DNA of 64,000 nucleotides, taken from NCBI GenBank assembly GCA_001940825.1, contig MSGT01000071.1, positions 36,101 to 100,100 of the forward strand, given 5' to 3'. The stretch's first letter is position 1, and each line of letters opens with the position of its first letter. This document shows positions 1 to 64,000 of the stretch, piece by piece. The DNA is from Sphaerochaeta sp. Phil3. GTDB lineage: Bacteria > Spirochaetota > Spirochaetia > Sphaerochaetales > Sphaerochaetaceae. Under the pieces are notes generated by a model, which saw nothing but the letters and a program-made list of their open reading frames with translations, made no database searches and was not told the DNA's origin. The position numbers were made by a program, and so were the translations under genes.

Positions 1-80
1 AGAAATTCTTCCTCTACTAGGGCAAATTCTTTATCATTAAACCAGATGGGTATTAAGTGTTTATTACTTATATTTTCCAT
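1..80 (-). CDS. partial small protein, runs off left edge
   Basis: An ATG at 78-80 on the minus strand opens a frame (MENISNKHLIPIWFNDKEF...) that stays open to position 1 and continues outside the window. It overlaps the 3' end of the next gene upstream (64-294) by 17 nt, the same tight spacing seen through this minus-strand cluster. Function is unknown. The frame is short, so the call rests on the overlap pattern and the natural-looking protein composition. Confidence 0.55.
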   Translation of the reverse strand, partial: MENISNKHLIPIWFNDKEFALVEEEF

Positions 81-294
81 AGATATATTCAAAGTAATCA
101 ACTATAAATTGAGCCATCTCTTCATCTTCCCCGTCTTCTATATAAGAATTTATCACCTTTTTTCTTATATCGTTGGTATAAAGAAGAATTAAATTGTCGA
201 GGTCTTCAATACTACCAAATTTTAGGAACTTGCTGTAAATGTTCTTTAAACCTTCATTTGAAGGGTAATATTCTACTATCTTTTTATTCTCCAT
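64..294 (-). CDS. hypothetical acidic small protein (76 aa)
   Basis: 76 aa, ending in TAA. The sequence is acidic and predicted helical (EDGEDEEMAQFIVDYFEYIYGKYK at the C-terminus). There is no signal peptide, membrane segment or recognisable motif. It overlaps the upstream gene by 11 nt, so it belongs to a translationally coupled minus-strand operon of small genes. Not recognised; a host-takeover or accessory role is only a guess from position. Confidence 0.7.
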   Translation of the reverse strand: MENKKIVEYYPSNEGLKNIYSKFLKFGSIEDLDNLILLYTNDIRKKVINSYIEDGEDEEMAQFIVDYFEYIYGKYK

Positions 295-550
295 CTACAA
301 AGTATATAAGGTTACCATTCATCAGATTACTATCAATACCTACAAATTCTATATCAGTATTATAAGTACTTCTATACTTAAAAATATAAGTGTCTGGATT
401 GTTGTCTGTGTAAGTACCAGTTATAGATTTAAACAATTCAGGTATAATGTCTTTGTCTACATATACTCTCATATAAGGTTTTAATTCACCATCTTCGTAT
501 AGACTGTCTATAGTCTCATATACTTTATCTATTATCTCTTTTACTTCCAT
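284..550 (-). CDS. hypothetical small protein (88 aa)
   Basis: I prefer the ATG at 548-550 (MEVKEIIDKVYETIDSLYED), which overlaps the preceding gene's stop by only 10 nt. An ATG 30 nt further upstream (580) would give 98 aa and a deeper overlap. It ends in TAA at 284-286 and overlaps the next gene by 11 nt. It is acidic and soluble, with no recognisable domain. It is part of the same small-gene operon. Confidence 0.65.
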   Translation of the reverse strand: MEVKEIIDKVYETIDSLYEDGELKPYMRVYVDKDIIPELFKSITGTYTDNNPDTYIFKYRSTYNTDIEFVGIDSNLMNGNLIYFVDGE

Positions 551-765
551 GATTTCTTTATATCTAAGTATATCTCCCAAAGTTGGTCTTCAGTTAAATC
601 TTTAAAACTACATTTATCATTCCATCTCCAAGAGTCTACAAATCCACCTACATAATGACCTAGATTTAATCCTTTTTCATTATACTTATCCATTATAGTA
701 TAATAAGGACCACTGCATCCTATGATAAGATTTACTAAGTCATCTCTATCTAACTCTACCGTCAT
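541..765 (-). CDS. hypothetical small protein (74 aa)
   Basis: 74 aa, beginning MTVELDRDDLVNLIIGCSGPYY, with a Trp/Lys-rich C-terminus (WEIYLDIKKSWK). The start overlaps the upstream stop as ATGA (762-765), typical of coupled phage genes. The fold and function are not recognised. Confidence 0.7.
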   Translation of the reverse strand: MTVELDRDDLVNLIIGCSGPYYTIMDKYNEKGLNLGHYVGGFVDSWRWNDKCSFKDLTEDQLWEIYLDIKKSWK

Positions 766-953
766 AATATAATCTTCTTAAGTATATAACCTTGAGTACA
801 GTAACCGGTAACTCTAGTAGGGCAACTACTATTATACAAACTACAACCTTCACACATACCTTTCTTCAACTCTGGTACTAACTGATATGGTTTATTACCA
901 TGATATACTATCTTACCAGAGTAAGCCTTATCTATCTTATTTACTTTATTCAT
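762..953 (-). CDS. cysteine-rich small protein (63 aa)
   Basis: 63 aa, ending TGA. Four cysteines at the C-terminal side (CEGCSLYNSSCPTRVTGYC) are spaced CxxC-x6-C-x7-C, which could be a small zinc- or Fe-S-binding knuckle, although no family is recognised. The N-terminus is basic. It overlaps both neighbours (8 nt upstream, 4 nt downstream). Confidence 0.65.
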   Translation of the reverse strand: MNKVNKIDKAYSGKIVYHGNKPYQLVPELKKGMCEGCSLYNSSCPTRVTGYCTQGYILKKIIL

Positions 954-1155
954 TGTCTAAAATTTCAACTTTTTGTAAGTATATATTCCCCTCATATTCT
1001 GGTAGACCTTGTTCTAATTTGTAATACTCACTATCAATCAGAACTATCCATGCCCATCCATCATCTACTGATTCTATATATTTTACTTCCTTATCCTCAA
1101 ATATAACATTAGATTCTTTAAAGTCTAATAACTTATCTATAAGTCTATATTTCAT
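946..1155 (-). CDS. hypothetical small protein (69 aa)
   Basis: 69 aa (MKYRLIDKLLDFKESNVIFEDKEVKYIE...). It is the first visible gene of the minus-strand left cluster, and its promoter must lie in the 1156-1471 divergent region. It is soluble and acidic, with an alternating pattern that suggests a small beta-rich fold. No motif is recognised. Confidence 0.65.
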   Translation of the reverse strand: MKYRLIDKLLDFKESNVIFEDKEVKYIESVDDGWAWIVLIDSEYYKLEQGLPEYEGNIYLQKVEILDNE

Positions 1156-1471
1156 ATTACAGTGTTATCTAAAGTAAGAGTAATTATAATGGCTTACTTA
1201 TGATATAGAACTTATTAGTCTGTATTAGTAACCCCTCTTACTCCCCTATAAACGTCTCATACTATGTGTTAGTTACCATTTCTTTAACATTTATTAACAA
1301 CAATTATGGCTATTTAACTTCAATATTTTAACAATTTTTAACAAAAAAATTTTTATAGAGAAAGCCCGCGTGTGTGGAGTACCAAACTTCAGGGACCCCC
1401 TATACGTATTCGGGCGAAGACACCCCGATAGGAACATCAGAATTCAAATCTAAATTTAGGAGGACAAAATT
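1156..1471. promoter_or_regulatory. divergent intergenic region with leader motif and mini-ORF
   Basis: This gene-free stretch lies between a minus-strand operon and the plus-strand region, so it should carry promoters for both. On the plus strand the recurring phage leader (TTATTAAC followed by A-rich sequence, 1291-1305) precedes a three-codon frame, ATG GCT ATT TAA, at 1306-1317. A GC-rich stretch (1362-1435) may form RNA structure before the next gene. Just upstream of the gene at 1472 is a strong Shine-Dalgarno sequence (AGGAGG, about 1459-1464), unusual for Bacteroidetes-type genes. The TSS positions cannot be read. Confidence 0.5.
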
Positions 1472-1933
1472 ATGAAGAAATTATTTGTTTACGGCGCTGA
1501 GGTCTTGAAGGACAAGGATGACAATGACTATGTATTGTTATCTTTATTAGCTGAAGAAGACGGTGTAATGGCGTCTGGTATGTACAGTAAGGCTATTTTT
1601 GAGAATGCCAAGACTCGTACAGGCTTCTTGTACAAACAAGTAGAGAAGAGGTTGAAGGACAATGACAAGTGGGAAGGCGACATTGACGACCCAAGCACTT
1701 GGATTACGACTGTAGGTGAAGTAGTGACTCTGGATATGAGACCTCACTACGTTACTTATGAGGAAGGTGGGAGGAAGAAGTATCGTAAGAGCCGTAATGG
1801 GGAAAAGGCGATATCTAACCGAGCTACCGTTGTGATGCTGCCTGGTGAGACTGTTGCCAGTCTTAGAGCCAGTCTTGAGAGCCGTATCGACGAGGACGAT
1901 TTCGTTGAAATGTCTGACGACTCTGACGAATAA
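1472..1933 (+). CDS. hypothetical protein with acidic C-terminal tail (153 aa)
   Basis: 153 aa. The ATG follows an AGGAGG Shine-Dalgarno by 9 nt, which fixes the start and suggests high expression. The N-terminal two thirds alternate like a beta-barrel (LFVYGAEVLKDKDDNDYVLLSLLAEEDG). The C-terminus is strongly acidic (DEDDFVEMSDDSDE), recalling the acidic tail of phage ssDNA-binding proteins, but the true SSB is encoded at 25076. Codon use is richer in GC than its neighbours. A nucleic-acid-binding or early effector role is inference only. Confidence 0.8.
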   Translation: MKKLFVYGAEVLKDKDDNDYVLLSLLAEEDGVMASGMYSKAIFENAKTRTGFLYKQVEKRLKDNDKWEGDIDDPSTWITTVGEVVTLDMRPHYVTYEEGGRKKYRKSRNGEKAISNRATVVMLPGETVASLRASLESRIDEDDFVEMSDDSDE

Positions 1934-1966
1934 GAGTTAGGGCTAATGCCCTAATCTTATTCTTTT
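1930..1966 (+). terminator. Rho-independent terminator after the 1472 gene
   Basis: The stop codon is followed by a 7-bp stem TTAGGGC/GCCCTAA with a TAAT loop and a T-rich tail (TCTTATTCTTTT). It would separate the well-expressed 1472 gene from the small genes downstream. Confidence 0.7.
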
Positions 1967-2001
1967 GCATTAATCTATAAACATCTCATAATCACTACAA
2001 T

Positions 2002-2097
2002 ATGGCAGAAGCAGTCGACTGGATTTACACAATCTTTTGGGTAGGAGTGTTGGTTTGGCTCATGTACTCCACTTATGACAATGAATTTCGTAAGTAG
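2002..2097 (+). CDS. single-pass membrane micro-protein (31 aa)
   Basis: 31 aa, MAEAVDWIYTIFWVGVLVWL..., a single hydrophobic helix (about residues 8-21) with a short polar C-terminus. It ends at TAG (2095-2097), so TAG is a stop here. Such small membrane proteins are common in phage early regions; the role is unknown. The call is supported by a clean start, composition and spacing rather than homology. Confidence 0.5.
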   Translation: MAEAVDWIYTIFWVGVLVWLMYSTYDNEFRK

Positions 2098-2194
2098 ATT
2101 TTGTTATCCTTACAATATATAGCGAATTTAGTATTTTAATATCAATTTAAACTATCAAAGTCATGTTAGGTGTAAAACGCAAAATCAATAGAAT

Positions 2195-2305
2195 ATGGAT
2201 ACTAAAAACAATTATCCAAGTGACAAAGAGTTTGAAATATGCTTAGTAATAGCAACATTCTTACTCATAGCAAGTATCGTATCCTACCATTTATTTGGAA
2301 TTTAA
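2195..2305 (+). CDS. single-pass membrane micro-protein (36 aa)
   Basis: 36 aa, MDTKNNYPSDKEFEICLVIA..., a polar N-terminus followed by a transmembrane helix (about residues 15-34). It ends in TAA. It is the last coding sequence before a 1.2-kb ORF-free tract. A competing short frame from 2163 ends at TAG 2244-2246 and looks less protein-like. No function is recognised. Confidence 0.45.
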   Translation: MDTKNNYPSDKEFEICLVIATFLLIASIVSYHLFGI

Positions 2306-2802
2306 CGTGGATGTAAGGTAGCCTATAGTCAGTGACAAGCCTGTATAAATACTGAGTCAAATAAGTAATATAGTGTACTATCTCGCTTCTAATGCACATA
2401 GGAGTATAAGCTAAGGTAGACAGATATGTTACTAATCCACGTGGTAGATGCACAGTTAGGTTCGCTGTGAGTGCACATCTTAGTAGCAACCAACTAAAGC
2501 AAACATAAGGAATATAGCTATACCTCGACAGGCTTAATGAGGTGTTTGACAGTATGATACTAACTGAACAATAAGTATCAGCTTTTTATTCTGAGTAGTG
2601 TAGTCGCATCTGAATCCGCTGTCGGTGCGAACACTTTCAACCATAAGACGGATGAGTATCTTCCCTGGACAAGAAGAATACAATAATTAAGTTCCAATAT
2701 AAATAGAGTAAGAGAAAATGAGGCGGTATATCTTACGTAGCTCTTAGCATAGCTTATGGTGGTGTTTTCCATAGCCATATTAATGCGCTTACTCTATTTC
2801 TA

Positions 2803-2955
2803 CACTGTGTGAATCAGTGTCAACTTTGTGGGGCTTATATTCAGAGCGCACATATGAAAGTGCTTTTTATCAATAGAAGGTGAAATGATTGCAAGCGTTA
2901 GCCGGAAATTCTTTTAAAGTAACACATATGCTGATATTAGTGCAGAGAAATCAAA
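2803..2955 (+). ncRNA. repeated RNA motif, copy 1
   Basis: A hairpin ACACTG-(TGTGAAT)-CAGTGT (about 2803-2820) is followed by CAACTTTGTGGGGCTTATAT (2821-2840) and, about 110 nt on, TTAGTGCAGAGAAATCA (2937-2953). The same order, with the related hairpin loop TGAGAAT and the same GTGGGGC and GTGCAGA boxes, is seen in copy 2. Conserved order with variable stems suggests a structured RNA family. The boundaries are approximate. Confidence 0.5.
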
Positions 2956-3059
2956 GACAAATTGTAATATATAGCTACAGATTACAATTAGTAAAAAAAC
3001 TCAGAGGTCAACTGCCTCAGATAGCAAAAGTGTTAGTGGTAGCAGAGTAATACTACCAC

Positions 3060-3192
3060 GCTCCTTAAGGTGAGAATCCTTGACAAGCATGTGGGGCTTA
3101 TATCTATCTATAAACAAGGAGACGGACTAATTTTTATTAGTACAAGGAGTCGGTTATAGTAGTATTAGTGCAGACTTTAAAATCATGCAGTA
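3060..3192 (+). ncRNA. repeated RNA motif, copy 2
   Basis: A hairpin AAGG-(TGAGAAT)-CCTT precedes TTGACAAGCATGTGGGGCTT (3080-3099). Then TTAGTGCAGACTTTAAAATC (3165-3184) lies about 75 nt downstream. The second box is nearly identical to that in copy 3. The hairpin loop matches copy 1 while the stem differs in sequence, as expected for a conserved RNA fold. The ends are approximate. Confidence 0.5.
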
Positions 3193-3485
3193 TAACAACC
3201 TTCCATATACTAATACAATAGTGAACTTCTGAATCATGTTATACTTATTAGTCCTAAGCGTAGGATAGTCCTCAACTTATTATGTTCCGTTAGCTTAATA
3301 TGGATTTGTAGAATACTAAGAGTAGTATTGCTAGTATATTTATATGTGAATATAGGTATACTAGTTGCACTCATAAGGCAGCCTTCACGTGGCAAGTGTG
3401 TTAAGTAATAGGTTAAATAAATCTTCCAGTTTGTACCTATGAAAACTAATGCCTTACTTTTTATTAACAATTTAATCAATAAATT

Positions 3486-3677
3486 ATGATAGAAACAATA
3501 GCAACACTAATTACTGTACTTTGTGGTATATTATCATTAATAATAGTAGCTTGTACTATACAAGCACCATATTCAAAAACAGTAAACAATATACTTAAAA
3601 CATTATTTATAATAAGTACTATTAGTGGAGGAATAGCAATTAGTTCAATAATAATAAGATTATTAATAATTTATTAA
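3486..3677 (+). CDS. small membrane protein, two TM helices (63 aa)
   Basis: 63 aa. Two hydrophobic segments (about residues 6-25 and 39-62) are joined by a short polar loop. The ATG follows the recurrent leader TTATTAACAATTTAATCAATAAATT. It lies directly before tRNA-Leu. No family is recognised; probably inner membrane. Confidence 0.65.
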   Translation: MIETIATLITVLCGILSLIIVACTIQAPYSKTVNNILKTLFIISTISGGIAISSIIIRLLIIY

Positions 3678-3684
3678 CAGCAAT

Positions 3685-3769
3685 GCTCAGATGGCGAAAT
3701 TGGTAGACGCTTCAGACTTAAACTCTGATGATTATTACAATCATGCGGGTTCGATTCCCGCTCTGAGTA
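3685..3769 (+). tRNA. tRNA-Leu (anticodon UAA)
   Basis: 85 nt with the long variable arm of a class II tRNA. The acceptor GCTCAGA/TCTGAGT has one G-U pair, the D loop is canonical, and the anticodon stem is TCAGA/TCTGA with loop CTTAAAC, giving anticodon TAA. The T arm is GCGGG-TTCGATT-CCCGC, with A as discriminator. No CCA is encoded (AC follows). It would decode UUA, a common codon in this AT-rich genome. Confidence 0.95.
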
Positions 3770-3795
3770 CATTCATTAACTTAAAAACAATAATT

Positions 3796-3999
3796 ATGAG
3801 AGCAAAGAAATCAATTCGAGCATGGGTAGCAAGAGAAAAAAATGGAGCGTTATTTTTGTTCTGTGAAAAACCAAAAAAGCGTAAATCTTACTGGATAAAT
3901 TTAAATACGTTCAATAGTCTAGTACTCCCAAAAGAAGCTTTCCCTAATGTAAAATGGGAAGATAACGAACCTACTAGAGTATATATCAGAATAGCATAG
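3796..3999 (+). CDS. hypothetical basic small protein (67 aa)
   Basis: 67 aa. I use the ATG at 3796 because the longer frame would start inside tRNA-Leu, and because the TTAAC/A-rich leader sits just before 3796. It is basic and Trp-containing (MRAKKSIRAWVAREKNGALFLF...). It ends at TAG 3997-3999, showing that TAG is still a terminator in this region. Function unknown. Confidence 0.7.
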   Translation: MRAKKSIRAWVAREKNGALFLFCEKPKKRKSYWINLNTFNSLVLPKEAFPNVKWEDNEPTRVYIRIA

Positions 4000-4000
4000 T

Positions 4001-4303
4001 ATGACAATCAGAAGAAGTTATTCAAATAGTATACTCACAAGTATCAGTGAATTTTTAATTGCATTAATTATAATATTAATAGCAACAGTATCAATAAGTA
4101 AATATTGCGCAGACTATGATTATTATAATTATGTAGAACTTAAAGCACAATATAAAAACTATATTGTGACTAATAAGTACGTACGGAACTCAGACACTTA
4201 TGTGTTAGAACTCATGAACCCTTTTAGTAAAAAGACTAAAGAGGTATATGTTAGAGATTATCTATATTATAATACTTATTTTGTAGGAGATACTATAAAA
4301 TGA
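4001..4303 (+). CDS. single-pass membrane protein (100 aa)
   Basis: 100 aa. An N-terminal hydrophobic helix (about residues 15-35) is followed by a Tyr-rich polar domain (YCADYDYYNYVELKAQYKNY). It starts 1 nt after the previous stop and overlaps the next gene by 4 nt, so it is operonic. An envelope-facing accessory protein is inferred from topology only. Confidence 0.7.
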   Translation: MTIRRSYSNSILTSISEFLIALIIILIATVSISKYCADYDYYNYVELKAQYKNYIVTNKYVRNSDTYVLELMNPFSKKTKEVYVRDYLYYNTYFVGDTIK

Positions 4304-4491
4304 AAAAAGTTAGAGCACACTATAAAGGTAGGTATTATTACTTAGGTAGAGCTAAGAACTTAGAAGAAGAACTCAATTTAAAAAGAGATTTTCTAAGACA
4401 AATAGCTAATATACCTAAAGAAGATATAGAATTATTTCGTAAAAGGTTTATAATCAAAAATAAAACAGTAAAATTCATAAGAAATGTTTGA
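4300..4491 (+). CDS. hypothetical basic small protein (63 aa)
   Basis: 63 aa, very basic (Lys/Arg throughout; ends KTVKFIRNV), no membrane segment. It is coupled by ATGA overlap to the gene before and by 8 nt to the gene after. It could bind nucleic acid by charge, but no domain is recognised. Confidence 0.65.
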   Translation: MKKVRAHYKGRYYYLGRAKNLEEELNLKRDFLRQIANIPKEDIELFRKRFIIKNKTVKFIRNV

Positions 4492-4882
4492 ACAAGTAAA
4501 AGACTACAAAAGTGCTTGCAAAGTATTAGGTATTAAACCTATTGACAAGCGTAGAAAGTTAGAAGAACATGTGCTAGTGTACATACAATTAAGTACTATT
4601 ACTCAAGCAATTAACTTTATTGCTAACGATAATAAACAATGGATACCAAAGTATGAACAAAATAAACCTATCAGAACATGGTACAGTTGGTGGTACATTG
4701 ATTGGAACAAAATTGAAAAAGGTTCTGCTGCGGGCTTATTCCGTCTGGCTTCTCACAGTGGTCTTGGTTATGTTGATGCTCATGTGGGTGCTCATCTACG
4801 ATTTATTAACGGAGATGCAGCAGAATATGCAGCTGAAACATTTAGACCACTATATATGAAACATATATTTGGTATAGATTAA
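4484..4882 (+). CDS. hypothetical protein (132 aa)
   Basis: 132 aa with a Trp/Tyr-rich centre (TWYSWWYIDWNKIEKGSAAG) and a conserved-looking C-terminus (GDAAEYAAETFRPLYMKHIFG). It resembles small proteins I associate with Bacteroidales phages, but I cannot name a family. It is soluble. It is the last of a four-gene overlapping run. Confidence 0.75.
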   Translation: MFEQVKDYKSACKVLGIKPIDKRRKLEEHVLVYIQLSTITQAINFIANDNKQWIPKYEQNKPIRTWYSWWYIDWNKIEKGSAAGLFRLASHSGLGYVDAHVGAHLRFINGDAAEYAAETFRPLYMKHIFGID

Positions 4883-4921
4883 GTTCTCATATTTATTAAC
4901 TATTAAAACATTTATCAAGAA

Positions 4922-5404
4922 ATGGAAAATGAATTACAAGATTCTCCAAGAGGAAGAGGCTCAGCAGTAGCCTGGAGTTTAGCAGCAGTATTAATCCTAT
5001 TAGGAATGCTTGTTGCAAGTGCACTAACTTTTATCTGTCACGATAAAGTTGACAATCTCATCAATCCTGAAAAGGATAATGTAGAACAAGTTTGTGTTGA
5101 CACAATTTATACTGAAGCTGTACCTACAATACAGGAAGTTCTTCAGTTTCGAGAAGACACAAAACGTTACATGCACATAGACAGTGTATTTCTTACAATG
5201 CCAGACGTTGTCTTAATAGATATACTAAGGCAACATGGAACTTCATTGTCTAACAGTGACATTGTGACTATATATGAATCGAACAGAAGTACTTATAACA
5301 AGGTAATGAGCGGAGCTAGAAGTCAACACTATAAAGACTCATTAGATAAATTGTCTAACACTTATGACAATACTAAAGATACTACTTTCGTAAAGAGAGA
5401 ATAA
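4922..5404 (+). CDS. membrane-anchored protein (160 aa)
   Basis: 160 aa. A transmembrane helix at about residues 18-40 is followed by a 120-aa soluble helical domain. The ATG is preceded by the leader TTATTAACTATTAAAAC...ATCAAGAA. No catalytic motif is visible. It is followed by a 400-nt noncoding stretch. Confidence 0.75.
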   Translation: MENELQDSPRGRGSAVAWSLAAVLILLGMLVASALTFICHDKVDNLINPEKDNVEQVCVDTIYTEAVPTIQEVLQFREDTKRYMHIDSVFLTMPDVVLIDILRQHGTSLSNSDIVTIYESNRSTYNKVMSGARSQHYKDSLDKLSNTYDNTKDTTFVKRE

Positions 5405-5810
5405 AGTAATAAACATCTTGTTTTTTTAAGTTAAAGTATACTCAGTCTGTGAAGATAGAGTGTACGTCCTCAGAAGATGACAAACCTGTGGGGCGTAAGT
5501 AAATGCATATCGTATATTATTCCCTTGAATACGGCAATAGTGGGTAATATCCGAGATACTCGTATTTGTGTTTATAATCGTGCAGACGTTAAAATCAGGT
5601 ACTCCAATAAGATTAGTTTGACAGCTATTTCTGATTATGAGTTAAAACTATTTGAGAGTCAGTAGAAGTGTGTCTTTTTTATTAACAAATGATACTTTCA
5701 TAGGACAACAATGTATAGTATTTTTTAGTTGGTACTAACTTAAAACAAAATCCAGAGTACCCTGGTCGTCGTCAAAAAACAATTATTAACAATTTAAAAA
5801 TATTAGTATT
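5405..5810 (+). ncRNA. ORF-poor stretch with repeated RNA motif copy 3
   Basis: There is no credible gene; a 62-aa frame at 5477-5665 is in the motif and looks accidental. The stretch holds copy 3 of the repeated RNA motif: TGACAAACCTGTGGGGCGTA at 5478-5497 and CGTGCAGACGTTAAAATCA at about 5579-5597. It is followed by a T-run (GTGTCTTTTTTATTAAC, about 5670-5686) that could terminate the RNA. A leader TTATTAAC then precedes the gene at 5811. Confidence 0.5.
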
Positions 5811-6041
5811 ATGAAAATTATCAAAGATTTTCTCTTTTGTAGTCAGAAATTTACTGATACAAAGGAAACAAAGCCAACTTGTATCAATGTGATGGCTATT
5901 AACAATATTCGTGTTACAAGAAATGCAGCTTTAGGTGGAGAGGAAGTTGTAACAGTAGACATGGAAGATGGTAGCGTCATATTGGCCGAAGATCCTAAAA
6001 CATTTTTCACTGAATTTGCAGATTTGTTAGATGAAGATTAA
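5811..6041 (+). CDS. hypothetical small protein (76 aa)
   Basis: 76 aa. It has a Cys pair and a beta-rich centre (CINVMAINNIRVTRNAALGGEEVVTVDMEDGSV) and an acidic C-terminus. The start is preceded by the TTATTAACAATTTAAAAATATTA leader. It overlaps the next gene by 11 nt. No family is recognised. Confidence 0.7.
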   Translation: MKIIKDFLFCSQKFTDTKETKPTCINVMAINNIRVTRNAALGGEEVVTVDMEDGSVILAEDPKTFFTEFADLLDED

Positions 6042-6303
6042 AGTTGAAGAAAACCGAAAATTGACTGAAATCAAGTTCGGAACAGATCATTACTTAGCTA
6101 ATTTATTAGCTTGTACTAAGATATTAGGTATACCTTTGTCTAAAGCCAGAACATTGTGTAAAGCAACACCTAATACAAACAATCCTGTAGTTCCGCCAAT
6201 TCCTATCATTAGTAAGTATACTACTGATGAATTGTGTGATGAATTAGATAAGTATGAAATATCAGTATCTATAACTATCAATCAAAAAGTAGTAAAAGAA
6301 TGA
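6031..6303 (+). CDS. hypothetical small protein (90 aa)
   Basis: 90 aa, MKIKVEENRKLTEIKFGTDH..., containing a helix-turn-like central part (LLACTKILGIPLSKARTLC). It is coupled to both neighbours by overlaps (11 nt and 4 nt). The function is not recognised; a small DNA-binding regulator is possible, but the motif is weak. Confidence 0.7.
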   Translation: MKIKVEENRKLTEIKFGTDHYLANLLACTKILGIPLSKARTLCKATPNTNNPVVPPIPIISKYTTDELCDELDKYEISVSITINQKVVKE

Positions 6304-6758
6304 AAGCAATTATTATTCGCTTCGAAGGCATTATCAGAAATGAAGAAGCCTTAATGGGAGCATTTGCTCATGCAATGAGTAACTATGTGACTGTAGAGGA
6401 TGACCCTAAAGTGGTTATACTAACAGATCAAGAAGTAGATAAAGCTATTATAAATAGCGTCATAGTTACAAAGGAACCGGTATCTAATTCTCATATAGAA
6501 GTAATTCGTGAATTCTGTAAGAGAATTATAAAAGAGATAGGTTCTCCTACTATGAAGACACAAGCTCTTCTTAATCAGGATATCTGTAAATTCCTTGTAA
6601 ATCAGAATCGTGAGACAATTGCTGCCGCAGTAAATATCATAGCAAATATTGATACTACTGCAAAGTATATTCGTCACCGCAAGCTGTTACAGGAATACGG
6701 CTTAGCTTGTTTACCAGGCTTATTAAGAGACATTAATCCACTCTTTAAACTCTTCTAA
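6300..6758 (+). CDS. hypothetical protein (152 aa)
   Basis: 152 aa, mixed alpha/beta, with an alpha-helical C-terminal half (REFCKRIIKEIG...KFLVNQNRETIAAAVNIIANI). There is no signal or membrane segment. It is the third gene of an overlapping trio, followed after 1 nt by a basic micro-protein. Not recognised. Confidence 0.75.
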   Translation: MKAIIIRFEGIIRNEEALMGAFAHAMSNYVTVEDDPKVVILTDQEVDKAIINSVIVTKEPVSNSHIEVIREFCKRIIKEIGSPTMKTQALLNQDICKFLVNQNRETIAAAVNIIANIDTTAKYIRHRKLLQEYGLACLPGLLRDINPLFKLF

Positions 6759-6759
6759 C

Positions 6760-6864
6760 ATGGCAAAGACAAATAGAGATTATGAGAAGCGACAGAAGGA
6801 TTCTAAAAAGAAACCTAAGCATAAGAAAATGGAGCCTTACAATCGTAAGAAGTCATGGAAGTAG
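6760..6864 (+). CDS. highly basic micro-protein (34 aa)
   Basis: 34 aa, more than 40% Lys/Arg (MAKTNRDYEKRQKDSKKKPK...). It ends at TAG (6862-6864) and overlaps the next ATG at 6855. It could bind nucleic acid or ribosomes through charge. Support comes from tight operon spacing; there is no homology evidence. Confidence 0.5.
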   Translation: MAKTNRDYEKRQKDSKKKPKHKKMEPYNRKKSWK

Positions 6865-7013
6865 AAGAAGTGATTAAAAACGAATGTCCTACACTTGATA
6901 ATAAAATCAACTGTAGTGTATGTACTCATGAGTGTAAACTCAGAATGCAACAATTTGAACAGTCCAAGGAGGATACTTCGCCAGAGTATCCGCCCGCTGT
7001 TATATATTACTAA
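6855..7013 (+). CDS. small zinc-knuckle-like protein (52 aa)
   Basis: 52 aa with cysteines at positions 11, 20, 23 and 27 (CSVCTHEC core), a possible zinc knuckle. It has an acidic/proline-rich C-terminus ending in TAA. It overlaps the preceding micro-ORF by 10 nt. No family is recognised. Confidence 0.5.
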   Translation: MEVEEVIKNECPTLDNKINCSVCTHECKLRMQQFEQSKEDTSPEYPPAVIYY

Positions 7014-7061
7014 TTTAAATTGTTAGTAAAATGGTGGATTTCAGTCAACCAAGAACCATTT

Positions 7062-7190
7062 ATGGCCAAACCCCTAAAGGGAGATCTCATAGGAGACACA
7101 AGTACCTACGGACTATACAACGGTCAACCAATTAACATTGGTCAGAAGAAGGATATGGGTCATCTACGAATAAGAAATACGAATAAGTAG
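7062..7190 (+). CDS. hypothetical micro-protein (42 aa)
   Basis: 42 aa, MAKPLKGDLIGDTSTYGLYN..., basic C-terminus, stop TAG at 7188-7190. It is preferred over an overlapping 34-aa frame from 7031 because of its more natural composition. A T-run at 7198-7208 follows and may end the transcript. Low support. Confidence 0.4.
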   Translation: MAKPLKGDLIGDTSTYGLYNGQPINIGQKKDMGHLRIRNTNK

Positions 7191-7221
7191 AATGGTTCTT
7201 TTTTTTTAAACTCTAAATGCA

Positions 7222-7452
7222 ATGGGTAAGATTATACGCCCTTTAGTTAGGATATACCCAACAGAAAACATCCAAGAAAGAATTAGAGCTGTATCATACT
7301 TTGGTAATTTTAGTATTGAATCTGCAAAACTACAATGCAAAAGTAATAATTATAGGTCTATAGATATCTATGTTCGTAATATATTCGTAGCAGTATTAGA
7401 AGCAAAAAGAAGATATTTCAAAGGATGTGATTTCATCGAAATTATTTCGTGA
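7222..7452 (+). CDS. hypothetical small protein (76 aa)
   Basis: 76 aa, basic with an amphipathic helix (VRNIFVAVLEAKRRYFKGC). No known motif. The stop TGA is directly followed by the TTATTAAC leader of the next gene. Confidence 0.65.
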   Translation: MGKIIRPLVRIYPTENIQERIRAVSYFGNFSIESAKLQCKSNNYRSIDIYVRNIFVAVLEAKRRYFKGCDFIEIIS

Positions 7453-7492
7453 TTATTAACTATAGTATCAAACCATTAAAAAGTATCAAATT

Positions 7493-7960
7493 ATGGCAGA
7501 AGAAAACAAACTGAACATCTTTGATGTAAACAACGAGAGTGACGATATCCAAGAGTCAATCTCAAACGCAAACAAAGTAACCGATGACGTAGTAAAGAAA
7601 GCAGCTGAGAAGATCGCTGAGCGCCGCAAGGAGAAGCTCACAAACGAACTCATCGACGTGGTTCAAAAGTGTGAATACACTGAGAAATCCGCAGCATTGC
7701 AGTTACGCCGTAGTAACCGCGTAAACCAACGTATGAAGACTTATATGAAGGAATTGCACGCAATTGCCGAAGACGTGAAGAGCGGCAAGAAGCCCATTAC
7801 GGCATGGGACGATGAAGCTCTTGCACTGAAGAAGCAATTCGACAAGGACCTCATTGAGATCGACAAAGATATCGACAAGTCTCAAAGAGAATTGGACGAG
7901 ATCTTCCCAAACTCATGGTCTTATCGTTGGAATTCTCTGATTCCGCAGCGTAATCGCTAA
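7493..7960 (+). CDS. coiled-coil protein (155 aa)
   Basis: 155 aa, almost entirely helical and charged. Coiled-coil segments are likely at about residues 20-75 and 95-140 (KKQFDKDLIEIDKDIDKSQR). It ends WNSLIPQRNR. Codon use is noticeably GC-richer than the flanking genes, suggesting high expression, as for the genes at 1472 and 16611. The leader is TTATTAAC...AAAAAGTATCAAATT. The function is unknown; a scaffold or DNA-organising role is speculative. Confidence 0.75.
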   Translation: MAEENKLNIFDVNNESDDIQESISNANKVTDDVVKKAAEKIAERRKEKLTNELIDVVQKCEYTEKSAALQLRRSNRVNQRMKTYMKELHAIAEDVKSGKKPITAWDDEALALKKQFDKDLIEIDKDIDKSQRELDEIFPNSWSYRWNSLIPQRNR

Positions 7961-7998
7961 AGGCAGGGAAAATAAAAAAAGAGGTTCCAAAACCTGAG

Positions 7999-8006
7999 TA
8001 TCTTTG
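7999..8006 (+). promoter_or_regulatory. Bacteroidetes-type -7 promoter element, first
   Basis: TATCTTTG is a perfect TAnnTTTG box. It lies in a 14-nt sequence AGTATCTTTGTATC that is repeated exactly 112 nt downstream. No clear TTTG -33 box is seen. It sits upstream of a gene-free, structured stretch leading to the tmRNA, so it likely drives RNA genes using host RNA polymerase. Confidence 0.6.
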
Positions 8007-8480
8007 TATCCAAACAGGTTAGTGTTTATGGGGAAATTTGGGTGGAAACCGTTAGGTTTGCCAGGAGAAATTGGACGCCACAAAGACCTGAATTAACAGG
8101 TCTCATTTAGTATCTTTGTATCAGTAATGAGGAACTACTGTGTACTACTGATCATATGTCTGGGATCGCGACAATAAGATTGTCCCGCATTAGTAATAAT
8201 GCTGAACTGCCTTAGTCGAGATATCAAATCAGACTGAATAGGTGTATCTTGTATCATTTACGTTGCTAAGGATCGAACCACGTAAATCCTATTCATATAT
8301 TATCAAGATCAGTATAAGAGAACTAACCATTCTCAAGACCATAGGGTATATAGCTTTGGTCGGCTATATACCCACAAATTTTTTGATATTGATATTTCCT
8401 ATGTTAATATGGGAAAATCATATGTATGCACCTGATTGGTTCATAAAATGGATAGATAAAATGCATTAAAGAAATTGACT
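8007..8480 (+). ncRNA. gene-free leader of the tmRNA locus, with structured RNA
   Basis: No credible protein gene is present; a 75-aa frame at 8242-8469 overlaps RNA structure and is not believed. Visible structures include a 7-bp hairpin AGACCTG/CAGGTCT just before the second promoter, a GCGACAAT/ATTGT-type hairpin at about 8167-8191, and a perfect 11-bp hairpin GGGTATATAGC/GCTATATACCC (8344-8373). It may contain a short independent RNA from the first promoter plus the 5' extension of the permuted tmRNA precursor, whose start I cannot fix. Confidence 0.5.
8111..8118 (+). promoter_or_regulatory. Bacteroidetes-type -7 promoter element, second
   Basis: This is the second exact copy of AGTATCTTTGTATC (box TATCTTTG). 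It would start transcription near 8125 and read through the acceptor half, intron, spacer and coding half of the permuted tmRNA, and perhaps the tRNA-like gene at 9526. Confidence 0.6.
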
Positions 8481-8520
8481 GTTAGGTCTATTAAATCGTC
8501 GTTTGGACACGGGTTCGACT

Positions 8521-9274
8521 CAGAGGGTCGCTTATATAGAAATGTATATGACAAAATTGGGTGAATTCAAGGAAAGCTAAATAAAAAGCTCAAAATCAGC
8601 TTTTTACATGCCAATCTTGAGCTAAGCTTAGAGTACACTCTAAGAAAGTGCAGAGACTACTGGAGAACTATAGTGTTCTTAATTACCAGCTAGAGCGCCC
8701 AACATCTTAAGCAGCATTACTGCAAGATGAAGAAATAGTCCGTAGATAAACAAGTTCTTTTAACTTGTCCTCTGAAAGGAGGTTTCTGTGTGATAGTCGA
8801 TGACAATTAGGACAAAGAGTTATTAAATTATTCATCTCATTTTTACCACCTTTACATACTGGCAAAATGTGATGAATATCTCTTGGACCTAAATTCCATC
8901 CACAATTCGCACAGGGTAATTCTAATAATATATTTTGTAACTTTCTTGTGCCATTTTGCTCTGTGACAATTAGTTGTCTATAATGTTTACTTTTACATTT
9001 ATCAGAACAATATTTAGCTTTTGGATTAACTGATAAAAATTCATTGTTACATACAATACATTTACAGTGTTTCAAAGGTTTATTTGCATTACGACTTTTT
9101 GCAGCACAAGATAAACTACAAAACTTAGCGTTACCACGATTTAACTCTCTTGTATCTGCCATAAAAATTTTATGACAGAATTCACATTCTTTTTCTATTA
9201 ACATAATTAATAAATATTTATGTTATAAAAACGTATGTGGAGATAGAAAGTTCTAATTGTTGTAAAATATTTAG
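8521..9274 (+). mobile_element. group I intron in the tmRNA T loop
   Basis: The 5' splice site follows U8520. P1 is CGACT (8516-8520) paired with GGTCG (8526-8530), with the diagnostic U-G pair at the splice site. The intron ends at G9274, and the exons rejoin to a perfect T arm. Core elements are visible: AATTGGGTGAATTCAAGG (P/J region, about 8555-8572), AATCTTGAGCTAAGC (Q, about 8613), GTGCAGAGACTAC (R, 8648-8660) and AGAAATAGTCC (S, about 8731-8741), forming P7. It is 754 nt long because of an antisense HNH gene in its 3' part. It should self-splice and home to intronless tmRNA genes. Confidence 0.85.
8707..9204 (-). CDS. HNH homing endonuclease, antisense within the intron
   Basis: 165 aa. 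The N-terminal region has two treble-clef zinc fingers of the type CxxC...CSxxC (residues about 7-32 and 48-70). The C-terminal HNH domain has CANCGW, DIHHILPVCKGGKNEMNNL and LCPNCHRLSHR (about 98-143), giving the His-Asn-His site and a zinc pair. It is encoded on the strand opposite to the intron, so it needs its own minus-strand promoter. Its 3' end overlaps the P7/P8 strand of the intron core (8707-8745). It uses the standard code (no in-frame TAG). Confidence 0.9.
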   Translation of the reverse strand: MLIEKECEFCHKIFMADTRELNRGNAKFCSLSCAAKSRNANKPLKHCKCIVCNNEFLSVNPKAKYCSDKCKSKHYRQLIVTEQNGTRKLQNILLELPCANCGWNLGPRDIHHILPVCKGGKNEMNNLITLCPNCHRLSHRNLLSEDKLKELVYLRTISSSCSNAA

Positions 9275-9287
9275 CCCGTATGCTCCA

Positions 9288-9380
9288 CTATGTTCGTTCG
9301 ACTCGAACCAGTGGCAGCTCCTGTGATGGGTAACTCTTCCTCATGTGTGAAATAACACAAATGGCAACTGAGCTGCAATC
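9288..9380 (+). ncRNA. structured spacer between the two tmRNA halves
   Basis: This is the intervening transcribed segment removed in permuted tmRNAs. It folds into a T-arm mimic, GTTCG-TTCGACT-CGAAC (9292-9308), lengthened by CCACT/AGTGG reaching into the acceptor end (9285-9314). A 7-bp helix GCAGCTC/GAGCTGC (9314-9320 with 9370-9376) brings its ends together. This geometry would place the mature 3' and 5' ends next to one another for processing. Processing enzymes are inferred, not shown. Confidence 0.6.
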
Positions 9381-9525
9381 GGGGCATTATGGTTTTGACA
9401 GCGACATAGAGGAAATAGAATAGGTCAATAAGCAGATAACTGGCAATACAAGTTATGTAATGGATTATACTCGCTTAGCAGCGTGAGATAATCTAAACGG
9501 CTAAGCTAATGTCGTAAAAAGCTGG

Positions 9526-9648
9526 AGTAGAATAACTATAATTGGTTAGAGCGGGGGCGGCGGGAAAGGAGCTGATACCCAATCCCCTCAGGCACCACCA
9601 AGTTCAAGGCAGGAGTGCTATATGTAGGTTCGAGTCCTACTTCTACTA
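9526..9648 (+). tRNA. tRNA-like gene with a greatly expanded anticodon region
   Basis: A perfect 7-bp acceptor (AGTAGAA/TTCTACT) and perfect T arm (GTAGG-TTCGAGT-CCTAC) are visible, and the D arm contains AATTGGTTAGAG. Between D and T arms there are about 70 nt instead of about 22. AGCG (9550-9553) can pair with TGCT (about 9616-9619) as a 4-bp anticodon stem, enclosing a GC-rich insert with its own GGGG/CCCC helix. The anticodon cannot be read. It could be an intron-bearing tRNA, a degenerate tRNA, or a tRNA-like processing signal at the end of the tmRNA transcript. Confidence 0.5.
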
Positions 9649-9687
9649 CAAGAAAATTAGGTTTAATCAATAAATTGTTAATTTGAA

Positions 9688-9987
9688 ATGGGATTAATTA
9701 ATTTTATCAGAGAGAAACTTCCTGAACCCTTAGATAAGGTAAGTAAGGAATTACGAATGAAAGAGAAATTGATACAGCGTATCAACTCTGTTGTGCCACA
9801 GTGTTACAAGAACAGGTATCACTATAAAGAAGGTATTTCCAAAGTAAGAAACATCTTCTTCTTCTGGGAAGAAAGAGGTACAGAAATCTTACATCTTATT
9901 GATGTAGATGGAATGACTTCTGAAGATGAGAGAAAATTTCGTGAACTTGAAATAAAAGCAAGAAACTACAAAGAGCAATGCGTATAA
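9688..9987 (+). CDS. hypothetical protein (99 aa)
   Basis: 99 aa, basic N-terminal half and acidic helical C-terminal half (DVDGMTSEDERKFRELEIKA). It is the first gene of a four-gene overlapping operon (10-nt overlap with the next). No motif is recognised. Confidence 0.7.
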   Translation: MGLINFIREKLPEPLDKVSKELRMKEKLIQRINSVVPQCYKNRYHYKEGISKVRNIFFFWEERGTEILHLIDVDGMTSEDERKFRELEIKARNYKEQCV

Positions 9988-10166
9988 GATATTTTGCCTG
10001 GTTTGACTCTAAGGCTGAACGTACTGAATTTATCAGTATACTTAATCAGTCTCGTTCAGAGTCTGAAGCGATTAGTAAACTCCTTGATAAATATCCAGAC
10101 TTATCTATGTCTGCAATATCAGGAGTAGTAAGTAACTTTGTAAAAGAAATCAATAAAAAGTCATGA
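9978..10166 (+). CDS. hypothetical small protein (62 aa)
   Basis: 62 aa (MRIRYFAWFDSKAERTEFIS...) with a predicted helix-turn-helix-like C-terminus (LLDKYPDLSMSAISGVVSNFVKEI). It might be a small DNA-binding regulator, but this is a weak resemblance. Overlaps on both sides (10 and 4 nt). Confidence 0.65.
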   Translation: MRIRYFAWFDSKAERTEFISILNQSRSESEAISKLLDKYPDLSMSAISGVVSNFVKEINKKS

Positions 10167-10618
10167 AATTAAATCATCCTGGAATCTATCGTGTTATTGG
10201 AGAGCAATTTGAATTGTTAGCTAATATAGTTGGAGAAGTTCCTTGTCTTAGGATTACTTCTGCACTGTTAATAAATGACCTTGTTCAAAAAGGAAAGTTT
10301 ACAGTACTCTCTGAAGAATCTATTGAGATACAAACTGTATGTCAAAAACCTGATTCTTTTTTGTTTTTAGAGTATGAATACTCAGAAATATGTACTCTAC
10401 CGCCTTATAGACAATCTATTCGCGGTACGAAGATGCCAAATATTAGTAATGAACAACTAAAGGCATTCACTAACAGATATCTTGAGGATATTAAAATTCC
10501 TGGTAGAGGAATTGAAGCTACAAAAGCATATATTCTCAGTGTAACTGATTTCAATTTAGCACAGATAAACGTGCTGATGCTGAAAATAATTAATAGCACT
10601 CGCTATGGTCGTAAATAG
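10163..10618 (+). CDS. hypothetical protein (151 aa)
   Basis: 151 aa. The N-terminal 55 residues look beta-rich (GIYRVIGEQFELLANIVGEVP), and the C-terminal half is helical. It ends at TAG (10616-10618) inside the next gene's start region (14-nt overlap), one of the places where TAG must terminate. Function unknown. Confidence 0.7.
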   Translation: MKLNHPGIYRVIGEQFELLANIVGEVPCLRITSALLINDLVQKGKFTVLSEESIEIQTVCQKPDSFLFLEYEYSEICTLPPYRQSIRGTKMPNISNEQLKAFTNRYLEDIKIPGRGIEATKAYILSVTDFNLAQINVLMLKIINSTRYGRK

Positions 10619-11000
10619 TCTCACTGCATATCCATACTTAAGAGGATGTCCTATAAGATATTCTCAAGTAAATTGGAGACCATCTTGGTATGTATTCTTA
10701 AGAATACAGAATCGAGAAATTAAAAATACAGAATTCCACGAATTCTTTGATAAACAGAACTTAGCTAGGATAATATCATGGTTTGACATGAACATAATAC
10801 AACAGATTGGCATAGCTTCTAAGATTACTTTAAAAGTTAGAATTAGAATTGTCTGTGGTATGGTGAATAAATTACCAGTCGAAGTTCTTACTCGCGACTT
10901 AAAGATTGAATTTATGGAATGTATTTGGGACGCTTTTGATAAACTATATGACGAGTGGAATGAATGGCATTGCAGGTATATACTTGGATTACCATTCTAA
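10605..11000 (+). CDS. hypothetical protein (131 aa)
   Basis: 131 aa, basic and aromatic (SQVNWRPSWYVFLRIQNREIKN...WDAFDKLYDEWNEWHCRYI). The ATG overlaps the preceding gene by 14 nt. It directly precedes the sigma factor gene, so the two may be co-transcribed. No domain is recognised. Confidence 0.7.
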   Translation: MVVNSLTAYPYLRGCPIRYSQVNWRPSWYVFLRIQNREIKNTEFHEFFDKQNLARIISWFDMNIIQQIGIASKITLKVRIRIVCGMVNKLPVEVLTRDLKIEFMECIWDAFDKLYDEWNEWHCRYILGLPF

Positions 11001-11048
11001 GGGTATAGGGTCTTGATTGACCCTATACTCACTAAAAAGCCCGTGATT

Positions 11049-11609
11049 ATGACAGATGAAGAAAGACAACAGCTTTTCGATCTGATCAAACAGGCGAAAG
11101 AAGGTAAACAAATTGCCTTCACAAAGCTTTATGAGAAGTATAATCGAATTATATATAATACGATATATCGTATTGTTAATAATAAAGATGCTGCAGATGA
11201 TTTATTATCTGTTACTTTTATTAAAGCTTTTTCAAAGCTAGAGAGTTATGTTAACAATATTTCATTTGAAATGTGGTTAAAAACTATAGCTATAAATAGT
11301 AGTATTGATTATATTAGACGTACTAAGAAAGAGAATGCAAATTATTGGCTAGACGATAGTACTAGCACTGTTCAATTGAGAAGTTCGGCCGACTACTCGC
11401 CTGAAGATAATTATATCTTCAATGAAACAGATGAGAGACTTTCAGATGCCTTTAGCAGACTCCGGTATAAGTATCGTCATATACTTGAACTACGAACAGT
11501 TCAGAATTTGTCTTACAAACAAATATCTGAAGAACTTGGCCTCACAGAGAGCCAGGTAAAATCTCAGCTTAACAAAGCTCGGGAAAAGTTAAAACAATTA
11601 TTAAACTAA
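11049..11609 (+). CDS. ECF-type RNA polymerase sigma factor
   Basis: 186 aa from the ATG at 11049; a longer frame from TTG 11013 is less likely. Region 2 is clear (residues about 20-88: FTKLYEKYNRIIYNTIYRIV, DAADDLLSVTFIKAFSKL, WLKTIAINSSIDYIRR). Region 4 is clear (about 132-184: LELRTVQNLSYKQISEELGL, TESQVKSQLNKAREKLK). A linker replaces region 3, as in ECF sigmas. It would recruit Bacteroidales RNA polymerase to phage promoters, probably for middle or RNA-gene transcription. No anti-sigma factor is identified; the membrane protein that follows is a possible partner only by position. Confidence 0.9.
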   Translation: MTDEERQQLFDLIKQAKEGKQIAFTKLYEKYNRIIYNTIYRIVNNKDAADDLLSVTFIKAFSKLESYVNNISFEMWLKTIAINSSIDYIRRTKKENANYWLDDSTSTVQLRSSADYSPEDNYIFNETDERLSDAFSRLRYKYRHILELRTVQNLSYKQISEELGLTESQVKSQLNKAREKLKQLLN

Positions 11610-11621
11610 AATTTTACAAAC

Positions 11622-11999
11622 ATGTCAGCAATTTGGATTATTGTGCTATTAATAGTAGCATTTGTTCTTGCGAGAAACTTTCGCAGTGACAAGATGTGGT
11701 GGATTTATATCTCCTGCATCATAGCTGGCTTGTTAGTAGGTATGTTGAGTAAGGAAGTAATAGAAACCTCTAAGAAGGTCAATCATACTACTTCCATTAC
11801 TCAGCTAGTCAACACCGTTGATGACTTCAATTCTACATGCACACAAAGCTTAGTGTGTACAGTGACAGAAGGTACTACCGATTGCCTATCTGGGGTTGTG
11901 AGTAACATGACAGAATTGAAATTAAAGTTATCAGACGCATTGATTAGTAATATCTATACTAACGGGCGTGACTCACCAGCAATAGAGGATGATAGTTGA
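11622..11999 (+). CDS. membrane protein, two TM helices (125 aa)
   Basis: 125 aa. Hydrophobic helices at about 2-17 and 26-43, then an 80-aa Ser/Thr-rich soluble domain with three cysteines (NSTCTQSLVCTVTEGTTDC), likely extracytoplasmic. It starts 12 nt after the sigma factor. Not recognised. Confidence 0.7.
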   Translation: MSAIWIIVLLIVAFVLARNFRSDKMWWIYISCIIAGLLVGMLSKEVIETSKKVNHTTSITQLVNTVDDFNSTCTQSLVCTVTEGTTDCLSGVVSNMTELKLKLSDALISNIYTNGRDSPAIEDDS

Positions 12000-12061
12000 C
12001 CTCTCTAAATATTCTATCGACTGAACTAACGTATTATTAACCACCAAAAATTATCAAAATT

Positions 12062-13576
12062 ATGGCAGAAAAAGAAATGACTAAAGCTGAAAGAAAAGCA
12101 GCTTTGAAAGCAGCAAAAGCAGCAGCTAAAGAAGAAGCAAAGAATGCTACAAACAAGAAAGAAGGCAAGAAAGAAGACAAGCCTTCTGATGACAAGGGAA
12201 ACAAGAAAGAGAAGGAAAAACCTTCTCAAGTAGAAAAACCGGCAGCTGAGGCTCCTAAGGATAATAAGGAACAAGGTCAGACACCCAAAAAGAAAAAAGA
12301 CAAAATTCCTACTATCATCCCTGAGGATGTTTCTCACGAGAATAAACCTTCTCCAGAAGAGAAAGCGCTCAGACGTGCAACCTCTCTTGTAGGCGGTATC
12401 ACTGGTGCTGGTATTCCTGTAGGTTCTACAGCCTCTTCAGTAGATGGAAAGGCTATGTTGTCATTCGTAATGCAACAGCGTTACGCTAACAACGAAGAAC
12501 TTGCAAAGCGTTATCCTGAAGTATACGCTGACATCAACCGTACTATTGATGTCGTAAACCTGTTAGCCCTTGTTGACATACGTCAGGACTTATTCAACCG
12601 TGGTGAACGTGGTGAATTGCAACTTATGATTGATGCAAATCAACTCATGCCGTTGCAAGGTATGGCTGAAATGTTAGGCATTAAGCTCGCTCCAGCTAAA
12701 GCATTACCGGGAGGAGATGGTAGCCAGTTGTCTATTGACTTTAACAAGTCAGAAGTTCCTACAGAACTTGCAGAAGATGCTGGTAAGACTATCAAAGCAC
12801 CGGAGCTTGATCCGAATAAGATCACTACAGATGAGGAAATTGATGCAGCGTTGACTTACCTCATCAGCAAAGAAAGAAACGTTGCAACGAACATTGTTAA
12901 CACCGTAGAATGGTATCGTACACTGCGCGGCCTGAAAGAAACTAATGCCGACAAGAAGTTAGCATTAGACGAGATGACAGTGGGTGATTGGATGAATGAA
13001 ATCTTCAGCCGTATCAACCCTGTTAGCTTGCTGAAAGGCCTTGGAAGCTCAGTATACGTATATACTTCACAGACTGGTTCTCCGTGTATGGCACACTCCG
13101 TACTGCACAATCACTTGACTAAGGCAGGTTGGAGTGAAGAACAGGTTGCAGAAACAGTTCGCGCTCTTATCAATGAGAACTTCCGCTTGAAGCAGAAGGA
13201 CAACAAAGACCTCAAACCTGAGTCTGATAAGGCTATTACAGCTCTTATCTCTAACTTAGGTGAAGAGTATATTGATAAGTTGTTTGCAGATTGGTCGCTC
13301 GATTTGACCGGTGTAGAAGAATCTAAGAAAAACCAACTCGAGAATGATCGTAAGATTGCTCGAATGGTTATAGGTTCTATCAAGACTAACTTCTTCGGAA
13401 AGGATGAAAGTCCTAAACCTGATGAATTACGTCTGAAAGTCGGCCAGATTATCAATCTGTATCGTGATCCGGCTTCTCGTTTGGCAGCATATTGCCAGTC
13501 ATCCATCACAGCTCCTACAGAAAAGGAGTATCCTGAAAAAGGTGGAGACAAACCGGCAGACGAAAAAAAAAACTAA
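12062..13576 (+). CDS. large early protein with basic/Ala-rich N-terminus (504 aa)
   Basis: 504 aa. Residues 1-100 are low-complexity Lys/Ala/Glu (disordered). Residues about 105-490 form a globular, mostly helical domain (ALRRATSLVGGITGAGIPVG, YVYTSQTGSPCMAHSVLHNH). It has a strong leader, TTATTAACCACCAAAAATTATCAAAATT. It is the longest early unknown in the window. It resembles abundant conserved early proteins of crAss-like phages in its layout, but I cannot assign a function. Confidence 0.85.
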   Translation: MAEKEMTKAERKAALKAAKAAAKEEAKNATNKKEGKKEDKPSDDKGNKKEKEKPSQVEKPAAEAPKDNKEQGQTPKKKKDKIPTIIPEDVSHENKPSPEEKALRRATSLVGGITGAGIPVGSTASSVDGKAMLSFVMQQRYANNEELAKRYPEVYADINRTIDVVNLLALVDIRQDLFNRGERGELQLMIDANQLMPLQGMAEMLGIKLAPAKALPGGDGSQLSIDFNKSEVPTELAEDAGKTIKAPELDPNKITTDEEIDAALTYLISKERNVATNIVNTVEWYRTLRGLKETNADKKLALDEMTVGDWMNEIFSRINPVSLLKGLGSSVYVYTSQTGSPCMAHSVLHNHLTKAGWSEEQVAETVRALINENFRLKQKDNKDLKPESDKAITALISNLGEEYIDKLFADWSLDLTGVEESKKNQLENDRKIARMVIGSIKTNFFGKDESPKPDELRLKVGQIINLYRDPASRLAAYCQSSITAPTEKEYPEKGGDKPADEKKN

Positions 13577-13649
13577 GCGCTTGGCGTAGGTTTTTAAAGT
13601 TTGTAGGTTTCGTAGAAGAATAACCATTCTCTAAAACATCATAATCAAT

Positions 13650-14051
13650 ATGAATTTTAGAATAATTACGGCTGTCGGCATGTTCATCGCCAGTTGCATA
13701 ATTGGCTTTGGACTGCGACAGACAGTCACAGTAGTACAGGCAGCCCCTGTAATTCCTTCACCTATAGAGATGCCAAAATTCCCTATAGCAAGTAGTGAAG
13801 TGAAAAAGTCTGTCGAGAAGATAGATGTCGAAGTAGACCTATCTACATTAGAAGTATCCGTGAAAGGAACAACAGACGCAATTGTGAATGTAAAGACTAC
13901 AGGTGAACCTAAACCCGTAGTTAAGTGGAGAACAAAGGTAGTAGAGAAACTGACTTCAACAGGATATCCAAAAGTACGCAGTGTTAGTAGGGTATCTGAT
14001 GACGAATCACCAGTAACTCCATTATCTAAAGTAGACTCCTATGGTAAGTAA
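13650..14051 (+). CDS. membrane-anchored or exported protein (133 aa)
   Basis: 133 aa. An N-terminal hydrophobic segment with positive start (residues 1-31) looks like a signal anchor. It is followed by a Pro/Val-rich, beta-type domain (DVEVDLSTLEVSVKGTTDAIVNVKT). It overlaps the next gene by 11 nt. Probably envelope-located; function unknown. Confidence 0.7.
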   Translation: MNFRIITAVGMFIASCIIGFGLRQTVTVVQAAPVIPSPIEMPKFPIASSEVKKSVEKIDVEVDLSTLEVSVKGTTDAIVNVKTTGEPKPVVKWRTKVVEKLTSTGYPKVRSVSRVSDDESPVTPLSKVDSYGK

Positions 14052-14463
14052 TTTAGTTATACTAAAACAAATGATACACTTATCACGTATCATTAAGGAC
14101 ATGAAAGAAGCTCGGTGCAAACTGAGCTCCATCATGGCCCAATCTGCCTACTTTATAGTAGATGGAGCTCAGTCTGATATCATTAGAAATCAGACTAAGG
14201 ACAGTATAGCTAATTGCTTATACACTGAGAAGTACCTACGCTTGTCTGTAGGTAATGCTTGTAAATGTTTGGATGGATTTAACGCAAGTATCATGGAACC
14301 AATTGACTATATCAGTAGTAGTGATGTACGAAATAAGTTCGTAGATATTTGTAAAGGTAAAAAGGTTGTTGCAACAATCAACCTGACTACAGGTAAAATT
14401 ACCATGTTAGAACCAGAACATGAAAATATGGCCGAAGATAAACGCCCAGTGGAAAATAGTTAA
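14041..14463 (+). CDS. hypothetical protein (140 aa)
   Basis: 140 aa, mostly helical, with four cysteines (CKLSS, NCLYTE, CKCLDG, ICKGKK) that are not in a standard zinc motif. It is coupled to the preceding gene and is the last gene before a 2.1-kb ORF-free tract. No recognised domain. Confidence 0.7.
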   Translation: MVSNLVILKQMIHLSRIIKDMKEARCKLSSIMAQSAYFIVDGAQSDIIRNQTKDSIANCLYTEKYLRLSVGNACKCLDGFNASIMEPIDYISSSDVRNKFVDICKGKKVVATINLTTGKITMLEPEHENMAEDKRPVENS

Positions 14464-16610
14464 TGACATTAACCACTATAAAAACCTACAATTATGTCAT
14501 AGTTCGAGAGGAGCAAAACTATAGCGTAAATCACTCCAGGGAAGTCATGCGGTAAAGCGTATAATAATGCTGGTCGCGCCCGTTAGGGAGCTTAGAGTCA
14601 TTTCTCTATGGCCCGAAAAGATACAGGATCCGAGAATATGTTAGCAGCTAACACTGTGAGATTACTCAAAAGGTAGGATGATAGGCCTAAACGTCTGAAA
14701 AACGGAAGGTAAAAGGGGGATAGAGTGCATAACCCTCTATAAGTAACGATATGATGAGAACCGTATTGGCGATTACTGTTACTAAAGACTCGTAGTTTAA
14801 GAGAAGACACACTGAACTACAAAGCAAGCAAGGAGAACGAAATCTTCTATATTACTCGTATGTATTATCAAGATATGAATCAAAAAGGAGTATAAACACG
14901 ATGATGAAACAGGAGCAATAGGGTTCCTGACTTATCCCTTTGGAAAGGATAGGTAAAGCTGAGAGGCAAAGGTTAGTTTCACCTTAAGAAGCAGCCAACT
15001 CATGGAAAAAAAGAGATAGCAGAAACGCGACCACCGGTCTCCAAAATCGGTCAACAAAAGCGTAACTATACGCCCAGAAAGGAAAAATAGATTGCTAACT
15101 ATAGTGTTCAGCACACATCAGCTGTGATGCAGTATGCAATTGTGGATACTGGAACTTGTGCTTATGAAGGTAGTAAATTACTGATACTAATGTAAGGGTA
15201 ACCGTGTTATGGTACACACTATGTAAACTTGACTGATTATCGTGGAGCAGGAGCCAATCCTGTGCCTTATGGTAAATAGGGTCCTCGTGAAGGTGGATAC
15301 GCAATGTTCCAAGGATGAAGTAGGAGTGATGTATATGAGATTGATACAGCCTTTCAAGACTGAAGTGACTCACGTGCTTAGTCGTTCGTGTGAGTATAAT
15401 TGAATGAGGAATGACTAGTCCCAGATGGACTAAGCGGTTTGAGGGCGCGATAACCCTGATTCTAGATGCAGTGACCTTTAGCAAGTCATATTATGCAGCA
15501 AAAATACACTAAGGTGACGCAGAGAAAACACCTATTAAAAAACGGCAGAGCTTATAAGTTTCAAGATATGTAAACTTCGTCTTAATATAATGCAGTTCAA
15601 TCCAGAATTGTTGTTATTAATAGATGTACTTAGATTAAGGAGATACAGAAGACTATGTCATTAGGTTAGGAGTATAAGATGTTATACTATATTTACTAAT
15701 GTATCTACGCTGAATAAAGCCAGCTATGAGTAAATGTGCTTTAATGTTTAACCTTTAAAAAACTGGGAAGTTCAATGATAGGTCAGAAGTATAAACGTAC
15801 GTTGTAAGTATGGAATATGGAGTCCGAGTCACCCCGACTGCCAACCGTTATGCCGACTGTTAAGACACTCGTAAAGTATATAGCAGCAACTATATATGTA
15901 AGAGAACGCTGAATCATTAGCAACCTGTTGCTACTTCTTATACTGTCTCTATAAGGGTAGTAGTACACTTATGTGAAGTATCCATAAGCAAGACAAGGGA
16001 ATGATGAAGGGTGGAAATCCCAATATTCGTGCAGTATAAACAAACAAATCCTGGAAATGGTACAAGTGGGTCATGCTATAAGCAATGAGCTTGTGATTTT
16101 AGTAACGTTAGATTAAACGACCCTCATTCGCATAGAATGTTGTAATTCCTATATGCCTGTAGACATACCAGTTGTTGATGATAGGCTCTGTATATTATAC
16201 TAGTACAATACTTATGCTAGATTATATGATATATAGTACGGACGTTTTCGTATTGAAAATTCAGCGCAACGTAAAAACGGTCTGAATGAATACGCAAGAG
16301 TTGATAGACTTTTTGTAAACAAATAATTCTATCTACAAACATACAAAGTATTTTCATATCTTTTTATCAGAAGTAACTCTCAGAGTATTTCTCATAGATT
16401 TTTCAAATTTATTTTCAAAGTAAACTGAGTAGATTATGTGATTGAATTCACGCTAATATTTCAAAGCTTTTTAAAGCGGTACTATATAAGACGAGTACAT
16501 TAGTAAATAAATAATCGAAAGGTGGAGAGCATTAACAAAGTATTAACTAAAAATTAAGAAGAGTTTCGTATTGGTGAAATCAAGCACGGACTCAGAAAGG
16601 AAACATTCTT
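14464..16610 (+). ncRNA. 2.1-kb ORF-free tract, possible large noncoding RNA
   Basis: There is no plausible gene on either strand over 2,147 nt; every frame is broken by many stops, including TAA and TGA, so recoding does not rescue it. It begins with the same leader used by genes (CATTAACCACTATAAAAACC, 14467-14486), followed by a two-codon frame ATG TCA TAG (14494-14502). Base composition is more GC-rich than normal phage intergenic DNA, with many local inverted repeats. A long structured RNA is the best explanation; decayed genes or the replication origin are alternatives. Confidence 0.5.
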
Positions 16611-17258
16611 ATGGATAATAAAGTATCTGCACCAGTAGTGAGTGCATTAGTAGGTAACCAGAGCGTTGCCTCTCAAGTTTTAGCTCGTTACCGGGCAACA
16701 GCAAAAGAGTATGGTCGCTATTTTGGCGAACAAATCTATACCGTAGTAGCAACCAATCCTGACCTGAAGTGGAAGGAAGATGTGCTCAACGATAAGAATA
16801 CTTTACGGAAAGAAGTCAATATCTTTGTAGTGAAGGCTATTGACATCTTAGACGTTAAGTTCATTGCCAAAGACTTGGACGGTGAGCCGAAAATTATGTT
16901 GAATCCTGACGATAACGACCCGAACCTTGTGTTCCAGTTAGTTAAGCCAGAATTTAGCAAGGCAGACCGGAAAAGTGTAGCAGAATGTATTGAACGTATC
17001 GGCAAGAAAGGCAGCCGCCCGATGTTCTTCGCAGCAGAGGAGTTGTCTATGCTGAACGAAATGCTGGCTATTCACAATCGTGGTGTCCTCAACTTCTATG
17101 AGGAATTGTCTCGTAAGTATCTTAAGCTTAGTGAGACTGTACGAGATATGATGGACCAGTCAGCACGCATGGAACTGGAATACCAACGGCAGTGTGGCGT
17201 AGTTTCTGATGAATCTGAAGTTACACTCCAGGTAAACTTGGAAGAATCTGCAGAGTAA
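16611..17258 (+). CDS. hypothetical protein, highly expressed type (215 aa)
   Basis: 215 aa, soluble, helical C-terminal half (LSMLNEMLAIHNRGVLNFYE...LSETVRDMMDQSARMELEYQ). Codon use is GC-richer than neighbours. It lies 7 nt before the next gene in a pair. No family is recognised; a DNA- or nucleoid-associated early protein is one possibility. Confidence 0.8.
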   Translation: MDNKVSAPVVSALVGNQSVASQVLARYRATAKEYGRYFGEQIYTVVATNPDLKWKEDVLNDKNTLRKEVNIFVVKAIDILDVKFIAKDLDGEPKIMLNPDDNDPNLVFQLVKPEFSKADRKSVAECIERIGKKGSRPMFFAAEELSMLNEMLAIHNRGVLNFYEELSRKYLKLSETVRDMMDQSARMELEYQRQCGVVSDESEVTLQVNLEESAE

Positions 17259-17265
17259 GTAAGCT

Positions 17266-17817
17266 ATGAGCAGAATATCTAAATCTAGGGTTGATCTTCT
17301 GCAAATACTTATTAACACTGAGCCTACCATATTAGCTAAAGTTCAGAGTTGGGACGGAAGCTCTAAGATAACTCCTAATGCTACTTCTGTAAGAGAGGAT
17401 GGTCAGGTCTTCTTTTACTATGGCAAGGGACCTTTATGGTGGCAACGGCTATTGAATACTTATGAATCGGTGAGTATTCTTGATGTAGCAATTCGTATTG
17501 CAGATGCAATAACTGGTTCTGGTGGAACCAGAAATGAAATAGCTTTCAATGGTATTACACAAGCATTACTTGAGGAAGCAGTAAAAAATCGTGATCTCGA
17601 TTGTGTTATAGATATCTTATTTGATAACTTGAGAACAGCTTCGACTGGAGAGCTGCGCTCTAAATATATCAATAAGGAAGCTATTGAAAAATTCGCAAAA
17701 GAGAAGGGCCTAACTGGCAAAGTAGTCATTAGTGATAACACTTTTGGCTTTGCTGGTATTGAAATTAGACCAGGCGTAGTTATACCTGTAAAACTAGGCA
17801 AGGTTAAAACTTTATAA
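17266..17817 (+). CDS. hypothetical protein (183 aa)
   Basis: 183 aa, alpha/beta with an amphipathic helix-rich middle (AIRIADAITGSGGTRNEIAF) and a beta-rich C-terminus (VVISDNTFGFAGIEIRPGVV). It is in operon with 16611-17258 and followed by a hairpin terminator. Unknown. Confidence 0.75.
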   Translation: MSRISKSRVDLLQILINTEPTILAKVQSWDGSSKITPNATSVREDGQVFFYYGKGPLWWQRLLNTYESVSILDVAIRIADAITGSGGTRNEIAFNGITQALLEEAVKNRDLDCVIDILFDNLRTASTGELRSKYINKEAIEKFAKEKGLTGKVVISDNTFGFAGIEIRPGVVIPVKLGKVKTL

Positions 17818-17856
17818 TATTTGAATTGGAATATTATCTAGAAACTATATATTTTC

Positions 17857-17880
17857 ACGGGGTGAATTGGCCCCGTTTAA
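17857..17880 (+). terminator. hairpin terminator before tRNA-Arg
   Basis: ACGGGG (17857-17862) pairs with CCCCGT (17871-17876), with loop TGAATTGG and the short tail TTTAAA. It separates the protein-coding pair from the tRNA. The T tract is weak, so a processing hairpin is also possible. Confidence 0.55.
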
Positions 17881-17884
17881 ATAC

Positions 17885-17958
17885 AGTACTGTAGCTCAAT
17901 TGAATAGAGCATCAACCTTCTAAGTTGACGGTTATGGGTTTGAGCCCCATCAGTACTA
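17885..17958 (+). tRNA. tRNA-Arg (anticodon UCU)
   Basis: 74 nt. The acceptor AGTACTG/CAGTACT is perfect. D stem GCTC/GAGC. Anticodon stem TCAAC/GTTGA with loop CTTCTAA gives anticodon TCT (position 33 T, 37 A). T arm ATGGG-TTTGAGC-CCCAT. It would read AGA/AGG, frequent in this AT-rich genome. The CTA trinucleotide in the loop is offset by one and is not a suppressor anticodon. Confidence 0.93.
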
Positions 17959-18010
17959 CACTAGTAGACGTAATTTGGTCAAGTATTAACTTAAAAAAAT
18001 CAACTTGAAC

Positions 18011-18514
18011 ATGAAATCAATTACATCTAAATATATTATTACACGTCGTAAAGAACTCAGTAACGAGATTACTAAATACTGGAATATTATCAAGAATGAA
18101 AATGTTATCCCTACGGGAGCTAAGCGTAACTTTGATTTGAAGGCGCTGATTCTTGACATCCAAGCAAAAGCAGAAGAACGTATCCTATTGAAATTGTACT
18201 TACAGTGCATCAATATGGGTTATAAGAAGTTCTCTGAGTTACCAATAACTAACAACTATCTTGATATCTTTACTTTGTCAGAGAAGCAAGAACAGTTGTT
18301 TCACTTAAGTAAGATTAAGACTCTTGATCCTAAACTTAAGCGTGCTAAAGGCAAGAAAAACTTAGATAAGACAGAAGAATTAACTTCTGCCTATATTAGT
18401 AGTTTGAAGGCTAAATTACAGCTGGAAATAAATGCCTTGAACAAGAAGATTGAAGACTTCAATAATGGTGCAGAACTCAGTATTGAAGAAGCACCGTTAT
18501 CATTAGCAGCATAA
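18011..18514 (+). CDS. hypothetical helical protein (167 aa)
   Basis: 167 aa from ATG 18011; a TTG 6 nt upstream is less likely, and the leader is AGTATTAACTTAAAAAAATCAA. It is Lys-rich and helical, with a C-terminal coiled coil (residues about 125-155, SLKAKLQLEINALNKKIEDF). Unknown function; first gene of a basic-protein run. Confidence 0.75.
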   Translation: MKSITSKYIITRRKELSNEITKYWNIIKNENVIPTGAKRNFDLKALILDIQAKAEERILLKLYLQCINMGYKKFSELPITNNYLDIFTLSEKQEQLFHLSKIKTLDPKLKRAKGKKNLDKTEELTSAYISSLKAKLQLEINALNKKIEDFNNGAELSIEEAPLSLAA

Positions 18515-18518
18515 AAAA

Positions 18519-18710
18519 ATGAAAAAAGTATATTACATACGTAAAAGTTTTTTTGAAAGCAGCAGTAAATTTGAGAATAGAGTAAATTCTATTCTCAAAG
18601 ATATTGCTGATAACAATACCATAGATTCAGTAAGTTGGAATAACAAAGCTATCATAGTATATTATGAGATAGAGAAAAAGAAGCCAGCAATAAAAGGCTT
18701 TAGTAAATAA
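18519..18710 (+). CDS. hypothetical small protein (63 aa)
   Basis: 63 aa, basic ends with a beta/alpha core (FENRVNSILKDIADNNTIDS). It follows the previous stop by 4 nt. No domain is recognised. Confidence 0.65.
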   Translation: MKKVYYIRKSFFESSSKFENRVNSILKDIADNNTIDSVSWNNKAIIVYYEIEKKKPAIKGFSK

Positions 18711-18730
18711 CCATTAAAATTATCAAGATT

Positions 18731-19579
18731 ATGAAAAAGAATAAGAACTTTAAGATAAAGAGACAAACTTTAAGAAATCAGAAACGATCAGTTAAAGCTA
18801 AAAAGCGTAATTATCCTAGAATTGTAGTAGGCGGCAAGTTCGTCAAGAAACACTGTCCGGTAGAGACTACAAGGGATTTCGAGATCGGTCCGTCTTTAGT
18901 AACTGTAGTTAAAGATGGGAAAACAGTAGAATGGAACTCCTGGAGTTCTAAACAGAAACAACAGCCTACTAAAGTAGCTATTGAAGCTATGAAGGAAAAT
19001 AAGGCTATAGTACAGTCTAAGAAAGAACGTATCAAACAAATTCTTATGAAAGCAGGCTATGATCCAACTGTGAACTATACTCGTAAAGAGAAGAAGAAAT
19101 TTACTCGTATAGTTAAAGACAACTTATTTGTCAAAGCTAAACCTACTACGCTTACTACAAAGCAGATAAAGGATAAGTTGAAAGCTAATCGAGCAGCCAA
19201 AAAAGCTGAATTAGCAAGTAGGAAGGCTAAACTTGCAGAAATGCAGGCTAAATTTGAAGAAGAAGCTCGTAAGCCTTTACCCAGTAAGGAAGGCAAACAA
19301 AAAGGCTTTACAGCAGCTGAATTAGCTGTCAAAGAGAAGCCTAACAAGCGTAAGTTCAAGTATACTGTACAAAGAAGGCGTAGTGACGATGAGAAACGTG
19401 TCTATGACTTCAAGACAGACTACTTTGTTGCACTTACAAGAGACGATGCCAAAAAGAAAGCAGCAATAGAAGCAAAGAAGTTTAAGAAAGATACTTCATT
19501 TGCCGGTATTACTGTACAAGACATAGAAGGTGATAATAATATCATCTACTATGACGGTAAATCATTATTAGCAGCTTAA
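18731..19579 (+). CDS. large lysine-rich basic protein (282 aa)
   Basis: 282 aa, very basic throughout. Residues 1-30 are a Lys/Arg block, and residues about 150-215 form a long charged helix (KAELASRKAKLAEMQAKFEE). The C-terminal 60 residues look like a small alpha/beta domain (DYFVALTRDDAKKKAAIEAK). Leader AACCATTAAAATTATCAAGATT. It is likely a nucleic-acid-binding or DNA-condensing protein, judged by charge only. Confidence 0.75.
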   Translation: MKKNKNFKIKRQTLRNQKRSVKAKKRNYPRIVVGGKFVKKHCPVETTRDFEIGPSLVTVVKDGKTVEWNSWSSKQKQQPTKVAIEAMKENKAIVQSKKERIKQILMKAGYDPTVNYTRKEKKKFTRIVKDNLFVKAKPTTLTTKQIKDKLKANRAAKKAELASRKAKLAEMQAKFEEEARKPLPSKEGKQKGFTAAELAVKEKPNKRKFKYTVQRRRSDDEKRVYDFKTDYFVALTRDDAKKKAAIEAKKFKKDTSFAGITVQDIEGDNNIIYYDGKSLLAA

Positions 19580-19604
19580 TTATTAACCAAAAATTATCAA
19601 GATT

Positions 19605-20012
19605 ATGGGAAAGCAGAATTATACAGAGTGGAAATTAGCAGAAGCTAAAAGAATCAGACATAAAGCATGGAAAGATGAGCGTGATAAACGCTTAGCACAA
19701 AGTGTAGCCGATAAAGAAAAGAATAAGGATAAAAAGCCAGAAGACTGGTTAAGTCCGAGATTGAAAGAGCTTCGTGCAAAGAAAAAAGCACAAGCTAAAG
19801 AACAGAAAGCTAAACAATTAGCAAAACAAAAAGAAGCAAGGCTTCGTTTAGAGAAACCTAAATGTCCCTTGAAATTCTTATCATTCTATGAAGGTAGAAA
19901 TAAGAACAGAAAGCAGCATGTTGGAGGCTGTAAAGGAAAAGAAAAACCAGCTGATACATCTAGTCGTAGCTATTATCGCAAGATAATTAAGCCTATGCTT
20001 AGAGCAGCTTAA
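19605..20012 (+). CDS. lysine-rich basic protein (135 aa)
   Basis: 135 aa, a charged helix in residues 1-85 (AKEQKAKQLAKQKEARLRLE), then a short Cys-containing tail (KCPLKF, GGCKGK). Its leader, TTATTAACCAAAAATTATCAAGATT, is nearly the same as that of the previous gene, suggesting common control. It could be a DNA/RNA-binding companion of the 18731 protein. Confidence 0.7.
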   Translation: MGKQNYTEWKLAEAKRIRHKAWKDERDKRLAQSVADKEKNKDKKPEDWLSPRLKELRAKKKAQAKEQKAKQLAKQKEARLRLEKPKCPLKFLSFYEGRNKNRKQHVGGCKGKEKPADTSSRSYYRKIIKPMLRAA

Positions 20013-20064
20013 TTCTTCGTTTTTTTTCATGAAGTTCTTGTACCAGAACTGAAATGGTACTGTT

Positions 20065-20147
20065 TTCCGTGTAGCTTAAAAAGAGGTTAGAGCCGCAGCA
20101 AAATGTAAGTCTGTGTGATTGTGTCAGTTCGAGTCTGACCACGGAAT
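20065..20147 (+). tRNA. tRNA-like, possible tRNA-Tyr (GUA), aberrant anticodon arm
   Basis: 83 nt. Perfect acceptor TTCCGTG/CACGGAA and T arm GTCAG-TTCGAGT-CTGAC; D arm GCTT/GAGC with a GAGG-containing loop. The anticodon arm is irregular: GCAG (95-98) pairs with CTGT (111-114) around a 10-12 nt loop that contains T-GTA-A in the correct order for a Tyr anticodon. The variable loop is short (about 8 nt), unlike class II bacterial tRNA-Tyr. About three extra loop bases are present. Confidence 0.55.
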
Positions 20148-20165
20148 CTAACTAATATTTTTGAT

Positions 20166-22109
20166 ATGATTATACGCGACAAGAAGGTCTATGTATATGA
20201 TATTGAAGTATTTCAAAATATCTTTCACTGTTCTGTTAAAAATACAGAAACAGGAGAAATATATAAATTTGAAATCTCTGAAAGAAGGAACCAGCTAAGA
20301 GAATTAGTAAAGTTCTTTAAACAAGTAGACTCTTACATAAAATGGGGTGATTTTTATACTACAGATTTAGAAATAAAATCTGAGGTTATCTTCTGTGGAT
20401 ATAATAATCTGCATTATGATAACCCTATAGTAAATTATATTATAGAGTATGAAGATAAACTCATGAGTTATAATGTAGCTACAATATGTAGTTCTATATT
20501 TAACTTAAGTAGGACTATTACTACTTCTACAGAAGATAATATAGAAGCTTGGAAACATTGGAAGTATCAGATTTGGTTTGATACTTTTGATTTACTTACT
20601 ATGCTTTACTCTAATAAACTTAGAGTAGGTTTGAAAGAAATTCAAGTAACTATGCAATATCCTAATGTACAAGAATTTGTATGTGATTGGGGTAAGCCTC
20701 TTCCTTTAGAAGATTTTGACAATATGATTGATTATAATATCAATGATATAGAGTCAACTTCAGAGCTTTTAAATAGATGTAAGAAAGATATTGATTTACG
20801 TATAGCTATTGAAGATGAATATGGAGTACGAGTCCTTAGTAAGGATGGTGTGAATATTGGAATGAAGATCTTAACTCAAAAGTATCTTGAGAAAACAGGT
20901 TTAACCTGGTGGGATATTGAAGGATTAAGATCACCAATGGATTATATACCACTAAAGGATGTAATACTACCGTTCATTAAGTATGATAGTCCTATTCTAC
21001 AAAGAGTATTAGATGATATGAAAAGTCAGATAGTATCTCCTGGTAGGAAAGGTTATGAAAACAACTTCATATTTAATGGTTTGCGCTATACTGTGGGAGT
21101 AGGAGGGATTCATTCTAAAAATGATCCTGAAATCATTATTCCTAAAGAAGACGAAATGCTAATAGACATTGATGTTGCTTCACTATATCCAAGTATGCTA
21201 ATAGAATATAAGTTCTATCCTAAGCATCTTGGTCCAGAATTCTTAGAGATATATTCTCAAATTAAGGATGAAAGAATAGAAGCTAAGCATAATGGAGATA
21301 AAGTGAAAAATGAGACATTAAAGTTAGCATTGAATGGTTTGTCAGGTAATCTACAAAATCAACATAACTTCTGTTATAGTCCTTTTGCAGTAATGCAAAT
21401 TAGGATAAATGCACAGTTATTATTGCTAATGTTAGCTGAAAAGCTAACACAAATAGGATGCCGAATCGTCCAGGCAAATACTGACGGCTTGTTTATATTA
21501 CTCAAGAAAAGTATATATGAACAGGCTAACAAGATTTGTCGAGAATGGGAACAACTTACAAGACTTACTCTTGAGGAAGAGCGTTTTGAAGCTATGTACC
21601 AATATGCAATTAACGACTACATTGCAGTTAAAGAAGGATATAAGGAAACTAAAAATTCTGATTTAATTAAAACAAAAGGTATGTTTATTACTAAAGTACT
21701 ATTAGGTAAAGGATTATCTGCAAAGATAATACCTGAAGCTATTATAAAGTACTTTGTAGATGGTATACCAGTAGAAGACACTATAAAAGGATGTACGGAT
21801 ATACGTAAATTCTTGATGTCTGAGAAAACTGGTAAACAATGGCATGTTGAATACATGAACCAAGAACAACAGCGAACTAATCGTTTCTATGCATCTACTA
21901 ATGGTGGATACTTATGGAAATGGAAATATTCAGATAACACTGATGCTAAATCATATCAGAATATGCTTACTGCATCTGGTGTTACTCTTTTAAATAAGTT
22001 CGATGACAAACCAATTGAAGAGAGAAAGATTAACTATAGGTATTATATTTATGAAGCCTATAAGATAATCCGAGACTTAAAACCGTTACAACTGAGCCTA
22101 TGGGATTAA
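20166..22109 (+). CDS. family B DNA polymerase
   Basis: 647 aa. The N-terminal 3'-5' exonuclease begins with YDIEVF (ExoI DIE, residues 12-14). Polymerase motifs: A, DVASLYPS (336-343); B, KLALNGLSGNL (386-396); C, NTDG (438-441), where the second Asp position is Gly rather than the usual DTD. It is shorter than cellular PolB and is of the protein-primed-like size seen in PolB-type crAss-like phages. It replicates the phage genome, and it heads the replication operon with helicase, Sak4-like ATPase, SSB and primase. Confidence 0.92.
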   Translation: MIIRDKKVYVYDIEVFQNIFHCSVKNTETGEIYKFEISERRNQLRELVKFFKQVDSYIKWGDFYTTDLEIKSEVIFCGYNNLHYDNPIVNYIIEYEDKLMSYNVATICSSIFNLSRTITTSTEDNIEAWKHWKYQIWFDTFDLLTMLYSNKLRVGLKEIQVTMQYPNVQEFVCDWGKPLPLEDFDNMIDYNINDIESTSELLNRCKKDIDLRIAIEDEYGVRVLSKDGVNIGMKILTQKYLEKTGLTWWDIEGLRSPMDYIPLKDVILPFIKYDSPILQRVLDDMKSQIVSPGRKGYENNFIFNGLRYTVGVGGIHSKNDPEIIIPKEDEMLIDIDVASLYPSMLIEYKFYPKHLGPEFLEIYSQIKDERIEAKHNGDKVKNETLKLALNGLSGNLQNQHNFCYSPFAVMQIRINAQLLLLMLAEKLTQIGCRIVQANTDGLFILLKKSIYEQANKICREWEQLTRLTLEEERFEAMYQYAINDYIAVKEGYKETKNSDLIKTKGMFITKVLLGKGLSAKIIPEAIIKYFVDGIPVEDTIKGCTDIRKFLMSEKTGKQWHVEYMNQEQQRTNRFYASTNGGYLWKWKYSDNTDAKSYQNMLTASGVTLLNKFDDKPIEERKINYRYYIYEAYKIIRDLKPLQLSLWD

Positions 22110-22166
22110 CAAAGGCTTTACCAAAATATTTCAAAGAACTATAAGCTCATATTTAAATATGAGAAT

Positions 22167-22739
22167 ATGATTTTAGAAATAGATACTTCTATCTTAGATA
22201 GAATACCCAACCTAACTATTAATCAATTAGTATTCCTAACTATCGTATTGAGTGATATCAAAACAATCAATCAAGACATTCAGAGACTTCTCAGCCTAGT
22301 TAATGAAGAAGAAATACGAGAGTTAGAGCATTTAGGTTTAATCTCTATCCAGTATGATGGAGATACCAAAGTCATAAATAAAACAAATAAATTAGCTGAA
22401 CTTCTAAAAGAAGATAAAACTATGTTTGATGAATTTTATGACCAATTTCCAGTTTACGTTATGAGACCTGATGGAACTAAAGGTTTCCTCAGAGCAAATG
22501 TAAACAAATGTAGAAAAGAATATAATCGCATAGTAGGCAAAAGTAAAGCTATGCATCAACATCTTATTAATTGTCTTAAATTTGAGATAGATAACAAGAT
22601 GATGACCGGTAAAATGGGTTATATGAAAACTATGTGGAAATGGCTTACTCAACACGAGTGGGAAACCTATGATGAACAAATGAAATTAGATAAACCTTCA
22701 ACCATAGATAACTATAATTATGGAACAGAACTTATCTAA
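22167..22739 (+). CDS. replication-associated protein, possible helicase loader (190 aa)
   Basis: 190 aa. The N-terminal half resembles a winged-helix segment (LTINQLVFLTIVLSDIKTIN, RELEHLGLISIQYDG). The C-terminal half is helical and aromatic (GYMKTMWKWLTQHEWETYDE), a pattern typical of phage primosomal/loader proteins. It sits between polymerase and helicase and overlaps the helicase gene by 20 nt. The loader role is inference from position and layout. Confidence 0.75.
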   Translation: MILEIDTSILDRIPNLTINQLVFLTIVLSDIKTINQDIQRLLSLVNEEEIRELEHLGLISIQYDGDTKVINKTNKLAELLKEDKTMFDEFYDQFPVYVMRPDGTKGFLRANVNKCRKEYNRIVGKSKAMHQHLINCLKFEIDNKMMTGKMGYMKTMWKWLTQHEWETYDEQMKLDKPSTIDNYNYGTELI

Positions 22740-23700
22740 AACACTACCATTCCGTCATATATCTTCAGCTACAAATGAAGCAGTAGAGTATATACGTAGA
22801 AGAAAAAATCATGAGATTATTTCACTACGTACAAGATGGAATAAGTTCAATAAATCCTGTATGGGTGGTATTGAACCTAATACGATATATACTATAGTAG
22901 GTATATCTGGTAGTGGTAAATCTTCATTTGTAAATACGCTTGAAACTGATTTAATAGATTTAAATTCTAAACAGGATGTTATAGTACTTAATTTCTCATT
23001 TGAGATGTTAAGTTCTAGGCAGGTAGGTAGAAAAATGAGCAGTAAGCTAAGGCAAACTACTGCAGAGCTATACAGTGCTAATAATGAATTAGATGATGAT
23101 TTATTAGCTAAAGTTGAACAAACTTCTCAACAAATAAAATCATATCCGATATATTATGTAGATACACCGGGTACTGTTGACGATATAGCATCTACTATAA
23201 ACTATTTCTACGAGAATAAGGCTAAAGGCAAGAAATTTGTGATTATACTTGATCATACTTTACTTGTTGAAGGTCAAGCTCGTGAAACAGCCCTGCAAGT
23301 GATTTCAGATTTACAGAAACTATTTATCAGAGTAAAGAAGTTACCTGATACTACTATAATTCAGTTATCACAGATGAATCGAAACATTGAGAGTCCTGAA
23401 AGAATTAATAACCCCTCTATGCATTATCCAATGCGTAGTGATATATCTTCCGCTGATACTATATTTCATGCATCTGATTATGTTATATGTATCCACAGAC
23501 CGGAACTACTCAATATACAACAGTATGGACCAAATCGTTTACTAGTGAAGAATAAAGTCTACTTGCATATACTTAAAAATAGGGATGCAGGAGAATGTGC
23601 GATATTAGAGTTTGATAACGATTTGAAATACAATAACTTAATTGAGACTATACGAGATGAGGAACCAGTGATGAAGATTTCGTTTAGTAATAACAATTAA
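22720..23700 (+). CDS. DnaB-like replicative helicase (RecA-fold ATPase)
   Basis: 326 aa. Walker A GISGSGKSS (61-69), Walker B VIILDH (174-179), and QLSQMNR (215-221), corresponding to DnaB motif H3. The large DnaB N-terminal domain is missing, so this is the compact form common in phages. It unwinds DNA at the fork with the polymerase, primase and SSB encoded beside it. Confidence 0.88.
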   Translation: MEQNLSKTLPFRHISSATNEAVEYIRRRKNHEIISLRTRWNKFNKSCMGGIEPNTIYTIVGISGSGKSSFVNTLETDLIDLNSKQDVIVLNFSFEMLSSRQVGRKMSSKLRQTTAELYSANNELDDDLLAKVEQTSQQIKSYPIYYVDTPGTVDDIASTINYFYENKAKGKKFVIILDHTLLVEGQARETALQVISDLQKLFIRVKKLPDTTIIQLSQMNRNIESPERINNPSMHYPMRSDISSADTIFHASDYVICIHRPELLNIQQYGPNRLLVKNKVYLHILKNRDAGECAILEFDNDLKYNNLIETIRDEEPVMKISFSNNN

Positions 23701-23714
23701 AAAGGCTGAAAATT

Positions 23715-24230
23715 ATGAAAACATATACATTTAAGTTACCGAAAAACAATAAAACTGCAGATATCTACAAAGAATCTTTGATGAAACGTGTTGTTAACGC
23801 TTATCCTTGGTTAACAGTAGAAAGTAATTATGACTATCCTAAGTGTACCTATGGCATTGAATATGCTGGTGCTGGTGATTATATTACTCTTGGCTTGAGT
23901 AAGACTCATAACATTGGATGGTTGCCTAAGGAATGTGCAGAATGTCCATTCAAGTGCTTTGCTGATGGTAGCATTAACTTTGACCTTGAAAAAGAATTCT
24001 TTAACGCATTGTCTGCACTTGATATTTATGCTAAGAAGAATTATCCTTTTAAGAAGGATTATGACTTTGAAGATGAATTCGGTACACCGATTAAGATTTT
24101 TGATAACTTCGTACAGATTGGTTACGATATCATCCCGATTGCAACTGGTTCATTGAACCATTTGAAACCGAAAACTAAAAAGACTATTATTGATATCACG
24201 ATTAAGATTAAAAATCGTGGTTTATTCTAA
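23715..24230 (+). CDS. hypothetical protein in replication operon (171 aa)
   Basis: 171 aa with a cluster of cysteines (CAECPFKC at about residues 75-82) that could bind zinc. The rest is beta-rich (FDNFVQIGYDIIPIATGSLN). Its codons are GC-richer. Position between helicase and Sak4-like ATPase suggests a replication or recombination accessory. Not recognised. Confidence 0.75.
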   Translation: MKTYTFKLPKNNKTADIYKESLMKRVVNAYPWLTVESNYDYPKCTYGIEYAGAGDYITLGLSKTHNIGWLPKECAECPFKCFADGSINFDLEKEFFNALSALDIYAKKNYPFKKDYDFEDEFGTPIKIFDNFVQIGYDIIPIATGSLNHLKPKTKKTIIDITIKIKNRGLF

Positions 24231-24295
24231 ATAAATATCCAAACTATCAGAAACTACCAAAGCATTCTCAGAGGATACAATATAATTAAAGCTTT

Positions 24296-25036
24296 ATGAT
24301 TGTATTACCGAAAGAGAAAGTAAAAGCCAAAGTAGAGAATCCTCGATTCTTAATTATATTTGGCAAACCAAAAGCCGGTAAAACCACTCTAGCGTCTAGA
24401 TTAGATAACAATCTAATCGTAGACTTAGAAGGTGGTTCTGAGTTCCTCGAAGCTCTTGCTGTACAAGCTAGGTCTGTAAAAGACTTAGGAGATATTGCTA
24501 CAGCAATTAGAGAAGAAATTAAACAGACCGGTAAGAAACCATACAAATATATTACTCTAGACAATGCCTCAAGATTAGAGGAGATATGTCTTAGCTATGC
24601 AGCACAGTTGTATAGAGCAACCCCTATGGGTAAGAATTACTCTGGAAACGACGTAAGAACCTTGCCTAATGGTTCTGGTTATATGTATCTACAACAAGCT
24701 GTAAGAAAAGTTATAGATATGTTTAGAGATTTATGTGATAACTTTATACTTATTGGTCATACTCGAGATAAGTTGATTAATAAGGAAGGAGAAGAGTTGT
24801 CAGAAATGTCCCTTGACTTAGTAGGTAAACTTGCTAATATTATATGTGGCGAAGCAGATGCTGTTGGCTATGTATATAGAAAGAGAAATGAAACTCATAT
24901 CTCTTTTGAAGGTGGAGATAACTCCGTTAGAGAAGCAAGAGCGCCTCATTTAAGAGGTAAGAACATTGTTATTGCAGAAAGCGATGAAAACAATGATATT
25001 AAGGTATATTGGGATAAAATATATTTGCCTGAGTAA
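24296..25036 (+). CDS. Sak4-like RecA-family ATPase (AAA_24 type)
   Basis: 246 aa. Walker A GKPKAGKTT (23-31), Walker B YITLDN (85-90), and a C-terminal RecA-like sheet (NFILIGHTRDKL, ADAVGYVYRKRNETHISFEG). Phage Sak4-like proteins assist single-strand annealing recombination together with SSB, which is the next gene. No frameshift or missing motif is seen. Confidence 0.88.
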   Translation: MIVLPKEKVKAKVENPRFLIIFGKPKAGKTTLASRLDNNLIVDLEGGSEFLEALAVQARSVKDLGDIATAIREEIKQTGKKPYKYITLDNASRLEEICLSYAAQLYRATPMGKNYSGNDVRTLPNGSGYMYLQQAVRKVIDMFRDLCDNFILIGHTRDKLINKEGEELSEMSLDLVGKLANIICGEADAVGYVYRKRNETHISFEGGDNSVREARAPHLRGKNIVIAESDENNDIKVYWDKIYLPE

Positions 25037-25075
25037 CTTTTAACAGTATTTTATATCAGTTTAAAAGATTAAGTT

Positions 25076-25681
25076 ATGATTTATAGTACAGAATTAGCAA
25101 ACCAGATACAAGAGAGTAAAAATAAGTACTTAGAAGCAGGTATTCACGATAATGTGAAATTTGTAAGTGCTAGAGTTGATAAGTCCATTAATGGTAATAT
25201 CTTTATTGAATTTAAGTTCGAGAAAGATGAACAGACTATGACACATACTGAATGGGAGTCTACTAAGAAACCTATGGAATCTGAAGAAGACTTTCAGAAC
25301 AGAGCAAATAGACAAGTAAAGCGTATATTGCAGATACTTAGCTGTTTCTATCCTAAAGAAGCTCTCGTCTTTGCAGGTTCATCATTTAATGAATTTGCTA
25401 ATTGGGTTGTTAATTTGCTGAATGCAGCAAATAAAGATATTTTACTTAGAGTAAAGATAGTTTATAACAATAAAGGTTATACTACATTACCTAACTATTG
25501 TAAATTTACTTTCATTGAACCGATGAATTTACCTGAGGGTCAAGTAAGTAAGATTACAGAATTGAATATTGATGTCTTTGTTCGTCCTATCACAGCAGAT
25601 AAGGAAACAACAGATGTTAATCCGTTAGATAAGGTAGATAAAGGAGTAGCAGATACTCAGAATGACGATTTGCCGTTCTAA
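25076..25681 (+). CDS. ssb: single-stranded DNA-binding protein
   Basis: 201 aa. An N-terminal OB-like region (VKFVSARVDKSINGNIFIEF) is followed by a disordered linker and the terminal tip DDLPF, the signature of bacterial SSB C-termini that recruits repair and replication partners. It lies directly after the Sak4-like ATPase, the usual functional partner. The OB domain is divergent, so identification rests on tip plus context. Confidence 0.85.
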   Translation: MIYSTELANQIQESKNKYLEAGIHDNVKFVSARVDKSINGNIFIEFKFEKDEQTMTHTEWESTKKPMESEEDFQNRANRQVKRILQILSCFYPKEALVFAGSSFNEFANWVVNLLNAANKDILLRVKIVYNNKGYTTLPNYCKFTFIEPMNLPEGQVSKITELNIDVFVRPITADKETTDVNPLDKVDKGVADTQNDDLPF

Positions 25682-25726
25682 TATAATCTTTTAACAGCTT
25701 GCCTACGCTAGGCATAATATAGCGAT

Positions 25727-25857
25727 ACGTGAGTAGCATGCCGCTATGTGAGTAATTCGTCGGTGGCATGACTCTTAGAGAAATCCGATGCAAGCCGTGA
25801 AAGGCGGTGGAGAATTACAAAATTCATAGATTTGTAATAGCATGCACTCACGTTTTT
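25727..25857 (+). ncRNA. compact structured RNA with closing stem and T tail
   Basis: ACGTGAGTAGCATGC (25727-25741) pairs with GCATGCACTCACGT (25840-25853) as a 14-bp stem with one bulged A, followed by a T-run. Inside, GTAATTC/GAATTAC (25752-25758 with 25812-25818) competes with ATTACAAA/TTTGTAAT (25814-25821 with 25831-25838) for the same ATTAC bases. This could make two alternative folds. It lies between ssb and a tRNA-like gene, with no ORF. Its class is not recognised. Confidence 0.7.
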
Positions 25858-25861
25858 ATAA

Positions 25862-25985
25862 GGGATACTAGTTTAATGGTAAAACAAGGTAGCTAGAAAT
25901 AGTTGAATATTATGAATAGAATAAAATAAGCAAGAACTATCTATTATAATACGCCTGATTTACGGTTCGATTCCGTAGTATTCCA
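25862..25985 (+). tRNA. tRNA-like gene with about 50-nt insert in the anticodon arm
   Basis: Acceptor GGGATAC/GTATTCC (one G-U), D arm GTTT-AATGGTA-AAAC and T arm TACGG-TTCGATT-CCGTA are all excellent. The anticodon stem is reduced to AGGT/GCCT (25887-25890 with about 25953-25956), enclosing about 62 nt with an internal ATAGTT/AACTAT helix. The anticodon cannot be read. An intron-containing tRNA, perhaps including the missing suppressor, is one interpretation; a tRNA-like regulatory RNA is another. Confidence 0.55.
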
Positions 25986-26000
25986 CTAAAGATATATCAT

Positions 26001-26969
26001 ATGTTATATGACACTACGAACATAAAAGATGAAGAGAATATTACTTTAGAGTATATACTATCTAAAGTAACAGAGTATGATATATATTCAGCGTATATAG
26101 GTAATTTTAAAGTTGGCATGATTTATAATAGTCCCTTTAGAAAAGATAAAAATCCATCATTTGGATGTTTCTATAGTAGGACTACTAAACAGTTAATGTT
26201 TAAGGATCATGGCACAGGTGATTGCGGTAATGTAATTAAGTTCGTTTCATTACTTACTGGTTTAACTAATTATTCAGATATACTGAATGATATAGTTAAT
26301 AAGCTTAAGATTACTAATAATACGCAACTCGTTAGCTCTAAGCAATACATACCGTCAACAGAGACAGTAATTGGTGTAGTAAGACAAGACTTTACTCTAA
26401 CAGACATCAATTACTGGTCTCAGTTCAATATTAGTACTACTACTTTGAAGAAATTCGGAGTAAGTAGTATTAAATATTATTTGTGTAATGGTATTGTAAA
26501 GGGTATTTACAAGGATACGAATCCTATGTATGCTTATAAGGTATATAATCATTTTAAGATATATAGACCTTTAGCAGATAAATATACAAAGTGGCGTAAT
26601 AACCTGACTGAAAACGATATTCAGGGATTTAAACAGTTACCTAAAACTGGTGATATACTCATTATAACAAAGAGTATGAAAGACGTCATGTGTTTATACG
26701 AAATGGGTATTCCTGCGATAAGCCCATCATCAGAATCAACTTTTGTACCTGACAAGGCATTAGAACAGCTTAAGAAGCGTTTTAAACGCATTATTATAAT
26801 GTTTGATAGAGATGAAGCTGGTGTAAAATATCTTCGCAAAATGAGCCTTAAAACAGGCTTAGAAGGCTTATTAGTCCATAAGAAGTTTAAGGCTAAAGAT
26901 ATATCAGATGCTATTAAAGCAAATGATTTTGAAACTATAAAAAATTGGCTTTATGAAGAAATTTATTAA
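26001..26969 (+). CDS. DnaG-type primase with TOPRIM domain
   Basis: 322 aa. The N-terminal part keeps a degenerate CHC2-like segment (NSPFRKDKNPSFGCFYS, 43-59; FKDHGTGDCGNVIKF). TOPRIM follows at about 217-300: ILIITKSMKDVMCLYEMGIP with a Lys where Glu is usual in the first TOPRIM motif, then IIIMFDRDEAG (264-274). It makes primers for replication. The Glu to Lys change is a detail worth checking but is found in some phage primases. Confidence 0.85.
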   Translation: MLYDTTNIKDEENITLEYILSKVTEYDIYSAYIGNFKVGMIYNSPFRKDKNPSFGCFYSRTTKQLMFKDHGTGDCGNVIKFVSLLTGLTNYSDILNDIVNKLKITNNTQLVSSKQYIPSTETVIGVVRQDFTLTDINYWSQFNISTTTLKKFGVSSIKYYLCNGIVKGIYKDTNPMYAYKVYNHFKIYRPLADKYTKWRNNLTENDIQGFKQLPKTGDILIITKSMKDVMCLYEMGIPAISPSSESTFVPDKALEQLKKRFKRIIIMFDRDEAGVKYLRKMSLKTGLEGLLVHKKFKAKDISDAIKANDFETIKNWLYEEIY

Positions 26970-27231
26970 AAATATAGGTAAGATATTGTCTTACTCTGTC
27001 AAAATACTTTTCATTATGTACTGTATTCCTGCATTCTTAGTTGACTATATTGCTCAAGTACTTGCTGGAGAAGTAAAAGCTTGTCATGCAAAATGGAAGG
27101 CTGCATGGAGTATTATCAAATTTGTAATGGATAAAGCCATAAAAGGCGAACCTGTTACATTAAAAAGTACATTTGGAGCTTCTACTAAGAATGATTCTAT
27201 AACTTATTGTAAGAGTGTAGTCTTATCATGA
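26953..27231 (+). CDS. small membrane protein (92 aa)
   Basis: 92 aa with one hydrophobic helix (about residues 16-38, ILFIMYCIPAFLVDYIAQVL) and a basic soluble part. It overlaps primase by 17 nt and the nuclease by 4 nt. Function unknown. Confidence 0.65.
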   Translation: MKKFIKNIGKILSYSVKILFIMYCIPAFLVDYIAQVLAGEVKACHAKWKAAWSIIKFVMDKAIKGEPVTLKSTFGASTKNDSITYCKSVVLS

Positions 27232-27629
27232 TGTTATTTGTAAGAAGAAAAAGTACAAAGAAGCAAGGAAAAGTAAAAAACGCTACTCCAAATGAATATG
27301 ACGGTATAAAGTTTAGAAGTAAACTTGAAACCTATACATATAAGAAGCTGAAAGAAGCAAAAATCAAGGCTGATTATGAAAAGCACAGATTTGAACTTCT
27401 TCCAGCTTTTACTTTTGGAGAAAAGAAATATCGTCCAATGACTTACCTACCTGATTTTGTAGGTGATGGATTTATTATCGAATGTAAAGGCTATCCTAAT
27501 GAGGCATGGCCTTTACGTGAGAAACTATTTAACTACTACTTGTATAGACGTGAAATTGATGTAAAATTTTACATAGTTCATAATCAAAAACAAGTAGATG
27601 AGTTAATAAAACATTTGAAAGGATGTTAA
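27228..27629 (+). CDS. DUF1064-type phage endonuclease
   Basis: 133 aa. It has the RecU/RusA-like nuclease core of DUF1064: YDGIKFRSKLETYTYKKL (E in the first helix), MTYLPDFVGDGFIIECKGYP (D and ExK catalytic residues) and FYIVHN. It is a likely Holliday-junction or branched-DNA nuclease in the recombination set, of normal family length. Confidence 0.85.
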   Translation: MMLFVRRKSTKKQGKVKNATPNEYDGIKFRSKLETYTYKKLKEAKIKADYEKHRFELLPAFTFGEKKYRPMTYLPDFVGDGFIIECKGYPNEAWPLREKLFNYYLYRREIDVKFYIVHNQKQVDELIKHLKGC

Positions 27630-27674
27630 TTTTCTATACATTATTAGTATATAAACTAACAAAAAATTTGCAAT

Positions 27675-28343
27675 ATGAAAATATGTGCAATTAGCGATTT
27701 ACATGGTAATCTACCTAGTATACCTGAGTGTGATGTACTATGTATAGCTGGTGATGTAGTAGAGTTAGTTGTTCAAAGAGACAGCGATGAATCAGATAAA
27801 TGGTGGAGTGTTACTTTTGTAAACTGGGTAGATAAACTTCCTTGTAAGAAAGTAATAGTAGTACCTGGTAATCATGATATCTATATCGAACGACTATATG
27901 ATAGTTTAGATAAAGATATTACACTTCAGCAATTCAAAGATAAGATATCTATACTTACTGATGATAAAGTAGTATTTCTTATTGATGAACTCTATGAATA
28001 TGAAGGAGTTACTTTCTACGGTACCCCTTGGATAGCTCCTATATACTGGCAAACATGGGCATTTGAAGATACTAATTATGAATATGATAAGTATAAATGT
28101 CCATATGAAAATATACCTGAATGTGATATTCTAATCACACATGAGAATCCTAATTATAATGAGAAGCTTGAATATTACTGTTTCGGTAAGTATAAGCATC
28201 ATTTCTTTGGGCATTGGCATAATGGTATATCCTATGGTCATCTTAATCAATATAATTGCAGTATATTAACTGATAGTTATATTGAAAGAGAGAGACTTAA
28301 AATAGTAACTATAGAATTAAACAAGGAAGAGAATGATAATTGA
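27675..28343 (+). CDS. metallophosphoesterase (calcineurin-like)
   Basis: 222 aa. Metal-binding motifs in order: ISDLHGN (DxH, 6-12), CIAGDVVE (GDxx, 23-30), VPGNHD (GNHD, 63-68), LITHENP (about 153-159) and FGHWHNG (GHxH, about 178-184). It could be a nucleotide phosphatase, nuclease or 2',3'-cyclic phosphodiesterase. crAss-like phages often carry one beside recombination genes. It overlaps the next gene by 11 nt. Confidence 0.88.
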   Translation: MKICAISDLHGNLPSIPECDVLCIAGDVVELVVQRDSDESDKWWSVTFVNWVDKLPCKKVIVVPGNHDIYIERLYDSLDKDITLQQFKDKISILTDDKVVFLIDELYEYEGVTFYGTPWIAPIYWQTWAFEDTNYEYDKYKCPYENIPECDILITHENPNYNEKLEYYCFGKYKHHFFGHWHNGISYGHLNQYNCSILTDSYIERERLKIVTIELNKEENDN

Positions 28344-29340
28344 TAAACCGTATTATGAAGATAACACGAGAATATCAAATTCTTCTATTGGTTGGTTTCT
28401 AAAGAAAGGTCCTTTGTATTTCCGTAATATGCTCGACGGTAAAGAAGAAGGATTAAAGTTACCACAATTAGAGAAGGGTACTATGATTCATGAATATATA
28501 CTTCAACCAGATGAATTTTGGAAGGATTATATTATTTTAGATTATGAAGTACCTAAAGTAAAACAACAAAAAGATTTCTGTGAGAACTATGCAAACTCAT
28601 TAGAGCTCATAGAAGACGATAAGAAGATTGCTGCATACAAATCTGCATATAGCAATTCAAAAAGCTCTGAAATCGTCTTAAAAGAAGCTACAGAGCTATG
28701 TATTCGTTATGCTGACTATATAGAAGCATTACGAAATGAAAAAGATAACAGAAAAGTAATTTCCTTTGCTGATTTGAATATGTTAAAGACAATTAAATCT
28801 AACATTGATAATCATAAGAAAGCAAAAGAATTACTAACAGATATACCAGGAGTAGAATCTCATAATGAGTTTCATATTAACTGGACATTTCCTATTATGA
28901 CTAATAGTCTTAAAATGGATGAAGATAAGATTTGGTATGCACCTTGCAAGTCACTACTTGATAGATGTATATTCGATCATGTCAATAAGAAGATTATTCT
29001 AATCGACTTAAAGACTACTTCAGATGTTTATAACTTTAAACATTCTGTAGAAGAATTTGGCTATTACAGACAAATAGCTTATTATTTGTTAGCTATTACT
29101 TGGTATATGAAAGATCAAGATATTGATATTTCAGATTATGACTGTGAAGCCTATATAGTTGCTATTCAAACAAATGGTAGCTATGAAGTGAGAGTATTTG
29201 ATATGTTTAATGAAACAGAGTTAGACTCTCAAAAAACTATTATTATCAATGCATTAACAGAACTTTCATACCATTATCGAACTAATAACTGGGAGCATAC
29301 TCTTAGCTATTATGAGGGGGATGGTACTGAAAGACTATGA
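28333..29340 (+). CDS. PD-(D/E)XK exonuclease (RecB/RecE-like)
   Basis: 335 aa. RecB-family nuclease pattern: GTMIHEYILQP (motif with His, about 56-66), LLDRCIFDHVNKKIILIDLKTT (D...DLK, about 213-235), then FGYYRQIAYYLLAITWYM (QxxxY motif). It likely resects DNA ends for Sak4-like/SSB recombination. It overlaps both neighbours, so it is in operon. Confidence 0.85.
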   Translation: MIIDKPYYEDNTRISNSSIGWFLKKGPLYFRNMLDGKEEGLKLPQLEKGTMIHEYILQPDEFWKDYIILDYEVPKVKQQKDFCENYANSLELIEDDKKIAAYKSAYSNSKSSEIVLKEATELCIRYADYIEALRNEKDNRKVISFADLNMLKTIKSNIDNHKKAKELLTDIPGVESHNEFHINWTFPIMTNSLKMDEDKIWYAPCKSLLDRCIFDHVNKKIILIDLKTTSDVYNFKHSVEEFGYYRQIAYYLLAITWYMKDQDIDISDYDCEAYIVAIQTNGSYEVRVFDMFNETELDSQKTIIINALTELSYHYRTNNWEHTLSYYEGDGTERL

Positions 29341-29933
29341 ATTATGTAGATGTATTTGGTAGTAATAGAAAAAGAACTATAAGTACTCGTTTTCTTCTGC
29401 CTATGTTAGCGGAGAAGAATGAGAAGTTTAGTGATTTTGGACAAGCTATGTATTGGAATTCCTATGGTAGATTCATAAATGCTTTTATGGCAATGAAGGA
29501 TAAACCATATTTAGATAGTCACATATTTCTAATGTTCCGTATTGATGAATTTGATGATACTTACTATAAGAATCTATTCTTTCTAACAAAGAATAAGTAT
29601 TTTTATAGTAAGTTCATCTATATTGATGATGAAGATACATATTATATATTTGTATTTACTATACCTAATAAGTACAAGAAAGATTATAATTGTATTAAAG
29701 AAGGAAGATATAGTCAATGTAGCCTTGAATTAAAACAGCAAGTATTAAGCTTTTGGAATTTAAGTTCTAAAAGTTTCACATACGCTTTGTTTAATAAGAG
29801 CTGCAGATGTGGTAATAAAGTATTTGAACAAGCCAGAGTACAAGATAACGGTGAAATGTTACCACCACCTGATATCTATGAGGTAATTCCAGAAGAAATA
29901 ATGCCAGATAATTCTGGCATTATATTTCTATAG
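29337..29933 (+). CDS. hypothetical protein (198 aa), last early-strand gene
   Basis: 198 aa, Tyr/Phe-rich. The C-terminal region has a Cys pair (SCRCGN). It ends at TAG (29931-29933). It overlaps the exonuclease gene by 4 nt and is followed by the convergent terminator. Not recognised. Confidence 0.75.
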   Translation: MNYVDVFGSNRKRTISTRFLLPMLAEKNEKFSDFGQAMYWNSYGRFINAFMAMKDKPYLDSHIFLMFRIDEFDDTYYKNLFFLTKNKYFYSKFIYIDDEDTYYIFVFTIPNKYKKDYNCIKEGRYSQCSLELKQQVLSFWNLSSKSFTYALFNKSCRCGNKVFEQARVQDNGEMLPPPDIYEVIPEEIMPDNSGIIFL

Positions 29934-29986
29934 ATTCAACTGTTCCTATAAATATTCCTAATATATATGTCCTCATATTGGGAATA

Positions 29987-30020
29987 AAAAAGGCTAAGGA
30001 AATTAATCCTTAGCCTTTAT
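29987..30020. terminator. bidirectional terminator between converging regions
   Basis: AAAGGCTAAGGA pairs with TCCTTAGCCTTT (12 bp, loop AATTAA), flanked by A-rich sequence on the left and T-rich sequence on the right, so it reads as a terminator on both strands. It lies exactly between the last plus-strand gene and the end of the minus-strand late operon, and also between standard and recoded reading. Confidence 0.85.
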
Positions 30021-30080
30021 CTTTATATAATAAACTATAATGATGATAGTAAGCAAGTTCTTTTCTAAGCTACTTTGATA

Positions 30081-33000
30081 TTATTTAGATTGTAATAATG
30101 TCATCTCATTCGCAATATCTTGATAGCGATATAGTTGTCTCGCTATAGGTAACAAATCGAAGAATTGCTTTTCAAGCTTATAATGATCTTCCCATTCTCC
30201 ACGTACATATTTCTCAGTAGGATCTTTAATAATCTGACCTATAAAATTAGTAAAGCTTTTAATAAGTGAAGAGGAAGGAATAGGAGATTGAACAATCTTA
30301 AGAGCATCTGCAGGATTAAAGAAAAACGCGATATCAGTCTTAAGACGATAAGTTTGATAAGCCATATTAGACCAAAATATCTTCATATCTTCGTCGTCAT
30401 CGTCATCTTTCAGTTTAGTAAGTACTGCAGTAAGTATAATAGCTGCTGTTAAGAATGCAGCATCAATAGCAAACCTTTTTACATTATACTTTTCAAATTC
30501 GGTCATTGTACTCCAATCTGCACTTGATGCCATTTCTAATGCTCTTGCTTCATCTTTGTATTTCATAAAGAAAGAACCTACCTTGTTCTTGATGAATCTA
30601 GCACCGGTACGATAATAACCTTCTTGCCAATCATCAATGACATTATCATAGTATTCTGTAGAATATCTTCTTCTAATACCAGGTATAATCCATTTACGGA
30701 ACATTAAAGCTAAACGTGTAAGACCCCATCTCTATAAAGCTACTTTAGTGTGAGGAGCATAATTACCATGCATTTGCATAAGTAAAGCTCTTACTCTAGC
30801 TGAGAACTAATTTTGTTCATCTGGACTAAAGTTTGCTACTACTCCATCCTTATCAAATTTAAGCTTACCGTCTTCTACATAAAAATAATCGTATACGCTT
30901 CCTATTACATTCCCGTTTCTGTCCTTAGCTTCTTTATTTATCAACGAAGCTATCAGAAAACGAGATTGAGCTTCATGCTCACCTAAATTATTAGTAGCAT
31001 ATAAGGCAGAAGTATTAAACAATCTTGTAAATCTAAGCTTATTTTGGAAATCACCCTCAGTATAATCTGTAAATACTCCAAAATGTTCATTCAATAAGTT
31101 AACTTTACTTGTAGCCTTAGTAGCTCCTATATCACCAAGTATATTGGGAAGGTCTTTAGCATATTCACCTGTAGCTTTAGTATAGGCTTTAGCAGATACA
31201 TATCTATTTGCAAAGCTTTCTATAGCTTGTTGAGTCTCTGCCATAAGGACATTGTTAACCATACTTATATAGTTAACACCCATTATAGATAATGATGTAT
31301 ACTTAGATAGTAAATCTACTAATTTGGCAGCATCTACTCCCATTATTATACCTAGATCAGCATCTGATTTTTGATATATTACTTGCTAGAACCAATCATT
31401 TAACTAATCTGCTAAATTAGAAGTATCTTTTACTACATCAGAAGCATTAATAGAAGAATTAGGATTTTCATCAAGGAATTTCTTCTCCAAGTAGTTCTTA
31501 ATAGCTCTACCTTTACTATCAGTTATTTTAGTTCTACGACTATTAACAACATGTCTAGTGAATTCTAATTGAGCCATTACCTTAGTGGTATTATAATAGT
31601 TTAAAGCCGATGCAAACCATTTATTGTATATACTAGGTATATCATAAGATTGATCTTGTTCTTCTAATCTAGCTGTATAGAATACTGGAACAAAGTCTAT
31701 AGGTCTATCTAATTCATCAGATAGTGCAAAAGAACCAAGATGAGTATCATCCTCATTTCTAATTACTTGTCTCTTTGCATCTCTTAGAGCAGCCTTAGCT
31801 ATATTCTGCCCAGATTTGACCCTTTCCATCATGTCTAGTGATACTCCAGGTAACCTACCATTTAGTTTATATCTTTTAGCTACACCTGCATCTCCTTCTT
31901 CTGATAAGGAATATATAAAATCATAAAATCGTATTCTAATATCATCAGGATTGGTCTTTCTAAGTTTTGATAAATTGTCCCACTTAGTATTAGGATACAG
32001 TTTAGGATCTATTTTTCTATACTGCCAAATAAGTTTAGACATTTCTTGCTGAACTAATTCTGCAGCTTGTCTGCTTATCTTACTTTCTGAAGCTAAAGTA
32101 TATACACCCTTCCTTCTATTTTTGGATTTTTCATTTTCCACAAGTATCTTATGCTCTTCTTCAGTGATATCATCTTCCTATAACATTTTATCAAATAAAT
32201 CAAGCTTAGCTCGATTAAGTCTTTCTTTATCTACTATAGGAGCATTTTTATTCAACCACGCTCTTAAAGCTTCACTTCTCTGTTCTGGAAGTATATACTT
32301 GGGATCCTTGTCTATTTCTTCCTTAGCCTCTAAATAAGCATCATCAAAAGATGAAGGCATCTATTTAATCAATCTTGGCCCACTAGAAGTGTATTCAATC
32401 ATAAAATCATATACTTTCTTAGGATCTGATGCTATTGTTACACCTAATGCTTTATGTAATTCTTTAGTAAGATCAGCTAATTGTCTGTACTTATCTACAT
32501 ATTGTACTCTAGTCTATGATACTACTTCATCATAAGCTTTTGCCATAGCAGATATTATAGGATCCTATGATTGAAATATAGTATCAGTATACCTATAAAA
32601 AGCATTAGTATCGGAATCAGCTATTCTTGATTGTTGTTCAATAAAGTTATATGTCTCAGTTTGAATCTTTTCAGCATTATCATTGATATATTTATCAATA
32701 TAAGCTTGCATATCATCTTTATTGATTTTTCTTCCTTTATTATCTTTTTTATATTGTATCTCTGCTTCTCTTTTATACCTACCTCTAATTATACCTACAA
32801 ACGGTTGTAACCATTGGATCCAAAGAGGTTTACCTTTAACATCATAAGCCTTTTCTAATACATCTTTATAAGTAATAGCAGTATCTAAAGCTTTCAGTAC
32901 TTCTGCTTGTTCATCTTTAGATAAGAAATCTTTGTAGTCATATAGATAGTTTCTAAGATCTCTAAGAGGTTCAAATGATTCTGCTAAATCTTTCCATATT

Positions 33001-35492
33001 TCTAATGTAGTTAGATTCCATACAGCTTGACCCTCTTCCTTTTCTCTGTCTAACAAAGTATTATAACGCTATATTTCCTTTTCTAAGCTACTTAGAGCGG
33101 TATTAATATAACCAACCATTATCTCTTGTTCCGTAGCATCTTGAAACTCTTTTACTTTATTCTTAAGTATTCTAGATTCAATGTCTCTACCCTTAGAAGA
33201 TAACAATATAGTCTTATTAGATAGTGTTTTTAATATCTTGTTTACTATCTCTGATGTCTATTTTAACTGTTGTTCATTTAATTTACTTAATTGATTGTTT
33301 TCTCCAAGTAAACCTAATGATTTCTTAGCCGCTAAATCTACATCACTACGTATTGGCATTTTATATACACCAGTTAATTCATTTTGATTTTCTTCATTTA
33401 CTAATACATTAGAGAAATATACATTAGTAACATTACCTTCCTTATCTACATCTACTTCGATAGGAATCACACCTCTTTCATCTATATGTATCCCCAATTG
33501 TTCTTGCATGTACTGATACATTGCTAACTAGAACATATGTCTGTCCCTATCTGGTCTATTTGAATATTTAGTTTTGTTATAGTAAGTAAAACCATATTTC
33601 TTCTTGTCACCATAATTGCGCATTTTGGTCTTGAAATCAAGAAGTTTTATTTTACCTCTCTTATCTCTTACTAATAAGTCTAATGTACCAGCTACTTTTG
33701 CATCATCATTTGATATTACCTACTCTGATGCTATTACTTGACCGTTTCTCTTTACTATATTAGCTATGTTAGTAAGTTGTTTTATTACTCTAGGACTAAA
33801 TTGTGTATCTCCTATTGGTTCACCTTTCATCAACTTACTTAGTACTTCATGTATAGCTGTACCTACTCTAGCGGTGAAGTCACCATATATAAGTTGTTGC
33901 TAAGTCATAGTATCTATATCTTCAGCAAAACCAGCTAACTTCTTAACATCAGATACAGATTTGTATACTTCTCCCGTTTCAGTATTAGTATAAGTATGAG
34001 TATCTGCATCAAAAGCGATATGTTTACTTTGTTGATCAAATATATTTTTAATCGTAACGGGATTGTTAGTCTATTTAATAGGTTTAGCTAAATGCAGGTT
34101 TGCTGTACTTAGTTCCTTATTTATATCTTCTAAGTTGTAATTTAAATCTTGATAATTAGTAAGCATATTTACCATAAAATTATGAGCCTCAACAAAAGCA
34201 TTATCTGAATTAGTAATACCAAATGCTTTCATTAACCAGTCTATAATCTTATCTAACATACTTTGTTTTTTAGAAGCAGGTATGTTCATTAATTCTTTAG
34301 CAAATTTTGCATTAGACCATAATTCAGCTAAGAATTCATATTCATCTTTCATACCATAGTAGTCAGAACCAATATACTATTTTACATTGTCCATTATAGA
34401 CTTAAGTTCACCTTTTAATTCAGGACTATTGTTAAGTACACTTACTGTGGCTGCATGTAATATTTCATGGAATATTGTATTGTCTGCTTTAGATAATTTT
34501 CCATTATGTTCGTATGCTGCATTTTCTGATATATAAACTATGCCATTATCAGTATCATACCAAGCATGAGATGGATTATCTTCACTATATGGTATTAATA
34601 CTACTTTCCTAGCTTTTACATTTACTGGTATATTAGCTTTTACTTTATTGATAAAAGGAACAAGTGCAGGACTACTTTTAGCTAATCTAGTGAGCATTAC
34701 TCCAATAGATGCTTCGTCCTTACCGTTGAATAGTCTATTGCGTAAATCTGGATCAGAAGGAACAGTTGTATCAGTATATTCCGCTCTATATATATTATTG
34801 TCTTCTCTAGAGAAAGAACCTTGATTGTCTATTGATTTGATTTGATTAGGACGATGAACAACATAGATGTCTTGATTTAATTCCTAATTATCGTCGATTC
34901 CATGAAATATAGCAGCATCAGCCTCTTTAGAAGATCTATTTATGGTACTTACAAAACCTTCTCCTGTTGTTCTCAATTCATCTTTAGTTCCTGTTTTCTC
35001 TATTACATTTTTAGCACTAAGATAAACAGGATAGCTATATTTTCTATCAAGAACTGTACCAGATTTTGGATATCTGGTTCTAGTAAAAAAGATAGCCTCT
35101 TTTGTTCCTCCTTTACTACGACTAAAATAATTATTGAATTCAGTAGAGAATTCCGTAATGGAATCATTACTATGGTGATATACTAATAATGGTTCACTAT
35201 TTTTATCTGTTATTTTAGAAGAATCCTCAGAGCTATTTAACCAATCCCCAAACCAGCTTTTAAAGCTCTTAGAATATACCTAAGCCTTAGCCTTTATAGC
35301 ACTATTACGATCTCCATTATAATAGTTTAAAAGGTCTGAAAATAGCTTAGACTCAGCCCCATTAGGGGCCTTGTCTATAGCATTACCATTGTTTTGGTTC
35401 CATATATCATATGCCGCTACTTCGCCTACGGCATTAACAAGTTCTGTGAACTATTGTTTTACTGTCTTATCATTTAAATTAGGGCATATCAT
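30081..35492 (-). CDS. giant virion protein with ART-like and HExxH segments (1,803 aa)
   Basis: 1,803 aa with 18 in-frame TAGs, stop TAA at 30081. Residues about 75-235 resemble the ART-PolyVal (ADP-ribosyltransferase-like) domain of phage polyvalent proteins: FKSWFGDW, EPLLVYHHS, EAIFFTRT and PNQIKSI. A zinc-metallopeptidase motif HEILH is at 342-346. The rest is helical, with a hydrophobic helix near 1660-1690 followed by DDDDDEDM. The start ATG at 35490-35492 lies 1 nt beyond the stop of the RNA polymerase giant. It is likely packaged and delivered with the genome. Catalysis is inferred from motif resemblance. Confidence 0.85.
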
Positions 35493-35493
35493 A

Positions 35494-38400
35494 TTATTTT
35501 CCTTTACAGTTTAACATTGCTTCATCACTGAAATCATTAGCTATATCGTTCTTCAAATCTGCAAGTATTTCATCTGAAGTCTCTATAGTTTTTAAAGCTT
35601 CAATTGCATTAGGATCTGATGTTATAGATGCATATTGGATGTCATACATCAATTGATCGTGTAGTATTTCTTCCATTTCTCTTAATGTGGTTCCATCTTC
35701 ACCTTTAACATCATAATTTATCCACTTGGCTAATCTATCAACCTCTAATAAATTCTGTAATAGTTTCTATCCTACATCCTTGTTGGATGGATCGGGAATC
35801 AAATTAGCTATAGTATAATAATAAGCTTGATTTACAGTGGAGAATTGCACATCCTAATATGTAAATCGTCTAATAGCATCTTTACTTAATATAGCTTCGG
35901 CCTGTCCTTGTGACATATCATTAAATAAGTCTGCAAAAAATGTAGATATCTATTTCTCTTCAGAAGGAGTTACAGTAACTTCTACATTCTTAACTTCAGC
36001 TTCTCCATCTTCATCATAGGTTCGGTTAGAACCAGTTTCATCTATTATCTCTTTTGCAGGTATAAACTTAACTTGGTTTTTACTAAACTTCTTATTAAAC
36101 TCTACACTTAAGTCAGTATAGTCTTTAACTTGATTAGTAGGAAGTTCTGTAGTATTAGAAGCTTCTTTTATAGAGAATCCCTTATATGTATAACCTGTTT
36201 TAGGTATTAACGCATATACTAATTGAGTGTCTCCGTTAGTGTTAATACTCTTACCTACAAACTTATATAGTAGAGTATTATTAACATTAGATCTATCTTT
36301 TACTTTAACATATGGTTTATAACTTTCATCCAGAGACTACATAAAATTAGTTCTATCTTCTTGTAAACGAAGATATATTGCAGGTCCGTGTTTAACATTA
36401 GGATCAGACATTGACGCGTCTATAAAATTATTTGATACATCGGGAATTAATCTATCATTATTCCATAGACTTCTTAATGTATTATCTATAATAGTAGCAT
36501 AATCTAAGTAAGATTCATTATCATTAAGACTCCTTACTGTCTATTTCATATATTCTTCATAGGTCTGACCATTCAACTCAAAACCTTTCGCTAATACTTC
36601 ATAAGGTACTAAATCAAAGAAGTTATAGATACCATTAGAATGTCCACCACTGCTATAGAATGAATATAGAATTAAATCTTTTGCAATATCTCTTACTTCT
36701 TTACTCGGATGTTCTAATAAGTCTCTCCAAGCATATGTATACATATTCTTAGATTGAGTATCACGCTGTTTTGTAGTAGATACTTCGAAGATCTTAGGAG
36801 CATTTGGATCTGAATTTATACCAGGTTCAAGCAATCTTAATAATGCATTATCTTTTAAATTCTAATACTTTTGATTTGTATATATTGCATTTCTTAGATT
36901 AGATACTCTATCTACTACAGAATTATTACCATAGAATAATGATTTAACAGTCTTGTTATTAGCTTTCATATATTCATTAAAGAAGCCAGCCTCTATATTG
37001 GTTTTTAATTCTCTTGATATAGCATTAACTATTCTTTCATCCTTAGCATAGTAAGTAACTGTCTATCTTTGTATCTATTCTATCATATTTACAAAGTTAG
37101 GAGCGAACTCTATAATCTCATTACTTAACATATTGAACATTAAGTTGATACTATTTTCTAACTTCTTACCTAAGAAAGTTTTATTGAAAATATCAAACGG
37201 ATTAGTAAAGTTAGTATCTGATAATGCCTGTTCTATGGTATGTAGATGTAATATCATTTCGTTAGCATTGTTACCAAACTTAGCGGTATCAATTTGAGAC
37301 GCTTTAATCAAATTAGATAAAGATTTTCCATATTCATCTATTTGATTGAAATATTCAAGTATTTGTAACTGATTATTATACCAGTTATAATCTCTTTGTT
37401 TTTCTGGTATCGCTAATTGACTTTCTAACCATTCTTTATTCATTATTTTATCTGTAAAGAAAGTATCACCATACAAAGGAAGGTCTTCTCTTAGTACCTG
37501 TTCATCTGAAGTAACTATACTATTGTGTTTATTTATAGCATCTTCAAGTAGTTTTTCATATTTTTCCTTAGTATTCTTAAGCCAAGCTTTTTGATATATT
37601 TCAATTGGATTAGAACCTATTTTAGCACTCTTTATACGCATAGCTTCAGAGGCTAACTCTCTAAGTATAGGCTGTGGCAAGAAGTAAAATACTGAATCAC
37701 CCAGACCTGATGATACCATAAATGCAGTAGCACTATACGTATATTTATTAACATTAAGACGAGTAATATAAGGGTCTTTAGCAGCATCTACGTGAGCATT
37801 AATCAATGCAGAAGTCCAGTCCAATATAGATATACCATTTCTATCATACTTAAGATCTAAAGTATTGATACCAAGTAGTTGACATACATTAGGTTTACCA
37901 TCATTAGTAACAGACATAGTATTTAAATTCAAGCCAGCTATTTGAGCAAATGTTCTGAATGTATTAATCAACGCCATAGGACCAATACCTGCATCAGCAC
38001 CAGTATTGTTATTCTTAATTTCTAATTGATATGGAGGGAATAATGCTTCAAGAGAACTGATATTCTTCTTATCAGCAAGATATTTATCTACTTTACCTAC
38101 GATATCTTTAATAGGTTGAGTAGTAACATCAAGAGGAGTAGTGGCATCAAGGAAATGGTTATCAGAAGTAAGAGTAGTATTAAATATATCTAATAATCTG
38201 TTTTCTATTTGTTCTCTACTATTTACAGTCCATTTATCTTTACCCGTATTATTTGATATAAAGTCTTCTAATTTTATTATATCAGTCTTTTTATTGAATA
38301 ATCCTCTTATTCTACTTACTTTTTCAGTATCAGATATAGTTACATTATCAAGTATATCTAATGCATCGTTGTAGTTAATAAATGAATTATAACCTTTAAT

Positions 38401-41400
38401 ATAATTTAATAAGAATTCTTTATCTTCTGCCATCATAGTATCATTGTTCATTAATACTTTCTTGTACAGAGTATTAAGAACTTTAGGTACATCCTTTTCT
38501 GCTTCTTTATATTTATCAGTTTGATAAGCTGCATATTTATAATTATATACTGCAGTTAGGAATTCTTCTTCATTAGAGTAGTCATCACTATCAATAAATT
38601 GTATTTTCTCTAACTTTCCGTCTATATCTCTATAGTTGTACCTAGCCATGTACATTTTATCAATATCGAAGTCAGAACCAGTAAGTGTAGTAATTTCAGA
38701 AGGCATTATAATAACATCACCTGAGCTTTCTCTTAATACATCTACAATCTGTAATGGCAGTGTAGAGTTCATACCCTGTGTAGGAATACGATAACCTATT
38801 GCAAACAAATCAGCATTAGCTAGTATGTATTCTTTGGACTTTTCAAAATCTCCTTGTATTTCAGCTGGTAATACAGATTTGAATAGATTAATAGATACAA
38901 TACATTCCATTCTGCCATTATCAGGTCTTTTGAACTTAAGCTCGTCATTAAATATTATACCTTCTCCTTTTACTTTTGTATTGAGAGGTTTATCGAATGT
39001 GGTAGTCTTAAATCCAAAGTTAGACATCTGAATGAAAGCATTACCTGGAGTATTGATATCAATAGTAGCCTTCTTAATCATTGCAGTTATCCTACTATGT
39101 ATCCAATTAAGAGATGGCAACACTGATAATTCTATATAATAATCTGTAGTATCGTCAGACTTAATAACAGTTTGTAAAGCATCAATCAAATTATATGGCA
39201 TATTACTGTTGATGGCATCATCCCTAAGCATTTTAACGAACTTAGTTTTGTCTACATATAACTTACCACCTTGTTCTTTAATACCTATTTGATTAAACAG
39301 CTTCTATTTACCTATATCAGACAGTCTATCTATAGCTTGAACATATTCATCAATTAGTTTCTGTCCTTTAACTGTCTTACCTTGGAAATCATAATCACCT
39401 TCCTTCTCAACATTAGACATACAGATCTTAATAGGTTGTGTTGCAAAGGTAACTCTCTCCACATTATGAGGATCGGTCACTAACTGTTTACCTATGTATT
39501 TGAACTCCTGTTCATATACAGCAGACTCATTCAGATCTTGTAATTTCCAGTCTCCGTCATACATCTTCATACGTTGCATATTACCAGACTTAGTAGCACT
39601 GTTCATTTTAATCATGTCTACATCGTTGTCTTTCATGTAATCATACATTTGTTGTAAGTCACGATTTACAGCAGTACGTCTGAATATAGTAGCTAGAGAC
39701 ATCTTGTCGTAGATAGGAATTCTATTACCATCGGAATTTATGTAACCAAAATGTACATATTTCAACGGTTGCATAACTATATTATGTAATTCAATTTCCT
39801 ACTCCAAAGACAATTGTTCATCAGATTCTAACAAGTCAAATGCTCTCTATTTATCTTCATTCCAATCTCCGTTCATTATAGATAATTTACGGAACATAGT
39901 GGGAGAAATCCAAACCTGAGCATCTGTTGGGTCTACATCATTATAACCAGATAACCTATTATCAGCATCTTTCTATGCTTTTTCGTATATTTCTTTATCA
40001 GTTAGACCAACAAAGTTCTATTTATTTTCATCTCTGAATCTGAAGTATAACTTAGTAAGAATACCAGGAGCTTCTTCTGTACCTACATACTTATCATACA
40101 TGGCATCATGCATTACTTTAGATACCAATTTGTTAGTATTTAAAGATATAGTTCTGTATGTCTAATCATCTTGAGGTATATTCATTATCTGTCTAGTAGA
40201 AGTAAGAGCAGAGTAACGTTTTACACGGTCGTCTAAGTTTTTATAGTACGCAAGGTCTCCAGATACTAATTTTTCAAACTCTAAAGTAGATATGGCAGAA
40301 TTAACGGCATAATCTGCAATAGCGCTAGCTATCATCTCTGATGTAGTCTTACCATTTTGTGGCTGTACTAAATCTGAATCTAGTAATATGTTTCCTCTGA
40401 TTATATCACTAGCTATAGACTCTCCATCATAATTAATATTTTGAGAATTGGGTTCTATAATTCTGTTATTAATAAATTGTTGAATAGTATCATTTATTCT
40501 CCAATTTAATGAATTCTTAACATAATTATATAACTTCTTATTATTTGGATTCTTGAAGTACATTGTATATACTTTATCAAGACCGTATTTATCTACTTCG
40601 CTTTGTAATTTTACAAAGTATCTAAATTTATATCCATTACCATTCTCAAATACTATCTTATCACCTTTAGTATTATAGTGATAATTTTCTACAAGATATT
40701 TAAAACTATCAGCTTTACCTTGTTCTATGGCCTCTCTGTTTATTCTAAGTATCTATTGTCTTTGTTCAGCTGCACTTAGATTATTCCATTCCGCTAAAGA
40801 TAAACCAACATCACTTAAGAATTTATCCCTTTGTTCGTACGCTTTCTGTATTACTTCATACTCATTAATAGCATATTTCATAAATACAGTAATAGTATCA
40901 TCGTCTAATTGCAACTTCTTAGATTTATCCTTATTTACATTTACTGACTGACGTTTTAAACCTTCAATAAAGTAATATGTACGCTTATTAGCTAGAGTAG
41001 GTAAAGGTAACTTATTATTTAATGTAGCATTAAATTTAAGCAAAATGTCTTCTACAGGGGCAATATCCAGGTATCCTCTACCAGTATCTGTTTCATTTTT
41101 AGATATAACTGATAATTGTGTTGATACTCTCAGAGCATCTCTCACATCCTTGCTGCTCTTAATTTGAGACAACCATACTGAACTATCACAATACTTGCAA
41201 GAAGACAATTCATTGATGTATGCTTCATCTTTTAACCAATCTTCAAACATTGATGTAATAGTATTGTGTTCTGAATAAGCATACACATTGTTACCATTAG
41301 GACCTATTACACTATCATCTTCTGATGTAGGATTAGCTTTAATATATTGTTCTGCTAAGAATTTTACAGACTTCTCATTACCAAGTATATTGAGTATTTT

Positions 41401-44400
41401 ATCTGAATCTACTTTACCATTAGCAGCATTCATAATAGGACCTTCATTGGAGAACAGGTTTTGTATACCATATTTACTCTCGGCTGTACCTGTTCTAGGC
41501 ATGTCCAAAATAAAATTACGCAAGGCTACTTTCTTATCTACATCAACAAATTCTGGATCTGCTATTATAGTATATATTGCAGGACTGTCTAAGGTAATAT
41601 TAAATTTGGAGAATATTCTTATTATCTCATTAACTGTATCATCAAATTCAAACTTACCTTTAATTACTTTATTCTTTAGTTTATTCCAATCGCTGATTGC
41701 TTGCTTAAGTTCATCCTTTCTACTTGATGGATTAGACATACCAAAAGCTACAGACCATTGTCTATTGATAGTTCTTGAACGCTTATTGATATCTGCATCA
41801 CCAAATGTCATTTTTACACCAGTTATCCTACCTCTTCTTTGTGTCTATTCAAAATATGCATTCTAAAATCTATTTCTGTGTTTCTTAAATGTAACAAAGA
41901 ATCTATTCTTAAATTGTTGATCAGAGTTTTCTAATCTATTCAACAACTCACTATACATATTTATCTTATATTCATCTCCAAGTTGTTCGGTATCTCTGGC
42001 TGCATCCTTAAGTCTTTGAATCATTTCCTCATAAGATTTAGCACTATGTAATCTACTAAAAGTATTATACCAAGCTATATCTGCATTAGTAAATTGATTC
42101 ATAAATGTAGTAGTACTAGGTAATTTACTACTTCTAAGAGTTAAGAATAACAATCTAACATCAGCTTGTGCATTCTCCTTAGCAGAAAATTCGTATGCAG
42201 ATTTTATTTCATCATTTACTATGGTGTTCATATCTTCCTTATATGAATCTTCCATTTCTGCTTTCTTTCTTCTAAGTCCATAGCCTTCAAACTTAATATC
42301 TATAAGAGGTCTGAATACATTATTGAAATTATTCAAAATCTCTGTATATATATTTGTAGCCTGACGAGCCATGATTTTAGCTTTGTCACTAGCCTAATCA
42401 TTTTCAATTACAGCCTGATAAGCGTCTTTACATTTCTGTAAATAATCAATAGTAGGTTGGAAATCTATAGGTTTATTAAGGCTCTACAATCTTTGTATAT
42501 TGTTATTAAACAAAGTAGTAGCTGCCAATGTATTGATTACCTCTTCTAATATATTGCTATCGTATATAGCTTCTAAAGTAACACCATTGATAGTCAAAGG
42601 TACTCTAGCTTGTTTGCCATAGTTAGCATCAAAATTACTAACTGATATAGGATTTTGTTTTCTAAACCTATACTCCCCATTTCTAATACTAGCAAATAAA
42701 CTATTTATATCTTCAAATTTAGGCTTCTTTGTAAATAAAGCTCTAAAGAAGTTAGCTATGTTTTTGAAGAATTGTTTTACTCTACCTGTTACACTTCTGT
42801 CAAAATCATTAGCTAATACGTATTCTCTAAATCTTTCTGCTAAATACTCTTCTACTTCTTTATTTGAATTATTTATCAGATTATATTCTTTTCTAGCCTG
42901 TCTGTAAAGTTCTTCTCTTTCCTCTGGTGATAAGTAAAGTAACGATACTCTATGAAATGCTTCGTGATATGGAGCACCTTGCTTAGCTCCTTGATACAAT
43001 GTCAATCCATCCTTAGACATTATAGCCCAAGCTAATACAGGATTGCCATGAGTACCTATAGTACTTATCAATTTGTCAGTAAGTTGTACATCGTTGTTTA
43101 CTAAGTTACCAACCATATTTCGGTACCCTGCTACCTCTTTAGATATATCAGAACGTTCATAAGCAGTATCTAATTCATCTAAATTAACTTCCATAGTAGG
43201 ACCAGAAGGATTGTCAAACTGAGCAAATATATCTGGCATACCCATCTGTTTTGCTAAATCATTCAGTTCCTATGCATCCTGTGCAGTAACAGTATTAGAA
43301 GCAGCCTGCTCGAAATTACTAGGTGCAGGCGTATCTGGCATCTTGGCGGTTTCTTTTACTGCGGATGATTTAGCTTGTTTAGGTTGGTCTTTTACTATAG
43401 TATCAGCAATTTTTGTAAGATATGCTTTTACATTCGTACCTTGTCCTGGAACTGTATCTTCAAGAGTTTCGTATAATTCATCTGCTGATTCAAATACTTC
43501 CTATAGTTTAGGATCATTCTTATACAGTACTCTTGGATTATTCTGTAATTGAGTTAAGTAATCAGATATAGAAGCTGCATCAAATCCAGTCAAAGAAGAA
43601 AGATAATTATACATCTTAGTATATCTCTTACCTTCTGCTGTATCACTGTCAAATGGATTCTTAGGATTAGTTACTTTCTTTGTCTTAGTAGTGGTCTTCT
43701 TTGCGATTTTCTTAGCAGATCTACTAGGATAATTAACACTGATACTAGCTAAAGCACTCTAACTATATATCTTTGATATATTGTCTTCTTCGTTAGCATT
43801 ACTAGCTATTTCATTATATGAGTCTATTACAGCTTTTCTAAGAGTCTTTAAAGCTTGTAAATCACTAGATGTATCTAATATTCTACCATTCAATTTACCA
43901 TCCTGTATTTTAAATGTATGTTTAGGATAAAAGTCCTACATCAATTCAGGATCTATAGTATAAGTAACAGTAGTACCATCAGGCGCAGAAGCTAATGATG
44001 CAGCTAAACCCTCTCTGTTCCATTTAGATTTGCCAGAATTTTTATCTACCTTATTAGTAATAGTTATTGAGGATCCTTCAACATTGGGGGTTTCTTCTTC
44101 CTACTGTTCTGTCTACTTAGTTTCCTATTGAGCAGCATTCAACGGAGTAGGAGTGTCATCAGAAGTAACATCTAAGGATGGTTCTAAATATAGAAGGGAT
44201 TGTCTATATAAATTAGCGTCTTCTCCTGGATCAAGATTAGTTCTAAATACACCTTGATTAATCAATCTTGTGAGATATGGAGTATTTCTGTCTGATTCTA
44301 AAGTAAAATCTCCAGATTTAATAGTATAACCGAATTCATTATTAGAATTAGCTGATAATAGATTGTGATCTATAGCATAGTTTTTATTCTTGATCATCCA

Positions 44401-47400
44401 TTGAACAAACGGTTCAATATTGTTAGGATCAACTGGAGTAAGTTTAGCTCCGTAACGTATGATATTTTCATCGAAATCTATTACTAATTGTTTAGCTCTA
44501 AGATATCCTTTAGGATATTTGTTGTCCTCCCTGTCTTGAATAGTCTTAGGTCCCCAGAATATAAGATCATCCAATAATTGACCAATAGTAACATCAGAAC
44601 CAAAGGTATTTATTTCGCTGAAAGATTTACCATCTAAACCAACAGAAGATTTAATTACAGAGTTAAGATAATTACGTCTTTTTACATCTGAGCTAACTAA
44701 AGTAAGCATCATCTTTGCTATTAATCTAGCAACTGGTTCATCTACTTTCTTAGGATTAAGTTTCATTACAAAACCAGGAGTCTTAGTAAGAGACAATGCT
44801 GAAGGTATTATAAGATACGGAGTACCGGGATTGCCTGTAGCTCTTGCTGCATCTATTCTACCGTTGTGTTCATAGTATATAATTTGAGTATTAGTACCAA
44901 TACCAATACGAACTGGTATATTCATTACTTTACCAGTTTGTGAATGTCTTACCTTGTGTATATATTGTTTAGATTTATTATCATAGGTTATACCCAATGA
45001 AGGTATATCTGCTATACTGTTCTAAGTAGAACCTTGAATAGTATTGAAGTATCCTCCCTCTCTATTTAAAGAACCTTGTTTGAATGACAAGCTACCTTTA
45101 TTAGCCAATAATGATCTAATAAGTTTGATTCTTTCATCTCTTTGTTCTGGAGTTAACTTAAACTTACTATTAGTACCGCCTTCAGCTGGAACATAATGTA
45201 TATTCTTATATCTAATTTTAGATACTTCATTGTAGGTAGTAGCTTGTATCGGCAAGTAATAAATTATCAGTTGCTTATCTTTTACTTCTAAATCTTCAAA
45301 TGCTTTTACAGGATTCTTACTGTTAAGGAGTTTCTTATATAAGTCAGCAGCCTTCTTAGCTTCTGGAGATATATTTGTATTATTATAATTCTGACTTAAA
45401 GTAAACTCTACAGATAGAGCTTTAGGATCGAATGCAGGATTATTCACATACTGTAAAGCAAAATCCTTACCAGATAATAACTTAATATGTTTATTATCTT
45501 TCTCTACAGGTTCTGTTATCTTTACTTCACCTTCTTGTTGTTCAACTGGTCTACTTACGAATTTTTCTTCTTCTGCTACAGGTTCGTAGCTTTGCTCTCT
45601 ATCCGGAGCCAAACTCTTCATCTACTGAGCATTTCTATCTCTCAACATGGATTCTTGAAAAGAAACCCCATCTTTACTCACCATATCGGCCAATACTGGA
45701 TTGAGAGTTCTTTCCCCATTCAGTATAGTGTATTCAGGATATTCTACTCCATTTGTATCTGTATATATATATCCCTCATTATTACTATATTGAGTTTTAG
45801 ATTTGTCGAACTGCACATCTTCTCCAGTAGAAGGATTTACATATGTTGTATTATCTTCTGGAAGACCGGTTATGTTTCTTCTTTCATTATTGGCATAGAA
45901 CTCATCCCCTCTATTCTATATACTTTGAAGATAATTTACATACTTAGTAAAACGTTTATTCTATTCTACTAAACTGTTCTTTATCTCGTTCCAATCTTCT
46001 GGTTTCTACTCACTTTTACTGAGTTCATTAAGACGTTTAGAATTATTCCTTCTGGCTGTATTTAAATAGTTTATTTTGCCTTCTATACCACCTGTTAAAA
46101 ATACTCTATTACTTTCTTTTATTTCATTTGGAGTACTTTCGTCATTATTTATAGTAGACAGCTACTCATACATCTCCTCAAGCTCTTGTTCTATCTATTG
46201 ATCTCTTAAAGTAGCTTCTTCTTCAGCAGTCTATCTCTGTTTAGTTTCCTCCTGTATTTTATTGCTAGTTTCAATAGCTTGAGTTACAGCTTTATTAGAT
46301 TCAGTAAAGTCCTGTTTAGCTTTATCACCAGATAAGTATTGCAAGTCATACTTGTCTAGTATATTAGATATACGTGTATTATCTTGAATCTCTTTATTAT
46401 CAGCATACTGATCAAGATTCATTGCTGTTTTATAAGTAGCATTATTACGTATATTGTTGTATCTATGTTTTATTTCCTTAGCTAACTGTTCTCTAATCTT
46501 AATGCGCTGTTCATCAGTAGTCTCTGGTTTAGAATATTCATCTATTAAATTCTGAATCTTAATCCTACTTTTCTGATCAGCAGTAGTAGGTTCGCCAGCT
46601 ATTGATTCATTTAGAGTTAAATCTAATGCAGACAGTTCTGGAGACTGATTTTCTAAATTTTGAATTTTCTTTCTAGTCTCATTGTATATTCTTTGAGACA
46701 TATTAATATTAAATAATTTAGAAAATATTTGATTAGCTAACATGTTTTTAGTAATCATATAAGCTAATCTTTCAGAATCATTACTCGGTTTAGTTGATTT
46801 AGATATATCATTAGATCTTCGTATTGCATCCTTTCTAGCATTTTGTATTAAATCAGCTTTTTCATTTATACCAGCATTTCTAAGTTGGTTTTCAAATGCC
46901 TGCAATACACTCATACCAGTTGCATTAGTGGATAATGCATTATCTATCTGACTTGTAAAGGCTAATATATCTTTAGTAACAAAATCAGGATCAGCTACAT
47001 CAGCATCCTTAAGATTCTGTATATAATCCTATTGATTTCTTAACTTCTCTAACAAACTAGATGCTACCTATACCTGATCGTTTGGTTCAGTATACATCAT
47101 TGCTTCATTAAATAGAGCTTTACTTTGTTTATATAAATCATTTAAAGTAGTAGCCCTCTCCATTACTCCATCATATTGTTCCTGAGTAATAGCTCCTTGT
47201 TTCGCAGCCATCTTAGCACCAGCTGCTAACGAATCAAATTCTCCAGATGCAATATAGGGTATTATGGAGTTGTCTTCTTTAGTTCTACTATTAGCAAATC
47301 CACCAAAAGCTCCAAGAATTGCACCAATTGTACCTTCTTCTAACATGCCCATCCATTCGTCTTTACCAAAAGCTTCTGTACCGAACATGCCTTTACCTTT

Positions 47401-48969
47401 TACAGCTTCGTTGGGAGCTATAAACTGGTCATATAATGATTCTACGCTATTCTTCACAAATCCTTGAATAGCTTCTTCACTACCTTCTTCCCATGCTGTA
47501 CCTAATACTGGTACTCTGGTAAATTTCTCTACTTGGTCAAATATCTTTCCTATGATACTATTTGATACAGCCTTATCAGATAATTTAGTTAAGTCTCCTC
47601 CTACTGAATTGATAACAGTTTTAGCGGCATTCTGAGCTCCAGACCCACCTACTAACCATTTATTAAGCACATTAGCTCCATATTTTTGCTCTACTAAAGT
47701 ATTTAGAGCACCTGTAATGAATCCAATCGTAGCAGCATCTTCTAATGGTAACCCCATTTGTCTTGCATATTGATATGCCTCACCATAATTGAGAATTAGT
47801 CCAGCGCTAACCATAGGTATTAATTCTGGATTCTTTACGAATACATCATTTATAGTCTTACCTATAACGCCAAGACTTTCATTAGCAATACCTTCTGCAC
47901 TTAATACAGTATTAAGTTTATTAGCACTATCTCTTAAACTATTCAAGTTAGTAGCTTTACCTACTTTATCAAGTAATCTAGCACTGCCTTTTGCCATACC
48001 AGATACTCCAGCCATTACAGATTTAGTCAGTCCACCAAACGCTGCATACTCAGCTAATGAAGATACACCTTGCCCAAGACCTGCTGTAAAAGCATAGGGA
48101 TTATCGAATAAAGATTCTTCTTCCCTCATACTTGTCTTACCTATTCTACTGTTATCTACTAATGCTTTACTTTCATCAGCCAGTTGGTTCAACCAACCAT
48201 AGTCTGACTTAAAACCATTGCCAGTAATACCATTACCAGTAGCTTGAAGTAAGTCACCTGTACCAGCAGCAAATTGTAGTACATCAGGTACTATGTTAGC
48301 TATACCTCTAGCTATACTTCTGATACCTGTCTTTAATAAACCATCCTGATACTTTTTAGGACCATATATGTTAGCTAAAGCAACACCTGCTGCTTCCATT
48401 TTCTACATAGAAGCCTGATCTGCCAATACTTGTTTATAAACATAAGTATTTAGATCAAGGTCATATTTAACAACTAATCTTGTTACTAAGTTGCCATTAT
48501 CATCAAATTCAGGCTTATTTTCCTTAGATTTTATATCACTAAGTATATTAGCTACTTTACCGTCTACTATCTCACTATACGTATACTTAGATGTGGGCTT
48601 ACTAATATCAATATAGTCCTTTAAAGGACGTTCCTTATCTGATAACCAACCTAAAGTATTATCTACCTTTATTCTATCATAAGTAGCTTTATCATAGGTA
48701 GCAGCTAATACAGAATTGCCAAATAAATCTGTATTCAATTCTTCTACACTACCTTTACCACTACCCAATTCATCTGCTCTTTCAAAACCTATTTCAGGAT
48801 TAAGGAGATTATTGAATGCGATAGCATCCATCTCTTCTGAATTATAAGGTTCCACAGTGAATTCGTTTATCACTGATGGAACCTTTCTAAATGATTGTAC
48901 GCCAGCATAAAACTTTCTGAGACCTCTGTCTACGTTCTGCTGAACTACTGTATCAAATTTTGGTATCAT
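35494..48969 (-). CDS. giant virion RNA polymerase polyprotein-like protein (4,491 aa)
   Basis: 4,491 aa, one frame with 37 TAGs, stop TAA at 35494. N-terminal about 190-640: membrane-prone and Gly/Ala helices (IYGPKKYQDGLLKTGIRSIA). About 650-1100: Gln/Lys/Asn-rich helices. HEAFH metallopeptidase-like motif at 2002-2006. LTGSDFDIDKMYM at about 3430-3442, with DFDID (3433-3437) being the metal-binding catalytic motif of crAss/YonO-type single-chain RNA polymerases. The ejected polymerase would transcribe early genes. The 718 residues from 39231 to 37075 around the active site contain no TAG. Confidence 0.9.
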
Positions 48970-48978
48970 AAATATTTA

Positions 48979-50763
48979 TTAAAAGTTACTATTAAATCCT
49001 GCAGTAGCTTCTTCTACTGATTGACCTAATACATCACTATATAATTCTTGGTTTATTTTGGTTCCCTAGTATTCTTTATTGAATCCTAGGTTATGAGTCT
49101 GGTTATAACTTGAAGAAATACCTACAGGTCTAGCCATTTTAATCTCGATTAAATCTGAATATTCAACACCATCTATATCATATTTACCTTTGAGTTCATT
49201 TATAAGCTTCATAGTTCTGTCAGTAGAACCATAACCACCAGTGAGAATATTCATATACTTCCTAGCACTAATACCTTTATATCTATCAGGTTCAGAATCA
49301 ATAATTTGTTCAATTACCTATTTAAATCTTTTTTTAGGAATAATGAGACTACCTTCTTTCATAAGTATATTCTGTTCTCCATTAGAATAAGAAAAAGTCT
49401 TATTGTTTGGAGCAAATACACCATCTGAAGATATAGTAGCTAACGCTGTTTCAATGATCTTAGGATCATAATAAACATTAACTGGAGCACTCTTAATAGA
49501 CATACCAGCACCTACTGTAGGACTCATCATAGTAGGTATAGAAGTTCCACTCTCTACTGTAAATACTCCAGCTGGGATATCTCTGGCTATTGCTCCCTTC
49601 TAAGTAAGAAGCATATCACCTAATTCATATTGATATTTCTCAGCATTATCATTTGGTAAGCTGGCTGCCTTTTTATCTGCAGGCTTAATTTTTATTGGGG
49701 TATACTCTTTATAGTTAAAATATTCAGTAGGAGTAAGTGTACCTTTTACCTCTTCTGGTATTCCATTAGCCATACTATTATACACAGCCCCATTAATTTT
49801 AGTCCAATCTTCTGGAGTAAGTTCACTAAGACCTTTACCAGACTGAGAGATATAGTTATTAACCATATTTCTTTTATAGTTATCCATTTTAGCTGCAGCT
49901 TCTTCTTGAAGTACAGTTATTCTGGTTGGCTAACCAGCTTGTTGATTTTGACCGTATTTCATTCTAGCAAGATACATTTGTAATGCAGCAGTATTTGTTT
50001 CAGGTAATTCCCATGCAAACTCTCTAGCTGCAGTATACAAAGTAGTATCCAGCATGTCCCGTGCGTCTTTCTCACTTAGATTATATCGCTTCATATAAGA
50101 TTGAACATGCTTAGCATACTCCGGAGTATTACGTATAGAAGATATGTTGTTATCAACTTCCTCCATTGTTCTTTCTGCAGTAACTCCTTTCCATCTGTCA
50201 AACCCTTCATCTCTAATCCAACTTGCTTTAAGATTGTCTACATATGGTCTAACTAAATCTACCTCTGATTTATATGCCAAAGGTGATACATCATTAAACG
50301 TACCGGATTTAGTAGTATCATAATTAGTAAAATCAACATCATGCCAATATGGATTATATTTACCAAATAACATTAATTGTTGATTCGCTTTCTGTCTAGC
50401 CAACATGCCTTCTCTGCTCTGTTTTAGATTACTAAGGGTAGCATAATCTACGCTGTTTAGTATACTTTGTAATGTAGCCCTATTAGCGGAATCCTTCATC
50501 CAATCAGGATTAGATACCATAGAGTTAATAACATTCTATATGTCTTCTCTACCGATGGTATTATTATACCATGTTTGTGTATCTATAGCTGAAGGAGATT
50601 GGAATTCACCAAACTTCTACAAAGCTGTACCAAATTGTTTAGCCGCATCCTCTACTGCGGCTTTTTGTGTTGCTCCTATTCTGTATAACTCTCCAAAGTT
50701 AATAGGAACATATGTATTTAATATAGGGGCTTCTGCAGCCTAATCATATCTATTGGCGCTCAT
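48979..50763 (-). CDS. virion-associated protein (594 aa)
   Basis: 594 aa with 7 TAGs, stop TAA at 48979. It begins MSANRYDQAAEAPILNTYVP. Mostly helical, with a Pro/Lys linker in the middle. The ATG overlaps the stop of the gene before it by 1 nt (TAATG). It sits between the glycine-zipper protein and the RNA polymerase giant, so it is probably another ejected or inner-virion cargo protein. No domain is recognised. Confidence 0.8.
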
Positions 50764-52997
50764 TATTTATTTCCTCCCTTTTTCAAATATTTTCTAAATT
50801 CAGTTAAATCAGCATTAGTAAAACCAGCTTGCAAGAAAGGATCATATAACTTAAGCATAGCGTTATCTCTACTTCTTTGGTTACTCATTAATTCTCTATT
50901 CTGTGCCCATTGACTTAACTGACCTAAACCAGTTCTACGTATATTTCTTGCAGCAGCTCTATTACGTGCATTAAGATCTGAAGCCAAATTAGTTGCATTA
51001 ACCCATTGCTGACCGAGATCATTCATAGCATTTGCATATTCAGCTCTATACTGATTATTAGCATTGTTCTCAGTAGCTCTTGCTTGTGCATTTGCTTTAT
51101 TAGCAGCAATAGCAGTCTGTAATCTGAATGCCATATCATGTCCAGTATTTGTTTTGTACTGACTAGCACTATAGTTAGCTGCATTTCTATTCTATTCTAT
51201 ATCTCTAAGTAATGGATTAATATTGAATCTACGTCTACCCATAGTATTAGTAATAGCTGTAGCATACGGATTATAGTTTGCTGGTACAGCTTCTGGGTCG
51301 CTAGTAAACAGATTGGACATTATAGGAGCTAATGATGCAATACCTGATGTCAGACCTGATAAACTGTCAGTAAGACTACCCATTCTTTCTCTCCTGATAT
51401 CTCGTGGTGTTTTACGATATGCAATATCTTGAGGAGTAGCTGATACATTTAACATAGCATTTTGTTCTGCATCAGTTGGCATATCTAATACTAAATCTAC
51501 ATTTGGAGCGGTAACTGGATTTACAGGGTTTTCTTTAGCATAAGCTGTAGAAGCAGCTAACATAGCATTATGTACAGGACCTTTTTTTCTGTCTGTAGCA
51601 AGACGTTTAATATTAGCAATAGAAAATTTATTACCACCAATATTACCAAATTCACCACTATTAATTCTGTTAAGCCAATTAGATGAAGTAGTATCATTCT
51701 CTTTTAGAGAATTAACAAAATTCATATACTGTGGAGAGTACAGTTTATCATAATCTGTGAATGTAGTATCATACTTATAAGTATTTAAACCACCATTATC
51801 GAAAGCATTTATACTTTTACTTTTAGATTTAATTCCTCTTTTTGCTTTCAAATTTTCTTGCATAGTAAATAGCTTATCATGTAACAACTGATTGTTCATA
51901 TTATTTAACATATCAGAGTTCTAAGCATATATATCTTTTCCTTTACTTTTCTTCTTTGCCATCATTTTATCACCTAATTCTGCAAAGGTTTTATTTGTAC
52001 CAGGTACTTTAAGAGTATTACTTAATATTCTACTGCCCTCTGGTAAATTAATTAAATTACTATCTGTAGGTTGCCCCTATTCGGGCACTTTGCTTACTTG
52101 ACCATCTGGTGTAGCTATTAACTCTCCATCATCTACATATGCTAATGAAGTAGGTACTCCCCCACCATATTGGAATGTATTAGTACCTATTTCAGTATTA
52201 TTCTCATTGAATTCATTGAGTAATCTTTCTGTACCAGCTACACCCTCTCTATTCTAAAAGGCATTAGTTCTTATTCTAGCTCTTTCTGCTCTAAGTCCCT
52301 TATTACCTTTAAATAGAGCTCTAAGACCAGTGTTTAAAGTACCCTCGTCATAATCAGTAAAAGAAGTCATTGCTGCTTTCTTACCTTTTTTACCAATGGC
52401 TCCAATTAAAGCTCCAGCTGCACCACCAATTGCTCCACCTACAGGTCCACCTATTGCAGACCCTAATTGAGCTCCAGATCCAATTCCACTTGCAATATCA
52501 GAAAGAGACTACATTGTGGCTTCTCCACCAGTAGTAGCAGTAGACTTTTGAAACGGACTGGCTAAAGTATTAATAGCTCCCGGTATAGCTTGTGCTATAC
52601 CCAATACATTCAATGAGCCCATTTTATCTCCTCCAGATCCAGACGAATTTTTTTGAATTAGATTAGATGGATCATTAGGAGCAGTATCAAGATCTATAGA
52701 TGACCGCTTGTTAAACGCAACTGGAGCGGAATTTAAACTTGGCAGTGCTATATTACTATTACTGATTGAAGATAACTTATCTATGTTTCCAGCAGTATTT
52801 TTAGCAGCCTGTAACGTAAAATTATACAATCTCTCGTCATTAGGATTTACTCCATATTTATATGTGTACATGTCAGCAGTATCTCCTAATTTGAGCCGCA
52901 TCTAAAAATCATTATAGTAATCCTGCAGGGTTGGCGTTTTAAATCCAAACTAAGCTGCTGGAACTTTTATCTTTTTTTTCTTTATATTCTTTTTCAT
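50763..52997 (-). CDS. virion protein with glycine-zipper segment (744 aa)
   Basis: 744 aa with 7 TAGs. It starts with a basic patch (MKKNIKKKKIKVPAA). Around residues 165-205 an alternating Gly/Ala segment (GGPVGGAIGGAAGALIGAIG) forms a glycine zipper, typical of proteins that insert into membranes. Helical, Asn/Ala-rich C-terminal part. Position next to the polymerase giants suggests an ejection protein that helps form the conduit; this role is inferred. Confidence 0.8.
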
Positions 52998-52998
52998 A

Positions 52999-55900
52999 TT
53001 AAATCTTAGAATATCTATAAGTAGTTGTTATCTGTGGCATCTAAAAAGAATAATCTTTAGCAGACTTAAATTTATACTCGCATTCCATATACTTACCTCT
53101 CATTCTAGCAGGGAATGATAAGCTCTCATTCTCTTCAAAATCATCCTGTCTTGGAACAGGCAATCTGTAAGTATCTTCACGATAATCGAACTTTAAGTCT
53201 TCGCCTTGTCTAGTAGATGTCTAATGTTTTGTATCAAATTTAGCACCTCTAAGTACATCCTAAGTAAGAATCTTATTATTAGGGGCTATAAACTCTCCCT
53301 AAAATGCTATATTGTCAAATACTTTAGTATACTGAGGATCTTTGTTTACTACTATCTTTAATTGTACATCTTTATCAGCATCTCCAAATCCATCTATTTG
53401 TAATGAATTTATGACATAAAAATCATTATTCTTAGTAGTAACAACTTTATCTTTAAATGGTAACGTAAAATCAGGGTCAAATGTGTATAAAGATGTAAAT
53501 ATATTCAACCTCTCATTATATATCAATGATTTATTATATAGTCTAAACCATATTTCATCATACTTCTTATCATACACAGAGTTAGCTTCTTTTGTCTTCT
53601 AGTCATACATATTATTCATGTAAGCTTGAACATTACACTCTTTAGATATAATATTCAAACCTTGTCCACCAAATTTGACTATCTCATTATTGTCCTAATC
53701 ATACCAATAAATATTACTATTTGAATTAATGATACTCCTATCATTGACTACACTACTACCATTAGCAGTACTTATGTAGTCATATCTGTCTAGTACTCCA
53801 CCAGTACCTAATACTAATTGACCAACATTGTTATCCTATACAAGAGAGCGTTCATTTACAGATAGCTACCCAAATGCAGTATTCTACCAGAAGTATAACT
53901 TATTAAATATACCTTTAATATTAGTTATCTAACCATACTTAGAATCTACATCTATATAGTCAGCTGGTTTGAATATAGACCAACTATCTACATTTTCATT
54001 AGTAGTCTTAGCCTATGACGTATATACTCTATTATATGACTTAATATTAGCCTCATCATATAATCCTCTAGTAGTGAATAACTTAGCATCTGATACTACT
54101 GAGTACGCATCATTATATAAATAGTATGGTTTACTCTATGCATGGAAACCCTACATTTGTGTAGGTTCAATTTGCATAAAGGCATCTACTGTATTCAATG
54201 ATGAATTAAAAGTTCTATGAGTCATTTCTCCCATAGATAGCTTCATATTGATGGTACTCTCAAATGGAATATATGCGCCAAAATACTTCTTAGCTTCATT
54301 CCATTCACTAATGTCATTCTTTGTAAATATCATCTATGCTGGATAGTCAAGTAATCCAATATAAGTATCTCCTCCGTATACGTACAATGGTTCGTCTACT
54401 TCTTTACTATATGCTCCAATAGATACATATACAGAGTTAGTTCTAGCAGAATAAGTATTACCACTATATGGTACTATGCCTCTCTTAGCATTAACTACTA
54501 TAAGAGGGCATTCGTATGCATACTCGCTATCTGCTGATCCACTAACCCCACGTATATTATTTATAGAATCAGAAGATACCTGAAGGATTAAGCATGGGCC
54601 AGCTGGTCCAAATGTTGGCACATGATCGCTAGTAAAGAATTCTGTAGCAGTCCAATTGCTATAAGTTATGTTACCTATATTTACTTTATATGGCTTTACT
54701 CCACCGTTATTAGTAACATTATATGGTATCATAGGTGGATATTTAGCATTGGATATTGTTTGAGATTTACCAAAATATTTACTACTCTTGTCATAAAAGA
54801 ATTTCTATATGTAAGCATTACAGAAATCCTACGCATAAAATTCAAATACCTATCTATTATCCTTACCACTTCCTGTAAGGAACACTCTAGCAAATTGTCT
54901 GCCTTTCTATAAATTAGTATCTGAAGAAGTTTCTCCATTAGGTGGGTATATGTTTTTAGAACTTACTGCTACCCAGTTTCTGACGTCTGTCTAGTCTTGA
55001 TTTACTAAATTTGGGTTGAACTTGGTAAGAAGCAGATTTTGTTGTTCTATATAAATATTACTTTTAAATAGATCTTCCATTTTCTCCCCATTAAAGCATA
55101 CTTCTGGAGAAATAAAACGCCAATATTCATCTGTAATATGTTCATCAGATTTTAGTATTCCGGATTCAAGTATCTTACTATCATAAGCAATTCTCATTAC
55201 CTAGAAGTTAGTCTTTTTACTATGTAGAAATGGTAAAGATCTGTATTCACTAGTTTCCTTATTACTCTCCCCTACGCCTATATCTCCGCTTTCTTTAGTC
55301 TCTAGAATTCTATAGTTATATATAGGAGTAATTACGCCCTAAGATACAATAGTTCTATCTTCGATAGTACGGTCGCATCTTACTATCTCATATGCTACTG
55401 CATCTATAGGCATATTTTTAACAGTAAACTATATACCAAGTGGAACAGATAATAGACTACTATACTTCATTTCAGTAATAGGGCAATCCTATAAATCAGG
55501 GAATCTGATGTCACCTATCCATAACACTGGAGATGGGATAAACTTATCATTATAAAATACTATACCGAATCTATATATCTCATCTCTTTGATAACTTCTG
55601 TATCTAGAATCAATTATAGGGTCTGCATAGTTTTTCTGCATATACCTATTGTAGTCTCTATCTACATATAATGGATCTCCTCCTTTTATATCATAAGTAG
55701 CCACATAGTCTACTCTAACGGGATTACGTCCGACTATTCCTACACTATTTGTTAATCCGCCATGAGCTTCAGTAATATCTGCCTCTTCCAATTGAGTTTT
55801 TATAAATGTATACTCTATATTTAGGCCATTACCACCAAGTTTCTTATGTCGACCGTATACATACTTAGAACCCGTAGCTGAATATTTATTCTATGTAACA

Positions 55901-57129
55901 AGGTTATATGGATTGATACAATCGTGCTGCTTAGGAACTTTGCGCATAGAAATTACATCATCTATACCAAAGTACATATACTATTCCGGATCAGATGTTT
56001 CAATTCTAATATATCCGTCAGAGTTAGCACGATACGCTCTAGCATCATATTCCACTATTTCACCATCTACATCCTCTATCATAGGAACCCAAGAGGTTTC
56101 AGTTACATTAGATGCAAATAGTCTATTCTATACAGTAGTAATACTATTGCATATAAATGCATAACTAGTAAGTGCGTTAAACTCTTCTTGAGTAAGAGTA
56201 CTGATGCCACTAGAACCGGTATCAGTATAGTTAATCTCATCAGAAGCTGGACTTATTTCAACGTCATCTATTATAGAATATGTAGGAGCAGAATCATTAT
56301 CTTCATAGAAGATACGTATAATAGTACAACGAGTAAAGTCTTTAGTATCTAGAGGTGCTGATAGTACAACTCCTTTACCAGTAAGGCTACCTTTTGACGA
56401 GCCGTAATAATCCTCTAATCTAGAACTACTGTCAGATTCAGCCAGATGTACTGTTTTACTTAAGCTTGACAGAGAGGTCTATTGAGAATGGGGATTATAT
56501 AATCTATAACAGTACTGAGCTACACCAGCTTTAAAATTACCCTTTACAAGATTACGTATCACAAATGGATGTAATACTGCATTAGGAATAATATCAATAC
56601 TATTAGGATTAAGTATATTACCCTCTTCATCTAGTAATGGGTTATCTATATCAGGGTACTATACATACTTATCATCCATTATATTGATTACCTTTATAAT
56701 AGATCCTCCATCTGTAAAGTACATCTTAATGTTAGATATAGTCTCATAGTTAAGTACTATACTAATCTGATTAGAATCATAATCCTTACCAATTCCTAAC
56801 TTGCCCTTTAATATTACAGTACTAGTAGGATTAGGAGAATTAAAATTCTCTATACGGTATATCTTATTATACTCATCATTTAACTTAGTTACTACTACTG
56901 CAATATCATTAATAGTAGCAGTACCAATTATTCTCTCAGTATTCTTTATACTGTAATTATACTTTTTAGCTCCATCTACGCTTTGCAATACACCTGAAGT
57001 ACCCTCATCATCCGTAACTATACGGACGTCCTATCCATACCTGTACTGATTATTAGGTAATAAGTTAATATCAGTATCGGTATTCATTCCACCTGTGAAT
57101 GTGTTTATCTAAGCTGTATTACTAATCAT
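52999..57129 (-). CDS. large tail/virion structural protein (1,376 aa)
   Basis: 1,376 aa with 30 TAGs, the densest use in the window. It begins MISNTAQINTFTGGMNTDTD. Beta-rich and Tyr/Asn-rich throughout with repeated strand-turn patterns, as in tail nozzle or tubular proteins of short-tailed phages. Stop TAA at 52999, 2 nt before the next gene. It likely forms part of the tail tube or muzzle. Identification is by position and composition only. Confidence 0.8.
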
Positions 57130-57131
57130 AA

Positions 57132-57854
57132 TTATCTATCTAAATTAACGTTTCGTTTCCATGTATAACCGCCAGCATGTTTACGACGAGGATTCTTACG
57201 CAAACAATCATAAATATTTCTACGAGCAATTCCTGTCTATCTGCTGGCTTCTCGTATAGAATCGTAGTGAGCTATTATGTTATTTCCATTATAATCCAAT
57301 TGTATTATTGGAATTCGTTTTTTTATAATATATTCTTTTTTATGATATTCACCTATATTATTTAATTTGTTATAAGACCACTAGAACCCACCACATGATT
57401 TTTTCTTTCCGTTACAGCATGACTTTATATTGTCAGCAAGAACTTTTAACTCTCTTGCTGCCTGTCTTATTGAATTATATTGTTTAATATAATTTCCTTT
57501 TTTGTCATAACAATAAATTTTTTTACCATCAACATCGTTGCAGTTATAGAAACCATATTCGTCAATATATTTAGATTCTAAATAACGAATAGTACTTATA
57601 TTATCTGCACATTGTTCTATAATAAGAAAACTAAAGTTATCACATCCTATGGTGTTAAAATCTTCTTGTAACTTTTTATTTATTCCGTTACCATCACATA
57701 GACTTCTATAATGATACTCATAGCGAGATCTTATATTGGTAGATGACCCTATGTACATTTTCCCATTTAAGTCATTGCGTATAGCATATATACCACATGT
57801 ATAACGCTATATTAACTTACTATTATCTTTTGTAAATTTCACTTCTAACATCAT
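57132..57854 (-). CDS. GIY-YIG homing endonuclease, written in the recoded code
   Basis: 240 aa with TAGs at 57237, 57381 and 57807. The GIY (21-23) and YIG (34-36) motifs lie in CGIYAIRNDLNGKMYIGSS. An Arg at about 44 (IRSRYEYH) and Glu at about 88 (YLESKYIDEY) fit the catalytic set. Two NUMOD1-like DNA-binding repeats follow (SIRQAARELKV and SIREASRQTGI). It is free-standing between two tail genes, overlapping the upstream gene as ATGA. Being cut by TAGs, it works only when TAG is read through. Confidence 0.9.
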
Positions 57855-58774
57855 CTATTCCAATTATAAATGTTTTGTTTATCCCCTAATGCACTGTAGA
57901 ATGTATCATGTGAATCAATCTCAGGATATAATTCTAGCCAAGAGTTCTATATAGAAGACATTTCATCTGTACTTGGCATCATAGCTTCACCATAAGCTTG
58001 TTTACAATAATAATTCCAACTAGTTTTCATTTCCATGTAATCCTGTTGAGATATTTGACCCTTTAATTTCTTAGGATACATAAGTTTCAATGTAACATAC
58101 CAAAGTAAAGCTTCCTTATATGATTCCATATCTGGTATCATAGGCATACCTTCACTATCTGTGAATATTGCATAGTAGGATATCTTAACAAAACCACAAG
58201 GTATATTAGTCATAATATAGCCTGGTTTTGTCATATACTATAAATCACAACTGTACATTGTAGTATCTGTATGAGCATACTTTCCATTGACATATCTGTT
58301 AGCTGGACTTGCTACAGTATACTAGTTTACTAATGCACTTAAAGTATTGCGCATATTAGAATCTGAATTAAGCTTATCTAAAGCTTCTCTATCAGATACT
58401 AAATTAAACATATTCTTTACTAACGGTATTAGACCAGCATCGGGTATCAACATACAGGGTCTATCAATACAAGTATCGTGTTGAACCCCAAAGCTAGAAG
58501 TAGCTTTTCGCATAGGTAGCCAACCACCATTATTCTAAAATGAAAAAGCAACCTATCCAAGTTTATATAGGTCACATGGTAATGCTGCCTAATGACAATT
58601 AACTGGTAGTACCGCTACTTTGTGTTCATATTGTTGTATAGCCCCAATTTTTAACATTCCTTCGCAAATCCACTCACGAATATCAGAAATTTTAATCTGA
58701 TCCTCTTTTAAGTCTAAATCCGCAATGACCTTTGCTAGAACAGTCTTAGAGCTAATCATTCTATTGTTTATCAT
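57851..58774 (-). CDS. virion structural protein (307 aa)
   Basis: 307 aa with 6 TAGs, stop TGA at 57851. It starts MINNRMISSKTVLAKVIADL. Mixed alpha/beta, with a conserved-looking centre (KPGYIMTNIPCGFVKISYYA) and a helical C-terminus. Connector or tail-tube role suggested by its place before the large tail protein. ATGA overlap with the upstream gene. Confidence 0.78.
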
Positions 58775-59232
58775 AATTCTGGATAATCCTTTAACTTATT
58801 AAAAATAATTTGAGCGAGTGTGCGTTTATTTTCTCTTGAAGCTATGAACTAATATTTACCTTTATTAGTTAGTAAACAATTCTTTTTAGACCAATGAAAT
58901 CGGTATTTCCATCCACCACAATGCTCGTTGAGCAAGTATACTGGTTTACCTATTTCTTTAGTAGCTTTCCAATCCCATCTTAAACTCTTACCAGAGAATT
59001 CTTTTGGCTAATGTTTGATTACTTGTAATGTACCTAATCTGCATGGGAGCTTGAATTCTTTGCAATTGTACATTATTTCATCACGTATGTATTTAAAGTA
59101 ATCAGTTACTATTGCTTTATAAGTTTTTAAATCTACATCATACTATGTATTAGGATCAATACTCTTTTTATAGTTTGTGTAGAAGTCAGCAACAGTGTAA
59201 CTCTTACGTCTGTATTTTACTCTTTCTCTCAT
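58771..59232 (-). CDS. virion-associated protein (153 aa)
   Basis: 153 aa with 3 TAGs. Basic, Lys/Tyr-rich (MRERVKYRRKSYTVADFYTN...). Contains GTLQVIKH and KPVYLLNEHCGGWKYRFHWS. No stop other than TGA at 58771. Overlaps both neighbours by 4 nt, so it is certainly one coupled operon. Likely a head-tail connector or tail-assembly protein by position; not recognised. Confidence 0.75.
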
Positions 59233-59870
59233 TTACTATATCTATTCTAAGTATCGTCCTTGGAATCATTAGTAACATCACTAGGTTGTGTTACTAATAT
59301 CTTTAACTCTTTCTCAAGTATCATCTAAGTAATAGTAGGTATCATAGATGCTGGTATTGGATAATCACTATCTGGATTATAACAAGCTTTCTCCTCTGTA
59401 GGATCTTCTGCAATTACATCTACTTCTATATACTCTAACTAATTAGAATCTCCTTCTACATATACTTTATTACCTCTAACCCAAGCAATATAGTCTTTAC
59501 AAGTAGCTTTTCTGTATCTTTGTAATTTAGCTTTAGTATAACTACCTAACTAAATTAAGTTACCAAACATATCTCGTATAGCTACTACACCAGGTCTATT
59601 CTTAAAACCAATTAAAGTTGGCAATTCTCTATCGCCAACATATATAAACTTACCTGGTACTGTTTCCTCTCTATCTAAATGAATAGGTCCAAGAGTAGTC
59701 TTATATGCTTCATCAATATCATAGCCTTTGTCTATAGCTTGTTTAATTAGCATAGCCCTATAACTCTTGATCCACATTTCAATCTAATGTCTAGATAGAT
59801 GTTCAGATTCAGTAATATTACTATTGCGCGCTATTAGTAATATATTATCAATAAGATTCGATAATGACAT
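59229..59870 (-). CDS. tail or connector protein (213 aa)
   Basis: 213 aa with 5 TAGs, starting MSLSNLIDNILLIARNSNIT. An N-terminal helical part (HQIEMWIKSYRAMLIKQAID) is followed by a beta-rich domain, similar in layout to short-tailed phage adaptor/ring proteins. A 138-nt gap with no gene separates it from the gene upstream. Function by position only. Confidence 0.78.
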
Positions 59871-59991
59871 AATTATTTATAAATTAACGTTAATACATCC
59901 TAAAACGCATTTTAAAGCTCATAGCGGCATTTTATGGCTAATTGCTTACAATCCCTTTAGTTATGTAATAGCTCTTCTTACACAGTCTTAA

Positions 59992-60022
59992 AATAAAAAA
60001 GGTTGACCTTATTGATCAACCT
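59992..60022 (-). terminator. Rho-independent terminator overlapping the 60009 stop
   Basis: On the minus strand AGGTTGA (60015-60021) pairs with TCAACCT, followed by TTTTTTATTTT. The hairpin includes the TAA of the 188-aa gene. It would end or reduce transcription before the tail genes, which then need read-through or another promoter in 59871-60008. Confidence 0.7.
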
Positions 60023-60575
60023 CTTTCATTACATTCTACATATTCTGTGGTAACATCTATTTCATAGGTGGTGGAACCATAGAACTTGCTTGTTTAATTA
60101 TATTCTTTAATTCGTTTATTTCATCTTGTAGTTCCTTTATCCTAGGGTCCTCTGTATTAATGGGTTCCTTTGGTATATCTAGTTTCTCAAGTAAAGCCTA
60201 GCACTTACTCATTTCTTCATCACACTTAGCTATTGATTCTTTCCTAGCTTTATAAGTGTTATACTAATTCCTTATTATACCTACAATCTCCTGTTTATCT
60301 GTAGATATAGTTAAACCTAGATTATTGTCTGTTATCACGGTCCTATTCTCAGGTATAGAGAATTTTTTCTATTCCCCATTACATTGTATAGTAACATCTA
60401 TTAATTTCTTCCTGGGTTGATTAGGTAACTAAAACTAACCAGGTTGTAATGGTTCATCGTATGCATTCGATACTGATATAACAGTACCTACATTGTATTC
60501 CGTTGTTTTTTTGAATGTTCCGACAACTTCTATAATATAGACGTTATCCCCTTGATTTAATTGATCGAATGTCAT
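60009..60575 (-). CDS. coiled-coil virion or assembly protein (188 aa)
   Basis: 188 aa with 7 TAGs. The N-terminal 60 residues form a beta-rich domain (NQGDNVYIIEVVGTFKKTTE). A long coiled coil runs from about 95 to 165 (DEEMSKCQALLEKLDIPKEP, IKELQDEINELKNIIK). Met/Pro/Gln-rich tail. It was hidden in short frames and appears only when TAG is read through. Unknown role; possibly a tail-assembly chaperone. Confidence 0.75.
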
Positions 60576-60587
60576 AATATTAGTTAT

Positions 60588-60613
60588 TAAAGGGCTACTA
60601 AAAAGTAGCCCTT
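60588..60613 (-). terminator. hairpin terminator after the 60621 gene
   Basis: AAGGGCTAC pairs with GTAGCCCTT (9 bp, six-base loop), just after the TAA at 60621. The tail on the minus strand is T-poor (TTAATAAC), so this may be an attenuator or RNA-processing hairpin rather than a full stop. Confidence 0.6.
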
Positions 60614-60620
60614 GTTATTA

Positions 60621-61007
60621 TTAAGCAGATGGAGTAGCAGTTGCTTTATAACCACCGCTTACCAAAAATACTTGATTTGTATACTTATTATAATGGAGTA
60701 AATATATACCAGTACCTGCAAGATTTTCAACTCTAACTGGTTCATTGTTATAAGTTACTAAAGGTCTAGTATCACCATTAGTGCCAATTAGTATTGGTAA
60801 TGTAGCACTAGTACCTGTAGGTATTGCAGTTCTTAAGTCTATATAAAATCCACCAACATAATCTCTATTTCTAAATGCATGATTAGGAAGTTCTAATGTT
60901 ACAGCTTCAGTTCCAACTGTAACATTAGTTACTGGTAAAGTATTGTAATTTGTTCTTCCTAATGAAGGAAATAGAAAGGGTAATCCTGTAAAAAAGTTAG
61001 GCCACAT
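60621..61007 (-). CDS. small virion protein, beta-rich (128 aa)
   Basis: 128 aa with no TAG. It starts MWPNFFTGLPFLFPSLGRTN. Immunoglobulin-like beta pattern (VTVGTEAVTLELPNHAF, GGFYIDLRTAIPTG, GIYLLHYN). Likely a decoration or head-fibre protein. It is flanked by hairpin terminators, so it may be strongly expressed alone. Confidence 0.78.
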   Translation of the reverse strand: MWPNFFTGLPFLFPSLGRTNYNTLPVTNVTVGTEAVTLELPNHAFRNRDYVGGFYIDLRTAIPTGTSATLPILIGTNGDTRPLVTYNNEPVRVENLAGTGIYLLHYNKYTNQVFLVSGGYKATATPSA

Positions 61008-61030
61008 ACTTACCTCCTTTCTTACTGGAA

Positions 61031-62008
61031 TTAACCCCAGTAATTATTGCATCCACAACCGTATCCGCTACGACCATATGCTACATCACCAGCGTATGCA
61101 CCATAGGCAGCAGCACGATAAATATCTGTGTTAATGGCTGTTAACTGAGGATAAGGTACGCTTACTGTATTAGGTAATTTGCATTTGATACCATCAACAT
61201 CTGATTGCAAATCATTCAGTCTAGTTACAATAGGAGCAGTAGCCTGATTAATCATAGAACCTACAGCAGCTGTTTGATGTTCGTTACTCAACTGAGAAAT
61301 CAAAGTAGAGTTCTTTTCACGTAAAGCGTCAATCTTATCTAACAGAGCTTGGTTCTGTATAGCATCAAGCTTAGCGATTATAGACTGAGTATTAGCTGTA
61401 TTGCTATCACGGAGAGACAGGGTATTGCTGTTCATAGTGTTAACCAAGTTATTAGTTTGGTTACATACAGACAACTGATTTTCATAACCCATCTTAGTGA
61501 TATTGTTGTTTACAGCGTCAATAGAACGCTGAGTTGTGCAGCAGCAGTTAGCTAACTGAGAAGCAAGATTTGCATTACCAGAAGTAATAGCATTAATTAC
61601 TTCACAACTTGACAGCTTAGTATCACAAGAGATCTGACTTACACCAGCATTGATTTGATTCAAAGCGGACTGAACTGCATTGATATCACAGTTCAAAGTA
61701 GTTGACAGATTGCTTATTGCATCTTTATTACCATTGATAGCCTACATGAGCAAATTAGTATTAGCATCAGTATTTAGTTCAGAAGCTAATGCACCAGCGT
61801 TACGGCCACCGAAACCGTTACCACCCCAGCAGAACCAGATCAGAATGATCCAGATCCACCACCAACCGCCGTTTCCACCGAAACCGCCGTTGTTGTTCAT
61901 CATAGCCATCAAAGCTGCAGGATCCATACCTTTATTAGCATTTTGCATTAAAGCAGCGAGACCAGCGTCGATACCGCGATCTTGCACGATAATTCTATCT
62001 TCTAACAT
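61031..62008 (-). CDS. Gly/Trp-rich plus coiled-coil structural protein (325 aa)
   Basis: 325 aa with one TAG at 61742. Residues about 35-75 are a Gly-Asn stretch around a very hydrophobic core (GGWWWIWIILIWFCWGGNGF). The rest is a long helical part (about 95-285) with a CCCTT cysteine cluster and a Gly/Tyr/Cys end (YGCGCNNYWG). I have seen this layout in gut phages, but it has no function I can name. The Trp-rich helix could insert in a membrane. Confidence 0.8.
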
Positions 62009-62037
62009 AATTGATTTAGTTTATAAATTGATTTTAA

Positions 62038-62664
62038 TTAATATCTGATATAACGAGTGGATCTACCACGGCTATATTCATTATAAGGATTATATTCTCT
62101 TTCACTTTCGCGATCGAATAGTTTATTGTACTCTTCAAAGTCTTCTTCTTTCATAGAAGGAAATACTCTACTATAAGTATACATACCTCTTCTACCTCTA
62201 CCACCTCTAGAACCGCGTCTAAACATTCCGTAAGGTTCTTCCTCACCTTCGTGTTTCTCCAGTTCTTCTTCGTAGCATTCCATTTCAGCTTCTCTGATTT
62301 TATCACACATTACGTAAATGTAGTAGTACCACATTTTACCTTCGTCTATATCTTTGTCATTAAGCCAAGCCTTTGCGAATTCAACGTAATGTTTAGTATT
62401 ATTAGAACCAGTAATGTTCATAATAACTCTATAGTAATCAGAATATACCATGTTTAATGCTACATACCAATCGTAACGATTGTATTTACCGGTTAAGGAA
62501 ATACCATACTGACTGGCCAATGTAGTAGTCTCTTCTATAGACCAATGTGGTCCACGAGTACCATCCTCATTTTCCATTTTCATTACAGCTTTACGAGCGT
62601 GTTCCTCGTTGAAGTGCGGACCGTGTTCCATCTCGTAAGCCTTAACACGAAATATTCTATGCAT
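62038..62664 (-). CDS. conserved phage protein of unknown function (208 aa)
   Basis: 208 aa, no TAG. His/Glu-rich N-terminus (MEHGPHFNEEHARKAVMKME), then WYVALNMVYSDYYRV and an Arg/Gly-rich, disordered C-terminus (FRRGSRGGRGRRGMYTYSR). Similar proteins are widespread beside structural genes of gut phages. No catalytic motif. Confidence 0.8.
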   Translation of the reverse strand: MHRIFRVKAYEMEHGPHFNEEHARKAVMKMENEDGTRGPHWSIEETTTLASQYGISLTGKYNRYDWYVALNMVYSDYYRVIMNITGSNNTKHYVEFAKAWLNDKDIDEGKMWYYYIYVMCDKIREAEMECYEEELEKHEGEEEPYGMFRRGSRGGRGRRGMYTYSRVFPSMKEEDFEEYNKLFDRESEREYNPYNEYSRGRSTRYIRY

Positions 62665-62698
62665 ATTATTATTGATTAATAATTATTGAATATATTAT

Positions 62699-63334
62699 TT
62701 ACTTAGGTAACTCAATGATACGAGTATCTGTTACCTTTATTAAAGGGTTTGAATTTACAATCTGATAATTTTTGACATGTATCTTTTTCCAATCAAAGTG
62801 CCAGAACCTAACCCAGCCATTCTTATATCTGTTTCTATATTCTTTCTTATCTTCTACAAATATAATTTGTTGATTTTTTATATCAATCTTGGCTGTTAGG
62901 ATTGAGTCCTTTCTACTAACTATGATAGTTGTTAAATCATTGAGCTTTAGCTCTTCATTAAAGTCTATTAACTTTTCTTTGATTACTGTTTTCACAGAAT
63001 CATTAATCTCGGTATTGATTATACTTGCGTCAGTTAGGTTCTTGTCTTTGATTTTTAATTCTTTCTTAACCTTATTAACTTGCTATATTAAGCTATCTTT
63101 ACTGTGGTTAAGTTCATCTATAGTAAGCTAAAGTACTCTGCTATTATCCTGAGCATTAGAAGCTATTTCTTCATACGCCCTTATGTTGTTAGTTATTCTG
63201 TCTATTTCTCTGTTCTTATTCTGTAGCTAATTATGTTGATAAAAAATAGTCGCAATAAGTAAACTAACTAAACCTACTGCGACTACTTTGAAATTCTTTC
63301 TTAACCAATTAACTACGCTTATGACTGGTATCAT
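62699..63334 (-). CDS. Rz-like spanin (i-spanin type) or lysis accessory (211 aa)
   Basis: 211 aa with TAGs at 63083, 63128 and 63227. An N-terminal transmembrane helix (residues about 12-32, FKVVAVGLVSLLIATIFYQ) precedes a long coiled coil (NKNREIDRITNNIRAYEEIA..., to about 110) and a C-terminal beta part. This is the layout of inner-membrane spanin subunits. It starts inside the end of the holin gene (26-nt overlap). No outer-membrane partner was found. Confidence 0.75.
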
Positions 63335-63824
63335 CTGAAAGTTCATCATCTAATTTGACATCTAATATCTGTTCCCCTTTTTTCTTTACTAATTTCTTAA
63401 GTAAAGTCCACACTTTCCATCTGGGATGAAGCTTACCTAAGTGTTCAAGTAAAGTAAAGAATTCTACGAGTGCTATAGCTCCAGCAACAAATTCTACAGC
63501 ATGTAAATTAATTGAAGTTACTATAAACTTCTCTATAGTGAATGCACCACAGATTGCTACGATAGCGTCTCGTATTTTATAAAATATCTTAGAAAATAAT
63601 CTCTTAGATTTACTAACAATATCGGTTGTCTCCTTCTTCTTATTTACCTTACATTCATATATTGTATCTAAAATTATAATAGCAGCTAAGGCTAAGATAG
63701 GGACATAAACCGGAGAGTATAGAGATATTAATCCACCAATCGCACTGATAGTAAACTTCTCTACACTGCTAAACATATTTTTAAATATCGGCATTGTCTG
63801 TTCTCCTAACTGATAATAATTCAT
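63309..63824 (-). CDS. holin (171 aa)
   Basis: 171 aa, no TAG. Hydrophobic helices at about 26-55 (TISAIGGLISLYSPVYVPIL) and about 85-130 (FVAGAIALVEFFTLLEHLGK). A charged C-terminus (KLVKKKGEQILDV...DTSHKRS). This fits the phage holin family 4-type layout. It would permeabilise the inner membrane at lysis. It overlaps the spanin-like gene. Confidence 0.8.
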   Translation of the reverse strand: MNYYQLGEQTMPIFKNMFSSVEKFTISAIGGLISLYSPVYVPILALAAIIILDTIYECKVNKKKETTDIVSKSKRLFSKIFYKIRDAIVAICGAFTIEKFIVTSINLHAVEFVAGAIALVEFFTLLEHLGKLHPRWKVWTLLKKLVKKKGEQILDVKLDDELSDDTSHKRS

Positions 63825-63848
63825 AGATAGTAGTTTGATAAGGTAACC

Positions 63849-63896
63849 AAAAAAGTCCTTGCTGATTTGAAAAAGGGGATAAAATCAGCAAGGACT
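63849..63896 (-). terminator. strong Rho-independent terminator before the holin gene
   Basis: On the minus strand AGTCCTTGCTGATTT pairs with AAATCAGCAAGGACT (15 bp), followed by TTTTTTGG. It would end transcripts coming from genes beyond the right edge, so the holin gene probably has its own promoter in 63825-63848 or relies on read-through. Confidence 0.8.
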
Positions 63897-64000
63897 CTGA
63901 AAATTGTTCGAGATTATAATTATATAACGTGTAAGGTATTATTATGTTCCTATTGCTGAATAGTTACTAGCAGCATCTAATAGCGCTTCTTACTTACTAT
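63897..64000 (-). other. right-edge stretch, end of an unseen gene or intergenic
   Basis: A minus-strand frame with TAG read as Gln stays open from the edge to TAA 63920-63922. Another frame gives a plausible C-terminus (EALLDAASNYSAIGT) but has TAA only 48 nt upstream of its stop. There is too little sequence to choose. Confidence 0.25.

Follow-up and report, generated by a model that had tools for sequence, protein, structure and literature searches.

A crAss-like phage tmRNA gene in circularly permuted order, split in its T loop by a group I intron and adjoined by a tRNA-like element, with a predicted two-piece product

How a working transfer-messenger RNA might be obtained from a phage gene whose halves stand in swapped order and whose T loop is interrupted is the question raised by this locus. 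The window, that is the whole 64,000-base stretch analysed here, makes up the right-hand end of contig C71, which is 100,100 bases long and comes from a metagenome bin, and cr4_1 (Suoliviridae) is the closest annotated relative at the locus. A sequence-only reading had claimed a phage-encoded, circularly permuted tmRNA gene, and the two halves, their order, the 7/7 acceptor pairing and the P2 helix are in the sequence as claimed; its gene model was nevertheless incomplete, having missed a group I intron, the HNH gene and a downstream tRNA-like element. From the gene order, the intron, the covariation between the pieces, an invariant G3.U70 pair, the intact tag frame and the position of the tRNA-like element, all of which were observed, the intron-split gene is likely (probability roughly 0.85) to yield a two-piece, alanine-charged tmRNA that would rescue ribosomes together with host SmpB.

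The gene occupies 8475-9525 of the plus strand (Table 1), the acceptor and T-arm half lying 5' of the coding half and a 7-bp acceptor stem spanning the junction. In the acceptor piece, whose 5' end is placed near 8442 by ARAGORN, exon 1 passes from the P2 3' strand (8475-8502) into the start of the T arm (ACGGG-TTCGACT), and exon 2 supplies the T stem 3' strand CCCGT, the acceptor 3' strand ATGCTCC and the discriminator A, with CCA not encoded. The coding piece is made up of GGGGCAT, a D-loop-like region, the P2 5' strand (9401-9428), the tag frame, P5 and the pseudoknot, the last of which was read from the sequence, its S1 being recovered in a two-piece fold and three of its S2 pairs in the consensus. 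The tag frame that had been proposed to start at 9442 and end in TGA is present, encoding GNTSYVMDYTRLAA, and ARAGORN agrees once the gene is spliced.

Table 1. Coordinates of the features at the permuted tmRNA locus and upstream of it (positions of the window)
Feature	Position	Strand	Details
RAGATH-7, three hatchets, RAGATH-9 (set of sites)	2364-2580, 2798-2956, 3061-3188, 5466-5600, 7041-7202		
tmRNA acceptor piece, exon 1	8475-8520	+	P2 3' strand, T stem 5' strand, T loop
754-nt group I intron, inserted behind T-loop nucleotide 7	8521-9274	+	RF00028; empty site (L003)
HNH homing-type endonuclease ORF, 165 aa, antisense in intron	8707-9204	-	PF01844
tmRNA acceptor piece, exon 2	9275-9287	+	CCCGT, ATGCTCC, discriminator A
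Intervening segment separating the mature 3' and 5' ends (excision predicted)	9288-9380	+	
tmRNA coding piece	9381-9525	+	acceptor 5' strand GGGGCAT through terminal pseudoknot
Tag reading frame GNTSYVMDYTRLAA and TGA	9442-9486	+	
3'-terminal H-type pseudoknot	9497-9525	+	S1 9497-9501/9511-9515; S2 AGCT 9504-9507/9520-9523
tRNA-like element adjoining pseudoknot	9526-9648	+	acceptor AGTAGAA/TTCTACT, 7/7; T arm 9624-9640

Analysis of positions 8000-9800 with the Rfam tmRNA models gave no match at E ≤ 10, because the group I intron interrupts the gene; the model search suggested by the sequence-only reading, which had named the lack of any covariance-model match as refuting its claim, thus came out negative in the window itself and positive in intron-free permuted relatives. 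These match RF04321 (tmRNA_permuted) in 8/8 cases at E ≤ 5.4e-4, three of them above the cut-off, and six further permuted loci do so at E ≤ 0.002, four of them above it, giving for both sets together 14/14 at E ≤ 0.002 and 7/14 above the cut-off. Matches of the relatives to the beta model stayed below the cut-off and none to the alpha or cyano models was listed, overlapping matches within the same clan being omitted. ARAGORN likewise found no tmRNA in the unspliced window stretch; after in-silico excision of 8521-9274 it reports "tmRNA, Permuted" with the tag GNTSYVMDYTRLAA, and none of 300 mononucleotide shuffles is called. Intron removal produced a tmRNA call in six of the seven split permuted genes, the window included; cr6 still received no call after in-silico splicing.

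The acceptor pairing of GGGGCAT (9381-9387) with ATGCTCC (9280-9286), 7/7 with one G.U, is weak alone, as GGGGCAT has 171 seven-of-seven partners in the window when both strands are searched and G.U is allowed. An alignment was made of 26 phage tmRNAs from 28 tried (cr10 and cr50 were dropped, their acceptor strand having been missed by the script), in which 766 of 792 cells pair and 17 of the 31 consensus pairs change on both sides. Two-sided changes are seen in 10/20 inter-piece pairs, 5/5 T-stem pairs and 2/3 pseudoknot pairs, and those between the pieces tie the upstream and downstream halves into one RNA. Inter-piece pairing reaches 487/511 cells (0.953) against a mean of 0.836 when halves are re-paired between phages, and P2 alone reaches 0.947 against 0.850; neither value is attained in any of 2000 re-pairings, a result that is inflated by the relatedness of the sequences and is not a p-value. 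The G3.U70 pair, the alanine identity pair read by AlaRS, is invariant in the alignment (26/26).

In a single-sequence fold of the two pieces P2 forms as four blocks, and the acceptor stem, P5 and pseudoknot S1 are recovered as well, but the T-arm bases pair otherwise; the energy, a mere 2.4 sd below 200 mononucleotide shuffles and undercut by one or more of them, is weak evidence. A conventional order, with the 3' half downstream, was rejected, as the two seven-of-seven acceptor partners in 9388-11500 come without a T arm (3/5 and 1/5 T-stem pairs). The downstream element was also rejected as the tmRNA 3' half, its acceptor strand TTCTACT not pairing with GGGGCAT. SmpB is not encoded on the 100,100-base phage contig and is present on contig C59 of the same bin. 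C59 also has its own standard tmRNA with the tag AKKEDDFVLDEAEFALAA; the bin may represent the host or a misbinning, either being possible, and this tmRNA was dropped as a host comparison because the bin may not be the host.

The coding pieces compared end in an H-type pseudoknot, in the majority with S1 as ACGGC/GTCGT and the loop AGCT facing a downstream AGCT; the variants GCC/GGC in cr4, CTAA/TTAG in the cr118/cr1 group and AGGGC/GTCCT in IMG304 are compensating changes. An acceptor strand stands directly 3' of the pseudoknot and is followed, beyond a linker and a T arm, by its matching partner. This tail was tested in 28 sequences chosen by the 3' pseudoknot pattern (L044, cr131, cr7, the Bohxovirus and the environmental loci are excluded both here and from the covariation set), using a strict detector in which the acceptor start was free from -3 to +4. 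A tRNA or tRNA-like element was found in 25/28, starting 0-2 nt after the pseudoknot, against a background of 320/5600 shuffles and 806/10640 slid positions. The detector passed over cr118, in which the acceptor has a bulge, IMG12983, in which the T loop is odd, and JAFZDT, in which the T stem is weak. The loci's own acceptor strands form 181 bp in total over the 28, with at least 5 bp in 27, whereas swapped acceptors form 112 bp on average; none of 10000 permutations reaches 181, and this is still so with the 22 distinct acceptors. In cr131, cr7, the Bohxovirus and L044 a different sequence precedes the element, yet the element is present. Of two environmental relatives, L060 has a candidate, with an acceptor helix of 7 and the T arm 130 nt further along, that lies apart from the coding piece, and L055 has no convincing tail element.

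The distance from acceptor start to T arm is 17-34 nt in 11/25 elements, too short for both D and anticodon arms, 40-55 nt in 13 and 98 nt in the window. The window element has a D-arm-like part, its anticodon arm being replaced by a GC-rich insert, and it shows no complete cloverleaf with anticodon and no ARAGORN tRNA call; against RF00005 it scores 27 bits, just below the cut-off of 29. The GC-rich stretch that stands in place of the anticodon arm covers 9553-9623.

It is conceivable that the element is a neighbouring or decaying tRNA gene and no processing signal at all, an explanation regarded as unlikely, though not negligible. ARAGORN calls a tRNA in 7/34 tail elements, so that some of them may simply be tRNAs; those of cr10, cr50 and cr60 exceed the RF00005 cut-off, and the records annotate a tRNA-Lys at this place in cr1 and cr55, a tRNA-Leu in cr60 and a tRNA-Cys in cr7. 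Against this, the element starts within 2 nt of the pseudoknot, and decay should erase the paired acceptors and T arms that are kept in the 11 elements of 17-34 nt spacing. Comparing the window with cr4_1 speaks against a neighbouring gene as well, for the element has for the most part been exchanged (46 matches, 34 mismatches, 43 gap columns) and yet both versions pair, beside near-identical coding pieces. An acceptor stem and T arm suffice for RNase P in model substrates, and on that ground the preferred reading is that the tRNA-like element would act as an RNase P signal, cleavage at which would set the 3' end of the coding RNA. This offers a testable answer to the question of where a two-piece tmRNA might obtain the 3' end of its coding piece, and the tail elements would range in a natural series from complete tRNAs down to minimal substrates of RNase P.

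The tag frame bears on an alternative role for the RNA, in which it would be a decoy that blocks host trans-translation, and this is considered improbable. A precedent is found in phage DS6A, whose tag-less tmRNA, consisting of the tRNA-like domain only, inhibits the endogenous one according to the accessible portions of PMC11915505 and PMC4131195. A decoy needs no tag, whereas a short tag frame with a stop occurs in 29/29 distinct coding pieces, the A/V/S-A ending of these frames having been required by the script and so being a search criterion, not a result. For this count, as for that of the T arms below, rows identical in their first 120 or 150 bases were merged. The tag stops are TGA in 12, TAA in 17 and TAG in none, which fits any TAG-reassigning phage and is no proof of a link between the tmRNA and the code.

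That this phage changes the meaning of TAG was also part of the sequence-only reading, and it is upheld by the reading frames of the window. Frames of at least 150 codons amount to 30,592 bases in the standard code, 49,765 with TAG open, 37,081 with TAA open and 31,153 with TGA open. The many in-frame TAGs are concentrated in a minus-strand block at 30081-63361 (18 in 30081-35492 and 37 in 35494-48969), and the gain obtained there with TAG open indicates that the reassignment is real. The TAG-rich block presumably holds late genes, and recoding in crAss-like phages is described as mostly in late genes in the accessible part of PMC7886860. No suppressor tRNA was called within the 64-kb window. 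Clearing of ribosomes that the code switch has stalled is a possible role of the tmRNA but not a needed one, as rescue on damaged mRNAs of any kind, phage or host, would suffice. The gene makes phage-encoded ribosome rescue a concrete target in an abundant group of gut phages, in a lineage where TAG is given another meaning.

Some 770 nt separate the T-stem 5' strand (8509-8513) from ATGCTCC (9280), as the T loop is split by a group I intron. RF00028 matches 8490-8760 with 75.2 bits (curated cut-off 50), the HNH ORF matches PF01844 with 38.6 bits (cut-off 21.4), and an empty site is provided by cr52_1, in which GGGTTCAACT continues directly as CCCTTATGCTCC. Removal of 8521-9274 rebuilds the T arm ACGGG-TTCGACT-CCCGT. 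At the splice site the last exon base, U8520, faces G8526 in P1 (8516-8520 paired with 8526-8530) and the last intron base is G9274; the U at -1, the terminal G and the main loop position 7 all agree with the rules given in the accessible text of PMC11915505, as in the intron-form tmRNAs described there.

Among 28 distinct coding pieces the T arm upstream is continuous in 20, counting three with an unusual loop (L011, L017 and L022), and split in seven, namely the window, cr4, cr118, cr1, cr55, cr6 and one IMG contig; by reading, L024 (IMG12979) is one more split gene, its exon 1 lying beyond the sequence end. The intron sits at loop position 7 in four of the seven, with boundaries that rebuild the arm, and fits position 6 or 7 in cr1 and cr55. 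The cr6 intron fits position 2, but it then ends in A, an irregular boundary, and by the boundaries assigned here the intron of cr6_1 is 871 nt long.

That the intron is a non-splicing insertion and the gene a tmRNA relic is very improbable. The window does score on no tmRNA model, as a pseudogene might; against this, neither the exons nor the tag frame, P2 or the acceptor is damaged, and they covary, the intron retains a full-length group I core match with canonical splice-site bases, and four of the seven split genes have it at the same loop position, with boundaries that restore the arm. Assembly in trans of three unspliced pieces, with exons 1 and 2 held unligated by the T stem, is conceivable in principle but can hardly be credited given that a group I intron with canonical junctions is the simpler route and that in 20/28 distinct coding pieces a single unbroken T arm lies upstream.

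The window intron is identical to that of cr4_1 over 754/754 bases, whereas the 975 bases upstream align with 899 matches, 75 mismatches and 47 gap columns; an identical intron beside diverged upstream DNA fits recent homing, although the adjacent exons and intervening segment are near identical too. The intron would be a mobile passenger, and the conserved T-arm sequence the homing target of its HNH enzyme. In cr113, cr56 and MT835588 (L011, L012 and L017) the T arm is continuous but unusual, GGGGC-TATCGTAT-GCCCC, and the intervening segment is about 600 nt long, with an annotated endonuclease gene in cr113 and cr56. The unusual arm is perhaps an altered homing site.

The tmRNA gene lies upstream of a sigma-factor gene, identified in the window by Pfam matches, in the five subfamilies of Suoliviridae that were sampled: Loutivirinae (cr4, cr52, cr60, cr113, cr56, cr53), Uncouvirinae (cr118, cr125, cr114, cr115), Boorivirinae (cr1, cr55, cr10, cr50), Bearivirinae (cr6) and Oafivirinae (cr131, cr7, a Bohxovirus). 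For cr10, cr50, cr131, cr7 and the Bohxovirus, which were found via the sigma gene, this neighbourhood is a selection criterion; scanning with a single sigma-factor sequence gave one locus, and with an alignment 22. A pattern search of a genome collection gave four loci, in bins of assorted bacterial names, of which only L036 is counted. Left uncounted are cr109 (L013) and cr272 (L065, Oafivirinae), for which the stretch ends with the record and no coding piece was found by pattern, and L019, a further cr6-like coding piece, and L034 are left out of all counts.

RefSeq annotates a tmRNA in nine intron-free genomes (cr52_1, cr60_1, cr125_1, cr114_1, cr115_1, cr10_1, cr50_1, cr131_1 and cr7_1), and in the stretches examined no tmRNA feature is given for the intron-split cr4, cr55 and cr6 (RefSeq) and cr118 and cr1 (GenBank), nor for the intron-free cr113, cr56 and cr53, nor for the Bohxovirus. 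The RefSeq genes, labelled "transfer-messenger RNA, SsrA", are the same gene upstream of the sigma factor, differing from the window in being intron-free, and their annotated unit does not take in the tRNA-like element. Given these annotations, and the two-piece phage tmRNAs in the accessible text of PMC9004378, the novelty that the sequence-only reading had seen in a permuted tmRNA of a crAss-like phage does not hold.

Outside the Suoliviridae, Steigviridae cr106_1 has a standard-order tmRNA with the tag DNTYRVAA (ARAGORN), and cr128_1 (L016 2538-3854) has a candidate, unannotated there, that is of standard order by reading. Neither is permuted, unlike the window, but the cr128_1 candidate resembles it in that its T loop is interrupted by a related group I intron of 869 nt (86 bits; 153 nt at 82.6%). 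As ARAGORN makes no call on in-silico spliced cr128_1, standard order there rests on reading and on cr106_1. With permuted genes in Suoliviridae and standard ones in Steigviridae, one phage order contains both gene orders, with related introns in both.

As the halves are swapped and an intron is inserted, a working RNA would likely need both splicing and cutting. In the proposed maturation the group I intron would self-splice, rebuilding the T arm; RNase P would cut before G9381, and 3' processing with CCA addition would finish the acceptor piece after A9287, the 93-nt intervening segment being lost. A further RNase P cut 5' of the tRNA-like element, at 9526, would leave the 3' end of the coding piece just after the pseudoknot. 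Held together by acceptor stem and P2 and charged with alanine, the two pieces would then tag stalled chains with GNTSYVMDYTRLAA and terminate at TGA, which this TAG-reassigning phage would still read as a stop. A T-arm-like hairpin, GTTCG-TTCGACT-CGAAC with flanks CCACT/AGTGG, is also present at 9285-9314, in the intervening segment and overlapping the mature acceptor end; the intervening segments of cr125, cr10 and cr50 have T-arm-like hairpins too. Such hairpins are a possible processing aid.

A bolder reading of the sequences, held with slightly better than even confidence, is that of a relay of RNA enzymes, in which RNase P could open the permuted precursor only once a mobile group I ribozyme had spliced the T loop, and in which a stripped former tRNA would have become a dedicated RNase P signal. 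This former tRNA, reduced in many phages to acceptor stem and T arm, would direct the cut at the 3' end of an RNA that is not a tRNA. The intron family would have entered the T loops of both permuted (Suoliviridae) and standard (Steigviridae) tmRNAs within one phage order.

Two-piece phage tmRNAs and T-loop introns are each published; their combination was not found in the literature searched. The accessible text of PMC9004378 describes a two-piece tmRNA in phage Melnitz and, by ARAGORN, 53 two-piece forms among 133 unique phage tmRNAs, 50 of the 53 being aquatic. The 2025 tmRNA database (PMC11915505) distinguishes in its accessible text standard, intron, permuted and tag-less forms and holds 79 phage sequences; its 883 intron-form sequences have introns of less than 700 bp, and the homing endonucleases named are LAGLIDADG. 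The forms tabulated in that text include no permuted-plus-intron class, and the supplementary tables may hold such an entry or a phage one. PMC7886860 reports introns and code changes in crAss-like phages in its accessible part, and the word "tmRNA" is absent from the main texts of PMC7886860, PMC12386605 and PMC10136315. Neither a permuted tmRNA with a T-loop intron nor a tRNA-like tail of the coding piece was found described among the open-access papers that the searches listed.

As in known permuted tmRNAs (RF04321 and RF01849-RF01851; bacteria, phage Melnitz and others), the window has its acceptor half upstream, an intervening segment, a 7-bp acceptor with G3.U70 and a tag frame; it departs from them in a T loop split by a group I intron and a coding-piece pseudoknot that adjoins a tRNA-like element. 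From the intron form, which the database text sets apart from "permuted", it departs in its HNH gene and its intron length of 754 nt. Forms catalogued as separate thus coincide in one gene, which standard tools miss.

A tRNA (63 bits) lies inside the tmRNA intervening segment of cr114_1 (L014 3070-3141), and a single like case, from an archaeal bin, appears in the accessible text of PMC11915505. The 6.2 kb upstream of the window tmRNA contain RAGATH-7, RAGATH-9 and hatchet ribozymes above the Rfam cut-offs (Table 1), and many relatives have hatchets, RAGATH-9 and RAGATH-20/22 close by, the region being dense in structured RNAs. A weak RAGATH-20/22-like match in the window at 8039-8167 (29.7 and 21.7 bits) is far below cut-off, and at the corresponding place upstream of the tmRNA cr52 and cr60 have a RAGATH-20 above it.
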